Shown here piece by piece: positions 1-59,620 of a stretch of 59,620 bases of DNA. The position numbers were made by a program, and so were the translations under genes. The stretch spans positions 1 through 59,620 of the forward strand of contig CANQCS010000011.1 of assembly GCA_947589745.1 (NCBI GenBank). The letters run 5' to 3'. Numbering within the stretch: the first letter of the stretch is position 1; every line of letters starts with the position of its first letter. Below the pieces are notes generated by a model. The model saw only the letters and a program-made list of their open reading frames with translations. It ran no database searches and had not been told where the DNA came from. This DNA is from an uncultured Oscillospiraceae bacterium (GTDB lineage Bacteria; Bacillota; Clostridia; Oscillospirales; Oscillospiraceae).

Positions 1-59
1 CCCTGCCGCTCTCCCCGAGCGCCTCCTTGTCGCTATTGCTCGTTCTCTTCCCGCTGATT

Positions 60-600
60 CAAAGGGATAGCCATATTCTTAAAAATCTTTCCTTCATTTT
101 TTTGTTTAGGTTTGCGCTCCCCCTTTGGCTGGTTTTTCCTAAACCGCGCCGGGTCCCGTGTATGAGGCGAAGCGGCTGTTCCAGTATATCCTCAAGGAGA
201 TCCTTCTGCGGCGCAAGTTTCGCCGCTTGAGGCGGCGGAACCGAACATTGGGTGCGCTGGTCGTTTTCCGTATTCCAACTGCGTTCTGCTCCGTTCCACT
301 ACGCACAGGACAGATTTCCGTATACGGCCCGATACGAAATATTCATCAATTGCGTAGTGGAACGGAGCAACCAGTAGTATCGACTACGGCAAAAAAACAG
401 CACCCCCGATGAATGCTTTCCCTGGCCCCTAGTTCAACCATCCATCTGCCCTTAACAAAAAATGTCAGAGGTCCAGCCCTACGGGCTGGCGCCCTTTTGG
501 GTACTTTTCCCGCGTGGGAAAAGTACCCCAGGGTGCTGGCAAGCACTGAAAGACAGAATAAGAGGTGGTAGGGGCCGGAGGCCCCTACTTGATTTGCACT
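60..600 (+). repeat. Inverted-arm repeat element, copy A
   Basis: No convincing gene lies in the first 600 bases. The stretch is a nearly complete copy of a repeat seen seven times in this window. In order it has the right-flank block (about 105-270, with the stem GTTTCGCCGC/GCGGCGGAAC), an arm at 286-306, a short core containing GTATACGG, the inverted arm at 347-372, the left-flank block (about 385-465), the small palindrome CCAGCCCTACGGGCTGG, a hairpin with arms GGTACTTTTCCC/GGGAAAAGTACC (about 500-525) and a GGGGCC-rich palindrome near 572. Copy D is the best full-length relative in the same orientation. Open reading frames here are by-products of the repeat, although one (from 158) shares a peptide of about 37 residues with other copies. 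Confidence 0.85.
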
Positions 601-616
601 GTGGGGCTGCCGCCCC

Positions 617-2299
617 CTAGCCCCCCAACTGCTGCTTATAAGCCTCCGCCCCGGCGATCAGCTCCTCCGCTCCCGCCAGCATGGCGGGAGTGATCCTCTC
701 CCCGCCGGTGAGGCGGGCCAACTCCCCTTTTCGGTGCTCCCGGTCCAGCCGGACCACCTGGGTGTAGGTACGGCCACCCCGTTCACCCTTCTCCACGCAG
801 AAATGGGTGTCCGCCATAGCGGCCAGCTGCGGCAGATGGGTCACGCACAGCACCTGCCGCTTGCGGCTGACCTGTGCCAGCTTGGCCGCCACCTTCTGGG
901 CGGCCCGGCCGCTGACGCCGGTGTCCACCTCGTCGAACACCATGGTCCCCACCGTGTCATTCTCCGCCAGCACGTTCTTCAGCGCCAGCATGATGCGGGC
1001 CAGCTCGCCGCCGGAGGCGATCTTGTGGATGGGCCGCAGCTCCTCCCCGACGTTGGCCGACATGAGGAACCGCACCTCGTCCATGCCCGTCTCGTCCGGC
1101 TCCTTGTCCGTGAACTGGATGGAGAACCGCACCTTGGGCATGTCCAATTGCCGCAGCTCCTCCTGGATGCGGAGCTCCAGGTCCCTGGCCGCCGCCTTGC
1201 GGGTTTCGGAGAGCAGGGCCCCGGCCTTGCGGACCTGGGCCTTCTCCTTGTCCAGCTCCTTCTCCAGCCGGGCCGCCCGGTCCGAGGCGAAGGTGATGCG
1301 GTCCAGCTCCTCCCGGCACTGGTCCAGGTACTCGAGCATCTCCTCCACCGTGGGGCCGTACTTCTTCTTCAGGCGGTAGAGCTGGTCGGCCCGGCTCTCC
1401 AGCTCGTCCAGCTCCTGGGGGCTGAAATCGAAGGCCGCCTCCATGTCCCGCAGCGTCTCCGCCACGTCGTAGGCCTCGGAGTACACCTCCGACAGCCGGT
1501 CGTGGAGGCTGGCGAACTGGTCGTCCAGGTTCCTGGCCCCGGCCAGGCTGGACGCCGCCTCCCGCAGCTCCGACACCGCGCCGCCGCCGTCGTCCCCGCC
1601 GGTGAGGCTCCACAGCGCCCCCTGGATGGCGGAGACGAACTTCTCCCCGTTGCGCAACAGGTTCCGCCGCTGGTTCAGAGTCTCCTCCTCCCCCGGCTTC
1701 AGCTTGGCCCGCTCCAGCTCGTTGATCTGGAACTGCAGGCTGTCCATCCGCCGGGCCTTCTCCGATTCGTCCATCTGGAGGGAGCGGAGCTTCTTCCGGG
1801 TGGCCTCCATGTGCTGGTAGCAGGCGGTGTAGGTCTCAAGATAGCCCTCCACCCTGCCGTAGCTGTCCAGGTAGGTCAGGTGCTGCTCCTCGTCCAGGAG
1901 CTGCTGGCCGTCGTGCTGGCCGTGGATGTTGAGAAGGCCCCCGCCGATGCGCCGGAGCTGGGCCACGGTGACGGGCCTGCCGTTGACCCGGCAGGCGTTC
2001 TTGCCGTCGGCGTAGATCTCCCGCTGGAGCAGCAGCTCCCCCTCCTCCGGGTGGAGGCCGCACTCCGACAGCACCGGCAGCTCCGGCACGCCGGTGAACA
2101 CGGCGCTGACGAAGGCCTTGGCCGCGCCGGTGCGGATCAGCTCCCTGCTGGTCCGCTGGCCCAGCACCGCGCCCATGGCGTCGATGACGATGCTCTTGCC
2201 CGCGCCGGTCTCGCCGGTGAGGGCGTTGAAGCCGGCGTCGAAGGCGATGTCCGCCTCCTCGATGACGGCGATATTCTCGATGTGCAGCGTTTGCAGCAT
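617..2299 (-). CDS. recN: DNA repair protein RecN
   Basis: RecN is an SMC-like ATPase that acts early in recombinational repair of double-strand breaks. The 560-residue product has Walker A GETGAGKS at residues 29-36, a long charged coiled-coil middle with the hinge-less RecN layout, the ABC signature ASGGELAR near 425, Walker B MVFDEVDTGVSG near 450 and the H-loop CVTHLPQ. The length is normal for the family (about 555). I chose the ATG at 2299 (MLQTLHIENIAVIEE) because family members begin there and AGGA lies just upstream; an in-frame ATG at 2317 is the alternative. It is the last gene of a run tlyA-nadK-argR-recN, which is the classic Clostridia arrangement. Repeat copy A follows its stop. 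Confidence 0.97.
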   Translation of the reverse strand: MLQTLHIENIAVIEEADIAFDAGFNALTGETGAGKSIVIDAMGAVLGQRTSRELIRTGAAKAFVSAVFTGVPELPVLSECGLHPEEGELLLQREIYADGKNACRVNGRPVTVAQLRRIGGGLLNIHGQHDGQQLLDEEQHLTYLDSYGRVEGYLETYTACYQHMEATRKKLRSLQMDESEKARRMDSLQFQINELERAKLKPGEEETLNQRRNLLRNGEKFVSAIQGALWSLTGGDDGGGAVSELREAASSLAGARNLDDQFASLHDRLSEVYSEAYDVAETLRDMEAAFDFSPQELDELESRADQLYRLKKKYGPTVEEMLEYLDQCREELDRITFASDRAARLEKELDKEKAQVRKAGALLSETRKAAARDLELRIQEELRQLDMPKVRFSIQFTDKEPDETGMDEVRFLMSANVGEELRPIHKIASGGELARIMLALKNVLAENDTVGTMVFDEVDTGVSGRAAQKVAAKLAQVSRKRQVLCVTHLPQLAAMADTHFCVEKGERGGRTYTQVVRLDREHRKGELARLTGGERITPAMLAGAEELIAGAEAYKQQLGG

Positions 2300-2356
2300 A
2301 GCTGTCCTACCCCCCATCGGCTTCCCCGGCGGAATGGGCCCCGGCCCCTTCCGGCA

Positions 2357-2809
2357 TTATTTGATCATTTCCTTCAGCTCGTCGCAGAGGTTCTCCGCCA
2401 CGGCGGCGTCCCGCAGGATGAGCAGGGCGGTGTCGTCCCCCGCCAGGCTCCCCACCACGCCGGGGATGTTCATGCTGTCCAGCGCCGCCCCGGCGGCTCC
2501 CGCCAGACCGGGCATGGTCTTGACCACCACGATGTTCTGGGCCCAGTCCACGCTGGTGATGCTCTCCCGGAAGATGTTGCGCAGCTTGTCCGCCACGTTG
2601 AGGCGGCTGCGCTGGCTGGACACGGTGTAGCGGTAGCGGCCCTGGCCCACGGGCTCCTTGACCAGGTGGAGCTGCTTGATGTCCCGGGAGATGGTGGCCT
2701 GGGTGCAGGTCACGCCCAGCTCCTTCAAACGCTGCTGGAGCTGCTCCTGGGTGTCCACGGGCTCCTTCTCGATGATCTCCAGGATCATCGCTTGGCGGTC
2801 ATTTTTCAT
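2357..2809 (-). CDS. argR: Arginine repressor ArgR
   Basis: ArgR is a hexameric, arginine-responsive DNA-binding regulator. The 150-residue product has an N-terminal winged helix with the recognition segment CTQATISRDIKQLHLVK (about residues 34-50) and a C-terminal oligomerisation/arginine-binding domain with GDDTALLILRD near 125-135. The length is standard. Its start overlaps the last 11 bases of nadK, showing translational coupling, and recN follows after about 57 bases. In Clostridia argR is commonly carried in this repair/NAD kinase cluster and acts on arginine genes elsewhere; no arginine biosynthesis genes are in this window. Confidence 0.96.
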   Translation of the reverse strand: MKNDRQAMILEIIEKEPVDTQEQLQQRLKELGVTCTQATISRDIKQLHLVKEPVGQGRYRYTVSSQRSRLNVADKLRNIFRESITSVDWAQNIVVVKTMPGLAGAAGAALDSMNIPGVVGSLAGDDTALLILRDAAVAENLCDELKEMIK

Positions 2810-3674
2810 GTCCGATCCCTCCTGTCATTTTTGTACGCAAAATTTCGTAGATGCTTCTGTCGGTCAGGCGCAGTAGCTCCATCTCGTACCGGGAGCGGCA
2901 GATGCGGACCTTGTCCCCCTGCCGGAGGGCGAAGGCCTTCCCGCCGTCCACGGAGAGGTAGACCTGCTTACGGTTGAGCTCCGCCGGGGCCACGGTGACG
3001 GTGCCCGCGGCGGAGAGAACAAACGACTTGGAAAACACGGAGTGGGCGCAGATGGGGCTGATGACGAAGTTCTGGGCCGTGGGCTCCACGATGGGCCCCC
3101 CGGCGGACAGGGAGTAGCCCGTGGACCCGGTGGGCGTGGCCACCACCACGCCGTCGCCGGTGAAAATGCCCATCTGCTCCTCCCCCGCCGTCACCTGGAG
3201 GCGGACCACCCGGGCCACGGCCCCCTTGGTGACCACCGCGTCGTTGAGGGCGGAGCTGGTGTAGACGGTCCGGTTCTCCCGGAGGACGCTGACGTCCAGC
3301 ATCATCCGCCGCTCCCGGCGGAAGCGCCCCGCGGCCAGCTCCTTCAACCGCTGCAGCTCCCCCTGCTCCAGGTCCGACATGAACCCCAGGCTCCCCAGAT
3401 TCACCCCCAGCACCGGCACGCCCCGCTGGGCGGCGGCTCTCGCCAGGTGCAGGATGGTGCCGTCCCCGCCGAAGGCGATCACCAGGTCGCTGGAGCGCAG
3501 CTCCTGGTGCAGCGAGCGGATGGGGACTCCGAACTGTCCCTCGCTGCCGTCCGGCTTGAAGGGCAGGCAGTAAACGGTCTCCATCCCCGCCTCCCGCAGC
3601 AGGTGCTCCGCCTCCCGGGCGGCGACAAAGCCCTTGTCCCGGTAGGGGTTGGGGCACAGGATGACTCTCTTCAA
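2799..3674 (-). CDS. nadK: NAD kinase
   Basis: NAD kinase phosphorylates NAD to NADP in the cytoplasm. The 291-residue product starts MKRVILCPNP and carries the GGDGT nucleotide motif at residues 69-73 and the conserved PTGSTGYSLSAGGP segment in the second domain. I chose a TTG start at 3674: GGAGG lies seven bases upstream and the TTGA quartet shares bases with the tlyA stop codon. The longer open frame upstream runs through tlyA and does not match the family. It is coupled to tlyA upstream and argR downstream. Confidence 0.95.
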   Translation of the reverse strand: MKRVILCPNPYRDKGFVAAREAEHLLREAGMETVYCLPFKPDGSEGQFGVPIRSLHQELRSSDLVIAFGGDGTILHLARAAAQRGVPVLGVNLGSLGFMSDLEQGELQRLKELAAGRFRRERRMMLDVSVLRENRTVYTSSALNDAVVTKGAVARVVRLQVTAGEEQMGIFTGDGVVVATPTGSTGYSLSAGGPIVEPTAQNFVISPICAHSVFSKSFVLSAAGTVTVAPAELNRKQVYLSVDGGKAFALRQGDKVRICRSRYEMELLRLTDRSIYEILRTKMTGGIGHEK

Positions 3675-4483
3675 GAGCTTCCCTCCTTCAACGCGCCGTG
3701 GGACTGGTCCACCAGCGCCTGTAAATCGAAATCGGTTTCCAGCCAATCTCCCCGCTCCAGCCAGCCCAGGTACTCGATATTCCCCTCGGGCCCCAGGATG
3801 GGGGAAAAGCTCAGGTCCAGCACCCGGAAGCCGCTGTCCCGGGCGTGGTCCAGAAAGTGCTCCAGCACCTCCCGGTGGACGGCGGGGTCCCGCACCACGC
3901 CCTTCTTGCCCACCTTGTCCTTGCCGGCCTCGAACTGGGGCTTGATGAGGCAGACCACCTGCCCCCGCTCCCGCAACACCCCGGCGATAGCGGGCAGGAT
4001 GAGCTTCAGGGATATGAAGCTCACGTCCACGCTGGAGAAATCCGGCTCCTCCGGCACCTGGTCATGGGAGAGATACCGGGCGTTGGTCCGCTCCAGGCAC
4101 ACCACCCTGCTGTCGCTCCGGAGGCTCCAGGCCAGCTGGCCGTAGCCCACGTCCACGGCGTAGACCTTTTTCGCTCCGTTCTGGAGCATACAGTCGGTGA
4201 AGCCGCCAGTGGAGGCGCCGATGTCCATGCAGACCCGGTCTTTCAGGTCGATGGGCCAGAGGGCCATGGCCTTCTCCAGCTTGAGGCCGCCCCGGCTGAC
4301 ATAGCGGAGGGTGTTCCCCCGGATCTCCACGGCGGCGTCCTCCGCCACCGGGGCGCCGGGTTTGTCAACGCGCTGGCCGTTGACGAACACCGACCCGCTC
4401 ATAATGGTCGCCTGGGCCTTTTGGCGGGTCTCTTGGAGACCCGCAGACACCAAATATACATCCAGTCGTAGTTTTTTTGACAT
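3671..4483 (-). CDS. tlyA: TlyA-family rRNA 2'-O-methyltransferase (hemolysin A family)
   Basis: TlyA proteins methylate the 2'-OH of cytidines in 16S and 23S rRNA; the old hemolysin name is historical. The 270-residue product has an N-terminal S4 RNA-binding domain (residues 1-65, MSKKLRLDVYLVSAGL onward) and an FtsJ-like Rossmann methyltransferase with the SAM motif DIGASTGGFTDCML near 90. Length and domain order are typical. AAAGGA lies upstream of the ATG. In many Clostridia dxs directly precedes this gene; here repeat copy B and a GNAT gene separate them, and I see no convincing promoter in the 235 bases upstream. Confidence 0.95.
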   Translation of the reverse strand: MSKKLRLDVYLVSAGLQETRQKAQATIMSGSVFVNGQRVDKPGAPVAEDAAVEIRGNTLRYVSRGGLKLEKAMALWPIDLKDRVCMDIGASTGGFTDCMLQNGAKKVYAVDVGYGQLAWSLRSDSRVVCLERTNARYLSHDQVPEEPDFSSVDVSFISLKLILPAIAGVLRERGQVVCLIKPQFEAGKDKVGKKGVVRDPAVHREVLEHFLDHARDSGFRVLDLSFSPILGPEGNIEYLGWLERGDWLETDFDLQALVDQSHGALKEGSS

Positions 4484-4569
4484 AAAAGGGGGTCCTTTCT
4501 TTTCGAGGGACTGGGTGCCGTGGGGCTTCCAGCCCCTCGGGGTCTTGGTAGGGACCTTCGGTCCCTGCG

Positions 4570-5660
4570 CACCCTGGGTCCACTTTTTGACGTCAAAAAG
4601 TGGACGGAAAAAACGCCAGCCCTACGGGCTGGACCCCCTTTATTCTGGGGAGATCGTGGGTAGGAAGTACCCAGAGAAGGCTTTCATCGGGGGTGCGATT
4701 TTTTTGCCGTAGTCGATACTACTGGTTGCTCCGTTCTACTACGCAATTGGGGGCGCGGTGGTCGTCGATATTGAGCTCAAAATTACCGCCCTGAAAGGAG
4801 AAAACACGATCAAATGAAACTGTTTCGATCGACGTACAGACAAAGCCCAATTTCTTGAGCAATTTACACGACGGTATGTTATCGATCGCCGTTCCTGCGG
4901 TAAAAACAGTCGCACAATATTGATCTGCAAAATATTCAATAAGAGCCTTTGTACTTTCATAGGCATATCCGTTGGAGTGATACGCGGAATGAAAACAATA
5001 TCCCAGGTCGTACATGCTCCCATTTTTGTGGAAACACACGTATCCTATCATGTTATCCGAGCCTTTTTGAAATACCGCAAAGAACAAACCGCTTTCCGCG
5101 AACTGCTTTACCAACGCGTCGATCTCTTCCTCTTCTGTCGGAAAAGGCCGATCGTAAACAGCATATTGGGAATTATTAAAATCTACAAATATATCTCTCA
5201 TTCCCTGCCGATCCGTCTCGCGCAAAGTTCGTATATACAGTCTGCTCGTTTCTAATGTCAAAGCATTTCCTCCAAGACCATACGATTCGCATTTTCCCCT
5301 CAAGATCCCGACCAGCGCACCCAATGTCCGGTTTCGCCGCCTCAAGCGGCGAAACTTGCGCCGCAGCAGGATCTCCTTGGGGACATACCGAAACAGCCGC
5401 TTCGCCCCATACGCGGAACCCGGCACGGTTTAGACCAAACCAACCACATGGCGAGCGCAAACCTAAACAAAAAATAAGGAAAGATTCTCAAGAAAACCAT
5501 TCCTGGTTTTCTTGAGTGCACTTTTGGTTACTTTTCCTGCAAGGGAAAAGTAACCCCGTCGGGCCGTCCGGAGGACGGCCTTAGGGCTTGGGCCGCCGAA
5601 GGCGGCCTAGTGCCAGGGGTGCACCCCGCCTGAGGGTGCCTACTGACCCGGCGGGGGCGG
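4570..5660 (-). repeat. Inverted-arm repeat element, copy B, carrying a GNAT gene
   Basis: The plus strand shows a hairpin (CCACTTTTTGACGTCAAAAAGTGG, about 4580-4603), the palindrome CCAGCCCTACGGGCTGG, the left-flank block with GGCTTTCATCGG, and an arm at 4724-4749. The GNAT gene occupies the place of the core. The right-flank block follows (5312-5500, stem GTTTCGCCGC/GCGGCGAAAC), then a hairpin GGTTACTTTTCC/GGAAAAGTAACC near 5530-5555 and a cluster of GC palindromes to 5660. The second arm, present in other copies, is missing on the right of the gene. The element lies inside what is normally a dxs-tlyA operon. Confidence 0.85.
4719..5261 (-). CDS. GNAT-family N-acetyltransferase (RimJ/RimL-like), repeat cargo
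   Basis: This is a predicted 180-residue acetyl-CoA-dependent acyltransferase of unknown substrate. It begins MTLETSRLYIRTLRETD, has the fold order of the RimJ/RimL group, and shows a GYCFHSAYHSNGYAYES segment (about 95-111) in the acetyl-CoA loop region and KLLKKLGF near 143. I chose a TTG start at 5261 because GGAGG sits seven bases upstream; upstream sequence in frame belongs to the repeat. The gene is clearly more AT-rich than its neighbours, a sign of transfer. Its last nine codons (encoding NCVVERSNQ) and stop codon are the repeat arm itself, so the reading frame ends inside the element. Substrate class cannot be told from sequence alone. Confidence 0.85.
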   Translation of the reverse strand: MTLETSRLYIRTLRETDRQGMRDIFVDFNNSQYAVYDRPFPTEEEEIDALVKQFAESGLFFAVFQKGSDNMIGYVCFHKNGSMYDLGYCFHSAYHSNGYAYESTKALIEYFADQYCATVFTAGTAIDNIPSCKLLKKLGFVCTSIETVSFDRVFSFQGGNFELNIDDHRAPNCVVERSNQ

Positions 5661-5677
5661 AGCCCCCGCCCACCAGG

Positions 5678-7516
5678 CTATGGTCCCTGTAGGACCGCCT
5701 CCACCACCGCCGCAGCATCCAGCCGCAATTTTGCCCGCAATTGCGGAACAGTCCCCTGGGGGGCGAAGCCCCCTTTCAAGTTCAGCAGTGTGACGCGGGC
5801 GCTGACGCCCGCCAAAGCCAGGGCGGCGGCCAGCTGCTGGCCGATGGACCCGTTCTCGTTGCAGTCCTCCAGGACCACCAGCCCGCCGGTGCGGCGGACC
5901 GACTGGATCACCGGCCCGGCGTCCAGGGGCGCGATGCGGTGGAGCTTCCAGACCTCCGCCTCCACGCCTTGGGCGGCCAGCCGCTCCGCGGCGGATAGTA
6001 TCTCGTCAGTCAGTGTCCCGTAGGACACCAGGGTCACATCCCGCCCCTGCCGGAGGCAGGAGGCCGCCTCCCCGCTCCAGGCGGGGTACTGCCGGCCCTC
6101 CCCGCCCCGGGGGTAGCGGACCGCCACCGGGCCGTCCACTTTCTGGACGGCGTACCGCAGCATGTCCCGGAGCTCGTCAAAGCAGGCGGGGCACAGCACC
6201 GTCATGCCGGGGATCTGAGTCAGATACCCCACGTCCTGGCACCCGTGGTGGGTGGGGCCGTCGGCCCCCACCAGGCCCGCCCGGTCCACCGCCAGCACCA
6301 CATGCAGGTGCTGGAGCGCCACGTCGTGGACCAGCATGTCGTAGCCCCGCTGGAGGAAAGTGGAGTACACCGCGAACACGGGGACCATCCCCTGCTTCGC
6401 CATTCCGGCGGCCATGCTCACCGCGTGGCCCTCTGCGATGCCCACGTCGAAGAACCGCTTGGGCCAGGCCGCGGAGAACTCCTGGAGCCCCGTACCCTCC
6501 GCCATGGCGGCGGTGATGGCGCAGATCCGCTTGTCGTGTCCCGCCAGCTCCGCCAGTTCGTGGCCAAAGGCGTAGGAGAAATCCACGCCTCCCGGCTCCG
6601 CCGGGCCCGCCTTGGGGTCGAAGGGCGGCACGCCGTGGCACCGCTCCGGGCGCTGCTCCGCGTGGAGGTAGCCCTTTCCCTTTCTGGTGCGGACGTGGAT
6701 CAGCACCGGGCAGGCCAGCTCCCTGGCCCACGCCAGGGTGTTGCAGAGCTGGTCCAGGTCGTGGCCGTCCACCGGGCCCAGGTAGGTGAACCCCATGTCC
6801 TCAAAGATGGAGCAGGGGTAGAGGGCCCGCTTGATATTGGTCTTGAACCGGTGGATCGCGCTATACAGCCGCCGCCCGCCGGGCAGCTTCATCATAAAGG
6901 CCCGGTAGCCTTTCTTGAAGCGGTAGTAGCCGGGCCGAACCCGCAGATGGCTCAGGTGGGCGGCCACGCCGCCCACGTTGGGGTCAATCGACATCCCGTT
7001 GTCGTTGAGGATGACCACCATGGGTTCCCCCGACGCCCCGGCGTTGCTGAGTCCTTCGTAGGCCAGTCCCCCGGTGAGGGCGCCGTCCCCGATGAGGGCC
7101 AGCACGGCATAGTCCTGTTTCTGTAAGGTGCGGGCCCGGGCCATGCCCAGGGCCACGGACACGGAGTTGGAGGCGTGTCCAGCGATAAAGGCGTCGTGGA
7201 CGCTCTCCTCCGGCTTGGGGAAGCCGGAGAGGCCCCCCAGCTGGCGCAGGGTGGCGAAGAGCTCCCGCCGCCCCGTCAGGGCCTTGTGGACGTAGGACTG
7301 GTGGCCCACGTCGAAGACCAGCCGGTCCCGCCCGGTGTCGTAGACCCGGTGGATGGCCACGGTCAGCTCCACCACCCCCAGATTGGAGGCCAGGTGTCCG
7401 CCGGTGCGGGAGACGCTGTCGATGAGGAAGTCCCGCAGCTCCCCGCAGAGCGCCGCCAGCTCCTCGCGGCTCAGTTCCTTCACGTCCGCCGGGGACGAAA
7501 TGTGTTCCAGGATCAT
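5678..7516 (-). CDS. dxs: 1-deoxy-D-xylulose-5-phosphate synthase
   Basis: Dxs condenses pyruvate and glyceraldehyde-3-phosphate in the first step of the MEP isoprenoid pathway, and also supplies thiamine and pyridoxal synthesis. The 612-residue product shows the transketolase-like DVGHQSYVHKALTGR (about 69-83), the thiamine diphosphate motif beginning GDGALTGG at 143, the pyrimidine-domain segment DRAGLVGADGPTHHG and a C-terminal transketolase domain. Length is slightly below the usual 620. A consensus promoter lies at 7660-7688. The stop is 18 bases from repeat copy B, whose palindromes may affect read-through into tlyA. Confidence 0.97.
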   Translation of the reverse strand: MILEHISSPADVKELSREELAALCGELRDFLIDSVSRTGGHLASNLGVVELTVAIHRVYDTGRDRLVFDVGHQSYVHKALTGRRELFATLRQLGGLSGFPKPEESVHDAFIAGHASNSVSVALGMARARTLQKQDYAVLALIGDGALTGGLAYEGLSNAGASGEPMVVILNDNGMSIDPNVGGVAAHLSHLRVRPGYYRFKKGYRAFMMKLPGGRRLYSAIHRFKTNIKRALYPCSIFEDMGFTYLGPVDGHDLDQLCNTLAWARELACPVLIHVRTRKGKGYLHAEQRPERCHGVPPFDPKAGPAEPGGVDFSYAFGHELAELAGHDKRICAITAAMAEGTGLQEFSAAWPKRFFDVGIAEGHAVSMAAGMAKQGMVPVFAVYSTFLQRGYDMLVHDVALQHLHVVLAVDRAGLVGADGPTHHGCQDVGYLTQIPGMTVLCPACFDELRDMLRYAVQKVDGPVAVRYPRGGEGRQYPAWSGEAASCLRQGRDVTLVSYGTLTDEILSAAERLAAQGVEAEVWKLHRIAPLDAGPVIQSVRRTGGLVVLEDCNENGSIGQQLAAALALAGVSARVTLLNLKGGFAPQGTVPQLRAKLRLDAAAVVEAVLQGP

Positions 7517-7659
7517 GTGCGTATGCTGCCCCTTTTCCGGTGGTCGCGTCGGAGATCAAAATAGGGATATCTGGAAAACGCGAAAAAATAGCGGAGGAAA
7601 CTGGCTGCCGGGTCGTTCCCCCCTCCGGCTCCGGCCGGAGCCGTCGCCTCGTGAGAGAC

Positions 7660-7688
7660 AGTATACCACGTTTTCCCGGAAAATTCAA
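7660..7688 (-). promoter_or_regulatory. SigA-type promoter for dxs
   Basis: On the minus strand TTGAAT, a 17-base spacer and TATACT give a near-consensus housekeeping promoter, leaving a leader of about 135 bases before the dxs ATG. The rest of 7517-8082 is AT-rich and holds only this and the divergent MATE promoter; I see no gene or recognisable riboswitch in it. Confidence 0.75.
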
Positions 7689-7994
7689 GGGAATATGCAA
7701 ATATTTTTGTATATTTCAGGTATATGCAATTCTATACAGAATATCCCTTTTCCGGGAAAGAAAAAGGACTTTACTGCCGTTGGCAGTGCGCCGTTTCCTC
7801 TCCGTTTTCCATAGGGCAATGATGAATTTATCTCATACTCTTCCTGAAAGAAAACAGAGGGAAAGGGGCCTCCACCCCATCGGTAAAGCGATGTGATTTC
7901 TATGTTTCCTGCACACAGCACGGTATTTTTAATAAGAAACGCATCGGCTTTGGGGCGCCGCCGGTTTGTTTTCGCGGAAAAACAGCGGCGCTTC

Positions 7995-8023
7995 TTGACA
8001 TTCCTTGGTTTTTCAGGTATGCT
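7995..8023 (+). promoter_or_regulatory. SigA-type promoter for the MATE operon
   Basis: TTGACA, exactly 17 bases, then TATGCT, about 60 bases upstream of the MATE start. It likely drives the three-gene run MATE, methionine gamma-lyase-like, decarboxylase. Confidence 0.75.
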
Positions 8024-8082
8024 GACCTGGGCGGTCATGCAGATCGCCTGTCTATCTTGCAGAGACACGGAGTGTGTATTCC

Positions 8083-9477
8083 ATGGCCGCTACCGCCAAA
8101 AATCTCACCGAGGGCAAGCCGTCTGTTCTGATCCTCCGCTTTGCCCTGCCCATGATGGCGGGCAGCGTCTTCCAGCAGCTCTACACCATCACCGACGCCG
8201 CCATTGTGGGAAAATTCCTGGGCGTCCAGGCCCTGGCCGCCATCGGCGCGGCAGACTGGTTCAACTGGCTGGTGCTCAGCATCATCATCGGCTTTGCCCA
8301 GGGCTTCGCCATCATCCCCGCCCAGCGCTTCGGGGCCGGTGATCATGAGCGGCTGCGCCGCAGCGCCGCCATGGGCATCTGCCTCACCGGGGTGCTGGCC
8401 CTGCTGCTGACGGCGGGGAGCCTCCCCTCCATCGCGCCGGTGCTCCGCATCATGGACACCGAGGCGGCCATCTTCGGCGACGCGGAGATCTATCTGGTGA
8501 TCGTGTTTTCCGGCATCCCCATCGTGGCCGGGTACAATATTTTCAGCTCCCTCCTCCGCTCCCTGGGCGACAGCCGGGACCCCCTCATCGCCATGGTGGT
8601 GGGCGCGGTGACCAACATCGGCCTGGACCTGCTGTTCGTGGTGGTCCTCCACTGGGGCGTGGCGGGCGCGGCGGCGGCCACCGTCATCGGGCAGGGCTGC
8701 GCCCTGCTCTACAGCCTGGCCGCCTTCCTCCGCGCCCCGGAGATGCGCTTCCGGCGGTCCGACTGGCTGCCGGACTGGCGGCTGGTCCGGCGGGAGTTCC
8801 TGCTGGGCCTGCCCATGGCCCTCCAGAACGCCGTCATCGGCGTGGGCGGCATGGCGGTGCAGCAGGTGGTCAACGGCTTCGGCTATGTCTTCGTGGCCGG
8901 GTTCACCGCCACCAACAAGCTCTACGGCCTGCTGGAGCTGGCGGCCACCAACTTCGGCTACGCTGTGGCCAGCTACACCGGCCAGAACCTGGGGGCCGGA
9001 AAATACGGCCGCATCCGCTCCGGCGTCCGGGACGCGGCGAGGATGGGCGTGCTCACCTCCCTGGCGGTGGCGGCGGTGATGCTGCTGGCGGGGCGGTGGA
9101 TCGTGGCCCTCTTCATCTCCGCCGGGGACCCGGAGCTGGCCCGGAACGCCCTGGACGTGGCCTACCACTATCTGGCCACCATGTGCGTGCCGCTGTTCAT
9201 CCTCTATTTGCTGCATATCTACCGCTCCTCCCTCCAGGGCATGGGCGACACGGTGACCCCCTTCCTGTCCGGCATCTTCGAGCTGGTCATGCGCCTGGGC
9301 ACCGTCCACATCGCCCCCGGGCTGCTGGGCCTGGGAGAGTGGGGCGTCTATATCGCCGAGCCCCTGGCGTGGCTGGGGGCGGACCTGATCCTACTGCCGT
9401 CCTTCTTCCGGCATATGCGGAGCCTGGGACGGGAACACCCCCTACAGAATGGAGAGACCACCCATGGAACTGACTGA
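8083..9477 (+). CDS. MATE-family multidrug/metabolite exporter
   Basis: MATE proteins are cation-coupled antiporters of the inner membrane that export drugs or metabolites. The 464-residue product begins with the typical cytoplasmic lead (LTEGKPSVLILRFALPMMAG) and has twelve predicted hydrophobic segments in two homologous halves; FQQLYTITDAAIVGKFLG near residue 30-47 is a family hallmark of the DinF/NorM-like bacterial group. I prefer the ATG at 8083, since GGAG is ten bases upstream; a GTG at 8074 would leave almost no spacing. It overlaps the next gene by 14 bases. Substrate is unknown. Confidence 0.93.
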   Translation: MAATAKNLTEGKPSVLILRFALPMMAGSVFQQLYTITDAAIVGKFLGVQALAAIGAADWFNWLVLSIIIGFAQGFAIIPAQRFGAGDHERLRRSAAMGICLTGVLALLLTAGSLPSIAPVLRIMDTEAAIFGDAEIYLVIVFSGIPIVAGYNIFSSLLRSLGDSRDPLIAMVVGAVTNIGLDLLFVVVLHWGVAGAAAATVIGQGCALLYSLAAFLRAPEMRFRRSDWLPDWRLVRREFLLGLPMALQNAVIGVGGMAVQQVVNGFGYVFVAGFTATNKLYGLLELAATNFGYAVASYTGQNLGAGKYGRIRSGVRDAARMGVLTSLAVAAVMLLAGRWIVALFISAGDPELARNALDVAYHYLATMCVPLFILYLLHIYRSSLQGMGDTVTPFLSGIFELVMRLGTVHIAPGLLGLGEWGVYIAEPLAWLGADLILLPSFFRHMRSLGREHPLQNGETTHGTD

Positions 9478-10744
9478 GCTATACGAGAGCATGGGCCTGA
9501 GCGGGACCGTGTACGAAAAGGGCGAGGCGGTGCTGGCCTCCCTGGAGGACCGCTTCCGGGCCATCGACCGGACGGCGGAGTTCAACCAGGCCAAGGTCCT
9601 GCTGGCCATGCAGAAGAACCGCATCGGCGACAACCACTTCGCAGCCACCACCGGCTACGGCTACGACGACGACGGCCGGGAGAAGCTGGAGCGGGTGTAC
9701 GCCGATGTGTTCCACACCGAGGCCGCCCTGGTGCGGCCCCAGATCGTCTGCGGCACCCACGCCCTGGCGGTGGCGCTGAGCGCCAACCTGCGTCCCGGCG
9801 ACGAGCTGTTGAGTCCGGTGGGCCTGCCCTACGACACCCTCCAGGAGGTCATCGGCATCCGGCCCTCCCCCTGCTCCCTGGCGGAGTACGGGGTCGCCTA
9901 CCGGCAGGCGGACCTCCTGCCCGACGGTTCCTTCGACTATGACACCATCCGGGCCGCCATCACGGAGAAGACCCGGCTCATCACCATCCAGCGCAGCCGG
10001 GGCTACGCCACCCGGCCCTCCTTCACCGTGGCGCAGATCGGCGAGCTCATCGCCTTCTGCAAGGGCGTGAAGCCGGACGTCATCTGCATGGTGGACAACT
10101 GCTACGGCGAGTTCACCGACACTGTGGAGCCCTCCGACGTGGGGGCGGACATGGTGGTGGGCAGCCTCATCAAGAACCCCGGCGGCGGCCTGGCCCCCAT
10201 CGGCGGGTACATCTGCGGCACTCAGGCGTGCGTGGACCGCTGCGCCTACCGGCTGTCCGCGCCGGGGCTGGGGCAGGAGGTGGGGGCCAATCTTGGCCTG
10301 CTGCCCAGCTTCTATCAAGGATTTTTCCTTGCCCCCACCGTCACGGCCGGGGCGCTGAAGGGGGCCATCTTCGCGGCCAAGCTGTACGAGGGGTTGGGCT
10401 TCCGGTGTTTCCCCACAGCGGACACGCCCCGTAGCGATATCGTCCAGGCGGTGGAGCTGGGCAGCGAGAAGGCTATGTGCGCCTTCTGCGAGGGCATCCA
10501 GGCCGCCGCGCCGGTGGACAGCTTCGCCACCCCGGTGCCCTGGGCCATGCCGGGCTACGACAGCCAGGTCATCATGGCCGCCGGGGCCTTCGTCCAAGGC
10601 AGCAGTATCGAGCTCAGCGCCGACGGCCCTATCCGGGAGCCCTACGCGGTGTACTTCCAGGGCGGCCTCACGTGGCAGCACGCGAAATTCGGCATCCTCA
10701 TGTCCCTCCAGAAGATGGTGGACGCGGGGCTGGTGACGCTGTAA
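9464..10744 (+). CDS. Methionine gamma-lyase family protein (aluminium-resistance-like, PLP enzyme)
   Basis: This 426-residue product belongs to the PLP-dependent family often labelled aluminium resistance protein or YnbB, related to cystathionine and methionine gamma-lyases. The likely PLP lysine is in VGSLIKNPGGG (near residue 235-245), with the substrate/PLP segment GTHALAVALSANLRPGDE near 102-119 and CMVDNCYGEF near 209. I chose the ATG at 9464 (MELTELYESMG), which has GGAGAG just upstream. It overlaps the MATE gene and touches the next gene through TAATG, so the three are translated from one message. Exact reaction is not settled for this family. Confidence 0.9.
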   Translation: MELTELYESMGLSGTVYEKGEAVLASLEDRFRAIDRTAEFNQAKVLLAMQKNRIGDNHFAATTGYGYDDDGREKLERVYADVFHTEAALVRPQIVCGTHALAVALSANLRPGDELLSPVGLPYDTLQEVIGIRPSPCSLAEYGVAYRQADLLPDGSFDYDTIRAAITEKTRLITIQRSRGYATRPSFTVAQIGELIAFCKGVKPDVICMVDNCYGEFTDTVEPSDVGADMVVGSLIKNPGGGLAPIGGYICGTQACVDRCAYRLSAPGLGQEVGANLGLLPSFYQGFFLAPTVTAGALKGAIFAAKLYEGLGFRCFPTADTPRSDIVQAVELGSEKAMCAFCEGIQAAAPVDSFATPVPWAMPGYDSQVIMAAGAFVQGSSIELSADGPIREPYAVYFQGGLTWQHAKFGILMSLQKMVDAGLVTL

Positions 10745-12138
10745 TGGACACCCTTTTGGAACGACTGGAACGCTACGCCGCCTCGGACGCCCTGCCTATG
10801 CATATGCCGGGGCACAAGCGCAACACTGCCGCTTTCCCCTGGCTGGCGGCCCTGGGGGGCGGGCTGGATATCACGGAGATCGACGGCTTTGACAACCTCA
10901 ACGACCCCCAGGAGCTGTTCCTGGAGCTGGAACAGCGGGCGGCAAAGCTCTGGGGCGCGAAGGAGAGCGTCTGCCTGGTGAACGGCAGCACTGTGGGGGT
11001 GCTGGCATCGGTGCGGGCTGTGCTGGAAAAAGGCGGGGCCCTGCTTCTCTTCCGGGGTTCCCACCGGTCCATGTACCACGCCGCCGAGCTGGTGGGCGCG
11101 GAAACCTACTACCTGGTCCCTGAGACAGACCGGGAGTTGGGCGCCTGGGGCTCCGTGACGCCGGAGGAGGCCTCGGCAGCGCTGGACGCCCACCCGGACG
11201 TCCGGCTCGTGGCGGTGACCAGCCCCACCTATGAGGGCGTCGTCAGCGACATAGCGGGCATCGCGTTGGTTTGCCACGCCCGGGGCGTGCCCCTCCTGGT
11301 GGACGAGGCCCACGGGGCCCACCTGGGCTTCGGGGGCTTCCCTGTTGGGGCGGTGCGCTGCGGGGCGGACCTGGTGGTCCAGAGCCTCCACAAGACCCTC
11401 CCCAGCCTGACCCAGACAGCGGTGCTGCACATCGGCGGCGGCCTCATTGATCCAACAGACGTGCGGCGGAACGTGGCCATGCTCCAGTCCAGCAGCCCGT
11501 CCTATCTGCTGTCCGCCTCCATCGCCGGGTGCGTGGACTACCTGGAGCGGGAGGGGGACACGGCGGCGGAGCGGTGGCTCACGGCGTTGGGCCGGTTTCG
11601 GGAGGAGACACGGGACTTGAAGCATATCCAGCTATGGAGCGGCGGCCCCGGCGCGTTCGCCTTTGACCCGTCAAAGCTGGTCCTCTCCGCCGGAGGGCTG
11701 GGCGGGGCGGCGCTCCTGTCGCTGCTCCGGGAGCGGTCCCACATCGAGCTGGAGATGGCCGCCGGACGGTACGCCCTGGCCATGACCGGCATGGGCGACA
11801 CGGACGCCTCGCCCTCCCGGCTGGCGGAAGCCCTTCGTACCCTCGACCAATCTCTGGAGGTTATTGAATCTCCATCCGCTGTACAGGCTTTTTCCTTGCC
11901 GGAAAAGCGGCTGCCGATCCGGGCGGCGCTGACGGCAAAGGGCGCGTTTTTTGCCCCGGAGGACGCGCTGGGCCGGGTCAGCGGCGAGTACATCTGGTGC
12001 TACCCGCCGGGCGCGCCGCTGCTGGTCCCCGGCGAGGTGGTGGACCGGGGCGTCCTGGACGCCCTGGAGCACGGCGTCAACGTCCGCTCCACCAGGGGCG
12101 GTGCGCCGGAGCGCATATTTTGTGTCACGGAATATTGA
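10744..12138 (+). CDS. Orn/Lys/Arg decarboxylase-family protein
   Basis: This is a fold-type I PLP decarboxylase like YaaO/SpeA of Firmicutes, expected to decarboxylate arginine, lysine or ornithine for polyamine synthesis. The 464-residue product has the N-terminal MHMPGHKRNTAAF motif (about 19-31), the EIDGFDNLNDP segment, DEAHGAHLGFG (near 181-191) and the PLP lysine in SLHKTLPSLTQT (near 215-226). The C-terminal domain includes IWCYPPGAPLLVPGE. Start ATG overlaps the previous stop (TAATG). The promoter for scfA is embedded at its stop codon. Substrate choice cannot be read from the sequence. Confidence 0.93.
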   Translation: MDTLLERLERYAASDALPMHMPGHKRNTAAFPWLAALGGGLDITEIDGFDNLNDPQELFLELEQRAAKLWGAKESVCLVNGSTVGVLASVRAVLEKGGALLLFRGSHRSMYHAAELVGAETYYLVPETDRELGAWGSVTPEEASAALDAHPDVRLVAVTSPTYEGVVSDIAGIALVCHARGVPLLVDEAHGAHLGFGGFPVGAVRCGADLVVQSLHKTLPSLTQTAVLHIGGGLIDPTDVRRNVAMLQSSSPSYLLSASIAGCVDYLEREGDTAAERWLTALGRFREETRDLKHIQLWSGGPGAFAFDPSKLVLSAGGLGGAALLSLLRERSHIELEMAAGRYALAMTGMGDTDASPSRLAEALRTLDQSLEVIESPSAVQAFSLPEKRLPIRAALTAKGAFFAPEDALGRVSGEYIWCYPPGAPLLVPGEVVDRGVLDALEHGVNVRSTRGGAPERIFCVTEY

Positions 12139-12163
12139 CGCATGGAAAAAAGTGTTGTATAAT
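12135..12163 (+). promoter_or_regulatory. SigA-type promoter for scfA
   Basis: TTGACG, 17 bases, then a perfect TATAAT. The -35 box overlaps the stop codon of the decarboxylase gene, so the SCIFF precursor has its own strong promoter despite dense packing. Confidence 0.85.
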
Positions 12164-12199
12164 AAGCTAGTTAAGTCTAGGGAAAGGGGGACATACCCA

Positions 12200-12349
12200 A
12201 TGAAGCGTATCCAGACCATCGAGACCCGCGACCTGAAGGAGAGCGCCGTCAAGGGCGGCTGTGGCGAGTGCCAGACCTCCTGCCAGAGCGCCTGCAAGAC
12301 CTCCTGCGGCGTGGCCAATCAGATGTGCGAGAACAAGGACAACAAGTAA
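12200..12349 (+). CDS. scfA: SCIFF precursor peptide (six cysteines in forty-five)
   Basis: SCIFF is a near-universal Clostridia ribosomal peptide that a radical-SAM enzyme crosslinks through thioether bonds; its biological role is not known. The 49-residue product MKRIQTIETRDLKESAVKGG is followed by a cysteine-rich core with cysteines at 21, 24, 28, 32, 36 and 43, matching the six-cysteine pattern. AGGGGG lies nine bases upstream of the ATG. It has its own consensus promoter and is followed by a rho-independent terminator, so it is expected to be expressed at a much higher level than the maturase gene downstream. Confidence 0.97.
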   Translation: MKRIQTIETRDLKESAVKGGCGECQTSCQSACKTSCGVANQMCENKDNK

Positions 12350-12363
12350 TGTCCGGCAGATCA

Positions 12364-12396
12364 TGCCGCCTGCGCCGGGCGCAGGCGGCATTTTCT
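12364..12396 (+). terminator. Rho-independent terminator after scfA
   Basis: A GC-rich stem TGCCGCCTGCG/CGCAGGCGGCA followed by TTTTCT. It should separate abundant scfA message from the kinase-like gene and scfB. Confidence 0.85.
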
Positions 12397-12427
12397 CGGT
12401 CATCCACCGGCGGGAGGAGGCGGTGAT

Positions 12428-13312
12428 ATGGCGGAGACGTTCCGGCACCCGGACAAGTGGCGGGAGACATGCGACGTGTTCGCCCTGCCCTACCACAGCT
12501 TCCGGCCCACCGAGATCCTGGGCTACCCCCACGCGGGGAACGATGTGTTCCATGTGAGAGGGCTCTGTCAGGGCCGCCAGGTCACCGCCTATGTGAAGGC
12601 CCCCCGCCGGAACGGCGGCGCCGGTATCCGGAACGAGGCCCTGGTGCTTTCCCGGCTGGCCCTGCCGCTGGCTCCGGAGGTGCTGGACGCCGGGACCGGG
12701 GACGCGCCTTTCCTGGTGACGGCGGAGAAGCCCGGACGGCGGCTGTCGGTCATCGTGGGGGACAACGCCGGCGGCGCGGCCCTCTCCTACATGGAGGAAT
12801 ACGGCGGGACGCTGGCCCGGCTCCATATGCTCCGGCCGGAGGTCCCCCCTGTGGCGGACCGGAGGTTTTTCCACCCGCCCACGGCGGAGCATCTGGAGGC
12901 GCTGGGGCTCGTCCATCTGGCGTCCTGGTTCGCCCATCCCCCTGACGGCGGGACCACCGTGTTCTGCCACGGCGACTTCCACTACGCCAACCTTCTGTGG
13001 GAGGACCACCACATCAGCGGCATCCTGGACTTTGAGCTGGCAGGTTACGGGGACCGGGATTTCGATATCGCGTGGGCCCTGATCCTGCGCCCGGGGCAAA
13101 CGTTTTTGAAGACCGCGGAGGAGCGCCGCCGGTTCCTGATGGGCTATGGTAGGCACGGTTCCTTTGACGCCGCCGCCATTCGGTTTTATATGGCGCAGAT
13201 CTACACCTACTTTTTGCAGTTCAGCGGGGATGACCCGGCCTATCAGGCCTACGTCCGGGGCTGGCTGGAGGAGAACTGCGCGGAGACGAAACAGTTAGGA
13301 GATACCTTATGA
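12428..13312 (+). CDS. Aminoglycoside phosphotransferase (APH)-fold kinase-like protein in the SCIFF locus
   Basis: The 294-residue product has the APH/choline-kinase fold: the Brenner motif CHGDFHYANLLW (about residues 178-189) with catalytic Asp and metal Asn, and the following ILDFELAGYGDRDFDIAW segment equivalent to the DFG region. The N-terminal lobe is divergent and a nucleotide-binding lysine (YVKAPRR near 55) is visible. GGAGGAGG lies seven bases upstream. It ends in an ATGA overlap with scfB, so it is translationally coupled to the maturase. Family members phosphorylate small hydroxylated molecules, lipopolysaccharide sugars or CotS/spore components; a role in modifying SCIFF or a partner is inference from position only. 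Confidence 0.85.
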   Translation: MAETFRHPDKWRETCDVFALPYHSFRPTEILGYPHAGNDVFHVRGLCQGRQVTAYVKAPRRNGGAGIRNEALVLSRLALPLAPEVLDAGTGDAPFLVTAEKPGRRLSVIVGDNAGGAALSYMEEYGGTLARLHMLRPEVPPVADRRFFHPPTAEHLEALGLVHLASWFAHPPDGGTTVFCHGDFHYANLLWEDHHISGILDFELAGYGDRDFDIAWALILRPGQTFLKTAEERRRFLMGYGRHGSFDAAAIRFYMAQIYTYFLQFSGDDPAYQAYVRGWLEENCAETKQLGDTL

Positions 13313-14682
13313 TACATCAATACAAGCTGGACGGCTACAACATCGTCCTGGACGTGTACTCCGGCTCCGTCCACGCGGTGGACGAGGTGGCCTACGACAT
13401 GATCGGCATGTACGAGGACCATACGCCGGACGAGATCGTGGCGGCCATGCTGGAGAAATGCGGGGACCGGGAGGACGTGACGGAGGCTGACCTGCGGGAC
13501 TGCCTCTCGGACATCGAGGCGCTGAAGCAGGCCGGGAAGCTCTTCACCAGGGACGAGTACGAGGGCATGGCCTTCGACTTCAAGAAGCGCTCCAACGAGA
13601 TCAAGGCCCTCTGCCTCCACGTGGCCCACACCTGCAACCTGAACTGCTCCTACTGCTTCGCCAGCCAGGGCAAGTACCACGGGGAGCGGGCGCTGATGAG
13701 CTTCGACGTGGGCAAGCGGGCCCTGGACTTCCTGGTGGAACGGTCCGGCAAGCGGGTCAACCTGGAGGTGGATTTCTTCGGCGGCGAGCCGCTGATGAAC
13801 TGGCAGGTGGTGAAGGACCTGGTGGCCTACGCCAGGAGCATCGAGCAGGAGAAGCACAAGCGTTTCCGCTTCACCCTCACCACCAACGGCGTGCTGGTGG
13901 ACGACGAGGTCATCGAGTTTGCCAACAAAGAGATGCACAACGTGGTCATGTCCATCGACGGCCGGAAGGAGGTCCACGACCGGTTCCGGAAGGACTACGC
14001 CGGCAACGGCAGCTGGGACAGGATCGTGCCGAAATTCCAAAAGTTCGCCCAGGCCCGGGGGGACCGGAGCTACTATGTGCGGGGCACCTACACCCACTAC
14101 AACATCGATTTCACCGAGGACCTGTTCACCCTGGCGGACCTGGGGTTCACCGAGCTGAGCATGGAGCCGGTGGTCTGCGCCCCCGACGACCCCTGCGCCC
14201 TCACGGAGGAGGACCTGCCCAAGCTCTTTGAGCAGTATGAGATCCTGGCCAGGGAGATGCTGAAGCGGGAGAAGGAGGGCCATCCCCTCACCTTCTACCA
14301 CTACATGATCGACCTGAAGCACGGGCCCTGCATCTACAAGCGCATCTCCGGCTGCGGGTCCGGCACGGAGTACCTGGCCGTCACCCCCTGGGGGGACCTG
14401 TACCCCTGCCACCAGTTCGTGGGGGACGAGAAATACCTGATGGGCAACATCTGGGACGGGGTCACCAACACGGAACTCCGGGACCAGTTCAAGTGCTGCA
14501 ACGTCTACGCCCGGCCCGGCTGCGCGGACTGCTGGGCACGGCTCTACTGCTCCGGCGGCTGCGCCGCCAACGCCTACCACGCCACGGGCAGCATCACCGG
14601 CACCTATGAGTACGGCTGCAAGCTCTTCCGCAAGCGGATGGAGTGCGCCATCATGATGCAGGTGGCCCATACTTTTTCTTGA
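13309..14682 (+). CDS. scfB: SCIFF thioether-forming radical-SAM maturase
   Basis: This 457-residue SPASM radical-SAM enzyme installs Cys-to-Thr-type thioether crosslinks in SCIFF. The N-terminal 90 residues resemble a PqqD-like RiPP recognition element. The SAM cluster motif CNLNCSYCF lies near 109-117, GGEPLMNW follows near 159, and the C-terminal SPASM region holds the cysteines for two auxiliary clusters (GCGSG, YPCHQ, CCNVYARPGCADCW, YCSGGC). AGGAG lies seven bases before the ATG. The last residues, HTFS, are encoded by the first arm of the family-2 hairpin that follows, so the stop codon lies within it. Confidence 0.97.
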   Translation: MIHQYKLDGYNIVLDVYSGSVHAVDEVAYDMIGMYEDHTPDEIVAAMLEKCGDREDVTEADLRDCLSDIEALKQAGKLFTRDEYEGMAFDFKKRSNEIKALCLHVAHTCNLNCSYCFASQGKYHGERALMSFDVGKRALDFLVERSGKRVNLEVDFFGGEPLMNWQVVKDLVAYARSIEQEKHKRFRFTLTTNGVLVDDEVIEFANKEMHNVVMSIDGRKEVHDRFRKDYAGNGSWDRIVPKFQKFAQARGDRSYYVRGTYTHYNIDFTEDLFTLADLGFTELSMEPVVCAPDDPCALTEEDLPKLFEQYEILAREMLKREKEGHPLTFYHYMIDLKHGPCIYKRISGCGSGTEYLAVTPWGDLYPCHQFVGDEKYLMGNIWDGVTNTELRDQFKCCNVYARPGCADCWARLYCSGGCAANAYHATGSITGTYEYGCKLFRKRMECAIMMQVAHTFS

Positions 14683-14755
14683 AAGAAAAAGTATCAAAAA
14701 GAACTTTAATCTCGCTACCAAAACGTTGCAATTCCGACATTTCTCGCACGGTAAC
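14669..14755 (+). repeat. Stop-abutting repeat (family 2), copy 1
   Basis: The hairpin ACTTTTTCTTGAAAGAAAAAGT is followed by AAAAAGAACTTTAATCTCGC, CAAAACGTTGCAATTCC and GCACGGTAACGA. The same string occurs at or beside the ends of seven other genes in the window. There is no U-run after the stem, so it is not a classic terminator in the sense direction. Confidence 0.85.
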
Positions 14756-14806
14756 GATGCCTTGTTCTAACCGGAAAAATAAGGTTTCCTTCAAAAGCAG
14801 CAAACA

Positions 14807-14838
14807 AGCTCCCCGGCGGCCTGCGCCGCCGGGGAGCT
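14807..14838 (-). terminator. Terminator after the SPOCS/LysM gene
   Basis: A perfect stem AGCTCCCCGGCGGC/GCCGCCGGGGAGCT, followed on the minus strand by TGTTTGCTGCTTTT. It lies four bases past the gene's stop. Confidence 0.75.
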
Positions 14839-14842
14839 CGTT

Positions 14843-16369
14843 TTATCTTGTGCGGGGGATCAGCAGCAGCTGGTCCGGGGCGATCTCGCTCTCGTCCGAC
14901 AGCTCGTTGACGGACAGGATGCCCCGGCAGGTGGTGCGGTACTGCTTCGCCACGGACCACAGGCTCTCCCCCGCCCCCAGCTTTCGGAGGATCAGGGACG
15001 GCCTGGGGCTGGAGGGGGCCTCGTCCTCCACCGCCTCCCCGCCGCAGACGCAGGCGTAGCGGCGGCGGCAGGCGGTGGTGAGGGCGTACTCCAGGGGCAG
15101 GCGCAGCTCAATGCCCTCCGGCACCACGTTCACCAGTACGTCCCCGCCGCAGCTGGCCTCCGCCCGGCAGCAGGCGCCGTCCTCCGTTGCCCCCTCGGCG
15201 GGACAGGCGACGGTGAACTCCCGGCTCACGCTGCCCAGAACGTCGTTCTCGTCCAGGTACAGGCACCGGGCCCGGACGGGGACGCGGAGCTCTCCCCCGC
15301 CGGTCTGGACCGGGCCGCAGCTCACCGCTGTGTCCACCACCGACTTCACCGCCACGCCGGTCTCCAGCAGCTCCCGGGCGTTCTGGCGGCGGGTGCTCCG
15401 CTGGCAGTCCTCGCTGAGCTCCAGCTCCCCGTGGCGGCACTCCACCGCCGAGGCGGTGCTGTAGAGGTCCGCGATGAACGCCAGCTCCTCCTCCCGCCAC
15501 ACGGCTGCCCGGGCGCGGATCTGCAGCTCCAGAGTGAGGACATAGGCGTCCTCCGGCGTGCCCTCGCCGCCGGTGCGGCACTCGCACCGCAGCAGGCGGT
15601 GGGCCGCCTCGCACTCCCACTCCTCCTGGAAGCCGGAGCCGTCGATGATCTGGGAGAAGGGCAGCTCCTGTTGAAGCACCGCCGTCCGGCCCCCGGTCTC
15701 CCGGTACAGCACCGAGACGGACACCAGCCCCTTTACCACCAGCTTGCTGCCGATGAGCTTGCAGTCGGTGCTCTTCACCTCCACCCGGGTGGACAGCACC
15801 TCCTCCGCCCCGCCCCGGCCAGTGGGCAGGGGCAGTTCCTCCGTAAAGCTGAATTCCTTTTCACGGACTCCGGCGCAGACACGGGTAGTCCGCTTCTCCG
15901 GCAGGAGCTGGACCTGGTCCCCCTCCGCGCCGGTGGCCAGCTCCAGCGTCACGTGGCGGCAGCCGGAGGGGGTCAGCACCAGGTCCGCCCGTGTCAGCAC
16001 CTTCCGGGGGTTCAGGGCCCGGGCGTCGATGCCGCGGATCTCGCCCCGGATATCCAGGCACTCGCAGTCCGCGCTCCCCTGGCCCTCCCCGTAGCACTGG
16101 AAGGGCAGCTGGAAGTGCAGGGCCCTGGGGCCCTCCTCCCGCTCCGGTATGTACAGCACCGACACGTCCACATTGCCGCTGGCGCAGAAGCGCCCGTCGC
16201 CGGTGAGCTCCCGGTCCGTCACGTACACCAGCCCCGACGCGTCCACGATGCGGGCGATGTCCGGCAGGCTGTCCGGGACGATGTTCTCCCGCATGGTCTC
16301 GCAGGAGAAGGGGGCGAAGTACAGCGGCTCGTAGTAGTCGTGTCCGGCTTTTTTCAGTTGCAGTTCCAT
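14843..16369 (-). CDS. SPOCS (DUF3794) / LysM spore-associated protein
   Basis: This 508-residue protein is of the SPOCS family found in endospore formers, related to SipL, which works with SpoIVA at the forespore surface in Clostridia. It has an N-terminal SPOCS-like region (MRENIVPDSLPDIARIVDA, residues 28-46), a middle SPOCS repeat (about 165-290), a third weaker one (about 300-430), and a C-terminal LysM domain (about 455-508) with GESLWSVAKQYRTT. No signal peptide is seen, consistent with a mother-cell cytoplasmic coat/cortex role. A SigE-type promoter lies 50 bases upstream (16419-16447). spoVM, another SpoIVA partner in Bacillus, lies immediately upstream, which supports a forespore-surface function. 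It is a good SipL candidate. Confidence 0.9.
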   Translation of the reverse strand: MELQLKKAGHDYYEPLYFAPFSCETMRENIVPDSLPDIARIVDASGLVYVTDRELTGDGRFCASGNVDVSVLYIPEREEGPRALHFQLPFQCYGEGQGSADCECLDIRGEIRGIDARALNPRKVLTRADLVLTPSGCRHVTLELATGAEGDQVQLLPEKRTTRVCAGVREKEFSFTEELPLPTGRGGAEEVLSTRVEVKSTDCKLIGSKLVVKGLVSVSVLYRETGGRTAVLQQELPFSQIIDGSGFQEEWECEAAHRLLRCECRTGGEGTPEDAYVLTLELQIRARAAVWREEELAFIADLYSTASAVECRHGELELSEDCQRSTRRQNARELLETGVAVKSVVDTAVSCGPVQTGGGELRVPVRARCLYLDENDVLGSVSREFTVACPAEGATEDGACCRAEASCGGDVLVNVVPEGIELRLPLEYALTTACRRRYACVCGGEAVEDEAPSSPRPSLILRKLGAGESLWSVAKQYRTTCRGILSVNELSDESEIAPDQLLLIPRTR

Positions 16370-16418
16370 AGCAGCGTCCTCCCTATCATTCGAGAAGTCC
16401 AGGCTCTCTTTGCTTCCC

Positions 16419-16447
16419 AGTGTATGCGGGAGGGCTCCGCATTATCA
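16419..16447 (-). promoter_or_regulatory. SigE-type sporulation promoter
   Basis: On the minus strand GATAAT, then CATACACT with 16 bases between ATA and CATA, fits the SigE pattern ATA-N16-18-CATACANT. It would drive the SPOCS/LysM gene in the mother cell. Confidence 0.7.
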
Positions 16448-16457
16448 CGGGAACGAT

Positions 16458-16532
16458 TCAATCTTTGATCTTAAAAATCCTCTTCAAAATCCCCGCCAGG
16501 AATTTGGGGGACTTGATGACGACGATCTTCAT
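16458..16532 (-). CDS. spoVM: Stage V sporulation protein SpoVM (24-residue peptide)
   Basis: This is a very short gene with an excellent ribosome site (AAGGAGG five bases before the ATG). The product MKIVVIKSPKFLAGILKRIF plus KIKD is an amphipathic helix with the spaced lysines and the central KSPKFLxGILK core of clostridial SpoVM. In Bacillus SpoVM senses forespore membrane curvature, anchors SpoIVA and is degraded by or inhibits FtsH. The usual length is 24-26 residues. It lies 13 bases downstream of a small membrane-protein gene and 88 bases upstream of a SPOCS/LysM gene, all on the same strand, which supports the call. Confidence 0.88.
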   Translation of the reverse strand: MKIVVIKSPKFLAGILKRIFKIKD

Positions 16533-16545
16533 GGCGACCTCCTTC

Positions 16546-16689
16546 CTATCTGCGCATACAGGCGCAGCCGCAGCCGATCAGCAGAAATGCCACCAGGAAG
16601 AGGAGGCAGCCCGTGGGGAAGATCGACACGATGAGGATCCCCAGCCCCAGCGCCAGCGCGCACAGGCCCATCCACCGGGCGTACCGCAT
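16546..16689 (-). CDS. Small hydrophobic membrane protein upstream of spoVM
   Basis: A 47-residue product, MRYARWMGLCALALGLGILI at the start, made of two hydrophobic stretches separated by FPTG and ending CGCACMRR. AAGGAGG lies nine bases before the ATG, giving it a better start than the longer in-frame alternatives. It shares the transcript with spoVM, and probably sits in a membrane during sporulation. I do not recognise a named family. A TATAAT-like box is visible about 35 bases upstream, but no convincing partner box. Confidence 0.75.
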   Translation of the reverse strand: MRYARWMGLCALALGLGILIVSIFPTGCLLFLVAFLLIGCGCACMRR

Positions 16690-16886
16690 GGTCCTTCGCC
16701 TCCTTATCCCTTGGTATTCCATTATATACGGCGCGGGGCCCGCTGGTGCGGGGCCCGCGGTTTCGGGAGAAAGGCGCCCCTCCCTGAAGTCCCCACTCCA
16801 GCGCCAAATTTCTTCCACTTTGTTTATGGGATTTTTCTCTGCCCGGTGTATAATACACACAGAAACACGGAGAGGGGTGACAGCCC

Positions 16887-17429
16887 ATGAACTACAGCGA
16901 CCTGACAGCGGCCATGCGCGAGCGCGCCCCCGGCGCGCTGGAGCGGTTCCAGACCGCGTTCACCCCTCTGATGAAGTACATCATCGCCCCGATCCTCCCA
17001 GACGAGCGGGACCGGGAGGAGTGCCTCGCCGACGTGATCCTCCAGGCCTGGGAGTCCATCGGGTCCTACGACCCGGAGAAGGCCTCCCTGACCACCTGGC
17101 TCACCATTCTGACCCGGAACGCCGCCCTCAACCGCCGCCGGGCTAATGAGCGCCGCCGGGAGGGCGGCCAGCTGGACGAGACCCTCCCCGACCGCAGCGA
17201 CGGCCCCGAACAGTCCGTCATCCGGGCCGAGACCGTCCAGGCCCTCTGGGACGCCGTGGGGCGGCTGGACGAGTGGGACCGGGCAATGTTTCTGCGGAAA
17301 TACTACTACTACCAGTCCACCGCCCAGATTGCCGCCGAACTGGGACTGACCCTCCGCGCCGTGGAGGGCCGGCTGTACCGCATCCGGAAACGGCTGCAAA
17401 AGGAGTTGGGAGGTGTGTACCGTGGATGA
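16887..17429 (+). CDS. ECF-type RNA polymerase sigma factor
   Basis: The 180-residue product has a sigma-70 region 2 (about 15-85; DREECLADVILQAWESIGSYD and TWLTILTRNAALNRRR) and a region 4 helix-turn-helix (about 120-175; STAQIAAELGLTLRAVEGRLYRIRKRL). GAGAGGGGTGA precedes the ATG. A TATAAT box sits about 30 bases upstream without a clear -35. The next gene overlaps its end and encodes a membrane protein with a short cytoplasmic N terminus, the usual sigma/anti-sigma pairing. Target promoters are unknown. Confidence 0.92.
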   Translation: MNYSDLTAAMRERAPGALERFQTAFTPLMKYIIAPILPDERDREECLADVILQAWESIGSYDPEKASLTTWLTILTRNAALNRRRANERRREGGQLDETLPDRSDGPEQSVIRAETVQALWDAVGRLDEWDRAMFLRKYYYYQSTAQIAAELGLTLRAVEGRLYRIRKRLQKELGGVYRG

Positions 17430-18948
17430 TTTCGAGCGTCTGCTGTACCAGGGCGCGGAACAGATGCCGCCGGAGCTCACCGGCGGCGAGCCCCCCAAGC
17501 CGTGGAAGACGCCCATGGACCGGATTTGCTGGGGGCTGGCCCTCATCAACATCACCTTCCACTTCGCCGGTCTGGACGTGATCCTGCCCGCTGTGGGCAC
17601 GGTGCTGCTGTGGCTGGGTCTGCGGGCCCTGCGGCGGGAGAACAGCGGGTTCCGGTCCGCCTATCTCTGCGGCACCGTCTATGCCGTTCTCCGCTTTGCC
17701 AATACGGCGGCGTCGGCCACGCCGCTGCACAACCGGCTGGCGGAAATTCTCCCCGGCCAGTGGCACTCCACCACCGGGACCTTGCCGCTCTATCATGTGG
17801 TCTGGGCCGCGCTGGTGCAGCTCCTGCTGGTGCTGGCCGTGGGCGGCCTGTGGCGGGGGCTGAAGCAGGTGTTCCGGGACGCGGGCCAGGCGCCCAAGAC
17901 CGGCTGCGCCGGCGCTCTGGTGGTGCTGGAGGCTCTGCTGATCCCCCTGGCCGTCATCGGCGTCACGGGCTGGCTGCTGGTGGGGCCTCTGCTGGTGCTC
18001 TGGATCGTGCTGGTGCGGAACCTCTTCAAGCTCAGCCGGTCCCTGGACGAGGCGGGGTACGCGCTGGAGCCCGCGCCGGTATCGGTGTCCGACGGCCACG
18101 CCGCCGCGCTGTGGCTGGGGATCGTAACCGCAGCCACCGTACTGGGCGTGCTGCTGTCGGGCCGCGCCCCCATGGAGGCCGCGCCGGTGGAGGACACACC
18201 CACCACCCAGGCGGCGCTGCGGGAGCAGCTCCTGGACCTGGGCTTCCCGGAGGACATCCTGGCGGACCTGACCGACGAGGAGGTCGCCGTCTTCGACGGC
18301 GCCGCGGGGATGAATGTCTACACCGCCCGGCACAACAACAACGGCAGTCGGACCGACGCCCCTCTGGTCACCTTTGTGGAGGTCCAGGTGGCCCCCTACC
18401 GGAATGTATACCTGGCGGCCTTCCAGTGGGAGACCCCGCCCCGGCTCCGCTCCATTGACAGCCTGGAGATCATCCCCGCCTACAGCTGGAGCGACATACG
18501 CAGCTCCAGCGTGGACCAGAGCGGCGTGGGGACGGACCCGGTGGGCAAGATGCTGTGGGACAGGAACGGCGTCACCTACGCCGCCCCTCTGGATATCAGC
18601 GCGCCCAGCGACACCTCCTATACCGGCTTTTTCGGCCAGACCAGCTACCGGGCCTGCTACGCCGACTTCTCCCTGCCCCTCCGGGGGGACTGCATCCGGG
18701 TGTATACCTGGTGGTCCCTGGAGCCCAGGACCCAGGACTTGGGGCCCATGTGGTTCAACTACGCCGCCAACTATATCCACCGCCAGTCCCCTTGGGTCTA
18801 TCCCTACCAGACCGGCTCCCAGTGGGCGGCGGCGGGACGGCCCGGCGGTCTCAGCAGCTCACCGTTCCTCTGGCTCCAGGAGTGGGGCCAGGGGCTACTG
18901 GCGGACACGGACTTTTACCGGAACTTGCCTCGCGTCCACGGGCAGTAG
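17422..18948 (+). CDS. Membrane protein, putative anti-sigma partner with large exported C-terminal domain
   Basis: This 508-residue product begins at a GTG (MDDFERLLYQGAEQMPPEL) eight bases after GGGAGG and inside the end of the sigma gene. A cytoplasmic lead of about 35 residues is followed by two hydrophobic helices (about 40-65), then further pairs near 120-160, 165-200 and one near 230-250, and a C-terminal domain of about 250 residues rich in aromatic and acidic residues that probably faces outward. No zinc-binding anti-sigma HxxxCxxC motif is seen. Regulation of the sigma factor by an external signal is inferred from order and topology. I do not recognise the C-terminal domain. Confidence 0.75.
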   Translation: MDDFERLLYQGAEQMPPELTGGEPPKPWKTPMDRICWGLALINITFHFAGLDVILPAVGTVLLWLGLRALRRENSGFRSAYLCGTVYAVLRFANTAASATPLHNRLAEILPGQWHSTTGTLPLYHVVWAALVQLLLVLAVGGLWRGLKQVFRDAGQAPKTGCAGALVVLEALLIPLAVIGVTGWLLVGPLLVLWIVLVRNLFKLSRSLDEAGYALEPAPVSVSDGHAAALWLGIVTAATVLGVLLSGRAPMEAAPVEDTPTTQAALREQLLDLGFPEDILADLTDEEVAVFDGAAGMNVYTARHNNNGSRTDAPLVTFVEVQVAPYRNVYLAAFQWETPPRLRSIDSLEIIPAYSWSDIRSSSVDQSGVGTDPVGKMLWDRNGVTYAAPLDISAPSDTSYTGFFGQTSYRACYADFSLPLRGDCIRVYTWWSLEPRTQDLGPMWFNYAANYIHRQSPWVYPYQTGSQWAAAGRPGGLSSSPFLWLQEWGQGLLADTDFYRNLPRVHGQ

Positions 18949-19013
18949 GCGCAGCGGCGATAGTTCCAGCAGCTTGATGGAGCCGCAAATCTCCGGTGAT
19001 TGATAAAAAAGAA

Positions 19014-19085
19014 GACTGCTGAAAAAGGCTTGGCCTTTTCCGGCAGTCTCGCGGAAAAAGCGCGGGAAGCTCCCGCGCTTTTTTC
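19014..19085. terminator. Two hairpins between convergent genes
   Basis: The first hairpin, GACTGC...AAAAAGGC-TTG-GCCTTTTC...GCAGTC (19014-19048), closely resembles one at 52495-52530. The second, AAAAAGCGCGGGA/TCCCGCGCTTTTTT (19055-19085), is a bidirectional rho-independent terminator serving the convergent membrane-protein and AEC genes. Confidence 0.85.
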
Positions 19086-19117
19086 ATATCCTATGATCCT
19101 GTTTGAACGAAATCGTA

Positions 19118-20032
19118 TCATACCGCGATGGCTAAAATGATCGGGACCGTGACCACGCAGAGGATGGTGGTCATGATGATCGCCGCCGTACAGACCCGGC
19201 AGTCGATCCCCTTCTGGGTGCCCAGCATGAGGGGCATATTGCCCACAGGCATACCGAACATCACCATGCACACCGGGACGAGGCTGGCGTCCACCGGCAG
19301 CAGGCGCAGCAGCGGTAGCATGGCCAGCGGCAGCGCCAGCAGCTTGATAGCGGAGAAGACGTAGAGCCGCACATCCCCGGCGATCTGCCGTGGGTCGGAG
19401 TGGGCCAGGGTGTAGCCCACCGCCATCAGCGCCAGCGGCGTGGTGACGTTGCCCAGGTAGGTGGCGGCGGTCAGCAGGAAATCCGGCAGCGGGAGGCTGA
19501 ACACCACCAGCACCAGCGCCAGGACGCAGGCGATATTGCCAGGGTTCACCATGGACTTCAGGGCCGCCAGGGAGAACCTCCCCTCCATCAGCGCCACGCC
19601 ATAGGTGTAGAAGACCAGTCCGTAGACCAGGAGAAAGGGCGTGATGTAGATGACGTACTCCGGCCCCAGGACGCTCCGCACCACCGGGACGCCGATAAAG
19701 CCCAGGTTGGAGAAGACGAACATAAGCTGGAAGATGGCGCGCTGGGCGGGGTCCTTGTCAAAGAAGGGCACCATCACCATCCCCGCCAGGATGAACACCA
19801 GGAACATCCCGGCGGCGATCAGCGCCACCGCGCCCAGCGTAGCCCGGGGCATGGTGCCCACCGCGCTGGCGGCGCTGGAGAAGATCAGGAGGGGGTTGAA
19901 GATGTTGACGATCAGCTTGGAGAGCTGGCCGTTGGTGTGGGCGTCCAGCATCCCGGTCCGGGCCGCGATCCACCCTGCCGCAATCATCACCAGCAGCGCC
20001 AGCATCTGAAAGAATACCGTTGTGAGGGACAT
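19118..20032 (-). CDS. AEC-family (auxin efflux carrier-like) membrane transporter
   Basis: The 304-residue product has about ten hydrophobic segments in the AEC/BART layout, with a broken central helix region typical of this carrier group (AALKSMVNPGNIACVLAL near 150-170). AEC proteins move organic acids such as malate or malonate; the substrate here is unknown. AAGGTG lies seven bases before the ATG, and a good promoter lies at 20073-20101. It is transcribed apart from the amidohydrolase pair upstream. Confidence 0.92.
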   Translation of the reverse strand: MSLTTVFFQMLALLVMIAAGWIAARTGMLDAHTNGQLSKLIVNIFNPLLIFSSAASAVGTMPRATLGAVALIAAGMFLVFILAGMVMVPFFDKDPAQRAIFQLMFVFSNLGFIGVPVVRSVLGPEYVIYITPFLLVYGLVFYTYGVALMEGRFSLAALKSMVNPGNIACVLALVLVVFSLPLPDFLLTAATYLGNVTTPLALMAVGYTLAHSDPRQIAGDVRLYVFSAIKLLALPLAMLPLLRLLPVDASLVPVCMVMFGMPVGNMPLMLGTQKGIDCRVCTAAIIMTTILCVVTVPIILAIAV

Positions 20033-20072
20033 TAGCGTTCACCTTGCTATCCTCGGAATTGGTCCGGAGGAT

Positions 20073-20101
20073 ATGATAGCAAAACCGTCCGGGTTTGTAA
20101 A
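20073..20101 (-). promoter_or_regulatory. SigA-type promoter for the AEC transporter
   Basis: On the minus strand TTTACA, 17 bases, TATCAT, about 40 bases before the start codon. Confidence 0.65.
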
Positions 20102-20121
20102 GACGGGGCGCCGCATCTTTT

Positions 20122-20454
20122 TCAATGGGGCTTGTGCTCCGCGTACCACATGTTCCAGTGGAAGGAGTACGCCTTATAGCAGGCGTCCCCGGCGCAGAGG
20201 ATATCCAGGCGCTCCACCTCCGGGTGGTCGTAGAGGAAGTTGGTCACCGCCCGCAGGACCACGGGGGCGGACTCCCCCGCCGGGTGGCCCATCCCCACGG
20301 CGTCGAAGCAGGAGATGGACAGCTCCCGCCTCCCCTGCCCCAGGGACCAGTTCAGCTGGGACACATACCAGTCTGCCAGATGCTCCGGCTTCGCCAGATA
20401 GATCATGGGCATGGGCAGCTCGTCCCGCCGCCGGATCGTCACTTTTTCCGTCAT
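20122..20454 (-). CDS. Short protein resembling the C-terminal half of a macrodomain
   Basis: The 110-residue product contains SCFDAVGMGHPAGESAPVVL, an AVTNFLYDHPEVERLDILC helix-strand unit and DACYKAYSFHW. This follows the last third of macrodomains (GTG.G.P...AA..AL.AV..FL....V..I..V.FD...Y..Y). The N-terminal half with the ADP-ribose-binding Asp/Asn motif is absent and nothing upstream supplies it. It starts 15 bases after the amidohydrolase stop and so shares that transcript. It may be a degenerate or specialised ligand-binding remnant; function unknown. Confidence 0.6.
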   Translation of the reverse strand: MTEKVTIRRRDELPMPMIYLAKPEHLADWYVSQLNWSLGQGRRELSISCFDAVGMGHPAGESAPVVLRAVTNFLYDHPEVERLDILCAGDACYKAYSFHWNMWYAEHKPH

Positions 20455-20469
20455 ACCGCTCGCCTCCTG

Positions 20470-21828
20470 TCACGCCCTGGCCAGATAGGCGGCACAGACC
20501 TCCCCGGCCTTCGCCGCCAGCTCGCCCTCGTCCCAGCCGGTGAGACGGCCCTGCCGCACCGCCACCCGGCCGTTGACCACGGTGAGATCCACCGGCCCCC
20601 GGACGCCCACAGTGCCCAGCACGTTCCTGGGGTCCTGGCAGCAGCCCACCAGCTCCAGGCGGCGGCTGTCGATGAGGAACATGTCCGCGCACTTGCCCAC
20701 CTCCAGGGAGCCGATATCCGTCCGGCCCAGCACCTTCGCGCCGCCGGCGGTGGCGATCTTCAGCAGGTCGTACCCGGAGGGGGCCCGCTTGCTGGAATGG
20801 AGGCGGTGGAGCAGATAGGCGGTCCGCAGCTCCTCCAGCATACTGTTTCCGTCGTTGCTGGCGCTGCCGTCCAGGGCCAGGCCCACCGGCACTCCCAGCT
20901 CCAGCATCTCCGGCAGGCGGCACACCCCGGAGGACAGCTTCATATTGGAGGACGGGCAGTGGGCCACGCCGGTGCCGGTGTCCGCCAGGAGCCGCAGCTC
21001 GGCGTCGTTGAAGTGGATGCCGTGGGCGTACCACACGTCGGGCCCCACCCAGCCCAACTTCTCCATGAAAGCCAGGGGCCGTATCCCCTCCCGCTCCAGC
21101 ATGTACCGCTCCTCGTCCAGCGTCTCACAGAGGTGGGTGTGGAGCCGCACGCCGTACTGCCGGGCCAGGACCGCGCTCTCCCGCAGCAGGTCCGCCGTCA
21201 CGGAGAAGGGGGAGCAGGGGGCCAGCACCACCTGGCGCATGGAGCCGGGCCGGGGGTCGTGGTAGGTCTCGATGGCCCGGGCGCTGTCCCGCATGATCTC
21301 GTCGATGGGCTGGACCACGCTGTCCGGCGGCAGGCCGCCGTCCTTGCGGCTCAGGTCCATGCTGCCCCGGGAGCACACCATCCGCATCCCCAGCTCCGCC
21401 GCCGCGCCGAACTGGGCCTCCAGCAGGTCGCCGCTGCCCTGGGGGAAGACATAGTGGTGGTCGAAGCAGGTGGTGCAGCCGTGCTTGAGCATCTCGCCCA
21501 TGGCGGTGAGGGAGGAGAAGCGCACCACCTCCCTGTCTAAATTTTTCCAGATCTCATACAGCGCCCGGAGCCAGTCGAAGAGCTCCAGGTCCTGGACCTG
21601 GGGCAGGTTCCGGGAGAAGCACTGGTAGAGGTGGTGGTGGGTGTTCACGAGTCCGGGGTAGCAGAGCATGGCGGTGCAGTCGATGACCTCGTCGGCCTCC
21701 CGGGCCAGGTCCGGCCCCATGGCCTGGATAAAGCCGTCCCGGCAGAAAATATCGGTATCCTCCAGCACCCGGTCGCCTCCGTCGCAGGTGACCACGGCGC
21801 GGATATGCTTCAGCAGCAATGTGGACAT
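20470..21828 (-). CDS. Amidohydrolase, 8-oxoguanine deaminase/AtzB-like
   Basis: This is a 452-residue zinc hydrolase of the deaminase subgroup. It shows the metal motif GLVNTHHHLYQCFSRNLPQ (about residues 59-77) with LFDWLRALYEIW, the later HTHLCET (near 225), the active-site histidine in WYAHGIHFND (near 262) and metal Asp in LALDGSASNDGNS (near 310). The TH-HHLYQ and LFDWL segments match 8-oxoguanine deaminases and hydroxyatrazine hydrolases. I chose the ATG at 21828 because AGGAGG is nine bases upstream. Purine salvage or detoxification is likely; the exact substrate is open. Confidence 0.9.
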   Translation of the reverse strand: MSTLLLKHIRAVVTCDGGDRVLEDTDIFCRDGFIQAMGPDLAREADEVIDCTAMLCYPGLVNTHHHLYQCFSRNLPQVQDLELFDWLRALYEIWKNLDREVVRFSSLTAMGEMLKHGCTTCFDHHYVFPQGSGDLLEAQFGAAAELGMRMVCSRGSMDLSRKDGGLPPDSVVQPIDEIMRDSARAIETYHDPRPGSMRQVVLAPCSPFSVTADLLRESAVLARQYGVRLHTHLCETLDEERYMLEREGIRPLAFMEKLGWVGPDVWYAHGIHFNDAELRLLADTGTGVAHCPSSNMKLSSGVCRLPEMLELGVPVGLALDGSASNDGNSMLEELRTAYLLHRLHSSKRAPSGYDLLKIATAGGAKVLGRTDIGSLEVGKCADMFLIDSRRLELVGCCQDPRNVLGTVGVRGPVDLTVVNGRVAVRQGRLTGWDEGELAAKAGEVCAAYLARA

Positions 21829-21865
21829 AGGCGTCTGCCTCCTATCAGTGGGATCGTTCCCCTCC

Positions 21866-21894
21866 AGTATAGCGGAAGTTATGACAGAAATCAA
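21866..21894 (-). promoter_or_regulatory. SigA-type promoter for the amidohydrolase
   Basis: On the minus strand TTGATT, 17 bases, TATACT, about 40 bases before the start. It stands back to back with the serine dehydratase promoter. Confidence 0.7.
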
Positions 21895-21914
21895 CAATAT
21901 CCTATGATATGCTG

Positions 21915-21943
21915 TTGACTAATTTGGGAAAAGTTGATATGAT
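21915..21943 (+). promoter_or_regulatory. SigA-type promoter for sdaAB-sdaAA
   Basis: TTGACT, 17 bases, TATGAT, about 100 bases upstream of sdaAB. The leader has no recognisable riboswitch. Confidence 0.7.
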
Positions 21944-22039
21944 TACACATATCTGAAAGGGCAGCAGGCCCTTTCCGGTACGCAAGGCTTTTTTGACGGG
22001 CTGTCATATGATCTCTATATACGGAAGGAAGGCGCGCGC

Positions 22040-22705
22040 ATGATCGACATTTTTGACATCATGGGTCCCATCATGGTGGGACCGTCCAGCTCCCACACCG
22101 CCGGCGCGGTGCGCATCGGGCGGATGGCCCGGACCCTCCTGCGGGAGGAGCCGGTGAAGGCCGACATCCACCTCCACGGCTCCTTTGCCGGCACCGGCGT
22201 GGGGCACGGCACGGACAGGGCCCTGGTGGCGGGGCTGCTGGGCATGGCCCCGGACAACCTGGACATTCCCCGGAGCTTTGAGGTCGCGGAGGAGCGGGGC
22301 CTGGACTTCAAGTTCGACGAGGTGGACCTGCGGGACGTCCACCCCAACAGCGTCCTCATGGAGCTGATCGGGGACAAGGGCGGTCGGCTCAGTATCCGGG
22401 CCAGCTCCACCGGCGGCGGACGCATCCGGGTGGACGAGCTGGACGGGGTGGAGGTCAGCTTCACCGGCGACTACAACACCCTCATCATCCAGAACATGGA
22501 CAACCAGGACAACCTGTCCGAGGTCACCACGGCGCTGTCCCTGGCCCAGGTGAACGTGGCCAACATGGGCGTGCGCCGCAGCAGCAAGGGCGGCAGCGTG
22601 ATGATGATCATTGAGACGGACGACCCGGTGCCCGACGCCATTCTTCAGCTCATCGAGAACCGGCCCGGCATTTTGCAGGTCATCCACTATCGGAAGGAGG
22701 ACTAA
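22040..22705 (+). CDS. sdaAB: L-serine dehydratase, iron-sulfur-dependent, beta subunit
   Basis: With SdaAA it converts L-serine to pyruvate and ammonia using a [4Fe-4S] cluster. The 221-residue product begins MIDIFDIMGPIMVGPSSSHT, the family signature with the SSHTAGA substrate loop, and ends in an ACT domain (about 145-221, NLSEVTTALSLAQVNVANMG). AAGGAAGG precedes the ATG. The alpha gene starts five bases after the stop. Clostridia use this pair to ferment serine. Confidence 0.97.
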   Translation: MIDIFDIMGPIMVGPSSSHTAGAVRIGRMARTLLREEPVKADIHLHGSFAGTGVGHGTDRALVAGLLGMAPDNLDIPRSFEVAEERGLDFKFDEVDLRDVHPNSVLMELIGDKGGRLSIRASSTGGGRIRVDELDGVEVSFTGDYNTLIIQNMDNQDNLSEVTTALSLAQVNVANMGVRRSSKGGSVMMIIETDDPVPDAILQLIENRPGILQVIHYRKED

Positions 22706-22709
22706 GGAC

Positions 22710-23693
22710 ATGAATCTCAATTCCATGGAGGAGATCGTCTCTCTCTCCCGGCGGGAGGGCAAGAAGTTCTGGGAAGTGGTCCTGGAGACGGACATGGAGA
22801 ACCGGGAGGTATCCCGGTATGAGTCCATGGAGAAGATGGCCCAGACATGGCACGCCATGCTGGAGGCGTCCCAGGTCTACACCGGCGAGCGACGCAGCAC
22901 CAGCGGTCTGGTGGGCGGCCAGGGCAAGCTGATGTACGACTACGCCGCCACCGGCGAGTGCATTGGCGGGGAGTTCCTGGGCCAGGTGATCGGCGAGGCC
23001 CTGGCCATGGGCGAGAGCAACGCCTGCATGCGCCGGATCGTGGCGGCCCCCACGGCGGGGGCCTGCGGGGTGATGCCGGCGGTGCTGATCCCCCTGTACT
23101 GGCGGGAGAACATCCCGGAGGAGAAGATGCTGGAGGCCATGTACGTGGCCAGCGGCATCGGCGCGGTCATCGCCTACCGGGCCTGCATCTCCGGCGCGGC
23201 CGGCGGCTGCCAGGCGGAGATCGGCAGCGCGTCCGCCATGGCGGCGGGGGCCTTGGTGTTCCTGAAGGGGGGCAACAAGGACCAGATGTGCCACGCGGTG
23301 GCAATGGCCCTGAAGAACCTGCTGGGGCTGGCCTGCGACCCGGTGGCGGGGCTGGTAGAGGTGCCCTGCGTGAAGCGGAACGTCATCGGCGCGGTGAACG
23401 CCATCGCGGCGGCGGACATGGCCCTGGCAGGCATCGAGAGCCGCATCCCGGTGGATGAGGTCATCGACGCCATGGGCGAGGTGGGCCGGCGGCTCCCGGT
23501 GGAGCTGCGGGAGACCGCCCTGGGCGGCCTGGCCGCCACGCCCACGGGCAAGGCGGTGAAGAAGCGCCTCATGGGCGGAAAGAAGAAGAGGACCTTGACC
23601 ATCAAGGATACACGGTGGAAATTGGAAAAGCCGGAGGCAAGCACCGAAGGTGGTTCCGCAGTAGAAGAACCGGCAGAAGCTCCGGTTACGTAA
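22710..23693 (+). CDS. sdaAA: L-serine dehydratase, iron-sulfur-dependent, alpha subunit
   Basis: The catalytic subunit, 327 residues, has the SDH alpha fold with cysteines for the cluster in AAPTAGACGVMPA (near 113-125), ISGAAGGCQAEIGSA (near 160-174) and LACDPVAGLVEVPC (near 208-221). Family members are usually about 290 residues. Here the C terminus carries an extra tail of about 35 residues rich in Lys, Glu and Pro (after KRLMGGKKKR), which ends just before repeat copy C and may be an extension picked up beside the element. AAGGAGG lies 10-16 bases upstream. Confidence 0.96.
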   Translation: MNLNSMEEIVSLSRREGKKFWEVVLETDMENREVSRYESMEKMAQTWHAMLEASQVYTGERRSTSGLVGGQGKLMYDYAATGECIGGEFLGQVIGEALAMGESNACMRRIVAAPTAGACGVMPAVLIPLYWRENIPEEKMLEAMYVASGIGAVIAYRACISGAAGGCQAEIGSASAMAAGALVFLKGGNKDQMCHAVAMALKNLLGLACDPVAGLVEVPCVKRNVIGAVNAIAAADMALAGIESRIPVDEVIDAMGEVGRRLPVELRETALGGLAATPTGKAVKKRLMGGKKKRTLTIKDTRWKLEKPEASTEGGSAVEEPAEAPVT

Positions 23694-23744
23694 CAAGCAT
23701 CGGGAGGGGGCTCCGCCCCCTCCCAACTCTTTATCTTGCCGCAG

Positions 23745-25140
23745 CTTCGCCGCGCACCCTGGGTTACTTTTTGTGCAAACAAAAAGTAACCAAAAAATTG
23801 CTCAAGGGGGCTTTCGCCCCCTTGAGAATCCCTCCCGTGGGGGAAGGACGTTAAGGGCAGTCTTCCGGTAGGATGAGGACAGGGAAAGCTTTCATCGGTA
23901 CTGCTGCCTTGTTTTTCCGTAGTCTTACTGCCGGTTGCTCCGTTCCACTACGCAATTGATGGATGGTTCTTGTCGGACTGTTCGAGGGAGGGATGCGGCT
24001 TGGACGTACTTTGATAAATTCTAGATATCTTTTCTAAAGCATATAATCCTGTTTGCTTCCTCAAACCCCATAGCCATATGAAAGTGCAGACTGTCTTCAT
24101 TTTTGAGTTCACAGTCGCTGGCGAACTCTATACAATGCTTCTTTTTTGCCCAATTTTCACATTCTTTCAAGAGTTCCCTGGCATACCCGCGCTTACGATA
24201 CGCTTCCTCAATAAAAATCCCTTCCAGATATCCCACGGGTGAGCTGTCTGTTCCTTCAACATAATCGCTTCTAAGCTGACACTGAGAGAAACCTATTGCC
24301 CGTTCATCAACGTATTGAATAAAACATACAGCCGTATCACTGGCAATCAGCTTTTCAAACTCATGTGCCATTTCTGATAAAGAATTATCTTCCCAAAGTT
24401 TGAGTGCTAATTCTGCCAATATCATAGAGTCCTCTGGTTTTGCTAGTTTTATCATAATCCACCCCAAATAAAACTTTATTTGTCTTTGGTCAAACTCATA
24501 TCTACGCCGGTAATGAATCTTGCATTTGTATCCAATTCCTCTGTACCATCCAGATACAGCACATTCCTCTAGCCATTTGCCGTCTCCCATCAATCCCGCT
24601 TTGCCGCTACGTTAGACCATATACCCATGATATCACGCCCCAGCAACAACTTCAAGCCATTGACCGTGAAGAACTTTCACGCAAAATCACCCCACACCCC
24701 AACGGCTCGCGCTATCCCTTGCGGAGTGGAACGGAGCAGACAGCAGTCGGACAAGCACCAAAACGACCAGCGCACCCAATGTCCGGTTCCGCCGCCCCAA
24801 GCGGCGGAACTTGCGCCGCAGCAGGATCTCCTTGGGGACATACTGAAACAGCCGCTTCGCCCCATACACGGGACCAGGTCCGGTTTAGACAAAACCAACC
24901 ACAGGGGGAGCGCAAAACTAAACAAAAAATAAGGAAAGATTCTCAAGAAAACCATTCCTGGTTTTCTTGAGTGCACTTTTGGTTACTTTTCCTGCAAGGG
25001 AAAAGTAACCCCGTCGGGCCGTCCGGAGGACGGCCCTAGGGCTTGGGCCGCCGAAGGCGGCCTAGTGCCAGGGGTGCACCCGTCGGGGGTGCGCATCAGA
25101 CCCGGTGGGGGCCGGAGGCCCCCACACCCCCACACCCCCA
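23745..25140 (-). repeat. Inverted-arm repeat element, copy C, carrying an AAC(6')-like gene
   Basis: This is the clearest loaded copy. The left hairpin GGTTACTTTTTGTG/CAAACAAAAAGTAACC (about 23763-23791), a stem AAGGGGGC/GCCCCCTT, the left-flank block with GGGAAAGCTTTCATCGG and the arm at 23933-23958 are followed by about 60 core-like bases, the acetyltransferase gene, about 260 bases of other sequence and a second, inverted arm at 24719-24740. The right-flank block (24768-24900, stem GTTCCGCCGC/GCGGCGGAAC), an A/T-rich palindrome pair (ACCATTCCTGGT), a GGTTACTTTTCC hairpin near 24980-25010 and GC palindromes complete it to 25140. Confidence 0.88.
24021..24455 (-). CDS. Aminoglycoside 6'-N-acetyltransferase-like GNAT protein, repeat cargo
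   Basis: The 144-residue product follows the chromosomal AAC(6')-I layout from start to end: MIKLAKPEDS start, LALKLWEDNSLSEMAHEF, a central DYVEGTDSSPVGYLEGIFIE (about 64-83), the acetyl-CoA loop YRKRGYARELLKECENWA (86-103), EFASDCELKNEDSLHFHMA (110-128) and MGFEEANRIICFRKDI at the end. AAC(6') enzymes acetylate the 6'-amino group of aminoglycosides; activity here is inferred. Start ATG at 24455 matches family starts, although GGGGTGG is only a few bases upstream. The gene is AT-rich against a GC-rich background and sits between two inverted arms of the repeat, as mobile cargo would. Confidence 0.85.
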   Translation of the reverse strand: MIKLAKPEDSMILAELALKLWEDNSLSEMAHEFEKLIASDTAVCFIQYVDERAIGFSQCQLRSDYVEGTDSSPVGYLEGIFIEEAYRKRGYARELLKECENWAKKKHCIEFASDCELKNEDSLHFHMAMGFEEANRIICFRKDI

Positions 25141-25154
25141 GGTTTTTTCTCTGC

Positions 25155-25183
25155 TTGACAAACCCAGCTTCTGCCTGTAATCT
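25155..25183 (+). promoter_or_regulatory. SigA-type promoter and leader hairpin for the OAH sulfhydrylase gene
   Basis: TTGACA, 17 bases, TAATCT. The 60-base leader includes the perfect stem CCGCCCTCCGG/CGGAGGGCGG (about 25199-25218) just before the ribosome site. It has no following U-run, so it may tune translation or RNA stability rather than act as an attenuator. Confidence 0.65.
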
Positions 25184-25243
25184 ATAGACAGTGATCTCCG
25201 CCCTCCGGCGGAGGGCGGTAATTGAAGAAAAGAGGAATCGTTT

Positions 25244-26527
25244 ATGATCGACCAAGGCATTGGCACCAAGTGCGTGCAGGCGGGCTACACCCCCGGCAAC
25301 GGCGAGCCCCGCCAGATCCCTATCATCCAGTCCACCACCTTTAAGTACGCCACCAGCGAGCAGATGGGCAAGCTCTTTGACCTGGAGGAGAACGGCTACT
25401 TCTACACCCGCCTCCAGAACCCCACCAACGACATGGTGGCCGCCAAGATCGCCGCCCTGGAGGGCGGCACCGCCGCCATGCTCACCAGCTCCGGCCAGGC
25501 TGCCAACTTCTATGCGGTGTTCAACATCGCTACCTGCGGCGACCATGTGGTGGCCTCCTCCACCATCTACGGCGGCACCTACAACCTCTTTCACGTCACC
25601 ATGCGGAAAATGGGCGTGGAGTTCACCTTTGTCTCCCCCGACTGCTCCGAGGAGGAGCTGAACGCCGCCTTCCGTCCCAACACCAAGGCCGTCTTCGGCG
25701 AGACCATCGCCAACCCCGCCCTGACCGTGCTGGACATCGAGAAGTTCGCCAAGGCCGCCCACGCCCACGGCGTGCCCCTCATCGTGGACAACACCTTCGC
25801 CACTCCCATCAACTGCCAGCCCTTCCAGTGGGGCGCGGATATCGTCACCCACTCCACCACCAAGTATATGGACGGCCACGGCGCCGGGGTAGGCGGCTGC
25901 ATCGTGGACAGCGGCAAATTCGACTGGTTCGCCCATGCGGACAAGTTCCCCGGCCTCACCACCCCCGATGACAGCTACCACGGCGTCACCTACGCCGAGA
26001 AGTTCGGCCTGGGCGGGGCCTTCATCACCAAGTGCACCGCCCAGCTCATGCGGGACTTCGGTTCCATCCAGTCCCCCCAGAACGCCTTCATCCTGAACCT
26101 GGGCCTGGAGAGCCTCCACGTCCGGATGCCCCGGCACTGCGAGACCGCCCTGGCGGTGGCCAAATTCCTGAAGGGCCATCCCAAGGTCAGTTTCGTCACC
26201 TACCCCGGCCTGGAGGGGGACAAGTACTACGAGACGGCGCAGAAGTATATGCCCAACGGCACCTGCGGCGTGGTGTCCTTCGGCGTGAAGGGCGGGCGCA
26301 AGGCCGCCGAGACCTTCATGAAGCACCTGAAGCTGGCCGCCATCGAGACCCACGTGGCCGATGCCCGGACCTGCTGCCTCCACCCCGCCTCCGCCACCCA
26401 CCGGCAGATGAACGACGAGGAGCTTATCGCTGCCGGCATCACCGCCGACCTGGTCCGCATGAGCTGCGGCCTGGAGGACGCCGGCGACCTCATCGCCGAT
26501 ATCGCCCAGGCGCTGGACAACGTGTGA
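25244..26527 (+). CDS. metY: O-acetylhomoserine sulfhydrylase (aminocarboxypropyltransferase)
   Basis: This PLP enzyme makes homocysteine (or methionine) from O-acetylhomoserine and sulfide (or methanethiol). The 427-residue product has the family-typical YFYTRLQNPTNDMVAAKIA (about 52-70), MLTSSGQAANFYAVFN (near 79-94), the PLP lysine in HSTTKYMDGHG (near 204-214) and a C-terminal HPASATHRQM (near 384). Length fits MetY rather than the shorter cystathionine lyases. AGAGGA precedes the ATG. It has its own promoter and terminator. Other methionine-branch genes in the window are lysC and hom, about 16 kb away. Confidence 0.95.
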   Translation: MIDQGIGTKCVQAGYTPGNGEPRQIPIIQSTTFKYATSEQMGKLFDLEENGYFYTRLQNPTNDMVAAKIAALEGGTAAMLTSSGQAANFYAVFNIATCGDHVVASSTIYGGTYNLFHVTMRKMGVEFTFVSPDCSEEELNAAFRPNTKAVFGETIANPALTVLDIEKFAKAAHAHGVPLIVDNTFATPINCQPFQWGADIVTHSTTKYMDGHGAGVGGCIVDSGKFDWFAHADKFPGLTTPDDSYHGVTYAEKFGLGGAFITKCTAQLMRDFGSIQSPQNAFILNLGLESLHVRMPRHCETALAVAKFLKGHPKVSFVTYPGLEGDKYYETAQKYMPNGTCGVVSFGVKGGRKAAETFMKHLKLAAIETHVADARTCCLHPASATHRQMNDEELIAAGITADLVRMSCGLEDAGDLIADIAQALDNV

Positions 26528-26552
26528 GCGCAGAGCACCGTTGAACTTTTTA

Positions 26553-26589
26553 ACACCCCAGGCTGTACAATGCACGGCCTGGGGTGTCT
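26553..26589 (+). terminator. Terminator after metY
   Basis: The stem ACACCCCAGGC/GCCTGGGGTGT with a loop of 13 bases. A second stem GGGAGGGGGC/GCCCCCTCCC at 26606-26628 lies beyond it, next to the spoIIIAH stop, and probably serves the opposite strand. Confidence 0.75.
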
Positions 26590-26631
26590 TGCTAATAAAA
26601 GCGTTGGGAGGGGGCTCCGCCCCCTCCCGAT

Positions 26632-27258
26632 TCAATCCGCTTCCAGAATCTTGATCTGATCTGCCGAATATTCCGTCTCGTCCAGGACGATGTCCATGAT
26701 CTTCGCCGCATCCTCCGCCTGGAGCCCGTCGGCGCCGGCCGACACCACCACGCTGATGCCGTTCTCTCCCATGAAGGCGACGCAGTCCTCATACCCCTTG
26801 GCGATCACCAGGTTCTCGATCTGGCTCTCCTGCATGGTGTAGCCCGCCAGGGTCTGGATGGCACGGTTGGCCTCGTCGATGGACGCCTGTTCCGCTCCCT
26901 CCTGCTCCGCCGCCTCCCGGAGAATGCTGAGGGCGTTGTCCCGGGACTGCTGGCGGCTGAGCCGGGCCGTGTCAAAATACGTGTCCGCCTCCTGGGCCGG
27001 GGCGTCGGTCTCCAGGTCCTCACTGTTCTGGGACTCCATGGTGGGCACGCCCCCTACCAGGGACGCGTCCCCCAGGACCCGCCCACCGCCGGTGCCGCCG
27101 CCCTCGGCGCTCTGGACCGTGCCCTGCCCGTCCTGAAGCTGGGTCTGTCCGTCGCTCGCCACCACGTTGCCTGCGTAGCGCCAGTTGAGATACACCGCCG
27201 CGCAGACGAACAGCAGCACCGTGGCCACCACGGCGTTGCGCTTCCACTGCATCTTCAT
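26632..27258 (-). CDS. spoIIIAH: Stage III sporulation protein AH
   Basis: SpoIIIAH sits in the mother-cell outer forespore membrane and binds forespore SpoIIQ to form the feeding channel. The 208-residue product has an N-terminal helix (about 8-28), a long low-complexity Gly/Gln/Glu linker (about 30-95) and the ring-building C-terminal domain (about 98-208) with LSRQQSRDNALSILREAA. The linker is longer than in Bacillus but normal for Clostridia. It is last in the operon. Confidence 0.96.
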   Translation of the reverse strand: MKMQWKRNAVVATVLLFVCAAVYLNWRYAGNVVASDGQTQLQDGQGTVQSAEGGGTGGGRVLGDASLVGGVPTMESQNSEDLETDAPAQEADTYFDTARLSRQQSRDNALSILREAAEQEGAEQASIDEANRAIQTLAGYTMQESQIENLVIAKGYEDCVAFMGENGISVVVSAGADGLQAEDAAKIMDIVLDETEYSADQIKILEAD

Positions 27259-27276
27259 GTCTGAATTCCCTCCATT

Positions 27277-27807
27277 TTATTGTTGTGCGCCGCTCTGCCA
27301 TGGGACCACCGCAATGCGGTCCGAGCCCAGGCCCGTCAGCGCCGCCACCGCCGCCATCACCCGCAGCCGCACCCCGTCGCTGCCGCCGCCGTCGCAGACC
27401 ACCAGCGCCCCCCGGTACTGGGGGTACCGCTCCTGCCGGACAACCACCGCGCCGTCCGCCACCACCGGCTCCGACGTCCGCTGGTAGTCCGTGGGGGCCT
27501 CGGTGCTGCCGCTGTACCGAAGACTGGCGTCCTCCGCCAGCACCAGCTCGCTGCCGCTCTGGAGCGTCAGCATCACGTCCACCCGGCCGACCCCCTGGAT
27601 GCGGCCCAGGATCTCCTCCATGGCCGCCTCCGTCTCCCGGAGGCTCTGGGGCTGGTCCCGGGGCGAGACGCCCTCCTCCTCCCCGCCGCCTCCGGCGGGC
27701 CACAGCAGCAGGAGCGCCCCCAGCGCCACCACCAGCAGCGCGTACTTGTACCGGTCCAGTGCGCCCAGGACCTGTTTCAGGACGGTCCCTCCTCCTCTTC
27801 GCTCCAT
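27277..27807 (-). CDS. spoIIIAG: Stage III sporulation protein AG
   Basis: SpoIIIAG forms a large secretin-like ring of the mother cell-forespore channel. The 176-residue product has a transmembrane helix (about 20-42, YKYALLVVALGALLLLW) and a ring-building domain with MEEILGRIQGVGRVDVMLTL (about 72-91) and QERYPQYRGALVVCDGG. I chose the ATG at 27807 because GGAGGGAGAG lies just upstream; this makes it overlap the end of spoIIIAF by 31 bases. Confidence 0.94.
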   Translation of the reverse strand: MERRGGGTVLKQVLGALDRYKYALLVVALGALLLLWPAGGGGEEEGVSPRDQPQSLRETEAAMEEILGRIQGVGRVDVMLTLQSGSELVLAEDASLRYSGSTEAPTDYQRTSEPVVADGAVVVRQERYPQYRGALVVCDGGGSDGVRLRVMAAVAALTGLGSDRIAVVPWQSGAQQ

Positions 27808-28289
27808 GTCTCTCCCTCCAGCCAGATCTGTTTTTCGGCGGGGATGTCCACCTCCTCCTGGATGACCGCGCTGAGCGCCTCGCTGTAGGGCCCCCGGATG
27901 ATCGCGCCGTCCGGCAGGGGGATGCGGCTCTCCCCCGCCGCCGTGGTCACCGTCACCTGGCAGTCCAGGCCCAGCGCGTTCGCTTTGTCCCATATATATG
28001 CCGCCGTCTTCTCCGCTATGACTGCCGAGAGGGCGGCGGCCTGCTCCTGCCGGTACCGCTCCGCCTGGGCCTGGGTCCCGGCCCCGCCGGGGAAACTACC
28101 GGCCTCCACCGCCAGGTCCTCCCACTGGATCTCCCCCAGAGGCCGCAGCAGGGCCGCCGTGAGCAGCAGTCCCGCCGCCAGCCGGACCATGCCTTCCTCC
28201 CTGCCCTTGGGGGCCAGCTGCCGGGCCAGCGCCCCGGCGAAGGCCGTCAGCACCACCCCCAGCAGCCAGGTCCGCAGCGCTGATATCAT
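27777..28289 (-). CDS. spoIIIAF: Stage III sporulation protein AF
   Basis: The 170-residue product has the two N-terminal membrane helices of SpoIIIAF (about 5-22 and 34-50, with LAAGLLLTAALLRPL) and a soluble C-terminal domain. It is part of the SpoIIIA export complex. It begins 80 bases after the spoIIIAE stop, an unusually wide gap that holds a degenerate family-2 repeat. Confidence 0.92.
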   Translation of the reverse strand: MISALRTWLLGVVLTAFAGALARQLAPKGREEGMVRLAAGLLLTAALLRPLGEIQWEDLAVEAGSFPGGAGTQAQAERYRQEQAAALSAVIAEKTAAYIWDKANALGLDCQVTVTTAAGESRIPLPDGAIIRGPYSEALSAVIQEEVDIPAEKQIWLEGETWSEEEEGPS

Positions 28290-28351
28290 TGCTCCACCCC
28301 TTTCGTGAAAAGCGTATCAAATTAGCTTCGCAACGGAACCTTTGGGGACAG

Positions 28352-28382
28352 TTTAGGTCACTTTTTCTTTTAGGAAAAACTG
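28352..28382 (-). repeat. Stop-abutting repeat (family 2), degenerate copy
   Basis: CACTTTTTCTTTTAGGAAAAA resembles the family-2 hairpin with a weakened stem. The spoIIIAE stop codon lies within it. The tail (CAACGGAACC nearby) is poorly conserved. Confidence 0.55.
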
Positions 28383-29452
28383 ACTGCGGTCAACGAGGAC
28401 ACCAGGGATATGAGCAATAGCAGCGCCGACGCGCCGGTCATAGCCAGCACCAGACCGAAAGCGTCCCCCAGGCGGGCGATGAGATCGGTGAGCTTTTTGG
28501 GCCCCGCCGCCGCGGACACCAGGGACACCGCTTGGTACAGCAGGTACTGGCACCCCAGCCGCAGAAAGGGCAGCAAGCAGCCGCCGAACACCGCCAGCGT
28601 CCCGAACGCCCCCACCGTGCCCTTCAGGACTCCCGCCCCGGCCAGGACGGTCTCCGCCGCGTCGGAGAGGATGCCCCCCACCACCGGCACGGCGGCGGAC
28701 ACCGCCGACTTGGCCAGCTTCACCGCCTGGGCGTCGGCGGCCCCGGCCACCGCGCCGCTGACGGTGAGGTAGCCGGTGTAGAGGGTCAGCAGGCCCCCCA
28801 GGACCCAGCCCACCGCCTTCTTCAGCAGCTCCCCGATGCGGTCCATGGCGTCCCCCTCCAGCACCGCCCCGGCGGCGGACACGCCGATGTACAGGTACAC
28901 CGTGGGTAGCAGCACCTCCTGGATGGCGGTGAGCAGGAGGCTGGCGAAGAACACCGCCGCCGTCTGCCGCACCGACGCGGCGGTGACGCCGCCCCCGGCG
29001 GCCTCGGCGGCGGCCAGCACCGGCAGCAGGGTCTTGGAAAGCAGGGCCATGTTCTCCACCGTCTCTCGGCCCAGGCCGATAAGGGCGTTCAGGTCCCCGG
29101 CGGCGGACGCCGTGATCCACAGCGCCCCGGCGGCGGTGACGTACCGGCCCAGCGTTTCCTTCCCCGCCGGGGCCGCGCTCTCCACCACCCCCAGCAGCAC
29201 CGTCCCCGCCATGAGGAGGGCCGCCGCCCGGACGCCGGAGAACAGGTGGGCCTTTGCCTTGGCGAGGCCGTCCTCCAGCAGCGACCGAAGGCCGCTCATG
29301 AGGCCGAAGTCCCCGCCCGCCTCCGGCGTCACCAGGGACGCCGCACGGGGGTCCGCCTCCTCCAGCTCCCCCGGCAGGCTCACGGCCAGGGCCTGTCCCG
29401 CCAGGAGGCAGGCGGCCAGCAGGCCCAGCAGGAACGCGCATATCCTCTTCAT
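28370..29452 (-). CDS. spoIIIAE: Stage III sporulation protein AE
   Basis: This is the large polytopic subunit of the SpoIIIA complex. The 360-residue product has a signal-like N terminus (MKRICAFLLGLLAACLLAGQ) and multiple Ala/Leu-rich membrane segments with the family-typical LLPTVYLYIGVSAAGAVLEG (about 180-199) and GGCLLPFLRLGCQYLLYQ (near 290). It starts 10 bases after spoIIIAD. The final residues (VSFS) come from the repeat-like hairpin at its end. Confidence 0.94.
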   Translation of the reverse strand: MKRICAFLLGLLAACLLAGQALAVSLPGELEEADPRAASLVTPEAGGDFGLMSGLRSLLEDGLAKAKAHLFSGVRAAALLMAGTVLLGVVESAAPAGKETLGRYVTAAGALWITASAAGDLNALIGLGRETVENMALLSKTLLPVLAAAEAAGGGVTAASVRQTAAVFFASLLLTAIQEVLLPTVYLYIGVSAAGAVLEGDAMDRIGELLKKAVGWVLGGLLTLYTGYLTVSGAVAGAADAQAVKLAKSAVSAAVPVVGGILSDAAETVLAGAGVLKGTVGAFGTLAVFGGCLLPFLRLGCQYLLYQAVSLVSAAAGPKKLTDLIARLGDAFGLVLAMTGASALLLLISLVSSLTAVSFS

Positions 29453-29462
29453 CCCCCGCCCC

Positions 29463-29849
29463 CTATCTGGTGTACCCCAGCAGCAGCTCCACCACCGCCC
29501 GCACCAGGGGCAGGGTGATGACCAGCACCGCCACGGCCCCCGCCGTCTCCACCGCCGAGGCCAGGGCCTGGGACCCGCCGTCCCGGCACAGGTCGGCGCA
29601 GAGCCGGGTCACCAGGGCGGCGGCCAGGGTCCGAAGCAGGATGGAGACATGGGCGCTGTCCACCCCGGCCCGGTCAAAGAGGGTCCGCAGTTCCTCCACC
29701 GCCGGAGCGGCCAGGGCCAGGCACCGGCCCAGCACCACCGCCAAAATGGCGGCGGTCAGGACCAGCGCCTGTTCCGGGGTCCTCTTCCTCAGCAGGACCA
29801 CCGGCGTCAGGCACGCGGCGCACAGCGCCGCCAGCTTCAAAAGCTCCAT
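29463..29849 (-). CDS. spoIIIAD: Stage III sporulation protein AD
   Basis: The 128-residue membrane protein has four hydrophobic helices and the family segment RAGVDSAHVSILLRTLAAAL (about 61-80). In other spore formers it follows spoIIIAC within a few bases; here 119 bases separate them, filled by a family-2 repeat. The nearest GGGAG is 12 bases before the ATG, longer than optimal. Confidence 0.93.
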   Translation of the reverse strand: MELLKLAALCAACLTPVVLLRKRTPEQALVLTAAILAVVLGRCLALAAPAVEELRTLFDRAGVDSAHVSILLRTLAAALVTRLCADLCRDGGSQALASAVETAGAVAVLVITLPLVRAVVELLLGYTR

Positions 29850-29879
29850 ATACTTACTGTTCTCCCATTAGAAATATCC

Positions 29880-29968
29880 TTCGTTACCGTGTGGGAAATG
29901 TAGGTATTGCAACGTTTTGAGAGCGATGTTAAAGTTCTTTTTGATACTTTTTCTTTCAAGAAAAAGTA
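29880..29968 (-). repeat. Stop-abutting repeat (family 2) inside the spoIIIA operon
   Basis: On the minus strand the hairpin TACTTTTTCTTGAAAGAAAAAG starts at the spoIIIAC stop, followed by AAAAAGAACTTTAACATCGC, the GTTGCAATACC segment and CACACGGTAACGAAG. It splits an operon that is normally contiguous. Confidence 0.85.
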
Positions 29969-30163
29969 TTAGAAGCCGAAGAGGGTCTTGATGAGCTGGA
30001 ACAGGTCGCTAATCTCCCGCACCAGCATCATCATCACCACCACCAGCCCCGCCAGGGTGGTCATGAGGGCCTGCTCCTCACGGCCCGATCGGACCAGGAG
30101 CTGGTTGAGCACCGCCACCACGATGCCGATGGCCGCGATGCGAAAAATGAGGTCAATATCCAT
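29969..30163 (-). CDS. spoIIIAC: Stage III sporulation protein AC
   Basis: The 64-residue product, MDIDLIFRIAAIGIVVAVLN at the start, has two membrane helices and matches SpoIIIAC in size and pattern (LVRSGREEQALMTTLAGLVV). It begins two bases after the spoIIIAB stop. It is easily missed, since a longer spurious frame covers it. Confidence 0.94.
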   Translation of the reverse strand: MDIDLIFRIAAIGIVVAVLNQLLVRSGREEQALMTTLAGLVVVMMMLVREISDLFQLIKTLFGF

Positions 30164-30165
30164 CA

Positions 30166-30657
30166 CTACATCAGGACCAGGATCAGCAGCAGGGCCCCGG
30201 ACAGGCACAGGGCGGCAGTGAGCCGTCCCTGCTGGGCCTGCCGGGCGGTCTCCTCCCGCACGTATCTGGCCAGCTCCTCTCTCGTTTCGTTGATGGCGGC
30301 GTCCAGCCGCCCGCCCCCCGCCGGCAGTGCCTCCCCCAGGGGGGCCAGCGCCTCCCCAAGCGGCGGCGGCAGTGCCAGCGCCGTCCGCCGCCAGCAGGCG
30401 GACAGGGTGGCGCCCCGCTCCTCCGTGAGCCGCTTTCCCAGCGGCGTCCAGAATTTTGGCGCGGCGGGGCTCTCCGCCAGGGCCCCCGCCAGCAGCTCCG
30501 GCAGGGGCCGCCGCAGCAAGCACACCTGATACCGCAGGGCCGACAGGTCCTCCAGCAGCGCCCGGCCCAGCCGGACGGGGGCCATGGCCTCCCGCCGGAG
30601 CCTCCACGCGCCGTACCCCGCCCCAGCCAGCACCAGCAGGACGCCCGCCAGCTTCAC
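30166..30657 (-). CDS. spoIIIAB: Stage III sporulation protein AB
   Basis: The 163-residue product starts at a GTG (MKLAGVLLVLAGAGYGAWRL) seven bases after GGAGG, with GTGA overlapping the spoIIIAA stop. It has the SpoIIIAB design of an N-terminal helix, a soluble helical middle (LSALRYQVCLLRRPLPELL) and a C-terminal helix (AALCLSGALLLILVLM), a relative of type II secretion GspF. Confidence 0.93.
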   Translation of the reverse strand: MKLAGVLLVLAGAGYGAWRLRREAMAPVRLGRALLEDLSALRYQVCLLRRPLPELLAGALAESPAAPKFWTPLGKRLTEERGATLSACWRRTALALPPPLGEALAPLGEALPAGGGRLDAAINETREELARYVREETARQAQQGRLTAALCLSGALLLILVLM

Positions 30658-31568
30658 GGCAGCACCTCCACCTGATAGGATCGCTCCCGGCCCCGGCCCC
30701 GGATGGTCACCGCCCGGCGGAACACGCCGCTTTGGAGCAGGGCCCGGCCCGTCTCCCGGCGCTCCAGGTCCGCAAGGCCGGCGGCGTGGACCGTGGCCAG
30801 CAGGGCGCAGCCGCAGCCCGCGGCGGAGAGCACCGCCGCCACGTCCGCCTCCCCCGCCACCTCGTCCAGGGCGATGACCTGGGGGTTCATGCTCCGCAGC
30901 AGCATGGGCACCGCCAGGGCCTTGGGGCAGGCGTCCAGCACGTCGGTGTGGTCCCCCACGTCCAGCTGGGGCCGTCCCCGGTGCATGGCCGCCAGCTCCC
31001 CCCGCTCGTCCACCAGGGACACCCGGCAGGGCGGGGCCAGGTCCGTGCCGGTGCTGACGAGCCGCACCAGGTCCCGCAGCAGGGTGGTCTTGCCGCCCCC
31101 CGGCGGGGAGAGGACCAGGGCGCTCACATGCCGCCCGTCCTCCACCAGCTCCGGCAGCACCGGCAGGGCCGCCCCCTCCCGCACCCGGGGGATGCGGAGG
31201 GCCAGGGAGGAGATGTCCCGGAAGCCGGTGCTGTCCTCCCCCTCCGGCAGGGCCGTGCCGCACACGCCGATGCGGAAGCCCCCTCTGGCGGTGACGTAGC
31301 CCCGGCGGAGGGTCTCGGCGGCGGCGTAGCGGGAGAACTCGGTGGCCCTGTCCAGCACCTGCTCCAGGTCGTCCCGGATCACCCGTGTCCCCGGCATGGA
31401 CACCTCCCCCTCCGGCAGCGTCAGCCCCAGGGGCCGGTCGATGCGGAGGCGCAGCTCCTCCGCCGCGGCCTGTACGCGCTCCTCCGCCAGCAGCGCCGCC
31501 GTCCGCAGCCGCCCCGGCAGCAGCGCGCAGGCCTCCCCGTAGCGCCGGAGGTCGTAGTTCCCCGTCAT
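30654..31568 (-). CDS. spoIIIAA: Stage III sporulation protein AA (secretion-type ATPase)
   Basis: This is the cytoplasmic ATPase that powers the SpoIIIA channel. The 304-residue product has Walker A SPPGGGKTTLLRD (about 153-165), a Walker B-like QVIALDEVAGEADV (near 225) and LATVHA (near 250), with an N-terminal RecA-type secretion ATPase lead. A good ribosome site (AAAGGGGGGAG) lies upstream, and a SigE-type promoter lies at 31595-31624, fitting mother-cell expression. Confidence 0.96.
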   Translation of the reverse strand: MTGNYDLRRYGEACALLPGRLRTAALLAEERVQAAAEELRLRIDRPLGLTLPEGEVSMPGTRVIRDDLEQVLDRATEFSRYAAAETLRRGYVTARGGFRIGVCGTALPEGEDSTGFRDISSLALRIPRVREGAALPVLPELVEDGRHVSALVLSPPGGGKTTLLRDLVRLVSTGTDLAPPCRVSLVDERGELAAMHRGRPQLDVGDHTDVLDACPKALAVPMLLRSMNPQVIALDEVAGEADVAAVLSAAGCGCALLATVHAAGLADLERRETGRALLQSGVFRRAVTIRGRGRERSYQVEVLP

Positions 31569-31594
31569 GGCGCTCCCCCCTTTCGTTCTGTCAC

Positions 31595-31624
31595 ATGGTA
31601 TGAGGGCTCGTCCCGGTTTATGAC
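31595..31624 (-). promoter_or_regulatory. SigE-type promoter for the spoIIIA operon
   Basis: On the minus strand GTCATAAA, then CATACCAT with 16 bases between ATA and CATA, as expected for SigE. It lies about 27 bases upstream of the spoIIIAA start. Confidence 0.7.
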
Positions 31625-31741
31625 TGCGGGTTGCGGCTGGGAAAAAACGGGAACCGGGGCTCCGCCCCGCTTCGCCGGTATCCGGTCCAGCCGCGGCCGT
31701 GTTCTGCTCCTAATCGACCGGATAAAGCACCTCCCTGCCGC

Positions 31742-31770
31742 TTGCAATTTGCGGGCAGAGGTGGTATAGT
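31742..31770 (+). promoter_or_regulatory. SigA-type promoter for the nucleotidase gene
   Basis: TTGCAA, 17 bases, TATAGT, about 85 bases upstream of the start codon. An intact promoter argues that the gene was functional until recently or still is. Confidence 0.65.
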
Positions 31771-31856
31771 TTCCTCGGGATATATCCTCTGAGCGCTCCG
31801 CGCCAGGCTCTGCGGATAAGATGCCGGATCCCAAATACAAAAAGGAGTGATCTACC

Positions 31857-34220
31857 ATGAGACGCAAAACCCTAAGCATCCTGCTGTCCCTCTTGCTGCT
31901 GTTGAGTCTGCTGCCTTCAACAGCGCTGGCTGACGGGCTCGACGGCCCGCCGGAGGCAGTGACCATCTTCACCACCAACGACATCCACGGCAACGTGGAG
32001 CACAGCGACACCGCCATCGGCCTCAGCCAGGCGGCGGCCATCAAGGCCTCTACCCCCGGCTCCCTGCTGGTAGACGCCGGCGACGCCACCCAGGGGGCGT
32101 CCTTCGCCACCGTCACCCAGGGCGCCGATGTGATCAAGGCCATGAACGCCGCCGGATATGACGTGATGGCCGCCGGCAACCACGAGTTCGACTACGGCGC
32201 CCAGACCCTGCTGGACAACGCCGCTGCCGCTGACTTCCCCATCCTGGCCGCCAACGTGCAGAAGGACGGGGAACCCCTGCTGGATGCCTCCTGCGTCAAG
32301 GAGGTGGACGGGAAGAAGATCGGCTTTATCGGCCTGACCACCACCGCCACGGCCACCTCCACCAACCCCGCCCAGCTGGCTGGGATCACCTTTGCCGACG
32401 AGGTGACCGCCGCCAAGGAAGAGATCGCCAAGCTGGACGGCAGCGCCGACACCATCGTGCTGATCTGCCACATGGGTGAAAACGACACCGCCGTGGACTG
32501 CACCAGCAAGGCCCTGCTGGCCGCTCTCAGCGAGGACGAGCTGGCCAAGGTGGCCGCCGTCATCGACGGCCACAGCCACCAGACCTACACCGACACCTAT
32601 GAGGACATCCCCATCGTACAGGCCGGGGTGAACGGGACCTCCATGGGCCGCGTGGACCTGCTGTTCTCCGGCGACGCCACCGTGTCCGCCGAGGGCAGCG
32701 TCCTGACCTATGAGGACGCCATGGCCTACGAGCTCACCGACGCCGGCAAGGCCGCCGCCGCCAAGGTGGAGGAGACCCTGACGGCTGTCAAGGACGGACA
32801 GGCCGCCATTCTGGATCAGACGCTGTGCCAGACCGCCGCTCCTCTCTGGGGTGGGTACATCTACTACGACTACGTGGAGTCCCGCATCGTGTAGACCGCC
32901 TACGGCGACTTCGTCACCGACGCCTTTGTGGACAGCGCGGAGACCTTCGCGGAGAATAACGGCCTCGATCTGCCCGTCATCGCCGTGGAGAACGGCGGCG
33001 GTATCGCGCAGACCATGCCCATGGGTGAGGTCACCAGGGGCGACATCCTCGACGCCTTCAACCACGGCAATCTGGTGGTGGCCCTCTCCGTGACGCCCGC
33101 CCAGCTCTATGAGGCGCTGGAGGTGGGCCTGACCATGACGGGTCAGGACGATACCGGCCTGCTGGTCCGCGAGCGGGTCAGCGGCAGCTTCCTCCAGGCC
33201 AGCGGCTTCACCTACACCTATGATCCCTCCGGCGAGGCGGGGGCAAAGGTGACGCAGGTGGTCCTGAGCGATGGGAAAACGCTCACCCGCGACGACGCGG
33301 AGACGAAGCTTCTCCTTGCCACCAACAACTATACCGCCACGTTCGCCGGTCTGAAGGACGGCGAGCAGCTGGGCGAGCTGGGCGGCGAGGACCTGATTGT
33401 GGAGGAGTACCTCCTGGCGCAGACCAAGAACGGCACCGAGCCGCTGGACTATCCCATGAGCCAGGGGCGCATCCAGATCGCCAATGACACCTCCCCGGCC
33501 CAGTATGCCGTGGCGATTCCCGTCCTGTCCCAGGCGGATTCCTCCTCTCCCCTCCCGGCGATGACCGTGCACCTGAAGGTGGACGGCGGGGAGTACCAGG
33601 AGATGACCACCGATGCGGACGGTATGCTGAAGGTGGACGGCCTGGCCAAGGGTCCCCACCAGTTCTTCCTCCAGGAGGCGGCCGGGCAGGCGGTCTATGT
33701 GAACAACTACTCCGGCTCCGGCACCGTCACCACCAAGGACGGCTATTACCGGCTGGGCTTCCTGGTGGATGCCGCCCCGGCCGGGCCTGTCACCCGCGCC
33801 ATGGCGGTCAGCGCCCTCTGGGAGCTGGCCGGTTCCCCCGAGGCTTCTGCCAGCTCCTTCCTCGATGTGGCGGCCAATGCCTCCTATGCGGGAGCGGCGA
33901 ATTGGGCCGCGTCCACCGGCGTCGTCAAGGGATATCCGGGCGGCCTGTTCCAGCCGGATACGGCCATCACCCGGGAGCAGCTGGCGGTGATCCTGTACCG
34001 CTATGAGCAGACGAAGGGCGGCGGTTTTACCGGCGACTGGATGTTCCGTCTGGACTACACGGACGCCGCCGAGGTTTCGGAATGGGCCTATGAGGCGGTC
34101 TGCTGGTGCACCATGAACCAGCTTCTGACCGGCACCGGCGGCGCGCTGGAGCCCGCCGGACAGATCTCCCAGGCGGAGCTGACCGAAATGCTCACCTTGT
34201 ATCAGAATCTTGGGGAGTAA
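31857..34220 (+). pseudogene. Exported 5'-nucleotidase/metallophosphoesterase with SLH domains, interrupted by an amber codon
   Basis: One frame of 788 codons is broken by a TAG at 32892-32894 (codon 346). Before it are a signal peptide (SLLLLLSLLPSTALA), TNDIHGN, DAGDATQG, GNHEFDYG, CHMGEN and DGHSHQTY, the complete metallophosphatase domain. After it, in the same frame, come TAYGDFVTDAF, ENGGGI and the rest of the 5'-nucleotidase C-terminal domain, then S-layer homology repeats (about codons 640-785, AMAVSALWEL and AITREQLAVILYRYE). The family motif expects Glu-Thr where TAG-ACC stands, so a single GAG-to-TAG change explains the break. Restart sites exist downstream (GTG 32928) but would give a domain without the active site. 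Read-through or a base-call error are alternatives. AAAGGAG precedes the ATG. Confidence 0.85.
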
Positions 34221-34233
34221 TCCTTTTTTCCCG

Positions 34234-34279
34234 AAAAAGAGAAGGCGGGAGGCCATGCGGCCTCCCGCCTTCTTTTTCC
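34234..34279. terminator. Bidirectional terminator
   Basis: A long perfect stem GAAAAAGAAGGCGGGAGGCC-type with loop ATGC and TTCTTTTTC on the right. It follows the nucleotidase gene and also faces the M56 gene. Confidence 0.88.
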
Positions 34280-34308
34280 TTTCATATTATTCTCTCATTA
34301 AAAGTGCA

Positions 34309-34398
34309 CTTCGTTACCGTGCGGAAAATGTAGGAATCGCAACGCTTTGAGAGCGAGGATAAAGTTCTTTTTGATACTTTTTCTTTCAAGAAAAAGTA
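34309..34398 (-). repeat. Stop-abutting repeat (family 2)
   Basis: Reading the minus strand, the hairpin TACTTTTTCTTGAAAGAAAA begins at the stop of the M56 gene and is followed by AAAAAGAACTTTATCCTCGC, GCGTTGCGATTCC and GCACGGTAACGAAGTGCA. This is the best match to the copy in the spoIIIA operon. Confidence 0.85.
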
Positions 34399-36297
34399 TC
34401 AATCCTGCTCCGCCGGTTCCCCGGTCCAGCCGCGGACCGGGCGCAGCCCCGTTACGGTCCCCACCGGGACCTGCGTCTGGCTGGCATAGGGCCCGTCCCG
34501 CCATGTTCCCACCAGCACGCCGCCGCTCTCGCTGTCCGCCGTCACGCAGGTTCGGAAGACGACGCTGCTGGCCAGACCCAGCCAGTTGTTGGTGACGCCG
34601 TAGGTCCGGACGCCGGAGAGGGTCTCGCCCATCACCGGCCGGATGGACAGCTGTTCCCCCGCTTCTCCGAAGGTGTACGTCAGCGCCGCGTTCTCGGGAA
34701 TGGTCCCGTCCGCCGCAGGGTCCCAGTAGACGGTCTCGCCGGGGCTCAGGGTCAGGGAGCGCCCCACGGGCGTCATTTCCTCCCCCGCCTGCTGATAGAG
34801 CTGTCCGGCGCTGGCCGCGACCTCTACCGTCCCCAGGTCCTCGCCGAATCGCACCGGCAGCAGGCTGCCGGACTGCCAGGCCCACAGTGCGCCGCTGCCG
34901 CCGATGAACGTATGGAAGGGGTCGATCAGCTGGTAAATTCGGAAATCCCCGATCCACAGGGTGGTCCCGCCGTCCTCCAGGCTCAGCTCCCAGATGGTCT
35001 CCGTCCGTTCCCCGTCTCCATAGCGCCGCATGGTGACGGCGGTGACTCCGGCAGCGGCGGCTCGGATCTCATCGGGCAAGATGGGCCGGCTGTCAAAGAG
35101 GGCGAAAAATTCCTCCGGAGTGTAATCGGCGGTCTCCGTCAGACTGCCGGACCAATCCTCCCCTTTGTTGTTCACAACGGTGAGGACGCCGTCCTCCTCC
35201 CATACGTCGGCATACTGCCAGCCCACAGGGAACCACGCGCTGAGCCCTCCGTCCTGTCCGATGAGGGCGCCGCCGGTGTAGTGCCGGGGCGCGTTGGTGG
35301 CAGAACTGCCAGCGGGCTGTTCCGCTGTGTCTGCCAAAGCGCTGCCGCTGTTGGGCCGTTCTTCCGCCACGGCCGGGTCAGTGAGGAAGCACACCGCCGC
35401 CACCGCGCACAGCAGCAGAGACGCCGCCGCCACCCAGAGGGCCGGCCGCCGGTAGCGGAGGATGTTCTTCACCCGCTCTTTCACGCCAACCTCTCCGAAA
35501 GCCAGCGGGCAGACGATGGAGGCGCGGCCCGCGCCGCACCGGAGCAGGGCCCGGGAGTAGGCGGCCTTGCTCCCCTCCCCCAGCTCCCGGACCACCCGCT
35601 CGTCGCAGGCCAGCTCGATGTCCCGGCACAGCAGCGCATAGGCCGCCCACACCAAGGGATGGAACCAGTAGACCGCCAGCAACGCATAGGCGGCGGGCTT
35701 GGTCCAGTGGTCCCGCCGGGCCAGGTGGGACCGCTCGTGGGCCAGGACGAACCCCAGCTCCTCTCCCTCCAGGCCGTAGGGCACGTAGATAGTAGGCCGG
35801 ACCAGCCCCAGCAGGAAGGGCGACGGGATGCCGCCGCACCGCCGGAAGCCGTCCTCCCGCACCGCTTCCCGGACCTGCCGCCGGAGCCTCCACCAGCTCC
35901 AGAGGCCGTATAGGGCCAGCACTGCCAGCCCCGCCAGCCAGATCCACCCGGCTATCTCCGCCAGATGGGCGGTGTTGTGGACAGGGACGGTGATGCCCTC
36001 GTAGTAGTGGTCGCCCAGGTAGTCGTTGACCCGGGCGTTCACATAGGGGATCCCGGTGCTGACCCGGAAGGAGTTTCTCTCCAGGTACTCCGGGGCAACC
36101 ACTTGGGCGCTGGGCACCAGGCTGACGGGAGCCTGGGGAAAGGCGGGCAGCACCAGCCGCAGCCCCACCAGCAGCCACAGCAGGCACCGCACGTTCTTGG
36201 GCGCTCTCCGCAGCGCCAGCCGCAGGACCAGCACCGCCAAAATCAGCCACCCGGCGGCGTAGGCCCGGTTCCAGAGGGTCAGAAACAGCTCACCCAT
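34399..36297 (-). CDS. M56-family membrane metalloprotease (BlaR1/MecR1-like sensor)
   Basis: BlaR1-type proteins sense a signal at the cell surface and cleave a BlaI-type repressor. The 632-residue product has membrane helices at about 10-30, 35-52, 105-125 and 310-330, and the cytoplasmic zinc site FVLAHERSHLARRDHW (near 196) with ELACDERVV downstream. The C-terminal part of about 300 residues is not a penicillin-binding domain; it shows GWQYADVWEEDGVLTVVNN and no SxxK acylation pattern I can assign, so the ligand is probably not a beta-lactam. I chose the ATG at 36297 (MGELFLTLWNRAYAAGW) because GGAGGAGAACC is directly upstream. The start overlaps the BlaI-type gene. Confidence 0.9.
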   Translation of the reverse strand: MGELFLTLWNRAYAAGWLILAVLVLRLALRRAPKNVRCLLWLLVGLRLVLPAFPQAPVSLVPSAQVVAPEYLERNSFRVSTGIPYVNARVNDYLGDHYYEGITVPVHNTAHLAEIAGWIWLAGLAVLALYGLWSWWRLRRQVREAVREDGFRRCGGIPSPFLLGLVRPTIYVPYGLEGEELGFVLAHERSHLARRDHWTKPAAYALLAVYWFHPLVWAAYALLCRDIELACDERVVRELGEGSKAAYSRALLRCGAGRASIVCPLAFGEVGVKERVKNILRYRRPALWVAAASLLLCAVAAVCFLTDPAVAEERPNSGSALADTAEQPAGSSATNAPRHYTGGALIGQDGGLSAWFPVGWQYADVWEEDGVLTVVNNKGEDWSGSLTETADYTPEEFFALFDSRPILPDEIRAAAAGVTAVTMRRYGDGERTETIWELSLEDGGTTLWIGDFRIYQLIDPFHTFIGGSGALWAWQSGSLLPVRFGEDLGTVEVAASAGQLYQQAGEEMTPVGRSLTLSPGETVYWDPAADGTIPENAALTYTFGEAGEQLSIRPVMGETLSGVRTYGVTNNWLGLASSVVFRTCVTADSESGGVLVGTWRDGPYASQTQVPVGTVTGLRPVRGWTGEPAEQD

Positions 36298-36661
36298 GGT
36301 TCTCCTCCTCATATCGGTCAATGAGGCGGCGGATCTCCTCCGCCTCCTGGGCGGTGAGAGCCTTGCCGCTAGTGAAGGCGGCCACGAAGCCGGGCAGGGA
36401 CCCGCCGAATACCCGGTCCAGGAGCTGCTGTCCCTCGCTGCGCTGGGCCTCCTCCCGGCTGACCAGGGCGGTGACCACGCCGTTCTCCAGCTGTACCACG
36501 CCCCGCTGGCTGAGGCGCTTGATGACGGTGTAGGTGGTGGACTTCTTCCACCCCAGCGCTTCGCGGCACAGCCGCACCAGCTCCGTGCCGGTGACCGGCT
36601 GGCAGCTCCACAGGATTTCGCAGAAGCGGTACTCGCTCTCAAAGATCTTAGGTGTGTCCAT
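36290..36661 (-). CDS. BlaI/MecI-family transcriptional repressor
   Basis: The 123-residue product has the winged-helix core CREALGWKKSTTYTVIKRLSQRG (about 32-54) and a C-terminal dimerisation helix region (LTAQEAEEIRRLIDRYEEE). BlaI repressors are cut by their paired M56 protease to release target genes. The gene is first in the two-gene operon and overlaps the protease gene. A perfect inverted repeat overlaps its promoter. Confidence 0.95.
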   Translation of the reverse strand: MDTPKIFESEYRFCEILWSCQPVTGTELVRLCREALGWKKSTTYTVIKRLSQRGVVQLENGVVTALVSREEAQRSEGQQLLDRVFGGSLPGFVAAFTSGKALTAQEAEEIRRLIDRYEEENHG

Positions 36662-36687
36662 AGGGGGCCTCCTGTTGGTTTAATGGA

Positions 36688-36729
36688 TTAGACTACTGGC
36701 AGTCTAACACGTTAAACCTGCTTTGTCAA
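36688..36729 (-). promoter_or_regulatory. Promoter and likely BlaI-type operator
   Basis: On the minus strand TTGACA (36724-36729), 17 bases, TAGACT (36701-36706). The inverted repeat TTAGACT-N6-AGTCTAA spans 36688-36707 and covers the -10 box, so the repressor bound there would block its own operon. Confidence 0.75.
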
Positions 36730-36769
36730 GAGGACAAAAGAGCTGTTTTTGATAAACGGGTGGAGGGGG

Positions 36770-37450
36770 CTCCGCCCCCACCGGGTTTGATGTGCACCCC
36801 CGATGGGTGCAACCCGGGGTTACTTTTCCCTCGTGGGAAAAGTAACCAAAAGCACGCTCAAGAAAACCAGGAATGGTTTTCTTGAGAATCTTTCCTTATT
36901 TTGTTTATGTTTGCGCTCCCCCTTTGGCTGGTCTGGTCTAAACTGTTCTTGCTCCCGTGTATGAGGCGAAGCGGCTGTTTCAGTATGTCCCCAAGGAGAT
37001 CCTGCTGCGGCGCAAGTTTCGCCGCTTGGGGCGGCGAAACCGGACATTGGCTGCGCTGGTCGTTTTTACGTATTCCGACTGCGTTCTGCTCCGTTCCACT
37101 ACGCAATTGACAAATGTTTCGTTACGCACCCGAATAGAACCGCGCCATCAATTGCGTAGTGGAACGGAGCAACCAGCAGTAAGACTAAGGAAAAACAAAC
37201 CAGCACCCCCGATGAAAGCCTTCCCTGGCCCCTAGTTCTACCCTCCATCTACCCTTAACGTCCTCCCCAAACGGCAGGGATTCTTAAGGGGGCGCGAGCC
37301 CCCTTAAGTGCACTTTTGGTTACTTTTCCTGCAAGGGAAAAGTAACCCAGGGTGCCGGCAGGCACTAAAAAATATTTTAAGAGGTGGTAGGGGCCGGAGG
37401 CCCCTACGGATAGGCACCCGGGGGCTGCGCCCCCGCGCCCCCGGAACAAA
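36770..37450 (+). repeat. Inverted-arm repeat element, copy D (complete, no cargo)
   Basis: The best full copy. Order: hairpin GGTTACTTTTCCC/GGGAAAAGTAACC (about 36817-36847); palindromic ACCAGGAATGGT with TTCTTGAG; TTTGCGCTCCCCCTTTGGCT; right-flank block with the stem GTTTCGCCGC/GCGGCGAAAC at 37016-37040; arm 37086-37109; core of 39 bases; inverted arm 37149-37174; left-flank block with CCCCCGATGAAAGCCTTCCC; stem AGGGGGC/GCCCCCTT; hairpin GGTTACTTTTCC/GGAAAAGTAACC (about 37317-37346); CCGGCAGGCAC; and GTAGGGGCCGGAGGCCCCTAC near 37388. It fills the 820 bases between the BlaI-type promoter and the acyl-CoA ligase stop. Confidence 0.9.
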
Positions 37451-37483
37451 TAAAAGGGAGAGGGGCCTTTCGGCCCCTCCCCT

Positions 37484-39961
37484 TTATTTGTTCATCTCTG
37501 CGATCCGCTTTTCGGCGTCCTCGCGCATTTTATACTTCAAAATTTTTCCGGCCGCGTTCATGGGGAACGCGTCCACGAATTCCACGTACCGGGGCACCTT
37601 GTGCTTGGCCATATGGTCAAGCACATATTTTTTCATCTCCGCCTCGGTCATGGTCTCCCCCTCCTTCAGGATGATGCAGGCCATGATCTCCTCGCCGTAC
37701 TGCTTGTCGGGCACGCCGATGACCTGGACGTCGCTGACCTTGGGGTGGGTGTAGATGAAGTCCTCGATCTCCTTGGGGTAGATGTTCTCGCCGCCCCGGA
37801 TGATCATGTCCTTCAGGCGGCCCGTGATGCGGAAGTTGCCGTTCTCGTCCTCACAGGCCAGGTCGCCCGTGTGGAGCCAGCCGCCGGCGTCGATGGTGGA
37901 CGCGGTGGCGCCCGGCATCTTGTAGTAGCCCTTCATGATGTTGTAGCCCCGGGCCACGAACTCGCCGCTGACACCGATGGGGCACTCCTCCCCGGTGTCC
38001 GGGTCCACGATCCGGCACTCCACGTTGGCGAAGCGGCTGCCCACCGTGTCGGTGCGCACGTCCAGGGGGTCGTCAAAGCTGGACATGGTGCAGCCGGGGG
38101 CTGCCTCGGTCTGGCCGTAGACGCTGACGATCTGCTTCATGTTCATAATGTCGGCGGCCTTCCGCATCAGGTCGGCGGGGCAGTTGGCCCCGGCCATGAT
38201 GCCGGTGCGGATGTAGGAGAAGTCCGTCTTGGGGAAGTCCTCGTGGCTCATCATGGCGATGAACATGGTGGGCACGCCGTTGAAGCAGGTGATGCGCTCC
38301 TGGTTGATGCAGGCCAGGGCGGGCTTGGGGGAGAAGTAGGGCAACGGGCACATGGTGGCCCCGTGGGTCATGGACGCCGTCATGGACAGCACCATGCCGA
38401 AGCAGTGGAACATGGGCACCTGGATCATCATTCGGTCCGCCGTGCTCAGGTCCATGTGGTCGCCGATATACTTGCCGTTGTTCACCACGTTGTAGTGGGT
38501 CAGCATGACGCCCTTGGGGAAGCCGGTGGTGCCGGAGGTGTACTGCATGTTGCACACGTCGTGGACGTCCACGGCGGCGGCCCGGCGGCGGACCTCCTCG
38601 ATGGACACCTTGTTGGACAGGGCCACGGCCTCCTCCCAGGTGAGGCACCCCTTCTGCCGGTAGCCCACGGTGACGATGTTCCGCAGGAAAGGCAGCTTCT
38701 TGCAGTGGAGGGGCTTGCCGGGGACGGCGGTCTCCAGCTCCGGGCACAGCTCCGCGATAATCTCCGCGTAGTGGGAGTCCCGGTAGCTCTCGATCATCAC
38801 CAGGGTGTGGGTGTCGGACTGGCGCAGGAGGTACTCCGCCTCGTGGATCTTGTAGGCGGTGTTGACGGTGACCAGCACCGCGCCGATCTTGGTGGTGGCC
38901 CAGAAGGTGATGAACCAGGCGGGGATGTTGGTGCACCAGACGGCGACTTTATCGCCGGGCTTCACGCCCAGGGCGATGAGGCTCCGGGCGAACTCGTCCA
39001 CGTCGTCCCGGAACTGGCTGTAGGTGCGGGTGTAGTCCAGGGTGGTGTACTTGAAGCAGTACTGGTCCGGGAACTCCTCCACCATCTTGTCCAGCACCTT
39101 GGAGAAGGTGTAGTCGATGACGGTGTCCTTTTTCCAGACGTACTGGCCCTGGCCGGTCTGGCTGTAGAAGAGGTGGCTCTTCCGCTGCTGCCGCTCGTAG
39201 CGGCCCATCTGTACCGCATAGTGGGTCAGGATCATCTCCTGGTCGTCGAGGCCCTCGATCCACTCCGGGTCCCACACCAGGGACACGAAGCCGTCGTAGT
39301 TGACGCTGCGGAGGGCGTTCATCAGGTCCTGCATGGGGAGCTGGCCCTCGCCGGTGAGCTCATGGCTGGGCTTGCCCTCCCCCGCCGCGCCGTCGCTGAT
39401 GCGGACGTGCTTGACGTAGGCGCCCAGATCGGTGATGGTCTGCTCCGGGGTCTCCCCGGCCAGGAGGCAGGTGTCGAACATGTCCCAGCAGGCGGCCAGG
39501 TGGTCGCAGGCGAAGCGGTTCAAAATGTCCACCATCTTCCTGGTGTCCGCCATGGCCCCGCAGGTCTCCAGCAGCAGCACCACATCCGCCTCCTCGGCGG
39601 CGGGCAGGACCTGGGCGATCTTCTCCGACACGGCCTCGCTGTCACCGGCGTAGGTCCAGATGACCACATAGGGCACCAGCAGGTTCTTCGCCGTCTCCAC
39701 GGCCAGGGCGACTTTCTCCGCCGCGTCATCGTCCATGAGGTCGCAGGGGGTGCCCACGCAGGGGATAGAGAGGCCCTGGTGGACCATGTGGCGGCGGACC
39801 ACCACGGCCAGCTCCGGGTTGGCGGGGCTGTTGCGCTCCTCGAACATCCGGGCGTCGGCGCCGTCCAGCTCCACGCCCTGGAGCCCGGCGTCCGCGGCGG
39901 CGGCGCAGAGCTCGTTCCAGTCCCGGTCCCGCCAGCGGCGGATGGAATAGGATAACTTCAT
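37484..39961 (-). CDS. Fusion of a TIM-barrel sugar-phosphate isomerase/epimerase domain with an acyl-CoA synthetase
   Basis: The 825-residue product joins two enzymes. Residues 1-260 follow the xylose isomerase-like AP-endonuclease-2 TIM barrel (MKLSYSIRRWRDRDWNELCA start, GVELDG, metal-type residues in LLLETCG near 130 and ACWDMFDT near 157). Residues about 280-825 form a complete ANL adenylating enzyme with YTSGTTGFPKG (474-484), VYGQTEAAPGC, GWLHTGDLA, GRLKDMIIRGGENIYP and the catalytic lysine in GKILKYKMRE near the C terminus. The start follows the LeuA-like gene by four bases with GAGGAGG in that gene's end, so both are made from one T-box-controlled message. Coupled isomerisation and CoA activation of a small hydroxy- or keto-acid is an inference. 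Confidence 0.88.
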   Translation of the reverse strand: MKLSYSIRRWRDRDWNELCAAAADAGLQGVELDGADARMFEERNSPANPELAVVVRRHMVHQGLSIPCVGTPCDLMDDDAAEKVALAVETAKNLLVPYVVIWTYAGDSEAVSEKIAQVLPAAEEADVVLLLETCGAMADTRKMVDILNRFACDHLAACWDMFDTCLLAGETPEQTITDLGAYVKHVRISDGAAGEGKPSHELTGEGQLPMQDLMNALRSVNYDGFVSLVWDPEWIEGLDDQEMILTHYAVQMGRYERQQRKSHLFYSQTGQGQYVWKKDTVIDYTFSKVLDKMVEEFPDQYCFKYTTLDYTRTYSQFRDDVDEFARSLIALGVKPGDKVAVWCTNIPAWFITFWATTKIGAVLVTVNTAYKIHEAEYLLRQSDTHTLVMIESYRDSHYAEIIAELCPELETAVPGKPLHCKKLPFLRNIVTVGYRQKGCLTWEEAVALSNKVSIEEVRRRAAAVDVHDVCNMQYTSGTTGFPKGVMLTHYNVVNNGKYIGDHMDLSTADRMMIQVPMFHCFGMVLSMTASMTHGATMCPLPYFSPKPALACINQERITCFNGVPTMFIAMMSHEDFPKTDFSYIRTGIMAGANCPADLMRKAADIMNMKQIVSVYGQTEAAPGCTMSSFDDPLDVRTDTVGSRFANVECRIVDPDTGEECPIGVSGEFVARGYNIMKGYYKMPGATASTIDAGGWLHTGDLACEDENGNFRITGRLKDMIIRGGENIYPKEIEDFIYTHPKVSDVQVIGVPDKQYGEEIMACIILKEGETMTEAEMKKYVLDHMAKHKVPRYVEFVDAFPMNAAGKILKYKMREDAEKRIAEMNK

Positions 39962-39965
39962 GGTC

Positions 39966-41378
39966 TCACGCCTCCTCGTACACGATCTTGTTCAGGGCGC
40001 TGATGTAGGCCCGGATGGACGCGCCGATGACGTCCGTGGAGATGCCGTTGCCGGAGTACAGCCTGCCGCCGGCCCGCAGCTTCACCAGGGCGGAGCCCAT
40101 GGCCTCCCGGCCCTCGGTGACGGCCTGGATCTGGAAGTCGTCCAGCTCGTAGTGGTGGCCGGTGATCTGCTCGATGGCCAGGAAAGCCGCGTCCACGGGG
40201 CCGTCGCCCAGGCCGGAGCCCTGGAGGCGCTTGCCGTCCTTCTCCAGGATGATGTTGGCCATGGCGGCGATGGTGTTGCCGTGGGTGATGACGTAGTTGA
40301 CAATGTGGTAGGCCGCCGGCACCTGCATGGCGGCGCTGGCGATGATGGCGTCCAGCTCCCGGGTGGAGACGAAGTGCTTCTTGGCGGCGATGCGCTGGAA
40401 GGACTCGTAGACCTTGGCGTTGTCCTCCTCGGTCAGGTCGTAGCCCAGGTGGCGGACCACCTTGACCATCTCGCCGATGTCGTCCCCGGCGGTGAGGCAG
40501 ACGGTGGAGGGGCCGTCGCTGACGCCGCTGTCGAAGGGGGAACCGGCGCTGCGCTCGCTCTGGAGCAGCCAGCGGGTCTGGGCGGCGGCCCGGGCCAGTT
40601 CGGTGGTGCGCAGGCCCGTGCGGATGCCCTTGCTGTCCCCCAGGGCGGTGATGTAGGCGGCCAGGTCCTCGGTGACGGGCACGTTCATAGGGGCGATGGC
40701 GGTCTTGATCACGTTGGCCCCGGCGTCGATGGCGGCGGCGGCGCAGGCCACGGCCATCTTCAGGCTGTCGCTGAGCTCCACGCCCAGGGTGGCCCTGTCC
40801 ATGCTGGGCACGTTCTCCCGGACGGCCTGCACGAAGGCGCCGCACTCGGCGGGGGTCATGATGCCGGCGCTGTCGCAGAGGGTGACGGTCTCGGCCCCGG
40901 CCTGGATGGCGGCCTCGATCATCTGGTAGAGGAAGGAGGTCTCGGCCCGGGTGGCGTCCGTGGCGGTGAGCTCCACCCGCTCGGTGTAGTAGCGGGCCTT
41001 CTTCACCAGGGCCACGATGAGCTCCAGCATGGCCGGGGCCTTGCGGTGGCACATGTACTCCATCTGCACGGCGGAGGTGGGGACGATGATGTGGAGGGCG
41101 GGCTTCCGGGCGGAGCGCACGCTGTCCCAGGCCTCGGCCACGCTGTCCTCGGTGAGGCCGGCGGCGGCGGTGAGCCGGGCGGAGGTGACGACGGAGGCGA
41201 TGGTCTTGTTGCTGAGCACATCGGCCTTGGGGTCCTGGATAGCGGGCAGCTCGATCTCGTCCACCTTCAGGCGGTCCAGGGTCCGGGCGATCTCCACCCG
41301 CTCCTTGAAGCTGAGGGCGGCGGCGCGGCTCTTGCCGATCTCCCGCAGGGTGATGTCTGAGATCCTGATGTTGTTCAT
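39966..41378 (-). CDS. LeuA/HMGL-like enzyme lacking the usual metal ligands
   Basis: The 470-residue product has the isopropylmalate/homocitrate synthase layout: N-terminal TIM barrel opening ISDITLREIGKSRAAALSF (about 6-24), VDEIELPAI, TDATRAETSFL, LCDSAGIMTP, and a C-terminal LeuA regulatory-type domain (about 350-470; GPVDAAFLAIEQI and GNGISTDVIGASIRAYI). The canonical TLRDG is TLREI here, and the metal-binding HxHND strand reads GVELSDSLKMAV (199-210) with no histidine. It is therefore unlikely to be an ordinary metal-dependent synthase. A T-box leader and perfect promoter precede it. It is co-transcribed with the TIM-barrel/acyl-CoA ligase fusion. Confidence 0.85.
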   Translation of the reverse strand: MNNIRISDITLREIGKSRAAALSFKERVEIARTLDRLKVDEIELPAIQDPKADVLSNKTIASVVTSARLTAAAGLTEDSVAEAWDSVRSARKPALHIIVPTSAVQMEYMCHRKAPAMLELIVALVKKARYYTERVELTATDATRAETSFLYQMIEAAIQAGAETVTLCDSAGIMTPAECGAFVQAVRENVPSMDRATLGVELSDSLKMAVACAAAAIDAGANVIKTAIAPMNVPVTEDLAAYITALGDSKGIRTGLRTTELARAAAQTRWLLQSERSAGSPFDSGVSDGPSTVCLTAGDDIGEMVKVVRHLGYDLTEEDNAKVYESFQRIAAKKHFVSTRELDAIIASAAMQVPAAYHIVNYVITHGNTIAAMANIILEKDGKRLQGSGLGDGPVDAAFLAIEQITGHHYELDDFQIQAVTEGREAMGSALVKLRAGGRLYSGNGISTDVIGASIRAYISALNKIVYEEA

Positions 41379-41439
41379 AGCGGTGGGTTCTCCTTGTCTT
41401 TTTTCGATATTAGACGGTCATAGGCGCTTTGGCGGGAAA

Positions 41440-41749
41440 TAGGCCCGGAACACAAAAACGCCCCGGGAGCAGCCTCCTGCCCCCGGGACGATAAAAGTCA
41501 CTTTACCGCGGTACCACCCGGTTTTACACATACGTGTACGCTCATAGGGCTCCAGCAAGCCCCTGCCCTGGTAACGGCGGCAAGGCCGTGATACCCTACT
41601 GGGGAAAGATTCCCGTTGGGGCATCCCGCTCCGGTGCCAGCCGTCCAGCCGCCGCTTCCCGGCTCGCACCAGCCGCCGGGTCTCTGAAAGCTGTTCCAGC
41701 AGGACATAACACCATCTGCGCGTTTATGCCTATCCTGTGTCTGCGACGC
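41440..41749 (-). promoter_or_regulatory. T-box riboswitch leader
   Basis: On the minus strand the leader contains the Stem I hallmark CAGAGACCCGGCGGCTGGTG, the antiterminator T-box core GGGTGGTACCGCGG (about 41507-41520) and a downstream terminator stem CCCGGGGGCAG/CTGCTCCCGGGG-type followed by GTTTTTGTG (about 41451-41490). T-boxes sense uncharged tRNA and switch on amino acid genes. I could not fix the specifier codon by eye, so the amino acid is not assigned. It controls the LeuA-like gene and the fusion downstream. Confidence 0.9.
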
Positions 41750-41779
41750 ATTATAGCATACGCGTTTGGCCGGTGTCAA
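41750..41779 (-). promoter_or_regulatory. SigA-type promoter for the T-box operon
   Basis: On the minus strand a perfect TTGACA and TATAAT separated by 18 bases, just upstream of the T-box leader. Confidence 0.9.
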
Positions 41780-41849
41780 GAGGGAATTTTTTGTCTTTCC
41801 CACAAGATGGGCAGTTGGAAAGGGGCCGCCAGGCCCTGGGGAAAAGCGT

Positions 41850-42600
41850 GGGGGCTCCGCCCCCACCGGGGCTGATGAGCACCCCCGATGGGTGCTCCCC
41901 CGGGTTACTTTTTGTGCAAACAAAAAGTAACCAAAAAATTGCTTAAGGGGCTGTCGCCCCTTAAGAATCCCCGGGGAGGACGGTTAAGGTCAGATGGATG
42001 GTGGAACTAGGGGCCAGAGAAAGCTTTCATCGGGGGTGCTGGTTTGTTTTTCCTTATTCTTACTGCTGGTTGCTCCGTTCCACTACGCAATTGACAGATG
42101 TATCTATTCGTTGTGTGAGGGACGGGATACTCTGCGCAGAGAGTTTAGTCAGGGTACGCACTGGGAATATTTCTCCTTGACTGCCGCCCTTTCCCCGCAG
42201 GGGAAAGGTGGCGCGGACGAATGGTCCGCGACGGATAGGGGGACCGTAGGGCTGATTGTGCAGTAACGAACAAACGGAACCAGCCCGAACAACACCCCCG
42301 ACAACCTCCGCGCCCTCAATTGCGTAGTGGAACGGAGCAATCAGCAGTCGGAATACGGCAAAAAAACAGCACTCCCCGATGAATGCTTTCCCTGGCCCCT
42401 AGTTCCATCAACCGTCTGCCCTTAACGTCATCCCCGGGGATTCTCAAGGGGCCCAGCCCCTTGAGCAACTTTTTGGGTACTTTTTGTTTGCACAAAAAGT
42501 ACCCCAGGGTGCCGGCAGGCACTGAAAAATAGAATAAGGGGTGGTAGGGGCCGGAGGCCCCTACTGATTGGCATTAGGGGGCTGCGCCCCCCACACCCCC
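41850..42600. repeat. Inverted-arm repeat element, copy E (symmetrical)
   Basis: This copy has two left flanks facing each other. From the left: hairpin GGTTACTTTTTGTG/CAAACAAAAAGTAACC, GGGGCCAGAGAAAGCTTTC, arm at 42068-42093; from the right, inverted: arm at 42317-42342, CGATGAATGCTTTCCCTGG, hairpin GTACTTTTTGTTTGCAC. The 220-base core has its own stems (TTTCCCCGCAGGGGAAA near 42190 and GCGGACGAATGGTCCGC near 42213) and no convincing gene. The right-flank block is absent. With the T-box leader it fills 41379-42648. Confidence 0.85.
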
Positions 42601-42648
42601 CTGGCGGCGGGACAAAAAGGGGGAAGGGAGCTTTCGCTCCCTCCCCTT

Positions 42649-43863
42649 TTAGTCCTCGCCGCCGAAAAACTTATCGTGTACGGCCCGGACCGCGTTGACG
42701 GCGTCGCCCTCGTCAATGAGGACCGACACACGGATCTCGCTGGTGTTGATCATCTGGATGTTGATGTTGGCGTCGTACAGCGCCTCGAACATCTTGGCGG
42801 CCACGCCCGGCGTGGTCATCATACCGGCGCCCACGATGGACACCTTGGCGATCTTGTCCTCCACCGTCAGGTGGTCGAAGCGAATGCTCTCCTTGTTCTC
42901 CTCCAGGACCTTCACGGCCTCTTCCACGTCCGCCTTGGGCAGCGTGAAGCTGATATCCTTGCTGGACTCCCGGCCGATGGACTGGATGATGGCGTCCACG
43001 TTGATATTGGCCCGACCCAGCAGGTCGAACACCCGGAACGCCACGCCGGGGCTGTGCTCCACGCCTACTACGGCGATCCGGGCGATACTGGTATCCTTCG
43101 CCACTCCGGCGATATTGGTCTTTTCCATCTTGGCAACCTCCTTGACCTTGGTGCCCGGCTTGCGCTCCAGGCTGGACACCACTTCCATATTCACGTGATA
43201 TTTCTTCGCCAGCTCCACGCTGCGGTTATGGAGCACCTGGGCCCCCTGGCTGGCCAGCTCCAGCATCTCGTCATAGGTGATCTCCGGCAGCTTCAGCGCT
43301 CCCGGCACGATGCGGGGATCGGTGGTGTACACGCCGTCCACGTCCGTGAAGATCTGGCACAGGTCCGCGTGGAACGCCGCCGCCAACGCCACCGCGCTGG
43401 TGTCGGAGCCGCCGCGGCCCAGGGTGGTCACGTCGCCGACGCGGTTCACGCCCTGGAACCCGGCCACCAGAACGATCTTGTTCTTGTCCAGCTCCCGCTG
43501 GATGCGGTCCGGCGCGATCTTGTTGATGCGGGAGTCCGAGTAGGCTCCGGTGGTGCGGATGCCCACCTGCCAGCCGGTCAGGCTGACCACCGGCAGGCCC
43601 ATGCCCTCCAGGGCCATGGCGCACAGGGCGATGGAGATCTGCTCACCGGTGCTGAGAAGCATATCCATCTCCCGCTTGGAGGCGTGGGGATTGATCTCCT
43701 TGGCCTTGTCGATCAGGTCGTCGGTGGTGTCGCCCTGGGCGGACAGGACCACCAGCACCTGGTTCCCCGCCCGGTAGGTATCGGCGATGATGCCCGCCAC
43801 GTTCCGGATGCGCTCCGCGTCCCGGACTGAGCTGCCGCCGAATTTCTGTACGATGAGTTTCAT
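42649..43863 (-). CDS. lysC: Aspartate kinase
   Basis: Aspartate kinase makes aspartyl phosphate, the entry to lysine, threonine and methionine synthesis. The 404-residue product has the N-terminal KFGGSSV (residues 7-13), LVAGFQGVNRVGDVTTLGRGGSDTSA-type core (near 132-157) and two C-terminal ACT domains (about 265-404) for feedback control. Length matches monofunctional, ACT-regulated enzymes. It follows hom by 59 bases on the same strand, and copy E lies beyond its stop. Confidence 0.97.
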   Translation of the reverse strand: MKLIVQKFGGSSVRDAERIRNVAGIIADTYRAGNQVLVVLSAQGDTTDDLIDKAKEINPHASKREMDMLLSTGEQISIALCAMALEGMGLPVVSLTGWQVGIRTTGAYSDSRINKIAPDRIQRELDKNKIVLVAGFQGVNRVGDVTTLGRGGSDTSAVALAAAFHADLCQIFTDVDGVYTTDPRIVPGALKLPEITYDEMLELASQGAQVLHNRSVELAKKYHVNMEVVSSLERKPGTKVKEVAKMEKTNIAGVAKDTSIARIAVVGVEHSPGVAFRVFDLLGRANINVDAIIQSIGRESSKDISFTLPKADVEEAVKVLEENKESIRFDHLTVEDKIAKVSIVGAGMMTTPGVAAKMFEALYDANINIQMINTSEIRVSVLIDEGDAVNAVRAVHDKFFGGED

Positions 43864-43922
43864 GTGGGTCTTCCCTTCTGATAGTTCTTACACTCCAGTA
43901 TAATCTTGACAGTGTTCTTTGG

Positions 43923-45089
43923 TCATTCCAGGACAGGCAGCAGCGCCGCCGCGCCCAGCTGCTCCGCCAGGGCCTTGGCCTCGCGTCCGGCCATGGGCCC
44001 CACGAGGTACGCGTCTTCTCCCACGCTCTGGCCCTCCGCCGGGGCCTCGCCGCCGCGGAGATACCACTTCATAGGCAGCTCCGCCTCCTGGTCGATGAGC
44101 CGGGCAGGCTCGCTCCAGCCCAGGTCCCGCCGCTTGGCCCGGTGCTCCAGGGCGTCCAGGATATCCCCCATGACGGCGGAGGCGGTGGGCAGGTCCCCGG
44201 CCCCGCGGCCGTAGAACATCACGTCGCCCACGGCGTTGCCGCGGATGAGGATGGCGTTGAACACATCGTCCACCGGGGCGATGGGGCTGGTCTCCGGCAC
44301 CAGATGGGGGGAGACGTAGGCGGCCTGCCGCCCGTCAGCCAGCTTCAGCGCACGGCCCAGCAGCTTGATGCGGTAGCCGGCGGCGTGGGCGATGTCCACG
44401 TCCTTCAGGTCCAGGCCCGTGATGCCCCGCATGGAGATGTCCTCAGGCCGGACCTCCCCGCCCCAGGCCAGGTCGGAGAGAATGCAGATCTTCCGCCCGG
44501 CGTCCAGGCCCTCCACATCGGCGGCGGGATTGGCCTCGGCGTAGCCCTTGGCCTGGGCCTCCTTCAGGGCGTCCGCAAAGGGCACGTTGTCCTGCACCAT
44601 GCGGGTGAGGATATAGTTGGTGGTGCCGTTGAGGATGCCCACGATCTCCTGGATCTGGTTCCCGGCCAGGCACTGGAACAGGGGCCGCAGCAGGGGGATG
44701 CCGCCGCCGACGCTGGCCTCAAAGAGGTAGTTGACGTTCTTCTCCTTGGCGATGGCCAGCAGCTCCTTGCCGTGGCTGGCCACCAACTCCTTGTTGGAGG
44801 TGACCACGTGCTTGCCCGCCAGCAGGGCCCGCCGGGTGAACTCCAGGGCTACCCGGGCCCCGCCAATGGTCTCCACCACCAGGTCCAGGTCCGGGTCGTT
44901 CTCCAGGACGGAGAAGTCCTTCACCGCGATATCCGCATAGGGTGTGTCGGATAAGTCCCGCACGTCCAGAATATACTTGAGGGTCAGGGGTTCCCCCAGC
45001 TTCTTCTCGATGACCTGGGCGTTCATGCGGAGCACCTCCGCCACGCCGCCGCCCACGGTGCCGAAGCCCATGATCGCAAAGCTTGCCAT
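43923..45089 (-). CDS. hom: Homoserine dehydrogenase
   Basis: It reduces aspartate semialdehyde to homoserine for threonine and methionine. The 388-residue product has the NAD(P) motif GFGTVGGGV (about 8-16), GILNGTTNYILTRM (near 170-183), the catalytic AEANPAADVEGLDAGRKICIL (near 205-225) and RGITGLD. Firmicutes enzymes usually end in an ACT domain near 430 residues; this one is shorter and its end (LPMKWYLRGGEAP onward) is only a reduced version. A separate ACT-domain protein is encoded just upstream. Confidence 0.96.
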   Translation of the reverse strand: MASFAIMGFGTVGGGVAEVLRMNAQVIEKKLGEPLTLKYILDVRDLSDTPYADIAVKDFSVLENDPDLDLVVETIGGARVALEFTRRALLAGKHVVTSNKELVASHGKELLAIAKEKNVNYLFEASVGGGIPLLRPLFQCLAGNQIQEIVGILNGTTNYILTRMVQDNVPFADALKEAQAKGYAEANPAADVEGLDAGRKICILSDLAWGGEVRPEDISMRGITGLDLKDVDIAHAAGYRIKLLGRALKLADGRQAAYVSPHLVPETSPIAPVDDVFNAILIRGNAVGDVMFYGRGAGDLPTASAVMGDILDALEHRAKRRDLGWSEPARLIDQEAELPMKWYLRGGEAPAEGQSVGEDAYLVGPMAGREAKALAEQLGAAALLPVLE

Positions 45090-45197
45090 ATCGTACTCTC
45101 TCCTTTTTCTTCTCTTAATGTTAAATGAATTTGTCTCTCTTTTTCCTATCCGCCGCCGCGTGCCTCGCGGAACCGGCGGAAATCAATCAAGCAGGCT

Positions 45198-45467
45198 GAC
45201 CGCGCCGTACAGAACTCAGTTCATTCTCCCCCACTCCCGCCGTCCGCCGCCAATGTGCGGCAGGCCGGGACCGATGGAGAAAAGCCGAGCCCCTCTGGAC
45301 GCGACGTATAGAACCCAGCCCCTTCTCCCCCACTCCCGCCATGCCGCCGTCACCGTGCGGCAAGCCGGGACCGATGGAGAAAAGCCGAACCTCCCTGGAC
45401 GCGCCGTATAGAACCAGCCCCTTCTCTCCCACTCCCGCCATGCCACCGTCACCGTGCGGCAAGCCGG
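45198..45467 (+). repeat. Tandem repeat with exact 100-base period
   Basis: Two full units (45198-45297, 45298-45397) and about 70 bases of a third, with GACGCG...CCCACTCCCGCC...CCGTCACCGTGCGGCAAGCC in each. The middle and last copies are almost identical. The CACCGTGCGG piece resembles the end of the family-2 repeat, whose hairpin follows at 45505-45537, so the array seems to have grown from that element's tail. It lies between hom and the ACT gene. The period is not a multiple of three, and no real gene is seen. Confidence 0.9.
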
Positions 45468-45484
45468 AGCCAAGCAGAGTGCAT

Positions 45485-45537
45485 CAGAGCGAAATTAAAG
45501 TTCTTTTTGCCTACTTTTTCTTTCAAGAAAAAGTAGG
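45485..45537 (-). repeat. Stop-abutting repeat (family 2)
   Basis: Hairpin CTACTTTTTCTTGAAAGAAA on the minus strand starts at the stop of the ACT gene and is followed by AAAAAGAACTTTAATTTCGC. The distal tail is replaced by the 100-base tandem array. Confidence 0.8.
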
Positions 45538-45978
45538 TCAGCCGGCGAGGATCTCGAATTTGACGACGCCGGAGGCGGAGGAGATGTGGGAAATGAGCTC
45601 CTCCAGGCTCTCCTGCATGTCGCTGGTCTCAGCGGAGATGGTGACGGCGGCGCAGCCGTTGGTGGGGATGGACTGGTTGATGGTCAGTATATTCGCGCCG
45701 CTCCCGGCAAAAATAGACAGGACGTTGCTGAGCACGCCGGGGTTGTCCTTGAGCATGGCGTAGAAGGTGATGATGCGGCCCACCTTCATGTTGTTGAAGG
45801 GCTGCACCGCGTCCTTGTACTTGTAGAACGCGCTGCGGCTGATGCCCGCCTGCCGGGTGGCCTCCCCTACCGTGGCCGCCTCGCCGGTCTGGAGCCGCCG
45901 CTTGGCCTCCACCACCTTAATGTAAATCTCCGGCAGCGCCTCGGCGGCCACAATGTAGTATTTTGTTTTGGTTCCCAT
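45538..45978 (-). CDS. ACT domain-containing protein (PheB/UPF0735-like)
   Basis: The 146-residue product has an N-terminal helix-turn-helix-like part (ATVGEATRQAGISRSAFYKYKD, about 34-55) and a C-terminal ACT domain (about 70-146, YAMLKDNPGVLSNVLSIFAG). Such proteins accompany hom and chorismate genes in Firmicutes and are thought to sense amino acids; PheB naming is historical. I chose the ATG at 45978, with GGAGG 12 bases upstream. It lies upstream of hom-lysC on the same strand but is separated by the 450-base repeat region. Confidence 0.9.
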   Translation of the reverse strand: MGTKTKYYIVAAEALPEIYIKVVEAKRRLQTGEAATVGEATRQAGISRSAFYKYKDAVQPFNNMKVGRIITFYAMLKDNPGVLSNVLSIFAGSGANILTINQSIPTNGCAAVTISAETSDMQESLEELISHISSASGVVKFEILAG

Positions 45979-46121
45979 AATGTCTGTGTTCCTCCTACGG
46001 TCACATGTCCTCAATCGGCGTTATTGTATCACAAGATTCGGCAGTTTACAACCGAAAGTGGCTCAAAAAATTTTACAAAATTTTTGATGACGCAAATAGA
46101 AATGGGGTGCAATTCAACGAT

Positions 46122-47186
46122 ATGACGCGGCAAAGTGTCTTTTGGCAGCGGGCAGCCGCCGCTCTGCTGTGGGCAGCGGGGGCGTTTGTGTTCTTCCGGT
46201 GGCTGCTGGCGCCGCTGCTGCCCTTCCTGCTGGCGCTGGGGCTCAGCGTCGTGACGGAGCCCTGGGTGGAGCGGGTGCGGAAGCTGCTGCGGGTGAGGCG
46301 GAGCTTTGCCGCCGGGGTGGTGACCACGGCGGTGCTGCTGGTGGCGGGCGGCGGCGCGGGGCTGGGGCTCATGCGGCTGGGGACGGAGCTGCGGGAATGG
46401 ACGGCGCGGCTGCCGGAGGTAATGGCGGGGTTCCCGGCGGTGTGGAACGGCTTTCTGGACCGGCTGGGGAACTGGTACGCGGCCAGTCCGGCCTTTGTCC
46501 GCAGGGCGCTGGACGCGCTGGCCCAGGCGCTGATGGACCGGGGGCCGTCTTTGGCGGTGGACGTGGGCGGATGGCTGATGGGGACGGCGTCCGGGCTGCT
46601 GTCGGCCCTGCCGGACGTGGGGCTCTTTCTGGTCACCACGGTGCTGGCGGCGTACTTCACCAGCCTGAGCTATCCGTCCATCCTGGCGTTTTTGAAGCGG
46701 CAGCTCCCTCCGGCCTGGCAGAGCAAGTGCCGGGCATCGGCGGCGTGCTTTCGGAGCACGGTGCGCAAGTGGCTGAGGGCGGAGCTGACGCTGATCGCCA
46801 CCACCTTCGGCATCCTGCTGGCAGGATTTGTGTGGATGGGGCTGGACTACGCGCTGCTGGCGGCGGTGTTCACCGCGGTGGTGGACGCCCTGCCGGTGCT
46901 GGGCACGGGAACGGTGCTACTGCCCTGGGCGGCGGGGTGTCTGCTCCTGGGGAACACCGGCCGGGGCGTCGCCCTGGCGGCGCTCTACGCGGCGGCCCTG
47001 CTGACCCACACCCTATTAGAACCCCGCCTGCTGGCGGGGCAGGCAGAAGTGCCGCCGGTGGCGGCGCTACTGGCCATGTACCTTGGTTTTTATTTCCTCG
47101 GGGTGGGAGGAATGGTGATGTTTCCGATCATCATGATACTGGTAAAACAGTTTCATGACGCGGGGATCATTGCTATCTGGAAATAA
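46122..47186 (+). CDS. ytvI: AI-2E family transporter, sporulation membrane protein YtvI-like
   Basis: The 354-residue product has seven to eight membrane helices and the AI-2E family C-terminal segment DYALLAAVFTAVVDALPVLG (about 245-264) with FLGVGGMVMFPIIMI. YtvI members are made during sporulation in Bacillus, but their job is unknown, and other family members export small molecules. I chose the ATG at 46122 (MTRQSVFWQRAAAAL); only a weak GGGGTG lies upstream. The gene is divergent from the ACT gene. Confidence 0.88.
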   Translation: MTRQSVFWQRAAAALLWAAGAFVFFRWLLAPLLPFLLALGLSVVTEPWVERVRKLLRVRRSFAAGVVTTAVLLVAGGGAGLGLMRLGTELREWTARLPEVMAGFPAVWNGFLDRLGNWYAASPAFVRRALDALAQALMDRGPSLAVDVGGWLMGTASGLLSALPDVGLFLVTTVLAAYFTSLSYPSILAFLKRQLPPAWQSKCRASAACFRSTVRKWLRAELTLIATTFGILLAGFVWMGLDYALLAAVFTAVVDALPVLGTGTVLLPWAAGCLLLGNTGRGVALAALYAAALLTHTLLEPRLLAGQAEVPPVAALLAMYLGFYFLGVGGMVMFPIIMILVKQFHDAGIIAIWK

Positions 47187-47249
47187 TCCCCTTCCAGGGG
47201 GGTCTGGGGGGGCGCAGCCCCCACAATGCTGTCAAAAGGGGCCTCCGGC

Positions 47250-48060
47250 CCCTTTCACCTCTTTATCTTCTCGCAGCTACGCCGCGCACCCTGGGTTACT
47301 TTTTGTGCAAACAAAAAGTAACCAAAAAATTGCTCAAGGGGGTTTGGCCCCCTTGAGAATCCCCTCCGTGTGGGAAGGGCGTTAAGGGCAGTTGGATGGT
47401 GGAACTAGGGGCCAGGGAAAGCTTTCATCGGGAGTGCCTCCTTGTTTTTCCTTAGTCTTACTGCTGGTTGCTCCGTTCTACTACGCAATTGATAGATGTT
47501 TCTTGTCGGGTCGTATACGGAAATCTATCCCTTGCGTAGTGGAACGGAGCAGGACGCAATCGGTTCGAGCCGTATACGGAAATGTATCAATTACGTAGTG
47601 GAACGGAGCAACCAGCAGTAGGTCAACGGACAAAACGACCAACGCACCCAATGAGCCCCTGCACCAGCGCTTCATTCTCCTTGGGGACATACTCAAACAG
47701 CCGCTTCGCCCCTATACACGGGACCCGGTTCAGTTTAGACCAAACCAACCACAGGGGGAGCGCAAAACCAAACAAAAAAATAAGGAAAGATTCTCAAGAA
47801 AACCATTCCTGGTTTTCTTGAGTGCACTTTTGGTTACTTTTCCTGCAAGGGAAAAGTAACCCCGTCGGGCCGTCCGGAGGACGGCCCTAGGGCTTGGGCC
47901 GCCGAAGGCGGCCTAGTGCCAGGGGCGCACCCATCGGGGGTGCAGATCAGACCCGGTGGGGGCCAGAGGCCCCCCTAGATGTTCCTCGGGGACATCGAGT
48001 CCCCTCGAAACATTTGACAGTTGCGCCTGCGGCGCAACTATCGTGGGGGCGGAGCCCCCA
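47250..48060 (-). repeat. Inverted-arm repeat element, copy F (three arms, no cargo)
   Basis: Left hairpin GGTTACTTTTTGTG/CAAACAAAAAGTAACC (about 47294-47323), stem CAAGGGGG/CCCCCTTG, left-flank block, arm 47466-47491, core with CGTATACGGAAATCTATCC, inverted arm 47532-47552, the core motif again, and a third arm 47588-47613. The right-flank block is shortened: the GCGGCG stem is replaced by an unrelated 20-base stretch. The block ends with the GGTTACTTTTCC hairpin (about 47830-47860) and GC palindromes. It fills the gap between ytvI and the acyl-CoA synthetase promoter. Confidence 0.88.
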
Positions 48061-48085
48061 CACCCCCGGTTTGACAAATTTTATG

Positions 48086-48114
48086 TTGATTTTAGTCATT
48101 AAAAGTGATAAATT
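48086..48114 (+). promoter_or_regulatory. Probable promoter for the acyl-CoA synthetase gene
   Basis: TTGATT, 17 bases, TAAATT in an AT-rich pocket right after copy F. A TTGACA at 48071 lacks a matching -10 at normal spacing. Confidence 0.55.
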
Positions 48115-48128
48115 ATATGTATCTCGCA

Positions 48129-48157
48129 CCGGGGCGCCGTGCAGGGCGCCCCTTTTT
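48129..48157 (+). terminator. Terminator-like hairpin between promoter and gene
   Basis: GGGGCGCC-GTGCA-GGGCGCCCC followed by TTTTTT is a textbook intrinsic terminator, yet it stands after the promoter and 28 bases before the acyl-CoA synthetase start, so it could act as an attenuator. The leader ahead of it is too short for a known riboswitch. Confidence 0.7.
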
Positions 48158-48184
48158 TGTGTTAGTGATGGAGGAGACATCAAA

Positions 48185-49822
48185 ATGGTCATTACTGAGT
48201 TATTGGAACGAAACGCCCGGCTGTACGGGCAGGAGACCGCCCTGGTGGAGTTAAGCCCCACAGAGGAGCGGGACCGGGCGCTCACCTGGCGGGAGGCCAG
48301 CCTGATCGAGAGCGCCCAGCCCGACGCCCCCTACCGCCGGGCCCTGAGCTGGAAGGACTTCGACCGCCGGGCCAACCGCATCGCCAACCTGCTGTTGAGC
48401 CGCAACCTCCAGCGTGGGGCCAAGGTGGGCATCCTGATGATCAACTGCCTGGAGTGGCTGCCGGTGTACTTCGGCATTCTGAAGGCCGGGTGCATCGCCG
48501 TGCCCATGAACTTCCGCTACTCCAGCGAGGAGATCAAATACTGCCTGGAGCTGGCCGACGTGGAGGTGCTGGTGTTCGGGCCGGAGTTCATCAGCCGGAT
48601 GGACGCCATCGCGGACCAGCTCCCGGGCGTGAAAATGATGTTCTTCGTGGGCCGGAACAAGCCGGACTACGCCGAGGACTGCGGCAGGCTGATGAACTTC
48701 TGTTCCTCCAGCGCACCGCCGGTGGCCATCACCCAGGAGGACTATGCCGCCATCTACTTCTCCTCCGGCACCACCGGCTTCCCCAAGGCCATCCTCCACA
48801 GCCACCGGGCCCTCATCAGCTCCTGTGAGACGGAGCAGGCCCACCACGGCCAGACCCGGGACGACGTATTTCTCTGCATCCCGCCCCTGTACCACACCGG
48901 GGCCAAAATGCACTGGTTCGGCAGCCTGATCTCCGCCAGCAAGGCGGTGCTGCTCCGGGGCGTCAAGCCGGAGTGGATCCTGCGGGCGGTCACCGAGGAG
49001 AAGTGTACCATCGTGTGGCTGCTGGTGCCCTGGGCCCAGGACCTGCTGGACGCCATCGAGTCCGGAAAGGTCAACCTGGACAGCTACCTGCTGGACCAGT
49101 GGCGGCTGATGCACATTGGCGCCCAGCCGGTGCCCCCCAGCCTGATCCACCGGTGGATGCAGGTCTTCCCCAACCACCAGTACGACACCAACTACGGCCT
49201 CAGCGAGTCCATCGGCCCCGGCTGCGTCCACCTGGGCGTGGAGAACATCCACAAGGTGGGGGCCATCGGCAAGGCCGGTTACCACTGGCAGGCCAAGGTG
49301 GTGGACGAGCAGGGACAGGAGGTGTCCGGCGGCGCGGTGGGCGAGCTCATCGTCAAGGGCCCCGGCGTCATGCTCTGCTACTACAAGAACCAGGAGGCCA
49401 CCGACGAGATTCTGAAGGACGGCTGGCTCTACACCGGGGACATGGCCCGGGTGGACGAGGACGGCTTCATCTACCTGGTGGACCGGAAGAAGGACGTGGT
49501 GATCTCCGGCGGCGAGAACCTCTACCCGGTCCAGATCGAGGACTTCCTGCGGCAGTTTGACAAGATCAAGGACGTGGCGGTGATTGGGATGCCCGACCAG
49601 CGGCTGGGCGAGATCGCGGCGGCCATTATCGAGATCAAGGAGGGCATAACCTGCACCGAGGAGGAGATCAACGCCTTCTGCCAGGGCCTCCCCCGGTACA
49701 AGCGGCCCCGGAGGATCATCTTCGCCCACGTCCCCCGGAACCCCACCGGCAAGATCGAGAAACCGGCTCTGCGGGAGAAATACTGCGGCGGAAGGCTGGT
49801 GGAGGAGCAGATCCGCTCCTGA
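48185..49822 (+). CDS. Class I adenylate-forming acyl-CoA synthetase
   Basis: This ANL-family enzyme activates a carboxylic acid to its CoA thioester. The 545-residue product has YFSSGTTGFPKAILHSH (about 196-212), YGLSESIGPGC (near 337-347), GWLYTGDMARVDEDGF (near 415-430), DRKKDVVISGGENLYP and the catalytic lysine in PTGKIEKPALRE near 523. GGAGG lies ten bases before the ATG. Best resemblance is to medium-chain and cyclohexanecarboxylate-type ligases; the substrate is not clear. It stands alone, behind repeat copy F, and is not fused like its relative at 37.5-40 kb. Confidence 0.92.
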   Translation: MVITELLERNARLYGQETALVELSPTEERDRALTWREASLIESAQPDAPYRRALSWKDFDRRANRIANLLLSRNLQRGAKVGILMINCLEWLPVYFGILKAGCIAVPMNFRYSSEEIKYCLELADVEVLVFGPEFISRMDAIADQLPGVKMMFFVGRNKPDYAEDCGRLMNFCSSSAPPVAITQEDYAAIYFSSGTTGFPKAILHSHRALISSCETEQAHHGQTRDDVFLCIPPLYHTGAKMHWFGSLISASKAVLLRGVKPEWILRAVTEEKCTIVWLLVPWAQDLLDAIESGKVNLDSYLLDQWRLMHIGAQPVPPSLIHRWMQVFPNHQYDTNYGLSESIGPGCVHLGVENIHKVGAIGKAGYHWQAKVVDEQGQEVSGGAVGELIVKGPGVMLCYYKNQEATDEILKDGWLYTGDMARVDEDGFIYLVDRKKDVVISGGENLYPVQIEDFLRQFDKIKDVAVIGMPDQRLGEIAAAIIEIKEGITCTEEEINAFCQGLPRYKRPRRIIFAHVPRNPTGKIEKPALREKYCGGRLVEEQIRS

Positions 49823-49943
49823 CACGCTCTTTCCTCATGTGTAAATCCGTGTGTAAATTCGTGTGTAGTTACGTCAAAGAACGCCTATTATTTGGCATGA
49901 TGCTTCTAATGGCAAAACGCCTGAAACCGTTGCAAATACAAAG

Positions 49944-49982
49944 AAAAACCGGGAACCGTTGCAATACAGCGGTTCCCGGTTT
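49944..49982. terminator. Terminator between acyl-CoA synthetase and tRNA-Arg
   Basis: AAAAACCGGGAACCG-loop-CGGTTCCCGGTTT is symmetric with A-run left and T-run right, so it can end both the plus-strand gene and the minus-strand tRNA. The preceding 49823-49943 holds only short direct repeats of CGTGTGTAAAT. Confidence 0.85.
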
Positions 49983-50058
49983 GGCACGCCATGAGGGATT
50001 CGAACCCCCGGCCTTCTGGTCCGTAGCCAGACGCTCTATCCAGCTGAGCTAATGGCGC
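49982..50058 (-). tRNA. tRNA-Arg (anticodon ACG)
   Basis: The minus strand folds as a 77-base tRNA with acceptor GCGCCAT/ATGGCGT, D arm GCTCAGCTGGATAGAGC, anticodon stem-loop TCTGG-CTACGGA-CCAGA giving ACG, the T arm with GGTTCGAATCC, discriminator G and an encoded CCA. First-position A (inosine after modification) reads CGU/CGC/CGA arginine codons. Confidence 0.97.
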
Positions 50059-50145
50059 GTGTCCTCTCGGACAGCTTCGTTATATTACCACGTCTTCCCG
50101 GAAAATGCAAGAGGTTTTTTCAAATTTCTGAAAAAATTTTTTGTA

Positions 50146-50178
50146 GCCCGGCCGCGGCGTCATTTTCCGCGGCCGGGC
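50146..50178 (-). terminator. Hairpin after cytidine deaminase
   Basis: GCCCGGCCGCGG/CCGCGGCCGGGC is a perfect GC stem; on the minus strand AAAAAATTTTTTC follows a few bases later. Likely terminator for cdd. Confidence 0.7.
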
Positions 50179-50187
50179 CACAATGCA

Positions 50188-50580
50188 TTACTCCAAAATA
50201 CCGCTGTTGAAACTGTAGGGCAGCAGCTCCCTCAAGGTCAGCTCCTGAGTCTCGCCCCGGCGGTTGACCAGGATGACCTCCATGTCCTCCGCGAACTCCC
50301 GCAGCACCTGGCGGCACACGCCGCAGGGGGCGCAGAAGTCGTCCGTGTCCGCGGCGATGGCGATGCGGACAAAGGAGCGGTGCCCCTCGCTGACCGCCTT
50401 GAAGACGGCGGTGCGCTCGGCGCAGTTGGAGGGGCCATAGGCGGCGTTCTCGATGTTGCAGCCGGTGAACACCGTGCCGTCCGCGCACTCCAGCGCCGCC
50501 CCCACGGGGAAGTGGGAGTAGGGCACATAGGCCATTTTCAGCATATCCTGTGCCTTTTGGCACAGTTCCGTCTTTGTCAT
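50188..50580 (-). CDS. cdd: Cytidine deaminase
   Basis: It deaminates cytidine and deoxycytidine in pyrimidine salvage. The 130-residue product has YVPYSHFPVGAAL (about 18-30), GCNIENAAYGPSNCAERTA (39-57) with catalytic Glu and zinc Cys, and CAPCGVCRQVLREF (82-95) with the other two zinc cysteines. Length is that of the tetrameric bacterial form. GGGGAGGGAA lies just upstream of the ATG. A family-2 repeat separates it from the next gene's stop. Confidence 0.97.
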   Translation of the reverse strand: MTKTELCQKAQDMLKMAYVPYSHFPVGAALECADGTVFTGCNIENAAYGPSNCAERTAVFKAVSEGHRSFVRIAIAADTDDFCAPCGVCRQVLREFAEDMEVILVNRRGETQELTLRELLPYSFNSGILE

Positions 50581-50616
50581 ACCATTCCCTCCCCTTTCTT
50601 CGTCCCTCTCCCAGCC

Positions 50617-50707
50617 CCCGTCACCGTGCGGCAGACCCGGTCCCGTAGAGTCCCGGGAGCGAGGTTAAAGTTCTTTTTGCCTACTTTTTCTTTCAAGAAA
50701 AAGTAGG
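50617..50707 (-). repeat. Stop-abutting repeat (family 2)
   Basis: Minus-strand hairpin CTACTTTTTCTTGAAAGAAA begins at the stop of the lipoprotein deacetylase gene, followed by AAAAAGAACTTTAACCTCGC and a diverged tail with CGCACGGTGACGG. The last part matches a piece of the 100-base tandem array. Confidence 0.8.
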
Positions 50708-52324
50708 TCACTCGTTCCACTCCTCGCCGACGCCCAGATCGGGGCGGACGGAGGTGTCCATGATCTCCTTGGCGTCATAGAACCGCATGTACCGGTTCCG
50801 GGACCAGCGGAGGGTCTTGCCGTCCGGGTGCATCCGGTCGCAGATCACGGCGCAGATATCCTTCTTGATATAGCTGAAGGGTTCGACGCCCACGCTGGCG
50901 AAGACCCGGAAGCCCTGGCTCTGGAGATACTGGAAGATGGGGCCGGTGCTGGTCCAGTCCTGGCCGTCGGGCCGCTCGCCGTGGGGGTAGAACAGGATCT
51001 TCGTCTCGCCCACCAGGCTGCCCACCTCGTCGAACCAGAGCTGGGTGTCCTTCTGGATGTCCTCCAGCTTCCACCTGGCGTTACCGCTGAGGCGGATGTG
51101 GCCCCAGGTGTGGCTGCCGAAGGTCCAGCCGGTGCGCTTGAGCTCCTCGATGATGGGCTTCACGGCCTCCCGCTCCTGCTGGCGGACCGCCTCCTGCTCT
51201 GCGGTAAGGCCCTCGGTGGTGGTGTTGGTGCGGTAGCCCAGGATACCCTCATAGCCGGTGAGGCTCAGGCAGGCCTTGGCCCCGAAGGGGGAGAAGTCCG
51301 GGTGCTCCTCCACGAACTTGTCCAGGATGGGGATGGCGTCCAGGTCCCGGCTGACCACCTCGTTGCCCTGGGGGTCCAGGCCCCAGGACCACACCTTGCC
51401 GTCCTCGCCCAGGATCAGCTTGTAGGTCAGGCCGCCCTCCAGCATATATTCGTAGTAGTTGGTGTCGTCGTAGGAGAAGATCAGGGGCTTGGTGCCCTCG
51501 GGGATGTAGAGGGTGTTCTTCACCATCTTGGGCTGGCCGTCGTCGCCGGTGACCTCGCTCCACACGTCGTTGATATCCACCAGGATATAGCCCTTCTCGT
51601 AGACGTTCTGGAGGATCTTGTTGAACTCGCCCACGGTAACCATCCAGTCGTCCATGTCGTCCCCGGCGGCGGTGCCGTCAAAGGCCAGCTCCGGGTAGGC
51701 GATGATGGGGTGGAAGAAGAGGTGCTCCACCACGCCGTCCCAGGCCACATATTTGACGCCGTCCCGCTCGCCGCCCTCAGGCATGACCTTGGGGTCGTAG
51801 ATGAAGTATGGCTCCATCTCCGGCTTGGGCTGGGTGCGGAAATGGTCCGCGCCCAGGCCGCTGTCCTCCGCCAGGGTCTTGAGGGTGCTGAAGAAGCTGT
51901 CCGGCATGGCGGCGTACCAGTGGTCATAGGCCACCACCCCCGCGCCGTAGGAGAAGCGGTACTCCGTCTGGCTGTCGGAGAAGGTCAGGGCGCCGTTGTA
52001 GTAGAACGGGTCGTGGTTGGCGGCGTCGTTGTCGGTCCAGTCCGCCTCGGCCAGGGCGGCGATGGCGTCGTGGAGCGCCGCGGCGGTTCCTGGGTCGGAG
52101 ATCGTGCCGTCCTCCGCCATCTGAGGGGCGGTGAGGGCGGTAAAGGCGGTGTCCTCCGGGCTCTCGCCCTCGGCCACCGGGGCGGTGAAAAAGACGGCGG
52201 AGCCGGTGAGCGGCGCCGTCTCCGAGCCCTTGGGATCTTCCTTATCCTGTCCGGGCTCCTTGGCGCAGGATGCCAGGGACAAAAGCATGGCCAGGGCCAG
52301 CAGCAGCGCGATCCATCGTTTCAT
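50708..52324 (-). CDS. Lipoprotein with polysaccharide deacetylase-like domain
   Basis: The 538-residue product has a lipoprotein signal (MKRWIALLLALAMLLSLASC, Cys at residue 20) and is expected on the outer face of the membrane. The C-terminal half carries a NodB-like fold: KPLIFSYDDTNYYEY (near 260-274) in place of the catalytic TFDD motif and TFGSHTWGHIRLSG (near 402-415) for the metal histidines, then ILFYPHGERP. The N-terminal 200 residues are unassigned. It may trim acetyl groups from cell-wall or capsule sugar; the altered first motif leaves activity open. A good promoter lies at 52370-52398. Confidence 0.85.
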   Translation of the reverse strand: MKRWIALLLALAMLLSLASCAKEPGQDKEDPKGSETAPLTGSAVFFTAPVAEGESPEDTAFTALTAPQMAEDGTISDPGTAAALHDAIAALAEADWTDNDAANHDPFYYNGALTFSDSQTEYRFSYGAGVVAYDHWYAAMPDSFFSTLKTLAEDSGLGADHFRTQPKPEMEPYFIYDPKVMPEGGERDGVKYVAWDGVVEHLFFHPIIAYPELAFDGTAAGDDMDDWMVTVGEFNKILQNVYEKGYILVDINDVWSEVTGDDGQPKMVKNTLYIPEGTKPLIFSYDDTNYYEYMLEGGLTYKLILGEDGKVWSWGLDPQGNEVVSRDLDAIPILDKFVEEHPDFSPFGAKACLSLTGYEGILGYRTNTTTEGLTAEQEAVRQQEREAVKPIIEELKRTGWTFGSHTWGHIRLSGNARWKLEDIQKDTQLWFDEVGSLVGETKILFYPHGERPDGQDWTSTGPIFQYLQSQGFRVFASVGVEPFSYIKKDICAVICDRMHPDGKTLRWSRNRYMRFYDAKEIMDTSVRPDLGVGEEWNE

Positions 52325-52369
52325 TTCGGTACCTCCTGTGGCGGCAGCGCCGCCGGTCGATTATCTTAT

Positions 52370-52398
52370 ATTGTACCACCCGGGCGGTTACAATCCAA
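52370..52398 (-). promoter_or_regulatory. SigA-type promoter for the lipoprotein gene
   Basis: On the minus strand TTGGAT, 17 bases, TACAAT, about 50 bases before the start. Confidence 0.65.
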
Positions 52399-52468
52399 CC
52401 CCCAAGTTGGGGGAAAATGGTAACAAAACAGTTACAGGCGTATGATCCCCGCCCACCCCCGCAAAAAT

Positions 52469-52705
52469 ACCGGCCGGAGCGCTCCGGCCGGTGAGACTGT
52501 CGGAAAAGGCCAATGGCCTTTTCCGACAATAGGATTCGCTGCGCTACGCGCCTCACCTGTGCGCCAAAGGCGCACAGATTCGACGCACGCTTCGCGCAAA
52601 GTGTTTTTTCCGACGTACACGCCGCCGGAAAAAACGATTGCACTGGTTTTCGCGCCTGCGGGCGCGAAACTCTGCGAGGCTTTTTCGACATACTGACCGG
52701 CCGGT
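52469..52705. repeat. Dense block of palindromes between promoter and SirTM gene
   Basis: No gene is seen here. In order are a perfect 24-base palindrome with arms ACCGGCCGGAGC/GCTCCGGCCGGT (52469-52492), GTCGGAAAAGGCC/GGCCTTTTCCGAC (52498-52527), CTGTGCGCC/GGCGCACAG (52557-52577), TTTTTTCCG/CGGAAAAAA (about 52605-52635), TTTCGCGCC/GGCGCGAAA (52648-52669) and ACCGGCCGGT (about 52696). The second stem matches one at 19014-19048. It may be a multi-hairpin terminator, a structured RNA or another repeat family. Confidence 0.8.
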
Positions 52706-52729
52706 ACCGTCATCTGTGGGAGGGAGAAA

Positions 52730-53599
52730 TCAGCAAAGCGCCGCCAGCGCCGCGCCGATATCGCCGTTGACGCAAATGGACCTCTCCCGGATCTCCTCCG
52801 GGCAGACCGCCTCCCCCATGTTGACACAGGCGTAGATGGCTCCGGGGTTCTGGGCGGTCATCCGCCAGAAAGGGTACTTGATGATGCCGGGGGTGTTGCC
52901 GCCCACGCCCAGCTCCAGGAACAGAATGCGCCGTTCCCACCGGCTCTCCAGGAAATTCTGATACCGCCTGGCCGCCCGGTGCCACCCCTCGTCCTCCGCA
53001 AAGCGGCTGTCCGAGCGCAGATTCATGGTCATGGGCCTGCCGCAGCGGGGGCAGACCGGCAGCAGGTCCGAGGGGACGCGCATGTCCCTCTGCCGCTCCA
53101 TCATCTGCCGGACAGCCGCCTCATTGTCGTAGGTCTCCTGGCGGCAGGGCTTACTGCACTGGAAGAGGCCGTAATCGCCCTGGGTGTAGAACAGCCGCTC
53201 CTTGTCGAACCCGGCCTTCTGGAAGCAGTGGTCCACATTGGTGGTGAGGACAAAGTAGTCCCTGTCCCTCACCAGCGCCAGAAGATCGCGGTACACCGGC
53301 CGGGGCGGGTCCAGATAGCGGTTGATATAGATATACCGGCTCCAGTAGGCCCAGAATTCCTCCGGCGTGCCGTAGGGGTAAAAGCCGCCGGAGTACATAT
53401 CGTGAAAATGATACTTTGCCGCGAAGTCGGAGAAGTATTTCTCAAACCGCTCCCCGGCGTAGTCGAACCCCGCCGAGGCGGACAGGCCCGCCCCCGCGCC
53501 GATGACAACGGCCTCCGCAGCATTCAGCGCCTCCCGCAGCCGCCGGATGTTATCCGAGTAATCCCCGGTAGATTCTGTCATCCACATCTTTAAAGACAT
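52730..53599 (-). CDS. Class M sirtuin (SirTM), protein ADP-ribosyltransferase-like
   Basis: SirTM proteins are sirtuin relatives that use NAD to ADP-ribosylate a lipoylated carrier protein in redox response. The 289-residue product has AVVIGAGAGLSASAGFDYAG (about 30-49), FVLTTNVDHCFQKAGF (near 118), TQGDYGLFQCSKPC (near 142-155) where ordinary sirtuins have a catalytic His, and zinc cysteines in CSKPC and CPRCG. I chose the ATG at 53599, with GGAGG nine bases upstream, overlapping the macrodomain gene by 50 bases. No lipoate ligase or GcvH-like carrier gene accompanies it here. Confidence 0.9.
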   Translation of the reverse strand: MSLKMWMTESTGDYSDNIRRLREALNAAEAVVIGAGAGLSASAGFDYAGERFEKYFSDFAAKYHFHDMYSGGFYPYGTPEEFWAYWSRYIYINRYLDPPRPVYRDLLALVRDRDYFVLTTNVDHCFQKAGFDKERLFYTQGDYGLFQCSKPCRQETYDNEAAVRQMMERQRDMRVPSDLLPVCPRCGRPMTMNLRSDSRFAEDEGWHRAARRYQNFLESRWERRILFLELGVGGNTPGIIKYPFWRMTAQNPGAIYACVNMGEAVCPEEIRERSICVNGDIGAALAALC

Positions 53600-54311
53600 T
53601 GAAAACGACCTCCGTCTCTCCTCTGTATTGCCGGACCGTCCGCACCGCGATCTCCGCCGCCAGCGCATTGGGAAAATGAAACTCCCCGGTGGAGATGCAG
53701 CAGAACGCCACGCTTCTGATCCCCCTCTCCCCTGCCAGCGCGAGACAGGAGCGGTAGCAGGAGGCCAGCAGCCGCCGGTCCTCCTCCGTCACCCGGCCCC
53801 GGACAACGGGCCCCACCGTGTGGAGCACATACTGGCAGGGCAGATTGAAGGCGGGCGTGAGCTTGGCCTGTCCGGCGGGCTCCTCATGGCCCTGGGCCGC
53901 CATCAGTCCGGCGCACGCCAGCCGGAGCTGCACCCCGGCATAGGTGTGGATGGCGTTGTCGATGCAGCCGTGGCAGGGGGCGTAGCACCCGGTCATGCCG
54001 CTGTTGGCGGCGTTGACGATGGCGCCGCATCTGAGGGTGGTGATATCCCCCTGCCAGAGATAGATCCCCTCCTCCACAGGCGTCAGAGCGGCCAGCTCCG
54101 TGACGCCCTTCGCGGTGGTCTCGGCCTGCAGGTACTCGTCCTGCACGGCCAGGAACGCCTCCCCGGCGGGCCGCGGCGGGCGGACGTTCATCAGGGCGCG
54201 GAGCAGCCGCTTCTGCTCCGCCTCATCCTCGGGAATGCGCAGCCCCCGATACTGTATCTCCTCCCGCAGGAGGGTGCGGATCAGGAAAATTCTTCTCTCG
54301 GCCTGTGTCAT
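53550..54311 (-). CDS. Zinc-containing macrodomain, protein ADP-ribosylhydrolase (SirTM-linked)
   Basis: It is predicted to remove ADP-ribose from the target modified by the linked SirTM. The 253-residue product has a helical N-terminal extension (1-85), then the macrodomain with GDITTLRCGAIVNAANSGM (about 88-106), zinc-type CYAPCHGC (about 108-115) and STGEFHFPNALAAEIAV (near 208-224). Both extension and zinc loop are typical of SirTM-associated macrodomains. It is the first gene of the pair, with a promoter at 54368-54395. Confidence 0.93.
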   Translation of the reverse strand: MTQAERRIFLIRTLLREEIQYRGLRIPEDEAEQKRLLRALMNVRPPRPAGEAFLAVQDEYLQAETTAKGVTELAALTPVEEGIYLWQGDITTLRCGAIVNAANSGMTGCYAPCHGCIDNAIHTYAGVQLRLACAGLMAAQGHEEPAGQAKLTPAFNLPCQYVLHTVGPVVRGRVTEEDRRLLASCYRSCLALAGERGIRSVAFCCISTGEFHFPNALAAEIAVRTVRQYRGETEVVFNVFKDVDDRIYRGLLG

Positions 54312-54367
54312 TTGTCCCCATCGCCTTTCCGCCGCTTTGACCGGGTCCCCGGTCCCTTGTCTCTTTC

Positions 54368-54395
54368 ATTATACAGGTACTGTCAAGCTTTGCAA
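54368..54395 (-). promoter_or_regulatory. SigA-type promoter for the macrodomain-SirTM operon
   Basis: On the minus strand TTGCAA, 16 bases, perfect TATAAT, about 57 bases before the start. Confidence 0.7.
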
Positions 54396-54485
54396 GTACG
54401 CACCTTTTTGTAACGGATGGCCGGGGCTGGGACGCCGCAGGACGTTGTTCACCCGGCCCGCCCGCAGTTTTCCCTGTTCTGCCTC

Positions 54486-54529
54486 TTGACATTTGCCGTC
54501 ATATTGGATACAATATCAGATATGACGGC
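54486..54529 (+). promoter_or_regulatory. Promoter with inverted-repeat operator for the GntR pair
   Basis: TTGACA (54486-54491), 17 bases, TACAAT (54509-54514). A perfect repeat GCCGTCATAT (54495-54504) and ATATGACGGC (54520-54529) brackets the -10 box. That is the expected place for autoregulation by the GntR proteins encoded just downstream. Confidence 0.8.
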
Positions 54530-54568
54530 CCTCGGGCCGCCGATCCTGCCTGTTGTGAGGTACATGCC

Positions 54569-55204
54569 GTGGAACCTGTCTCCCTTCTTCCCCTGAAAGA
54601 CCATATCGTGGAGATCCTCCGCCGGGAGATCTTCTCCGGTGAACTGAAAAACGGCGATGAGCTGGCCCAGGAGTCCGTGGCCGGCGCCCTGAAGGTTTCC
54701 CGCATCCCGGTGCGGGAGGCGTTCCTGCGCCTGGAGGCGGAGGGGCTGTTGGAGCGGCTGCCCAACCGCCATATGCGGGTGGTGGGCATCACCACCACCC
54801 GGCTGTGGCAGAACTTCCATGTCCTGGCGGCTATCGAGGGGGAGATCGCCCTCCAGGTGGTCTCCGGCGGCACGTTCTCCGGCGTGGGCGAGGCCTTCGC
54901 CCGCTGCCGCGCCGCCTACGAAAAACAGGAGTGGTCCATCCTCCGGCGGGAGGACCGGGCCTTTCACCTGAGCCTCAGCGCGGCCCTGGACAACCACACC
55001 CTCCGGCAGCTCCACGAGATCCAGCACCGGGTCCTCTTCGCCGGGACCATGGACAATCTGCGGCCAGACTGGGACAAGGTGATCGCCCTGGACGAGGGCA
55101 TCTGGCGGGCGGTGCGGGCGCGGGACGAGAGCGACCTCCGCCGGGCCGTCTATGAATACTACACCGTGCTGGCGCAGGACGCCGTAAAGGAGCTGGAACA
55201 ATGA
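54569..55204 (+). CDS. GntR-family (FCD) transcriptional regulator 1
   Basis: The 211-residue product has an N-terminal winged helix with ESVAGALKVSRIPVREAFLRLEAEGLLE-type recognition region (about 35-62) and a C-terminal all-helical FCD ligand domain (about 80-205) with DRAFHLSL and the metal-type histidine pattern. GTG start at 54569, with GAGG eight bases upstream. It overlaps the next regulator by ATGA. FCD regulators respond to organic acids, which fits the SLC13 carrier and dehydratase genes downstream. Confidence 0.92.
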   Translation: MEPVSLLPLKDHIVEILRREIFSGELKNGDELAQESVAGALKVSRIPVREAFLRLEAEGLLERLPNRHMRVVGITTTRLWQNFHVLAAIEGEIALQVVSGGTFSGVGEAFARCRAAYEKQEWSILRREDRAFHLSLSAALDNHTLRQLHEIQHRVLFAGTMDNLRPDWDKVIALDEGIWRAVRARDESDLRRAVYEYYTVLAQDAVKELEQ

Positions 55205-55851
55205 CCACACTCACCCCCATCAAGCTGCTGCCCGCCCGCGACCGGGTGGCCGCCTCCCTGCGGGAGGCCATTCTGACCCACGCCATCCGCCCCGGCGAGG
55301 AGCTGACGCTGAAGGACACCGCCGCCACCCTGGGGGTCTCCATCACCCCGGTGCGGGAGGCGTTCCAGATCCTGGCCAGGGACGGGCTCATCGAGCTGCA
55401 CCCCAACCGGGGCGCGGTGGTGCTGGGCATCACCGACAAGCGCATCCGGGACCACTACGAGACCCGGGCCATCCTGGAGCGGGAGGCCGCCATGGCCGCC
55501 TGCCGGAACGGGGCGGACCTGTCCCTCATCCGCAACGCCTACACCCAGGCCAGCATCGCCCTGGAGACCCACAACGTGCTCCAATACTCCAACTACAACC
55601 AGGCTTTCCACGTGGAGATCTGGAACGCCGCGGGCAACGACAAGATGAAGGAGCTGCTGGCCGGCCTCTGGAACGGCCTCTCCATGGGCCACAAGGTCAC
55701 CCAGGAGAGCTACGCCCAGATCTCCATGTCGGAACACGCCAAGATCCTGGCGGCGCTGGAGGCCCGGGACGAGGCCGCCGCCGGTGCGGCCATGAACGCC
55801 CACATCCTCCGCAGCATGGAGAACGTGCTGACCCACCTGATCGCCGAATAA
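55201..55851 (+). CDS. GntR-family (FCD) transcriptional regulator 2
   Basis: The 216-residue product has the winged helix TLKDTAATLGVSITPVREAF (about 40-59) followed by an FCD domain (about 80-210) with QAFHVEIWNAAGN. It is a paralogue of the gene it overlaps, with clear divergence in the ligand domain, so the two may form a heterodimer or answer to different acids. The ATG lies in ATGA with the previous stop. It is followed after nine bases by a family-2 repeat. Confidence 0.92.
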   Translation: MTTLTPIKLLPARDRVAASLREAILTHAIRPGEELTLKDTAATLGVSITPVREAFQILARDGLIELHPNRGAVVLGITDKRIRDHYETRAILEREAAMAACRNGADLSLIRNAYTQASIALETHNVLQYSNYNQAFHVEIWNAAGNDKMKELLAGLWNGLSMGHKVTQESYAQISMSEHAKILAALEARDEAAAGAAMNAHILRSMENVLTHLIAE

Positions 55852-55859
55852 CCCATCTC

Positions 55860-55950
55860 ATACTTTTTCTTGAAAGAAAAAGTATCAAAAAGAACTTTCA
55901 TATCGCTACCAAAGCGTTGCAATTCCTACATTTCTTACACGGTGACGATA
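55860..55950 (+). repeat. Stop-abutting repeat (family 2)
   Basis: Hairpin ACTTTTTCTTGAAAGAAAAAGT, AAAAAGAACTTTCATATCGC, CAAAGCGTTGCAATTCC and ACACGGTGACGATAT. It starts nine bases after the stop of the second GntR gene. Confidence 0.85.
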
Positions 55951-55976
55951 TATGGTTTTCATTGAAGAATAGTATC

Positions 55977-56020
55977 ACCCCGGAAATTGTGGATTTCCAC
56001 AATTTCCGGGGTGCCTTTTT
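55977..56020 (+). terminator. Rho-independent terminator
   Basis: ACCCCGGAAATTGTGG/CCACAATTTCCGGGGT with loop ATTT and then GCCTTTTT. It ends the GntR message and insulates the SLC13 promoter just beyond. Confidence 0.9.
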
Positions 56021-56049
56021 GTGGATTCATCTGAAATAAATTTAGGGTA

Positions 56050-56078
56050 TTGACATTTGCGCACGGCGGTCGTATACT
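56050..56078 (+). promoter_or_regulatory. SigA-type promoter for the SLC13 carrier gene
   Basis: TTGACA, 17 bases, TATACT, about 94 bases before the start codon. No copy of the GntR inverted repeat is visible in full, but GCGCACGGCGGTCGTAT lies between the boxes. Confidence 0.8.
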
Positions 56079-56171
56079 CACAATCAAGAAATGGATACAT
56101 TATCAAATATCACTGATAATGGTTCCTGTCCATTCCCGAGCCGAAAGAAAAGAAGAAAAGGAGAAACGCGT

Positions 56172-57431
56172 ATGAGCCCAACTACGATCACCCTGCTGTT
56201 CCTGGTCTTCGCCATCGTGATGTTCATTCTGGAGAAGATCCCCCTGGGCCTGACGGCCACCATCGTGGCCATCGGCCTCAATGTCACCGGCGTGCTGGGG
56301 ACCTCCGACACCTTTGCCGGATACGTCAACAGCAACGTCATCCTCTGCGTGGGCATGTTCGTCGTGGGCCAGGCCCTCTTTGAGACCGGCATGGCCAACA
56401 AGATCGGCGGCATCGTCACCAAATTTGCCAAGAGCGAGCGCATCCTGATCATCGCCATCATGGTCATCGTCGGCGTCATGTCCGGCTTCCTCTCCAACAC
56501 CGGCACCGCCGCCGTGCTGATCCCCGTGGTGTGCGGCATCGCCGACGAGTCCGGCTACTCCCGCGGCAAGCTGCTGATGCCCCTGGTGTTCGCGGCGGCC
56601 CTGGGCGGCAACCTCTCCATCATCGGCGCCCCCGGCAACCTCATGGGCATTGAGGCCATGGAGAACCTGGGGATGCAGACCAGCTTTTTTGAGTACATCT
56701 CCGTGGGCGGCCCCATGCTGATCCTGGGCATCGTGTACTTCGCCATCATCGGCTACCGGTTCCTGCCCGACACCAAGGGCGAGGGCCAGGCCGACGCCCA
56801 GACCGATTACAGCCATGTGCCCCAATGGAAGCAGATCACCTCTCTGGTGGTGCTCATCGTGGTCATCCTGGCCATGATCTTTGAGGAGCAGATCGGCATC
56901 GCCCTCCAGGTGTCCGCCTGCGTCGGCGCGGTGTTCCTGGTGCTCACCGGCGTCATCAGCGAGAAGGCGGCCCTCCAGTCCATCGACCTGAAGGTGGTCC
57001 TGCTCTTCGGCGGCTCCCTGGCCCTGGCCAAGGCCCTGGAGACCACCGGCGCCGGCACCCTCATCGCCGACACCATCGTGGGCGCGCTGGGCGCCAACCC
57101 CAACCCCATCATCCTCCTGCTGGTCATCTTCGTGGTGGGCTGCGTGCTGACCAACTTCATGTCCAACACCGCCACCACCGCCCTGATGGTCCCCATCGCC
57201 GTGTCCCTGGCCCAGAGCCTGGGGGCCGACCCCCGGAGCATGATCATCGCCACCGTCATCTCCTGCTCCTGCGCCTACGCCACCCCCATCGGTATGCCCG
57301 CCAACACCATGGTCGTGGGCCTCGGCGGCTACAAGTTCAACGACTATGTGAAGTCCGGCCTGCCCCTGATCCTGGTGTCTTTCGTCATCTGCATGGTCCT
57401 GCTCCCCATCCTCTATCCCTTCTTCCCCTGA
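56172..57431 (+). CDS. SLC13/DASS-family dicarboxylate carrier
   Basis: The 419-residue membrane protein has the DASS layout of two repeats, each with a re-entrant loop carrying Asn-Thr-type motifs: GFLSNTGTAAVLIPVVCGIA (about 107-126) and NFMSNTATTALMVPIAVSLA (near 324-343). DASS carriers take up C4-dicarboxylates, tartrate or sulfate with sodium or by exchange. The ATG at 56172 follows AAAGGAG. The genes downstream encode a fumarase/tartrate dehydratase, so fumarate, malate or tartrate is the likely substrate. Confidence 0.93.
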   Translation: MSPTTITLLFLVFAIVMFILEKIPLGLTATIVAIGLNVTGVLGTSDTFAGYVNSNVILCVGMFVVGQALFETGMANKIGGIVTKFAKSERILIIAIMVIVGVMSGFLSNTGTAAVLIPVVCGIADESGYSRGKLLMPLVFAAALGGNLSIIGAPGNLMGIEAMENLGMQTSFFEYISVGGPMLILGIVYFAIIGYRFLPDTKGEGQADAQTDYSHVPQWKQITSLVVLIVVILAMIFEEQIGIALQVSACVGAVFLVLTGVISEKAALQSIDLKVVLLFGGSLALAKALETTGAGTLIADTIVGALGANPNPIILLLVIFVVGCVLTNFMSNTATTALMVPIAVSLAQSLGADPRSMIIATVISCSCAYATPIGMPANTMVVGLGGYKFNDYVKSGLPLILVSFVICMVLLPILYPFFP

Positions 57432-57540
57432 GTCACTTTTTCTTGAGTCACTTTTTCTTGAAAGAAAAAGTGACCAAAAAGAACTTTACTCCCGCTCCCG
57501 CCTCCGGTACCTATCCCACATTCCCGCACGGTAACGAAAG
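57432..57540 (+). repeat. Stop-abutting repeat (family 2) with a 15-base duplication
   Basis: GTCACTTTTTCTTGA occurs twice in a row, and the second copy is completed into the hairpin GTCACTTTTTCTTGAAAGAA. AAAAAGAACTTTACTCCCGC and CCCGCACGGTAACGAAAG follow. It starts at the stop of the SLC13 gene and separates it from the dehydratase genes. Confidence 0.85.
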
Positions 57541-57591
57541 CATCATCCAACCTGTCAGAAACCACACATTACATAACAAGGAGGTCATTTC

Positions 57592-58491
57592 ATGACAAAA
57601 GCAGAAAGTGTACAGCTGATGACCGACAAGATGGCCAAGTTCGTTGGCCACATCGGCATCAAGCTGCCCGACGACGTCATCGCCAAGCTGTCTGAGCTCC
57701 GGGAGAAGGAGACCAGCCCCCTGGCCAAGACCATCTACGACACCATGTTCAAGAACCAGGAGCAGGCCGTGGCCCTGCACCGCCCCAGCTGCCAGGACAC
57801 CGGCGTCCTCCAGTTCTGGGTCAAGTGCGGCGTCAACTTCCCCCTCATCGGCGAGCTGGAGGCCCTGCTGAAGGAGGCCGTGGTCAAGGCCACCTTCGCC
57901 ACTCCCCTGCGCCACAACAGTGTGGAGACCTTTGACGAGTACAACACCAAGCGCAACGTGGGCAAGGGCACGCCCACCGTCTTCTGGGACATCGTCCCCG
58001 ACGACGACCACTGCGAGATCTACGCCTACATGGCCGGCGGCGGCTGCACGCTGCCCGGCAAGGCCATGGTCCTGATGCCCGGCGCGGGCTATGAGGGCGT
58101 GACCCAGTTCGTCATGGACCAGATGACCAGCTACGGCCTGAACGCCTGCCCGCCCCTGCTGGTGGGCGTGGGCGTGGCCACCAGCGTGGAGACCGCGGCC
58201 CTGCTGTCCAAGAAGGCCCTGATGCGGCCCCTGGGCAGCCACAACCCCAACGAGCGGGCCGCCCAGATGGAGAAGCTGCTGGAGGACGGCATCAACGCCA
58301 TCGGCCTGGGTCCCCAGGGCATGAGCGGCAACTACTCCGTCATGGGCGTGCACATTGAGAACACCGCCCGCCATCCCTCCACCATCGGCGTCGCCGTCAA
58401 CGTGGGCTGCTGGTCCCACCGCCGCGGCCACGTGATCTTCGACAAGGACCTTAACGCCACTGTGACAACACATTCGGGGGTGCAGCTGTAA
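57592..58491 (+). CDS. Fumarate hydratase class I / L(+)-tartrate dehydratase, alpha subunit
   Basis: It binds the [4Fe-4S] cluster and with the beta subunit interconverts fumarate and malate or dehydrates tartrate. The 299-residue product has [18 protein letters not shown] (about 60-77) with the first cluster cysteine, [16 protein letters not shown] (near 148) and [20 protein letters not shown] (near 187). Length matches the separate alpha subunit. AAGGAGG precedes the ATG. It overlaps the beta gene by one base (TAATG). Substrate cannot be decided between fumarate and tartrate by eye; the adjacent DASS carrier and GntR genes resemble tartrate-use loci. Confidence 0.92.
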
Positions 58492-59123
58492 TGGTAGAAA
58501 TCAGAAACGGAAAGAAAGTCCTCGTAACGCCTATCACCGCGGAGGACCTGGCCGATATCAAGATCGGCGACATTGTCTGGCTGGACGGCGATCTCATGAC
58601 CTGCCGCGACGTGGCCCACCGCCGCCTGGTAGAGGGCGGCCGGGAGCTGCCCTACGACATCCGGGGCAAGGCCATTTTCCACGCCGGTCCCATCGTCCGC
58701 CCCATCGAGGGCCAGGAGGACGCCTATGAGATGGTGTCCGTGGGCCCCACCACCTCCATGCGCATGGAGAAGTTCGAGTATGAGTTCACCAAGGCCACCG
58801 GCGTCCGCGTGATCGTGGGCAAGGGCGGCATGGGCCCCAACACCGAGCGGGCCTGCAAGGAGTTCGGCGCCATCCACTGCGTGTTCCCCGCCGGCTGCGC
58901 CGTCGTGGCCGCCACCGAGGTGGAGCGCATCGCCGAGCACCACTGGGACGAGCTGGGCATGCCCGAGACCCTCTGGTGCTGCAAGGTCCACGAGTTCGGC
59001 CCCCTGATCGTCTCCATCGACACCCAGGGCCGGAACATGTTCGAGGAGAACAAGGTGGTCTTCAACCAGAAGAAGGATGCCGCCGTGGCCGAGATCTGCA
59101 AGCACGTCAGCTTCATCAAATAA
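58491..59123 (+). CDS. Fumarate hydratase class I / L(+)-tartrate dehydratase, beta subunit
   Basis: The 210-residue product carries the beta-barrel swivelling domain with [20 protein letters not shown] (about 26-45), [19 protein letters not shown], and [20 protein letters not shown] (near 107-126). It supplies the substrate-binding half of the active site. Its start overlaps the alpha stop (TAATG), so the subunits are made together. A GC hairpin follows at 59134-59165, then repeat copy H. Confidence 0.92.
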
Positions 59124-59133
59124 CTTAAAAAAT

Positions 59134-59165
59134 GAGAACGGCGGGGCGCTTGCCCCGCCGTTCTC
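59134..59165. terminator. Hairpin after the dehydratase genes
   Basis: GAGAACGGCGGGGC-GCTT-GCCCCGCCGTTCTC is a perfect 14-base stem. It is preceded by AAAAAA and not followed by a U-run on the plus strand, so termination of plus-strand transcripts may be partial. Confidence 0.75.
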
Positions 59166-59289
59166 CGCCTCGGGGGCGGCAGCCCCCGGGGCCCCTCTGT
59201 CAAGGGGGTGATTTGCCTGTCCGCCGCCGGAAAATGGCGGAGGGGGGCTCCGCCCCCATCGGCCTGGGTGGGGGCTGCCGCCCCCTGCC

Positions 59290-59620
59290 TTACCCCCGGT
59301 GACTTTTTGTGCGAACAAAAAGTCACCAAAAAATCGCCAGCCCTACGGGCTGGACCCCCTTTCTTTTTGGGGGAGATTGTGGTATGGTAGGGGCCAGGGA
59401 AAGCTTTCATCGGTACTGCCCCCTTGTTTTTCCGTAGTCCAACTACTGGTTGCTCCGTTCCACTACGCAATTGATACATGTTACGTATCGAGCCGTCAAC
59501 GGAAATCTGTCCTGTGCGTAGTGGAACGGAGCAGACCGCAGTCGGACAAAGTAAAAACGACCAGCGCACCCAATGTTCGGTTTCGCCGCCCCAAGCGGCG
59601 AAACTTGCGCCGCAGCAGGA
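59290..59620 (-). repeat. Inverted-arm repeat element, copy H (cut by the window end)
   Basis: Hairpin GTGACTTTTTGTGC/GAACAAAAAGTCAC (about 59299-59327), palindrome CCAGCCCTACGGGCTGG, left-flank block with GGGAAAGCTTTCATCGG, arm 59448-59473, core with CCGTCAACGGAAATCTGTCC, inverted arm 59513-59535 and the start of the right-flank block with GTTTCGCCGC/GCGGCGAAAC. No gene is seen from 59166 to the end. Confidence 0.88.

Follow-up and report, generated by a model that had tools for sequence, protein, structure and literature searches.

A hairpin-framed, gene-carrying repeat in an Oscillospiraceae genome: a candidate non-autonomous mobile element with a cargo slot

The repeat described here, of which the genome of an uncultured Oscillospiraceae bacterium is estimated to hold about 200 elements, is best explained as a non-autonomous, gene-carrying foldback mobile element with an internal cargo slot, a reading to which we give a probability of about 0.55. 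It most likely acts like a mobile insertion cassette or a cargo-bearing MITE, membership in neither class being established. New copies would arise by transposition, with an enzyme supplied in trans that reads the arms, the end hairpins or both. Once inserted, the copies would go on exchanging modules by gene conversion, which may also move cargo from one copy to another.

The window, that is the whole stretch of 59,620 nucleotides that was analysed, is contig 11 of the source genome, an assembly of 4.05 Mb in 252 contigs. With three mismatches allowed, the arm core was matched 14 times in the window, in seven clusters (dinucleotide-shuffled controls, n = 100: mean 0.01, largest 1), showing that all seven copies claimed in an earlier note on this DNA are real, and both of the orientations claimed for them are seen; copies 1 and 7 sit at the two contig ends. 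The uniform inverted-arm plan that the note assigned to them holds for most, but the copy at 4570-5660 has one recognisable arm and that at 47250-48060 has three. Likewise the copies do lie between the main open reading frames (ORFs) of the ORF list, as claimed, but two of them hold GNAT acetyltransferase genes; the other short ORFs that overlap several copies are taken to be spurious.

Across the source genome the arm occurs 425 times when two mismatches are allowed, 202 times on the forward and 223 times on the reverse strand, while the reversed arm pattern, used as a control on the whole source genome, gave no match, and the focal copy as query returned at least 126 matching pieces, with 40 of 270 candidates scored. 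In the sample read, 1,618,012 bases or about 40% of the source genome, 213 arms (up to three mismatches) fell into 98 groups: 45 plain two-arm groups, 27 with three arms (19 of the form +-- and eight ++-), 12 gapped, defined by a gap of more than 80 bp between neighbouring arms, 13 with a single arm and one ++. With 2.2 arms to a group, the 425 arms extrapolate to the figure of about 200 elements. Of the 12 gapped groups, at least L059 and L128 look like adjacent elements merged by the grouping, so that the sample contains at most 10 paired-arm cargo copies, some of them with an interior that looks non-coding. A stretch of 17-20 kb contains between 0 and 6 elements (mean 1.13, variance 1.73; 78 stretches). 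A test of flanking-gene orientation, which relied on a crude gene caller and a span cut, took in 59 of the 98 groups, the three-arm copies having fallen out; it found 34 groups between called genes, 14 inside called ORFs that are taken to be spurious and 11 unplaced, and supports no conclusion.

Table 1. Positions in the window of the repeat copies, the modules of the focal copy, the cargo genes and a separate hairpin repeat.
Feature	Position	Strand	Description or basis
Copy 1	60..615	-	two arms (287 +, 351 -); R end incomplete at contig start
Copy 2	4505..5665	+	single arm (4727 +), GNAT cargo, inverted arm lost
Cargo ORF, GNAT acetyltransferase (copy 2)	4719..5426	-	Acetyltransf_3 2.1e-18
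Copy 3	23745..25140	+	arms 784 bp apart (second with 2 mismatches), GNAT cargo
Cargo gene, GNAT acetyltransferase (copy 3)	24021..24593	-	Acetyltransf_1 8.9e-18
Focal copy	36765..37442	-	two-arm form; R end left, L end right
Outer GC palindrome, R end	36765..36779	.	sequence; termini of 46 elements
Hairpin A, R end (GGTTACTTTT...AAAAGTAACC)	36818..36847	.	sequence and stem tests
Hairpin B, R end	36857..36886	.	sequence and hairpin search
R block	36890..37065	-	part matches four other genomes of the same genus
Arm, 19 bp	37087..37105	+	arm search
Short core; cargo site in other copies	37106..37152	.	sequence, comparison of copies
Inverted arm	37153..37171	-	arm search
L block with CCGATGAAAGC	37172..37260	-	sequence, end typing
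Hairpin B, L end; stem sequence unlike that of the R end	37283..37308	.	sequence and hairpin search
Hairpin A, L end	37318..37347	.	sequence and hairpin search
Two GC palindromes, outer L end	37387..37442	.	sequence, terminus list
Copy 5	41850..42600	+	arms 250 bp apart; interior looks non-coding (by eye)
Copy 6	47200..48060	+	three arms (+ - -)
Copy 7	59255..59620	+	cut by contig end
Short hairpin repeat	14668-14758, 29855-29973, 34284-34399, 45487-45540, 50657-50710, 55856-55975, 57453-57499		window

The modular plan reported earlier is readable directly in the sequence of the focal copy, which runs from a GC palindrome through two hairpins and a block to the arm, core and inverted arm, and on through a second block to further hairpins and GC palindromes. 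The arms are bordered by the L block at one end of the element and by the R block at the opposite end, followed outward by hairpin B, hairpin A and the GC palindromes; mirrored at both ends, the palindromes and the two hairpins constitute terminal inverted repeats, the exact terminal base of which is uncertain (outer termini were compiled for 46 elements). Of 73 compact elements, 51 combine an L with an R end, two are LL, two RR and 18 have one end untyped, and the 38 that passed the terminus search have a median length of 650 bp (range 590-823) and a GC content of 0.547. Spacing is strict: inverted neighbouring arms are 64-66 bp apart in 72 of 74 pairs, with 63 and 67 bp in the other two, and same-strand arms are 60 bp apart in 28 of the 29 cases in the sample. 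Folded as a single DNA strand the focal copy reaches -179 kcal/mol, with a z score of -14.4 (20 shuffles, DNA parameters).

The hairpins at the ends had been noticed before and are present; what had been overlooked is that they persist as structure more than as sequence. Of at most 196 ends, 170 match a loosely defined hairpin A motif, and all four tested stem positions are paired in 166 of these 170, with at least five stem types represented (GTTA, GGTA, GTGA, CCTA, GTTC and rarer ones). Real halves pair at 3.98 of the 4 positions compared with 2.99 for randomly re-paired halves, for which the largest shuffle value was 3.13. By a stricter search that required perfect stems, 88 of 138 ends have hairpin A, leaving 50 without a perfect one under this rule, and 87 have hairpin B; perfect hairpins numbered 2.8 per end against 0.04 in 45 shuffles. 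Because stem pairing persists through compensatory changes while the stem sequence varies, comparison of the copies indicates that the element ends are kept as shape more than as sequence, either selection or templated correction of palindromes being responsible. The 19-bp arm presents a different picture, being near-invariant, yet within one element the left and right arms (0.70 mismatches) are not closer to each other than arms taken from different elements (0.59; 84 pairs), with neither within-element likeness nor covariation, and it therefore looks like a site that is read by its sequence.

A separate short hairpin repeat in the window, ACTTTTTCTTTCAAGAAAAAGT and its relatives with an AAAGTTC flank (Table 1), resembles hairpin A of the element, and a GC-rich pair of 54-bp direct repeats, 96% alike, occupies window positions 45315-45467 just before the hairpin repeat. 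Near position 4757 of locus L119 and position 4560 of L140, hairpin B is joined at one and the same position by another DNA segment, the inner ends being similar by eye; in L119 a radical-SAM-like gene, also recognised by eye, is nearby. A second mobile element that targets hairpin B is possible from these two loci.

Sequence variants are shown to reassort among the copies, and misassembly could add to the mosaic pattern. The 42 two-arm copies that were aligned have a mean identity of 77% (range 50-91%), and linkage among them decays with distance, r2 being 0.45 for sites 1-5 bp apart and 0.04 for those 101-200 bp apart (shuffled baseline 0.03); for site pairs more than 100 bp apart, all four combinations occur in 93-97%. 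No pair exceeds 91% identity, so that no fresh copy is seen, and short-read assembly may drop identical copies.

The core between the arms, identified in the earlier note, is present; its role as a cargo site had been missed. It is either about 45 bp long or occupied by one to two genes, and most copies carry no gene. Cargo is framed by the two arms or, in copies that have lost one of them, by the outer blocks. In addition to the two GNAT genes of the window, of which the ORF of copy 2 runs on into the arm and probably has its true start inside the ORF, a third GNAT gene is carried at locus L055, a methyltransferase with a DUF6199 protein at L054, a pair of proteins with no named family at L057 and further such proteins at L062 and L146. 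An HTH_3 regulator (L063) lies between the R block and a single arm, while the end of an MmeI-type gene (TRD and C domains; L121) adjoins a single arm, the gene seemingly extending past the start of its contig. Another kind of interior, which looks non-coding by eye, is shared by six copies or more (window 42071, L060, L143, L146, L129, which has one arm, and L246). Five copies combine one L and one R end with an intact gene, and in all five the reading direction is from R to L, a small number judged by eye, and the cargo junctions, also by eye, do not fall at one fixed base. Cargo GC content is 0.41-0.55 compared with 0.616 for the sampled genome, but the element flanks themselves have a GC of 0.53; thus the low values of the methyltransferase (0.55) and MmeI (0.53) cargo are no sign of foreign origin, and only the A+T-richer cargo stands out.

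The distribution of the element is narrow, and from the genomes searched it is apparently confined to one genus. A core search of 39 other relatives, including 24 other genomes of the genus, matched four (G008, G012, G019 and G020), all from that genus. With up to two mismatches the arm was found in seven of 300 family genomes, 425 times in the source and once in each of six others, leaving 293 with none; since the reversed-arm control gives one match in each of five family genomes, five of the six single-match genomes are at chance level, and only G267 among the six has the exact arm. The R-block motif (up to two mismatches) occurs in two of 160 family genomes, 82 times in the source and six times in G012; three of the 160 are within the genus, and the 157 outside it gave no match (control 1). 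G019, a separate assembly of another species, contains elements with the same plan, with 17 arms in 752,876 bases of the forms TGCTCCGTTCCACTCCGCA (5) and CGCTCCGTTCYACTCCGCG (12) and four close inverted arm pairs spaced 65, 65, 65 and 74 bp. In G008, G012 and G020, which are other species of the genus, related ends adjoin HTH genes or short genes of ribbon-helix-helix type, the latter a reading by eye, the one such protein tested having no Pfam match, and one element, together with its gene, occupies a common position in G008 and G012.

When the 98 groups were compared with the 752,876 bases of G019, only two had both flanks on one piece. The distance between flank matches at these loci is 664 and 762 bases in the source but 37 and 115 in G019; the check for empty sites in relatives thus finds the element absent from G019 at both testable loci, with loss in G019 also possible. 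At the gene unit of window positions 42649-47186, 12 genus mates have no element match alongside; they were rejected as clean empty sites, the neighbouring genes being different. G019 itself has, at the conserved gene unit, a GC palindrome that by eye resembles the outer element end.

In G267, which belongs to another genus of the family, a source-type half element lies beside a GNAT gene at the end of contig 24 (L228, 17330-18156). The GNAT region is 98% identical over 594 bases to a gene on contig 4 of the source, where it sits outside the elements, and 158 bases at the end of G267 contig 29, comprising a GNAT gene start, match at 97%; the rest of contig 24 has only about 70-73% identity to the sampled source genome among the 40 of 62 matches listed. 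Transfer of the element with the GNAT gene into this genus is possible, as is a chimeric contig end.

The search for a parent enzyme covered four families in the source genome, and a parent transposase was not found among them. No Y1 (RAYT-type) transposase (PF01797) was detected in the source genome, with five of 14 control genomes positive, and no Tn3 transposase, with two of 14 positive, although an unassembled replicon could hold one. DDE_Tnp_1 gave seven matches there, four over the cut-off, and Phage_integrase (PF00589, tyrosine recombinase) 27, of which 26 were over the cut-off. An arm is present in two of the 12 tyrosine-recombinase loci cut out. The best PF00589 match, on contig C129 (L246, about 180-1090), is flanked on one side by an element and on the other by the end module of a second one; by eye it looks like a host XerD-like protein, and its location is probably a coincidence. 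No enzyme that tracks with the copies was found among these, and no insertion sequence was seen that shares the element ends. The observation that no transposase is in sight holds for the window copies; elsewhere, the R block of the L162 copy contains an insertion sequence (12823-13766) with ATGCGAATCAAG inverted ends, the transposase of which scores 20.4 bits with DDE_Tnp_1_3, below the cut-off of 27. It was rejected as the parent and taken as a nested insertion, having by eye inverted ends of its own.

A target-site duplication was looked for in 40-nt flanks of 38 elements and none was seen, the longest common repeat averaging 5.03 compared with 4.89 by chance. Element orientation shows no bias to local GC skew (44 of 82), and a strand-specific function was set aside on this ground. 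An Rfam 15 scan of the window at gathering score returned only a tRNA, a blastn search with the focal copy found nothing in phages or plasmids, and viral contigs, scanned with three exact patterns, gave no match either. The sample read contained no integron array, no integron integrase was seen with PF00589 as the model and no attC-like core was recognised by eye. The passages of the open literature consulted on prokaryotic repeats and mobile elements do not name this repeat, and the earlier view that it has no named family agrees with the Rfam, phage, plasmid and literature sources searched. Mobility gains indirect support from the empty sites at two of two loci, the lack of orientation bias and the cargo genes; it is still inferred, because no copy-tracking enzyme was found and no target-site duplication was seen.

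The evidence has also to be set against a different view of the repeats, as residents of the chromosome whose arms bind a host DNA-binding protein and whose hairpins serve as terminators or insulators, spread by recombination and with cargo that landed in permissive spacers. A near-invariant 19-bp arm in copies that average 77% identity, the strict arm spacing (65 bp in three of the four close G019 pairs), arms that fail to covary within an element, as expected of a sequence-read site, and the one element at the same place in G008 and G012 are all consistent with this, but the absence of orientation bias to GC skew, the uneven density and the recurrence of genes between the arms fit it poorly, and an arm absent from 293 of 300 family genomes and single in six would be odd for a host function. 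On balance we regard it as unlikely, if worth keeping in mind. Much less probable is that the repeat is the source of a structured non-coding RNA family with the hairpins as RNA parts, for which the compensatory stem changes and the strong single-strand fold (z -14.4, from one copy with DNA parameters) would speak; the window has no Rfam match besides a tRNA, the arms do not covary and the core is interrupted by genes. Palindromes in DNA can, moreover, stay paired through templated correction too.

Dedicated gene capture, integron-like but dispersed, in which a site-specific recombinase would use the arms as its recombination sites and insert genes there one at a time, would agree with the types of cargo and its size of one or two genes, with the uniform R-to-L reading of the five eligible copies and with the presence of 27 tyrosine-recombinase matches, the best of them beside an element on C129. 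Against it are the variable cargo junctions, the host XerD-like appearance of that recombinase (both by eye), the arm being found in only two of 12 recombinase loci and the fact that no integron integrase or cassette array was seen, and we consider it improbable. The same doubtful standing is given to the proposal that about 200 chromosomal hairpin-framed slots, each with a pair of near-invariant 19-bp sites at fixed spacing, load single genes, unlike integrons, and that the cargo (in this gene-capture reading acetyltransferases, methyltransferases, restriction enzymes and regulators) circulates by gene conversion and occasionally passes into another genus, for which the GNAT gene beside the half element of G267 may be cited. 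An artefact of the draft assembly can hardly account for the repeat: several contigs do end inside elements, the window at both ends, and misassembly could yield part of the mosaic pattern, but copies lie in differing flanks inside many contigs and G019, assembled separately from another species, has the same plan.

The preferred reading, a non-autonomous mobile element, invites comparison with known systems. BOX, Correia and REP-BIME sequences are intergenic high-copy hairpin repeats, BOX being modular with a variable number of middle units; the present element is alike as an intergenic hairpin repeat but is longer and carries genes, and in contrast to REP/REPIN sequences with RAYT its source genome yielded no Y1 transposase. 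Integron gene cassettes are single genes framed by palindromic sites, whereas here the units are dispersed, no array or attC-like core was seen and sites lie on both sides of the gene. Mobile insertion cassettes (MICs) hold a passenger gene within inverted ends, have no transposase of their own and share their ends with known insertion sequences. A passenger gene between inverted ends without a transposase is found here also, but no parent insertion sequence was found, the ends consist of stacked, variable hairpins and the majority of copies are geneless. The MIC231 type of Bacillus cereus is named as a mobile insertion cassette in a passage of PMC6542083. Prokaryotic MITEs, according to a section of PMC10969869, have no transposase, inverted ends, high copy number, strong secondary structure and a length of 50-500 bp, and their target-site duplication wanes with age. 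The element resembles them in being transposase-free, with terminal inverted repeats, high copy number and a strong fold; it differs in a median length of 650 bp that exceeds the MITE range, in that no target duplication was seen and no parent found, in its inner slot with near-invariant arms and in its unlike L and R ends. MITEs are typically A+T-rich, and the GC of the element (0.547) is below that of the sampled genome (0.616) but not below that of the flanks (0.53). TIMEs, which a part of PMC4133298 describes as Tn3-derived inverted-repeat miniature elements, are non-autonomous and make mosaic transposons. Our element is likewise probably non-autonomous and has a mosaic pattern, but no Tn3 transposase was found in the source genome.

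Should the repeats not be mobile, a pair of near-invariant 19-bp arms, strictly spaced and present at an estimated 200 sites of one species, would point to a new DNA-binding protein. If they are mobile, they represent a dense, gene-carrying, non-autonomous repeat with an anatomy clear enough to test, and raise the questions of what enzyme recognises hairpins conserved in shape but variable in sequence and what reads the near-invariant arm. Such an element would also allow genes for defence, acetyltransferases and regulators to enter these genomes and to move about in them.
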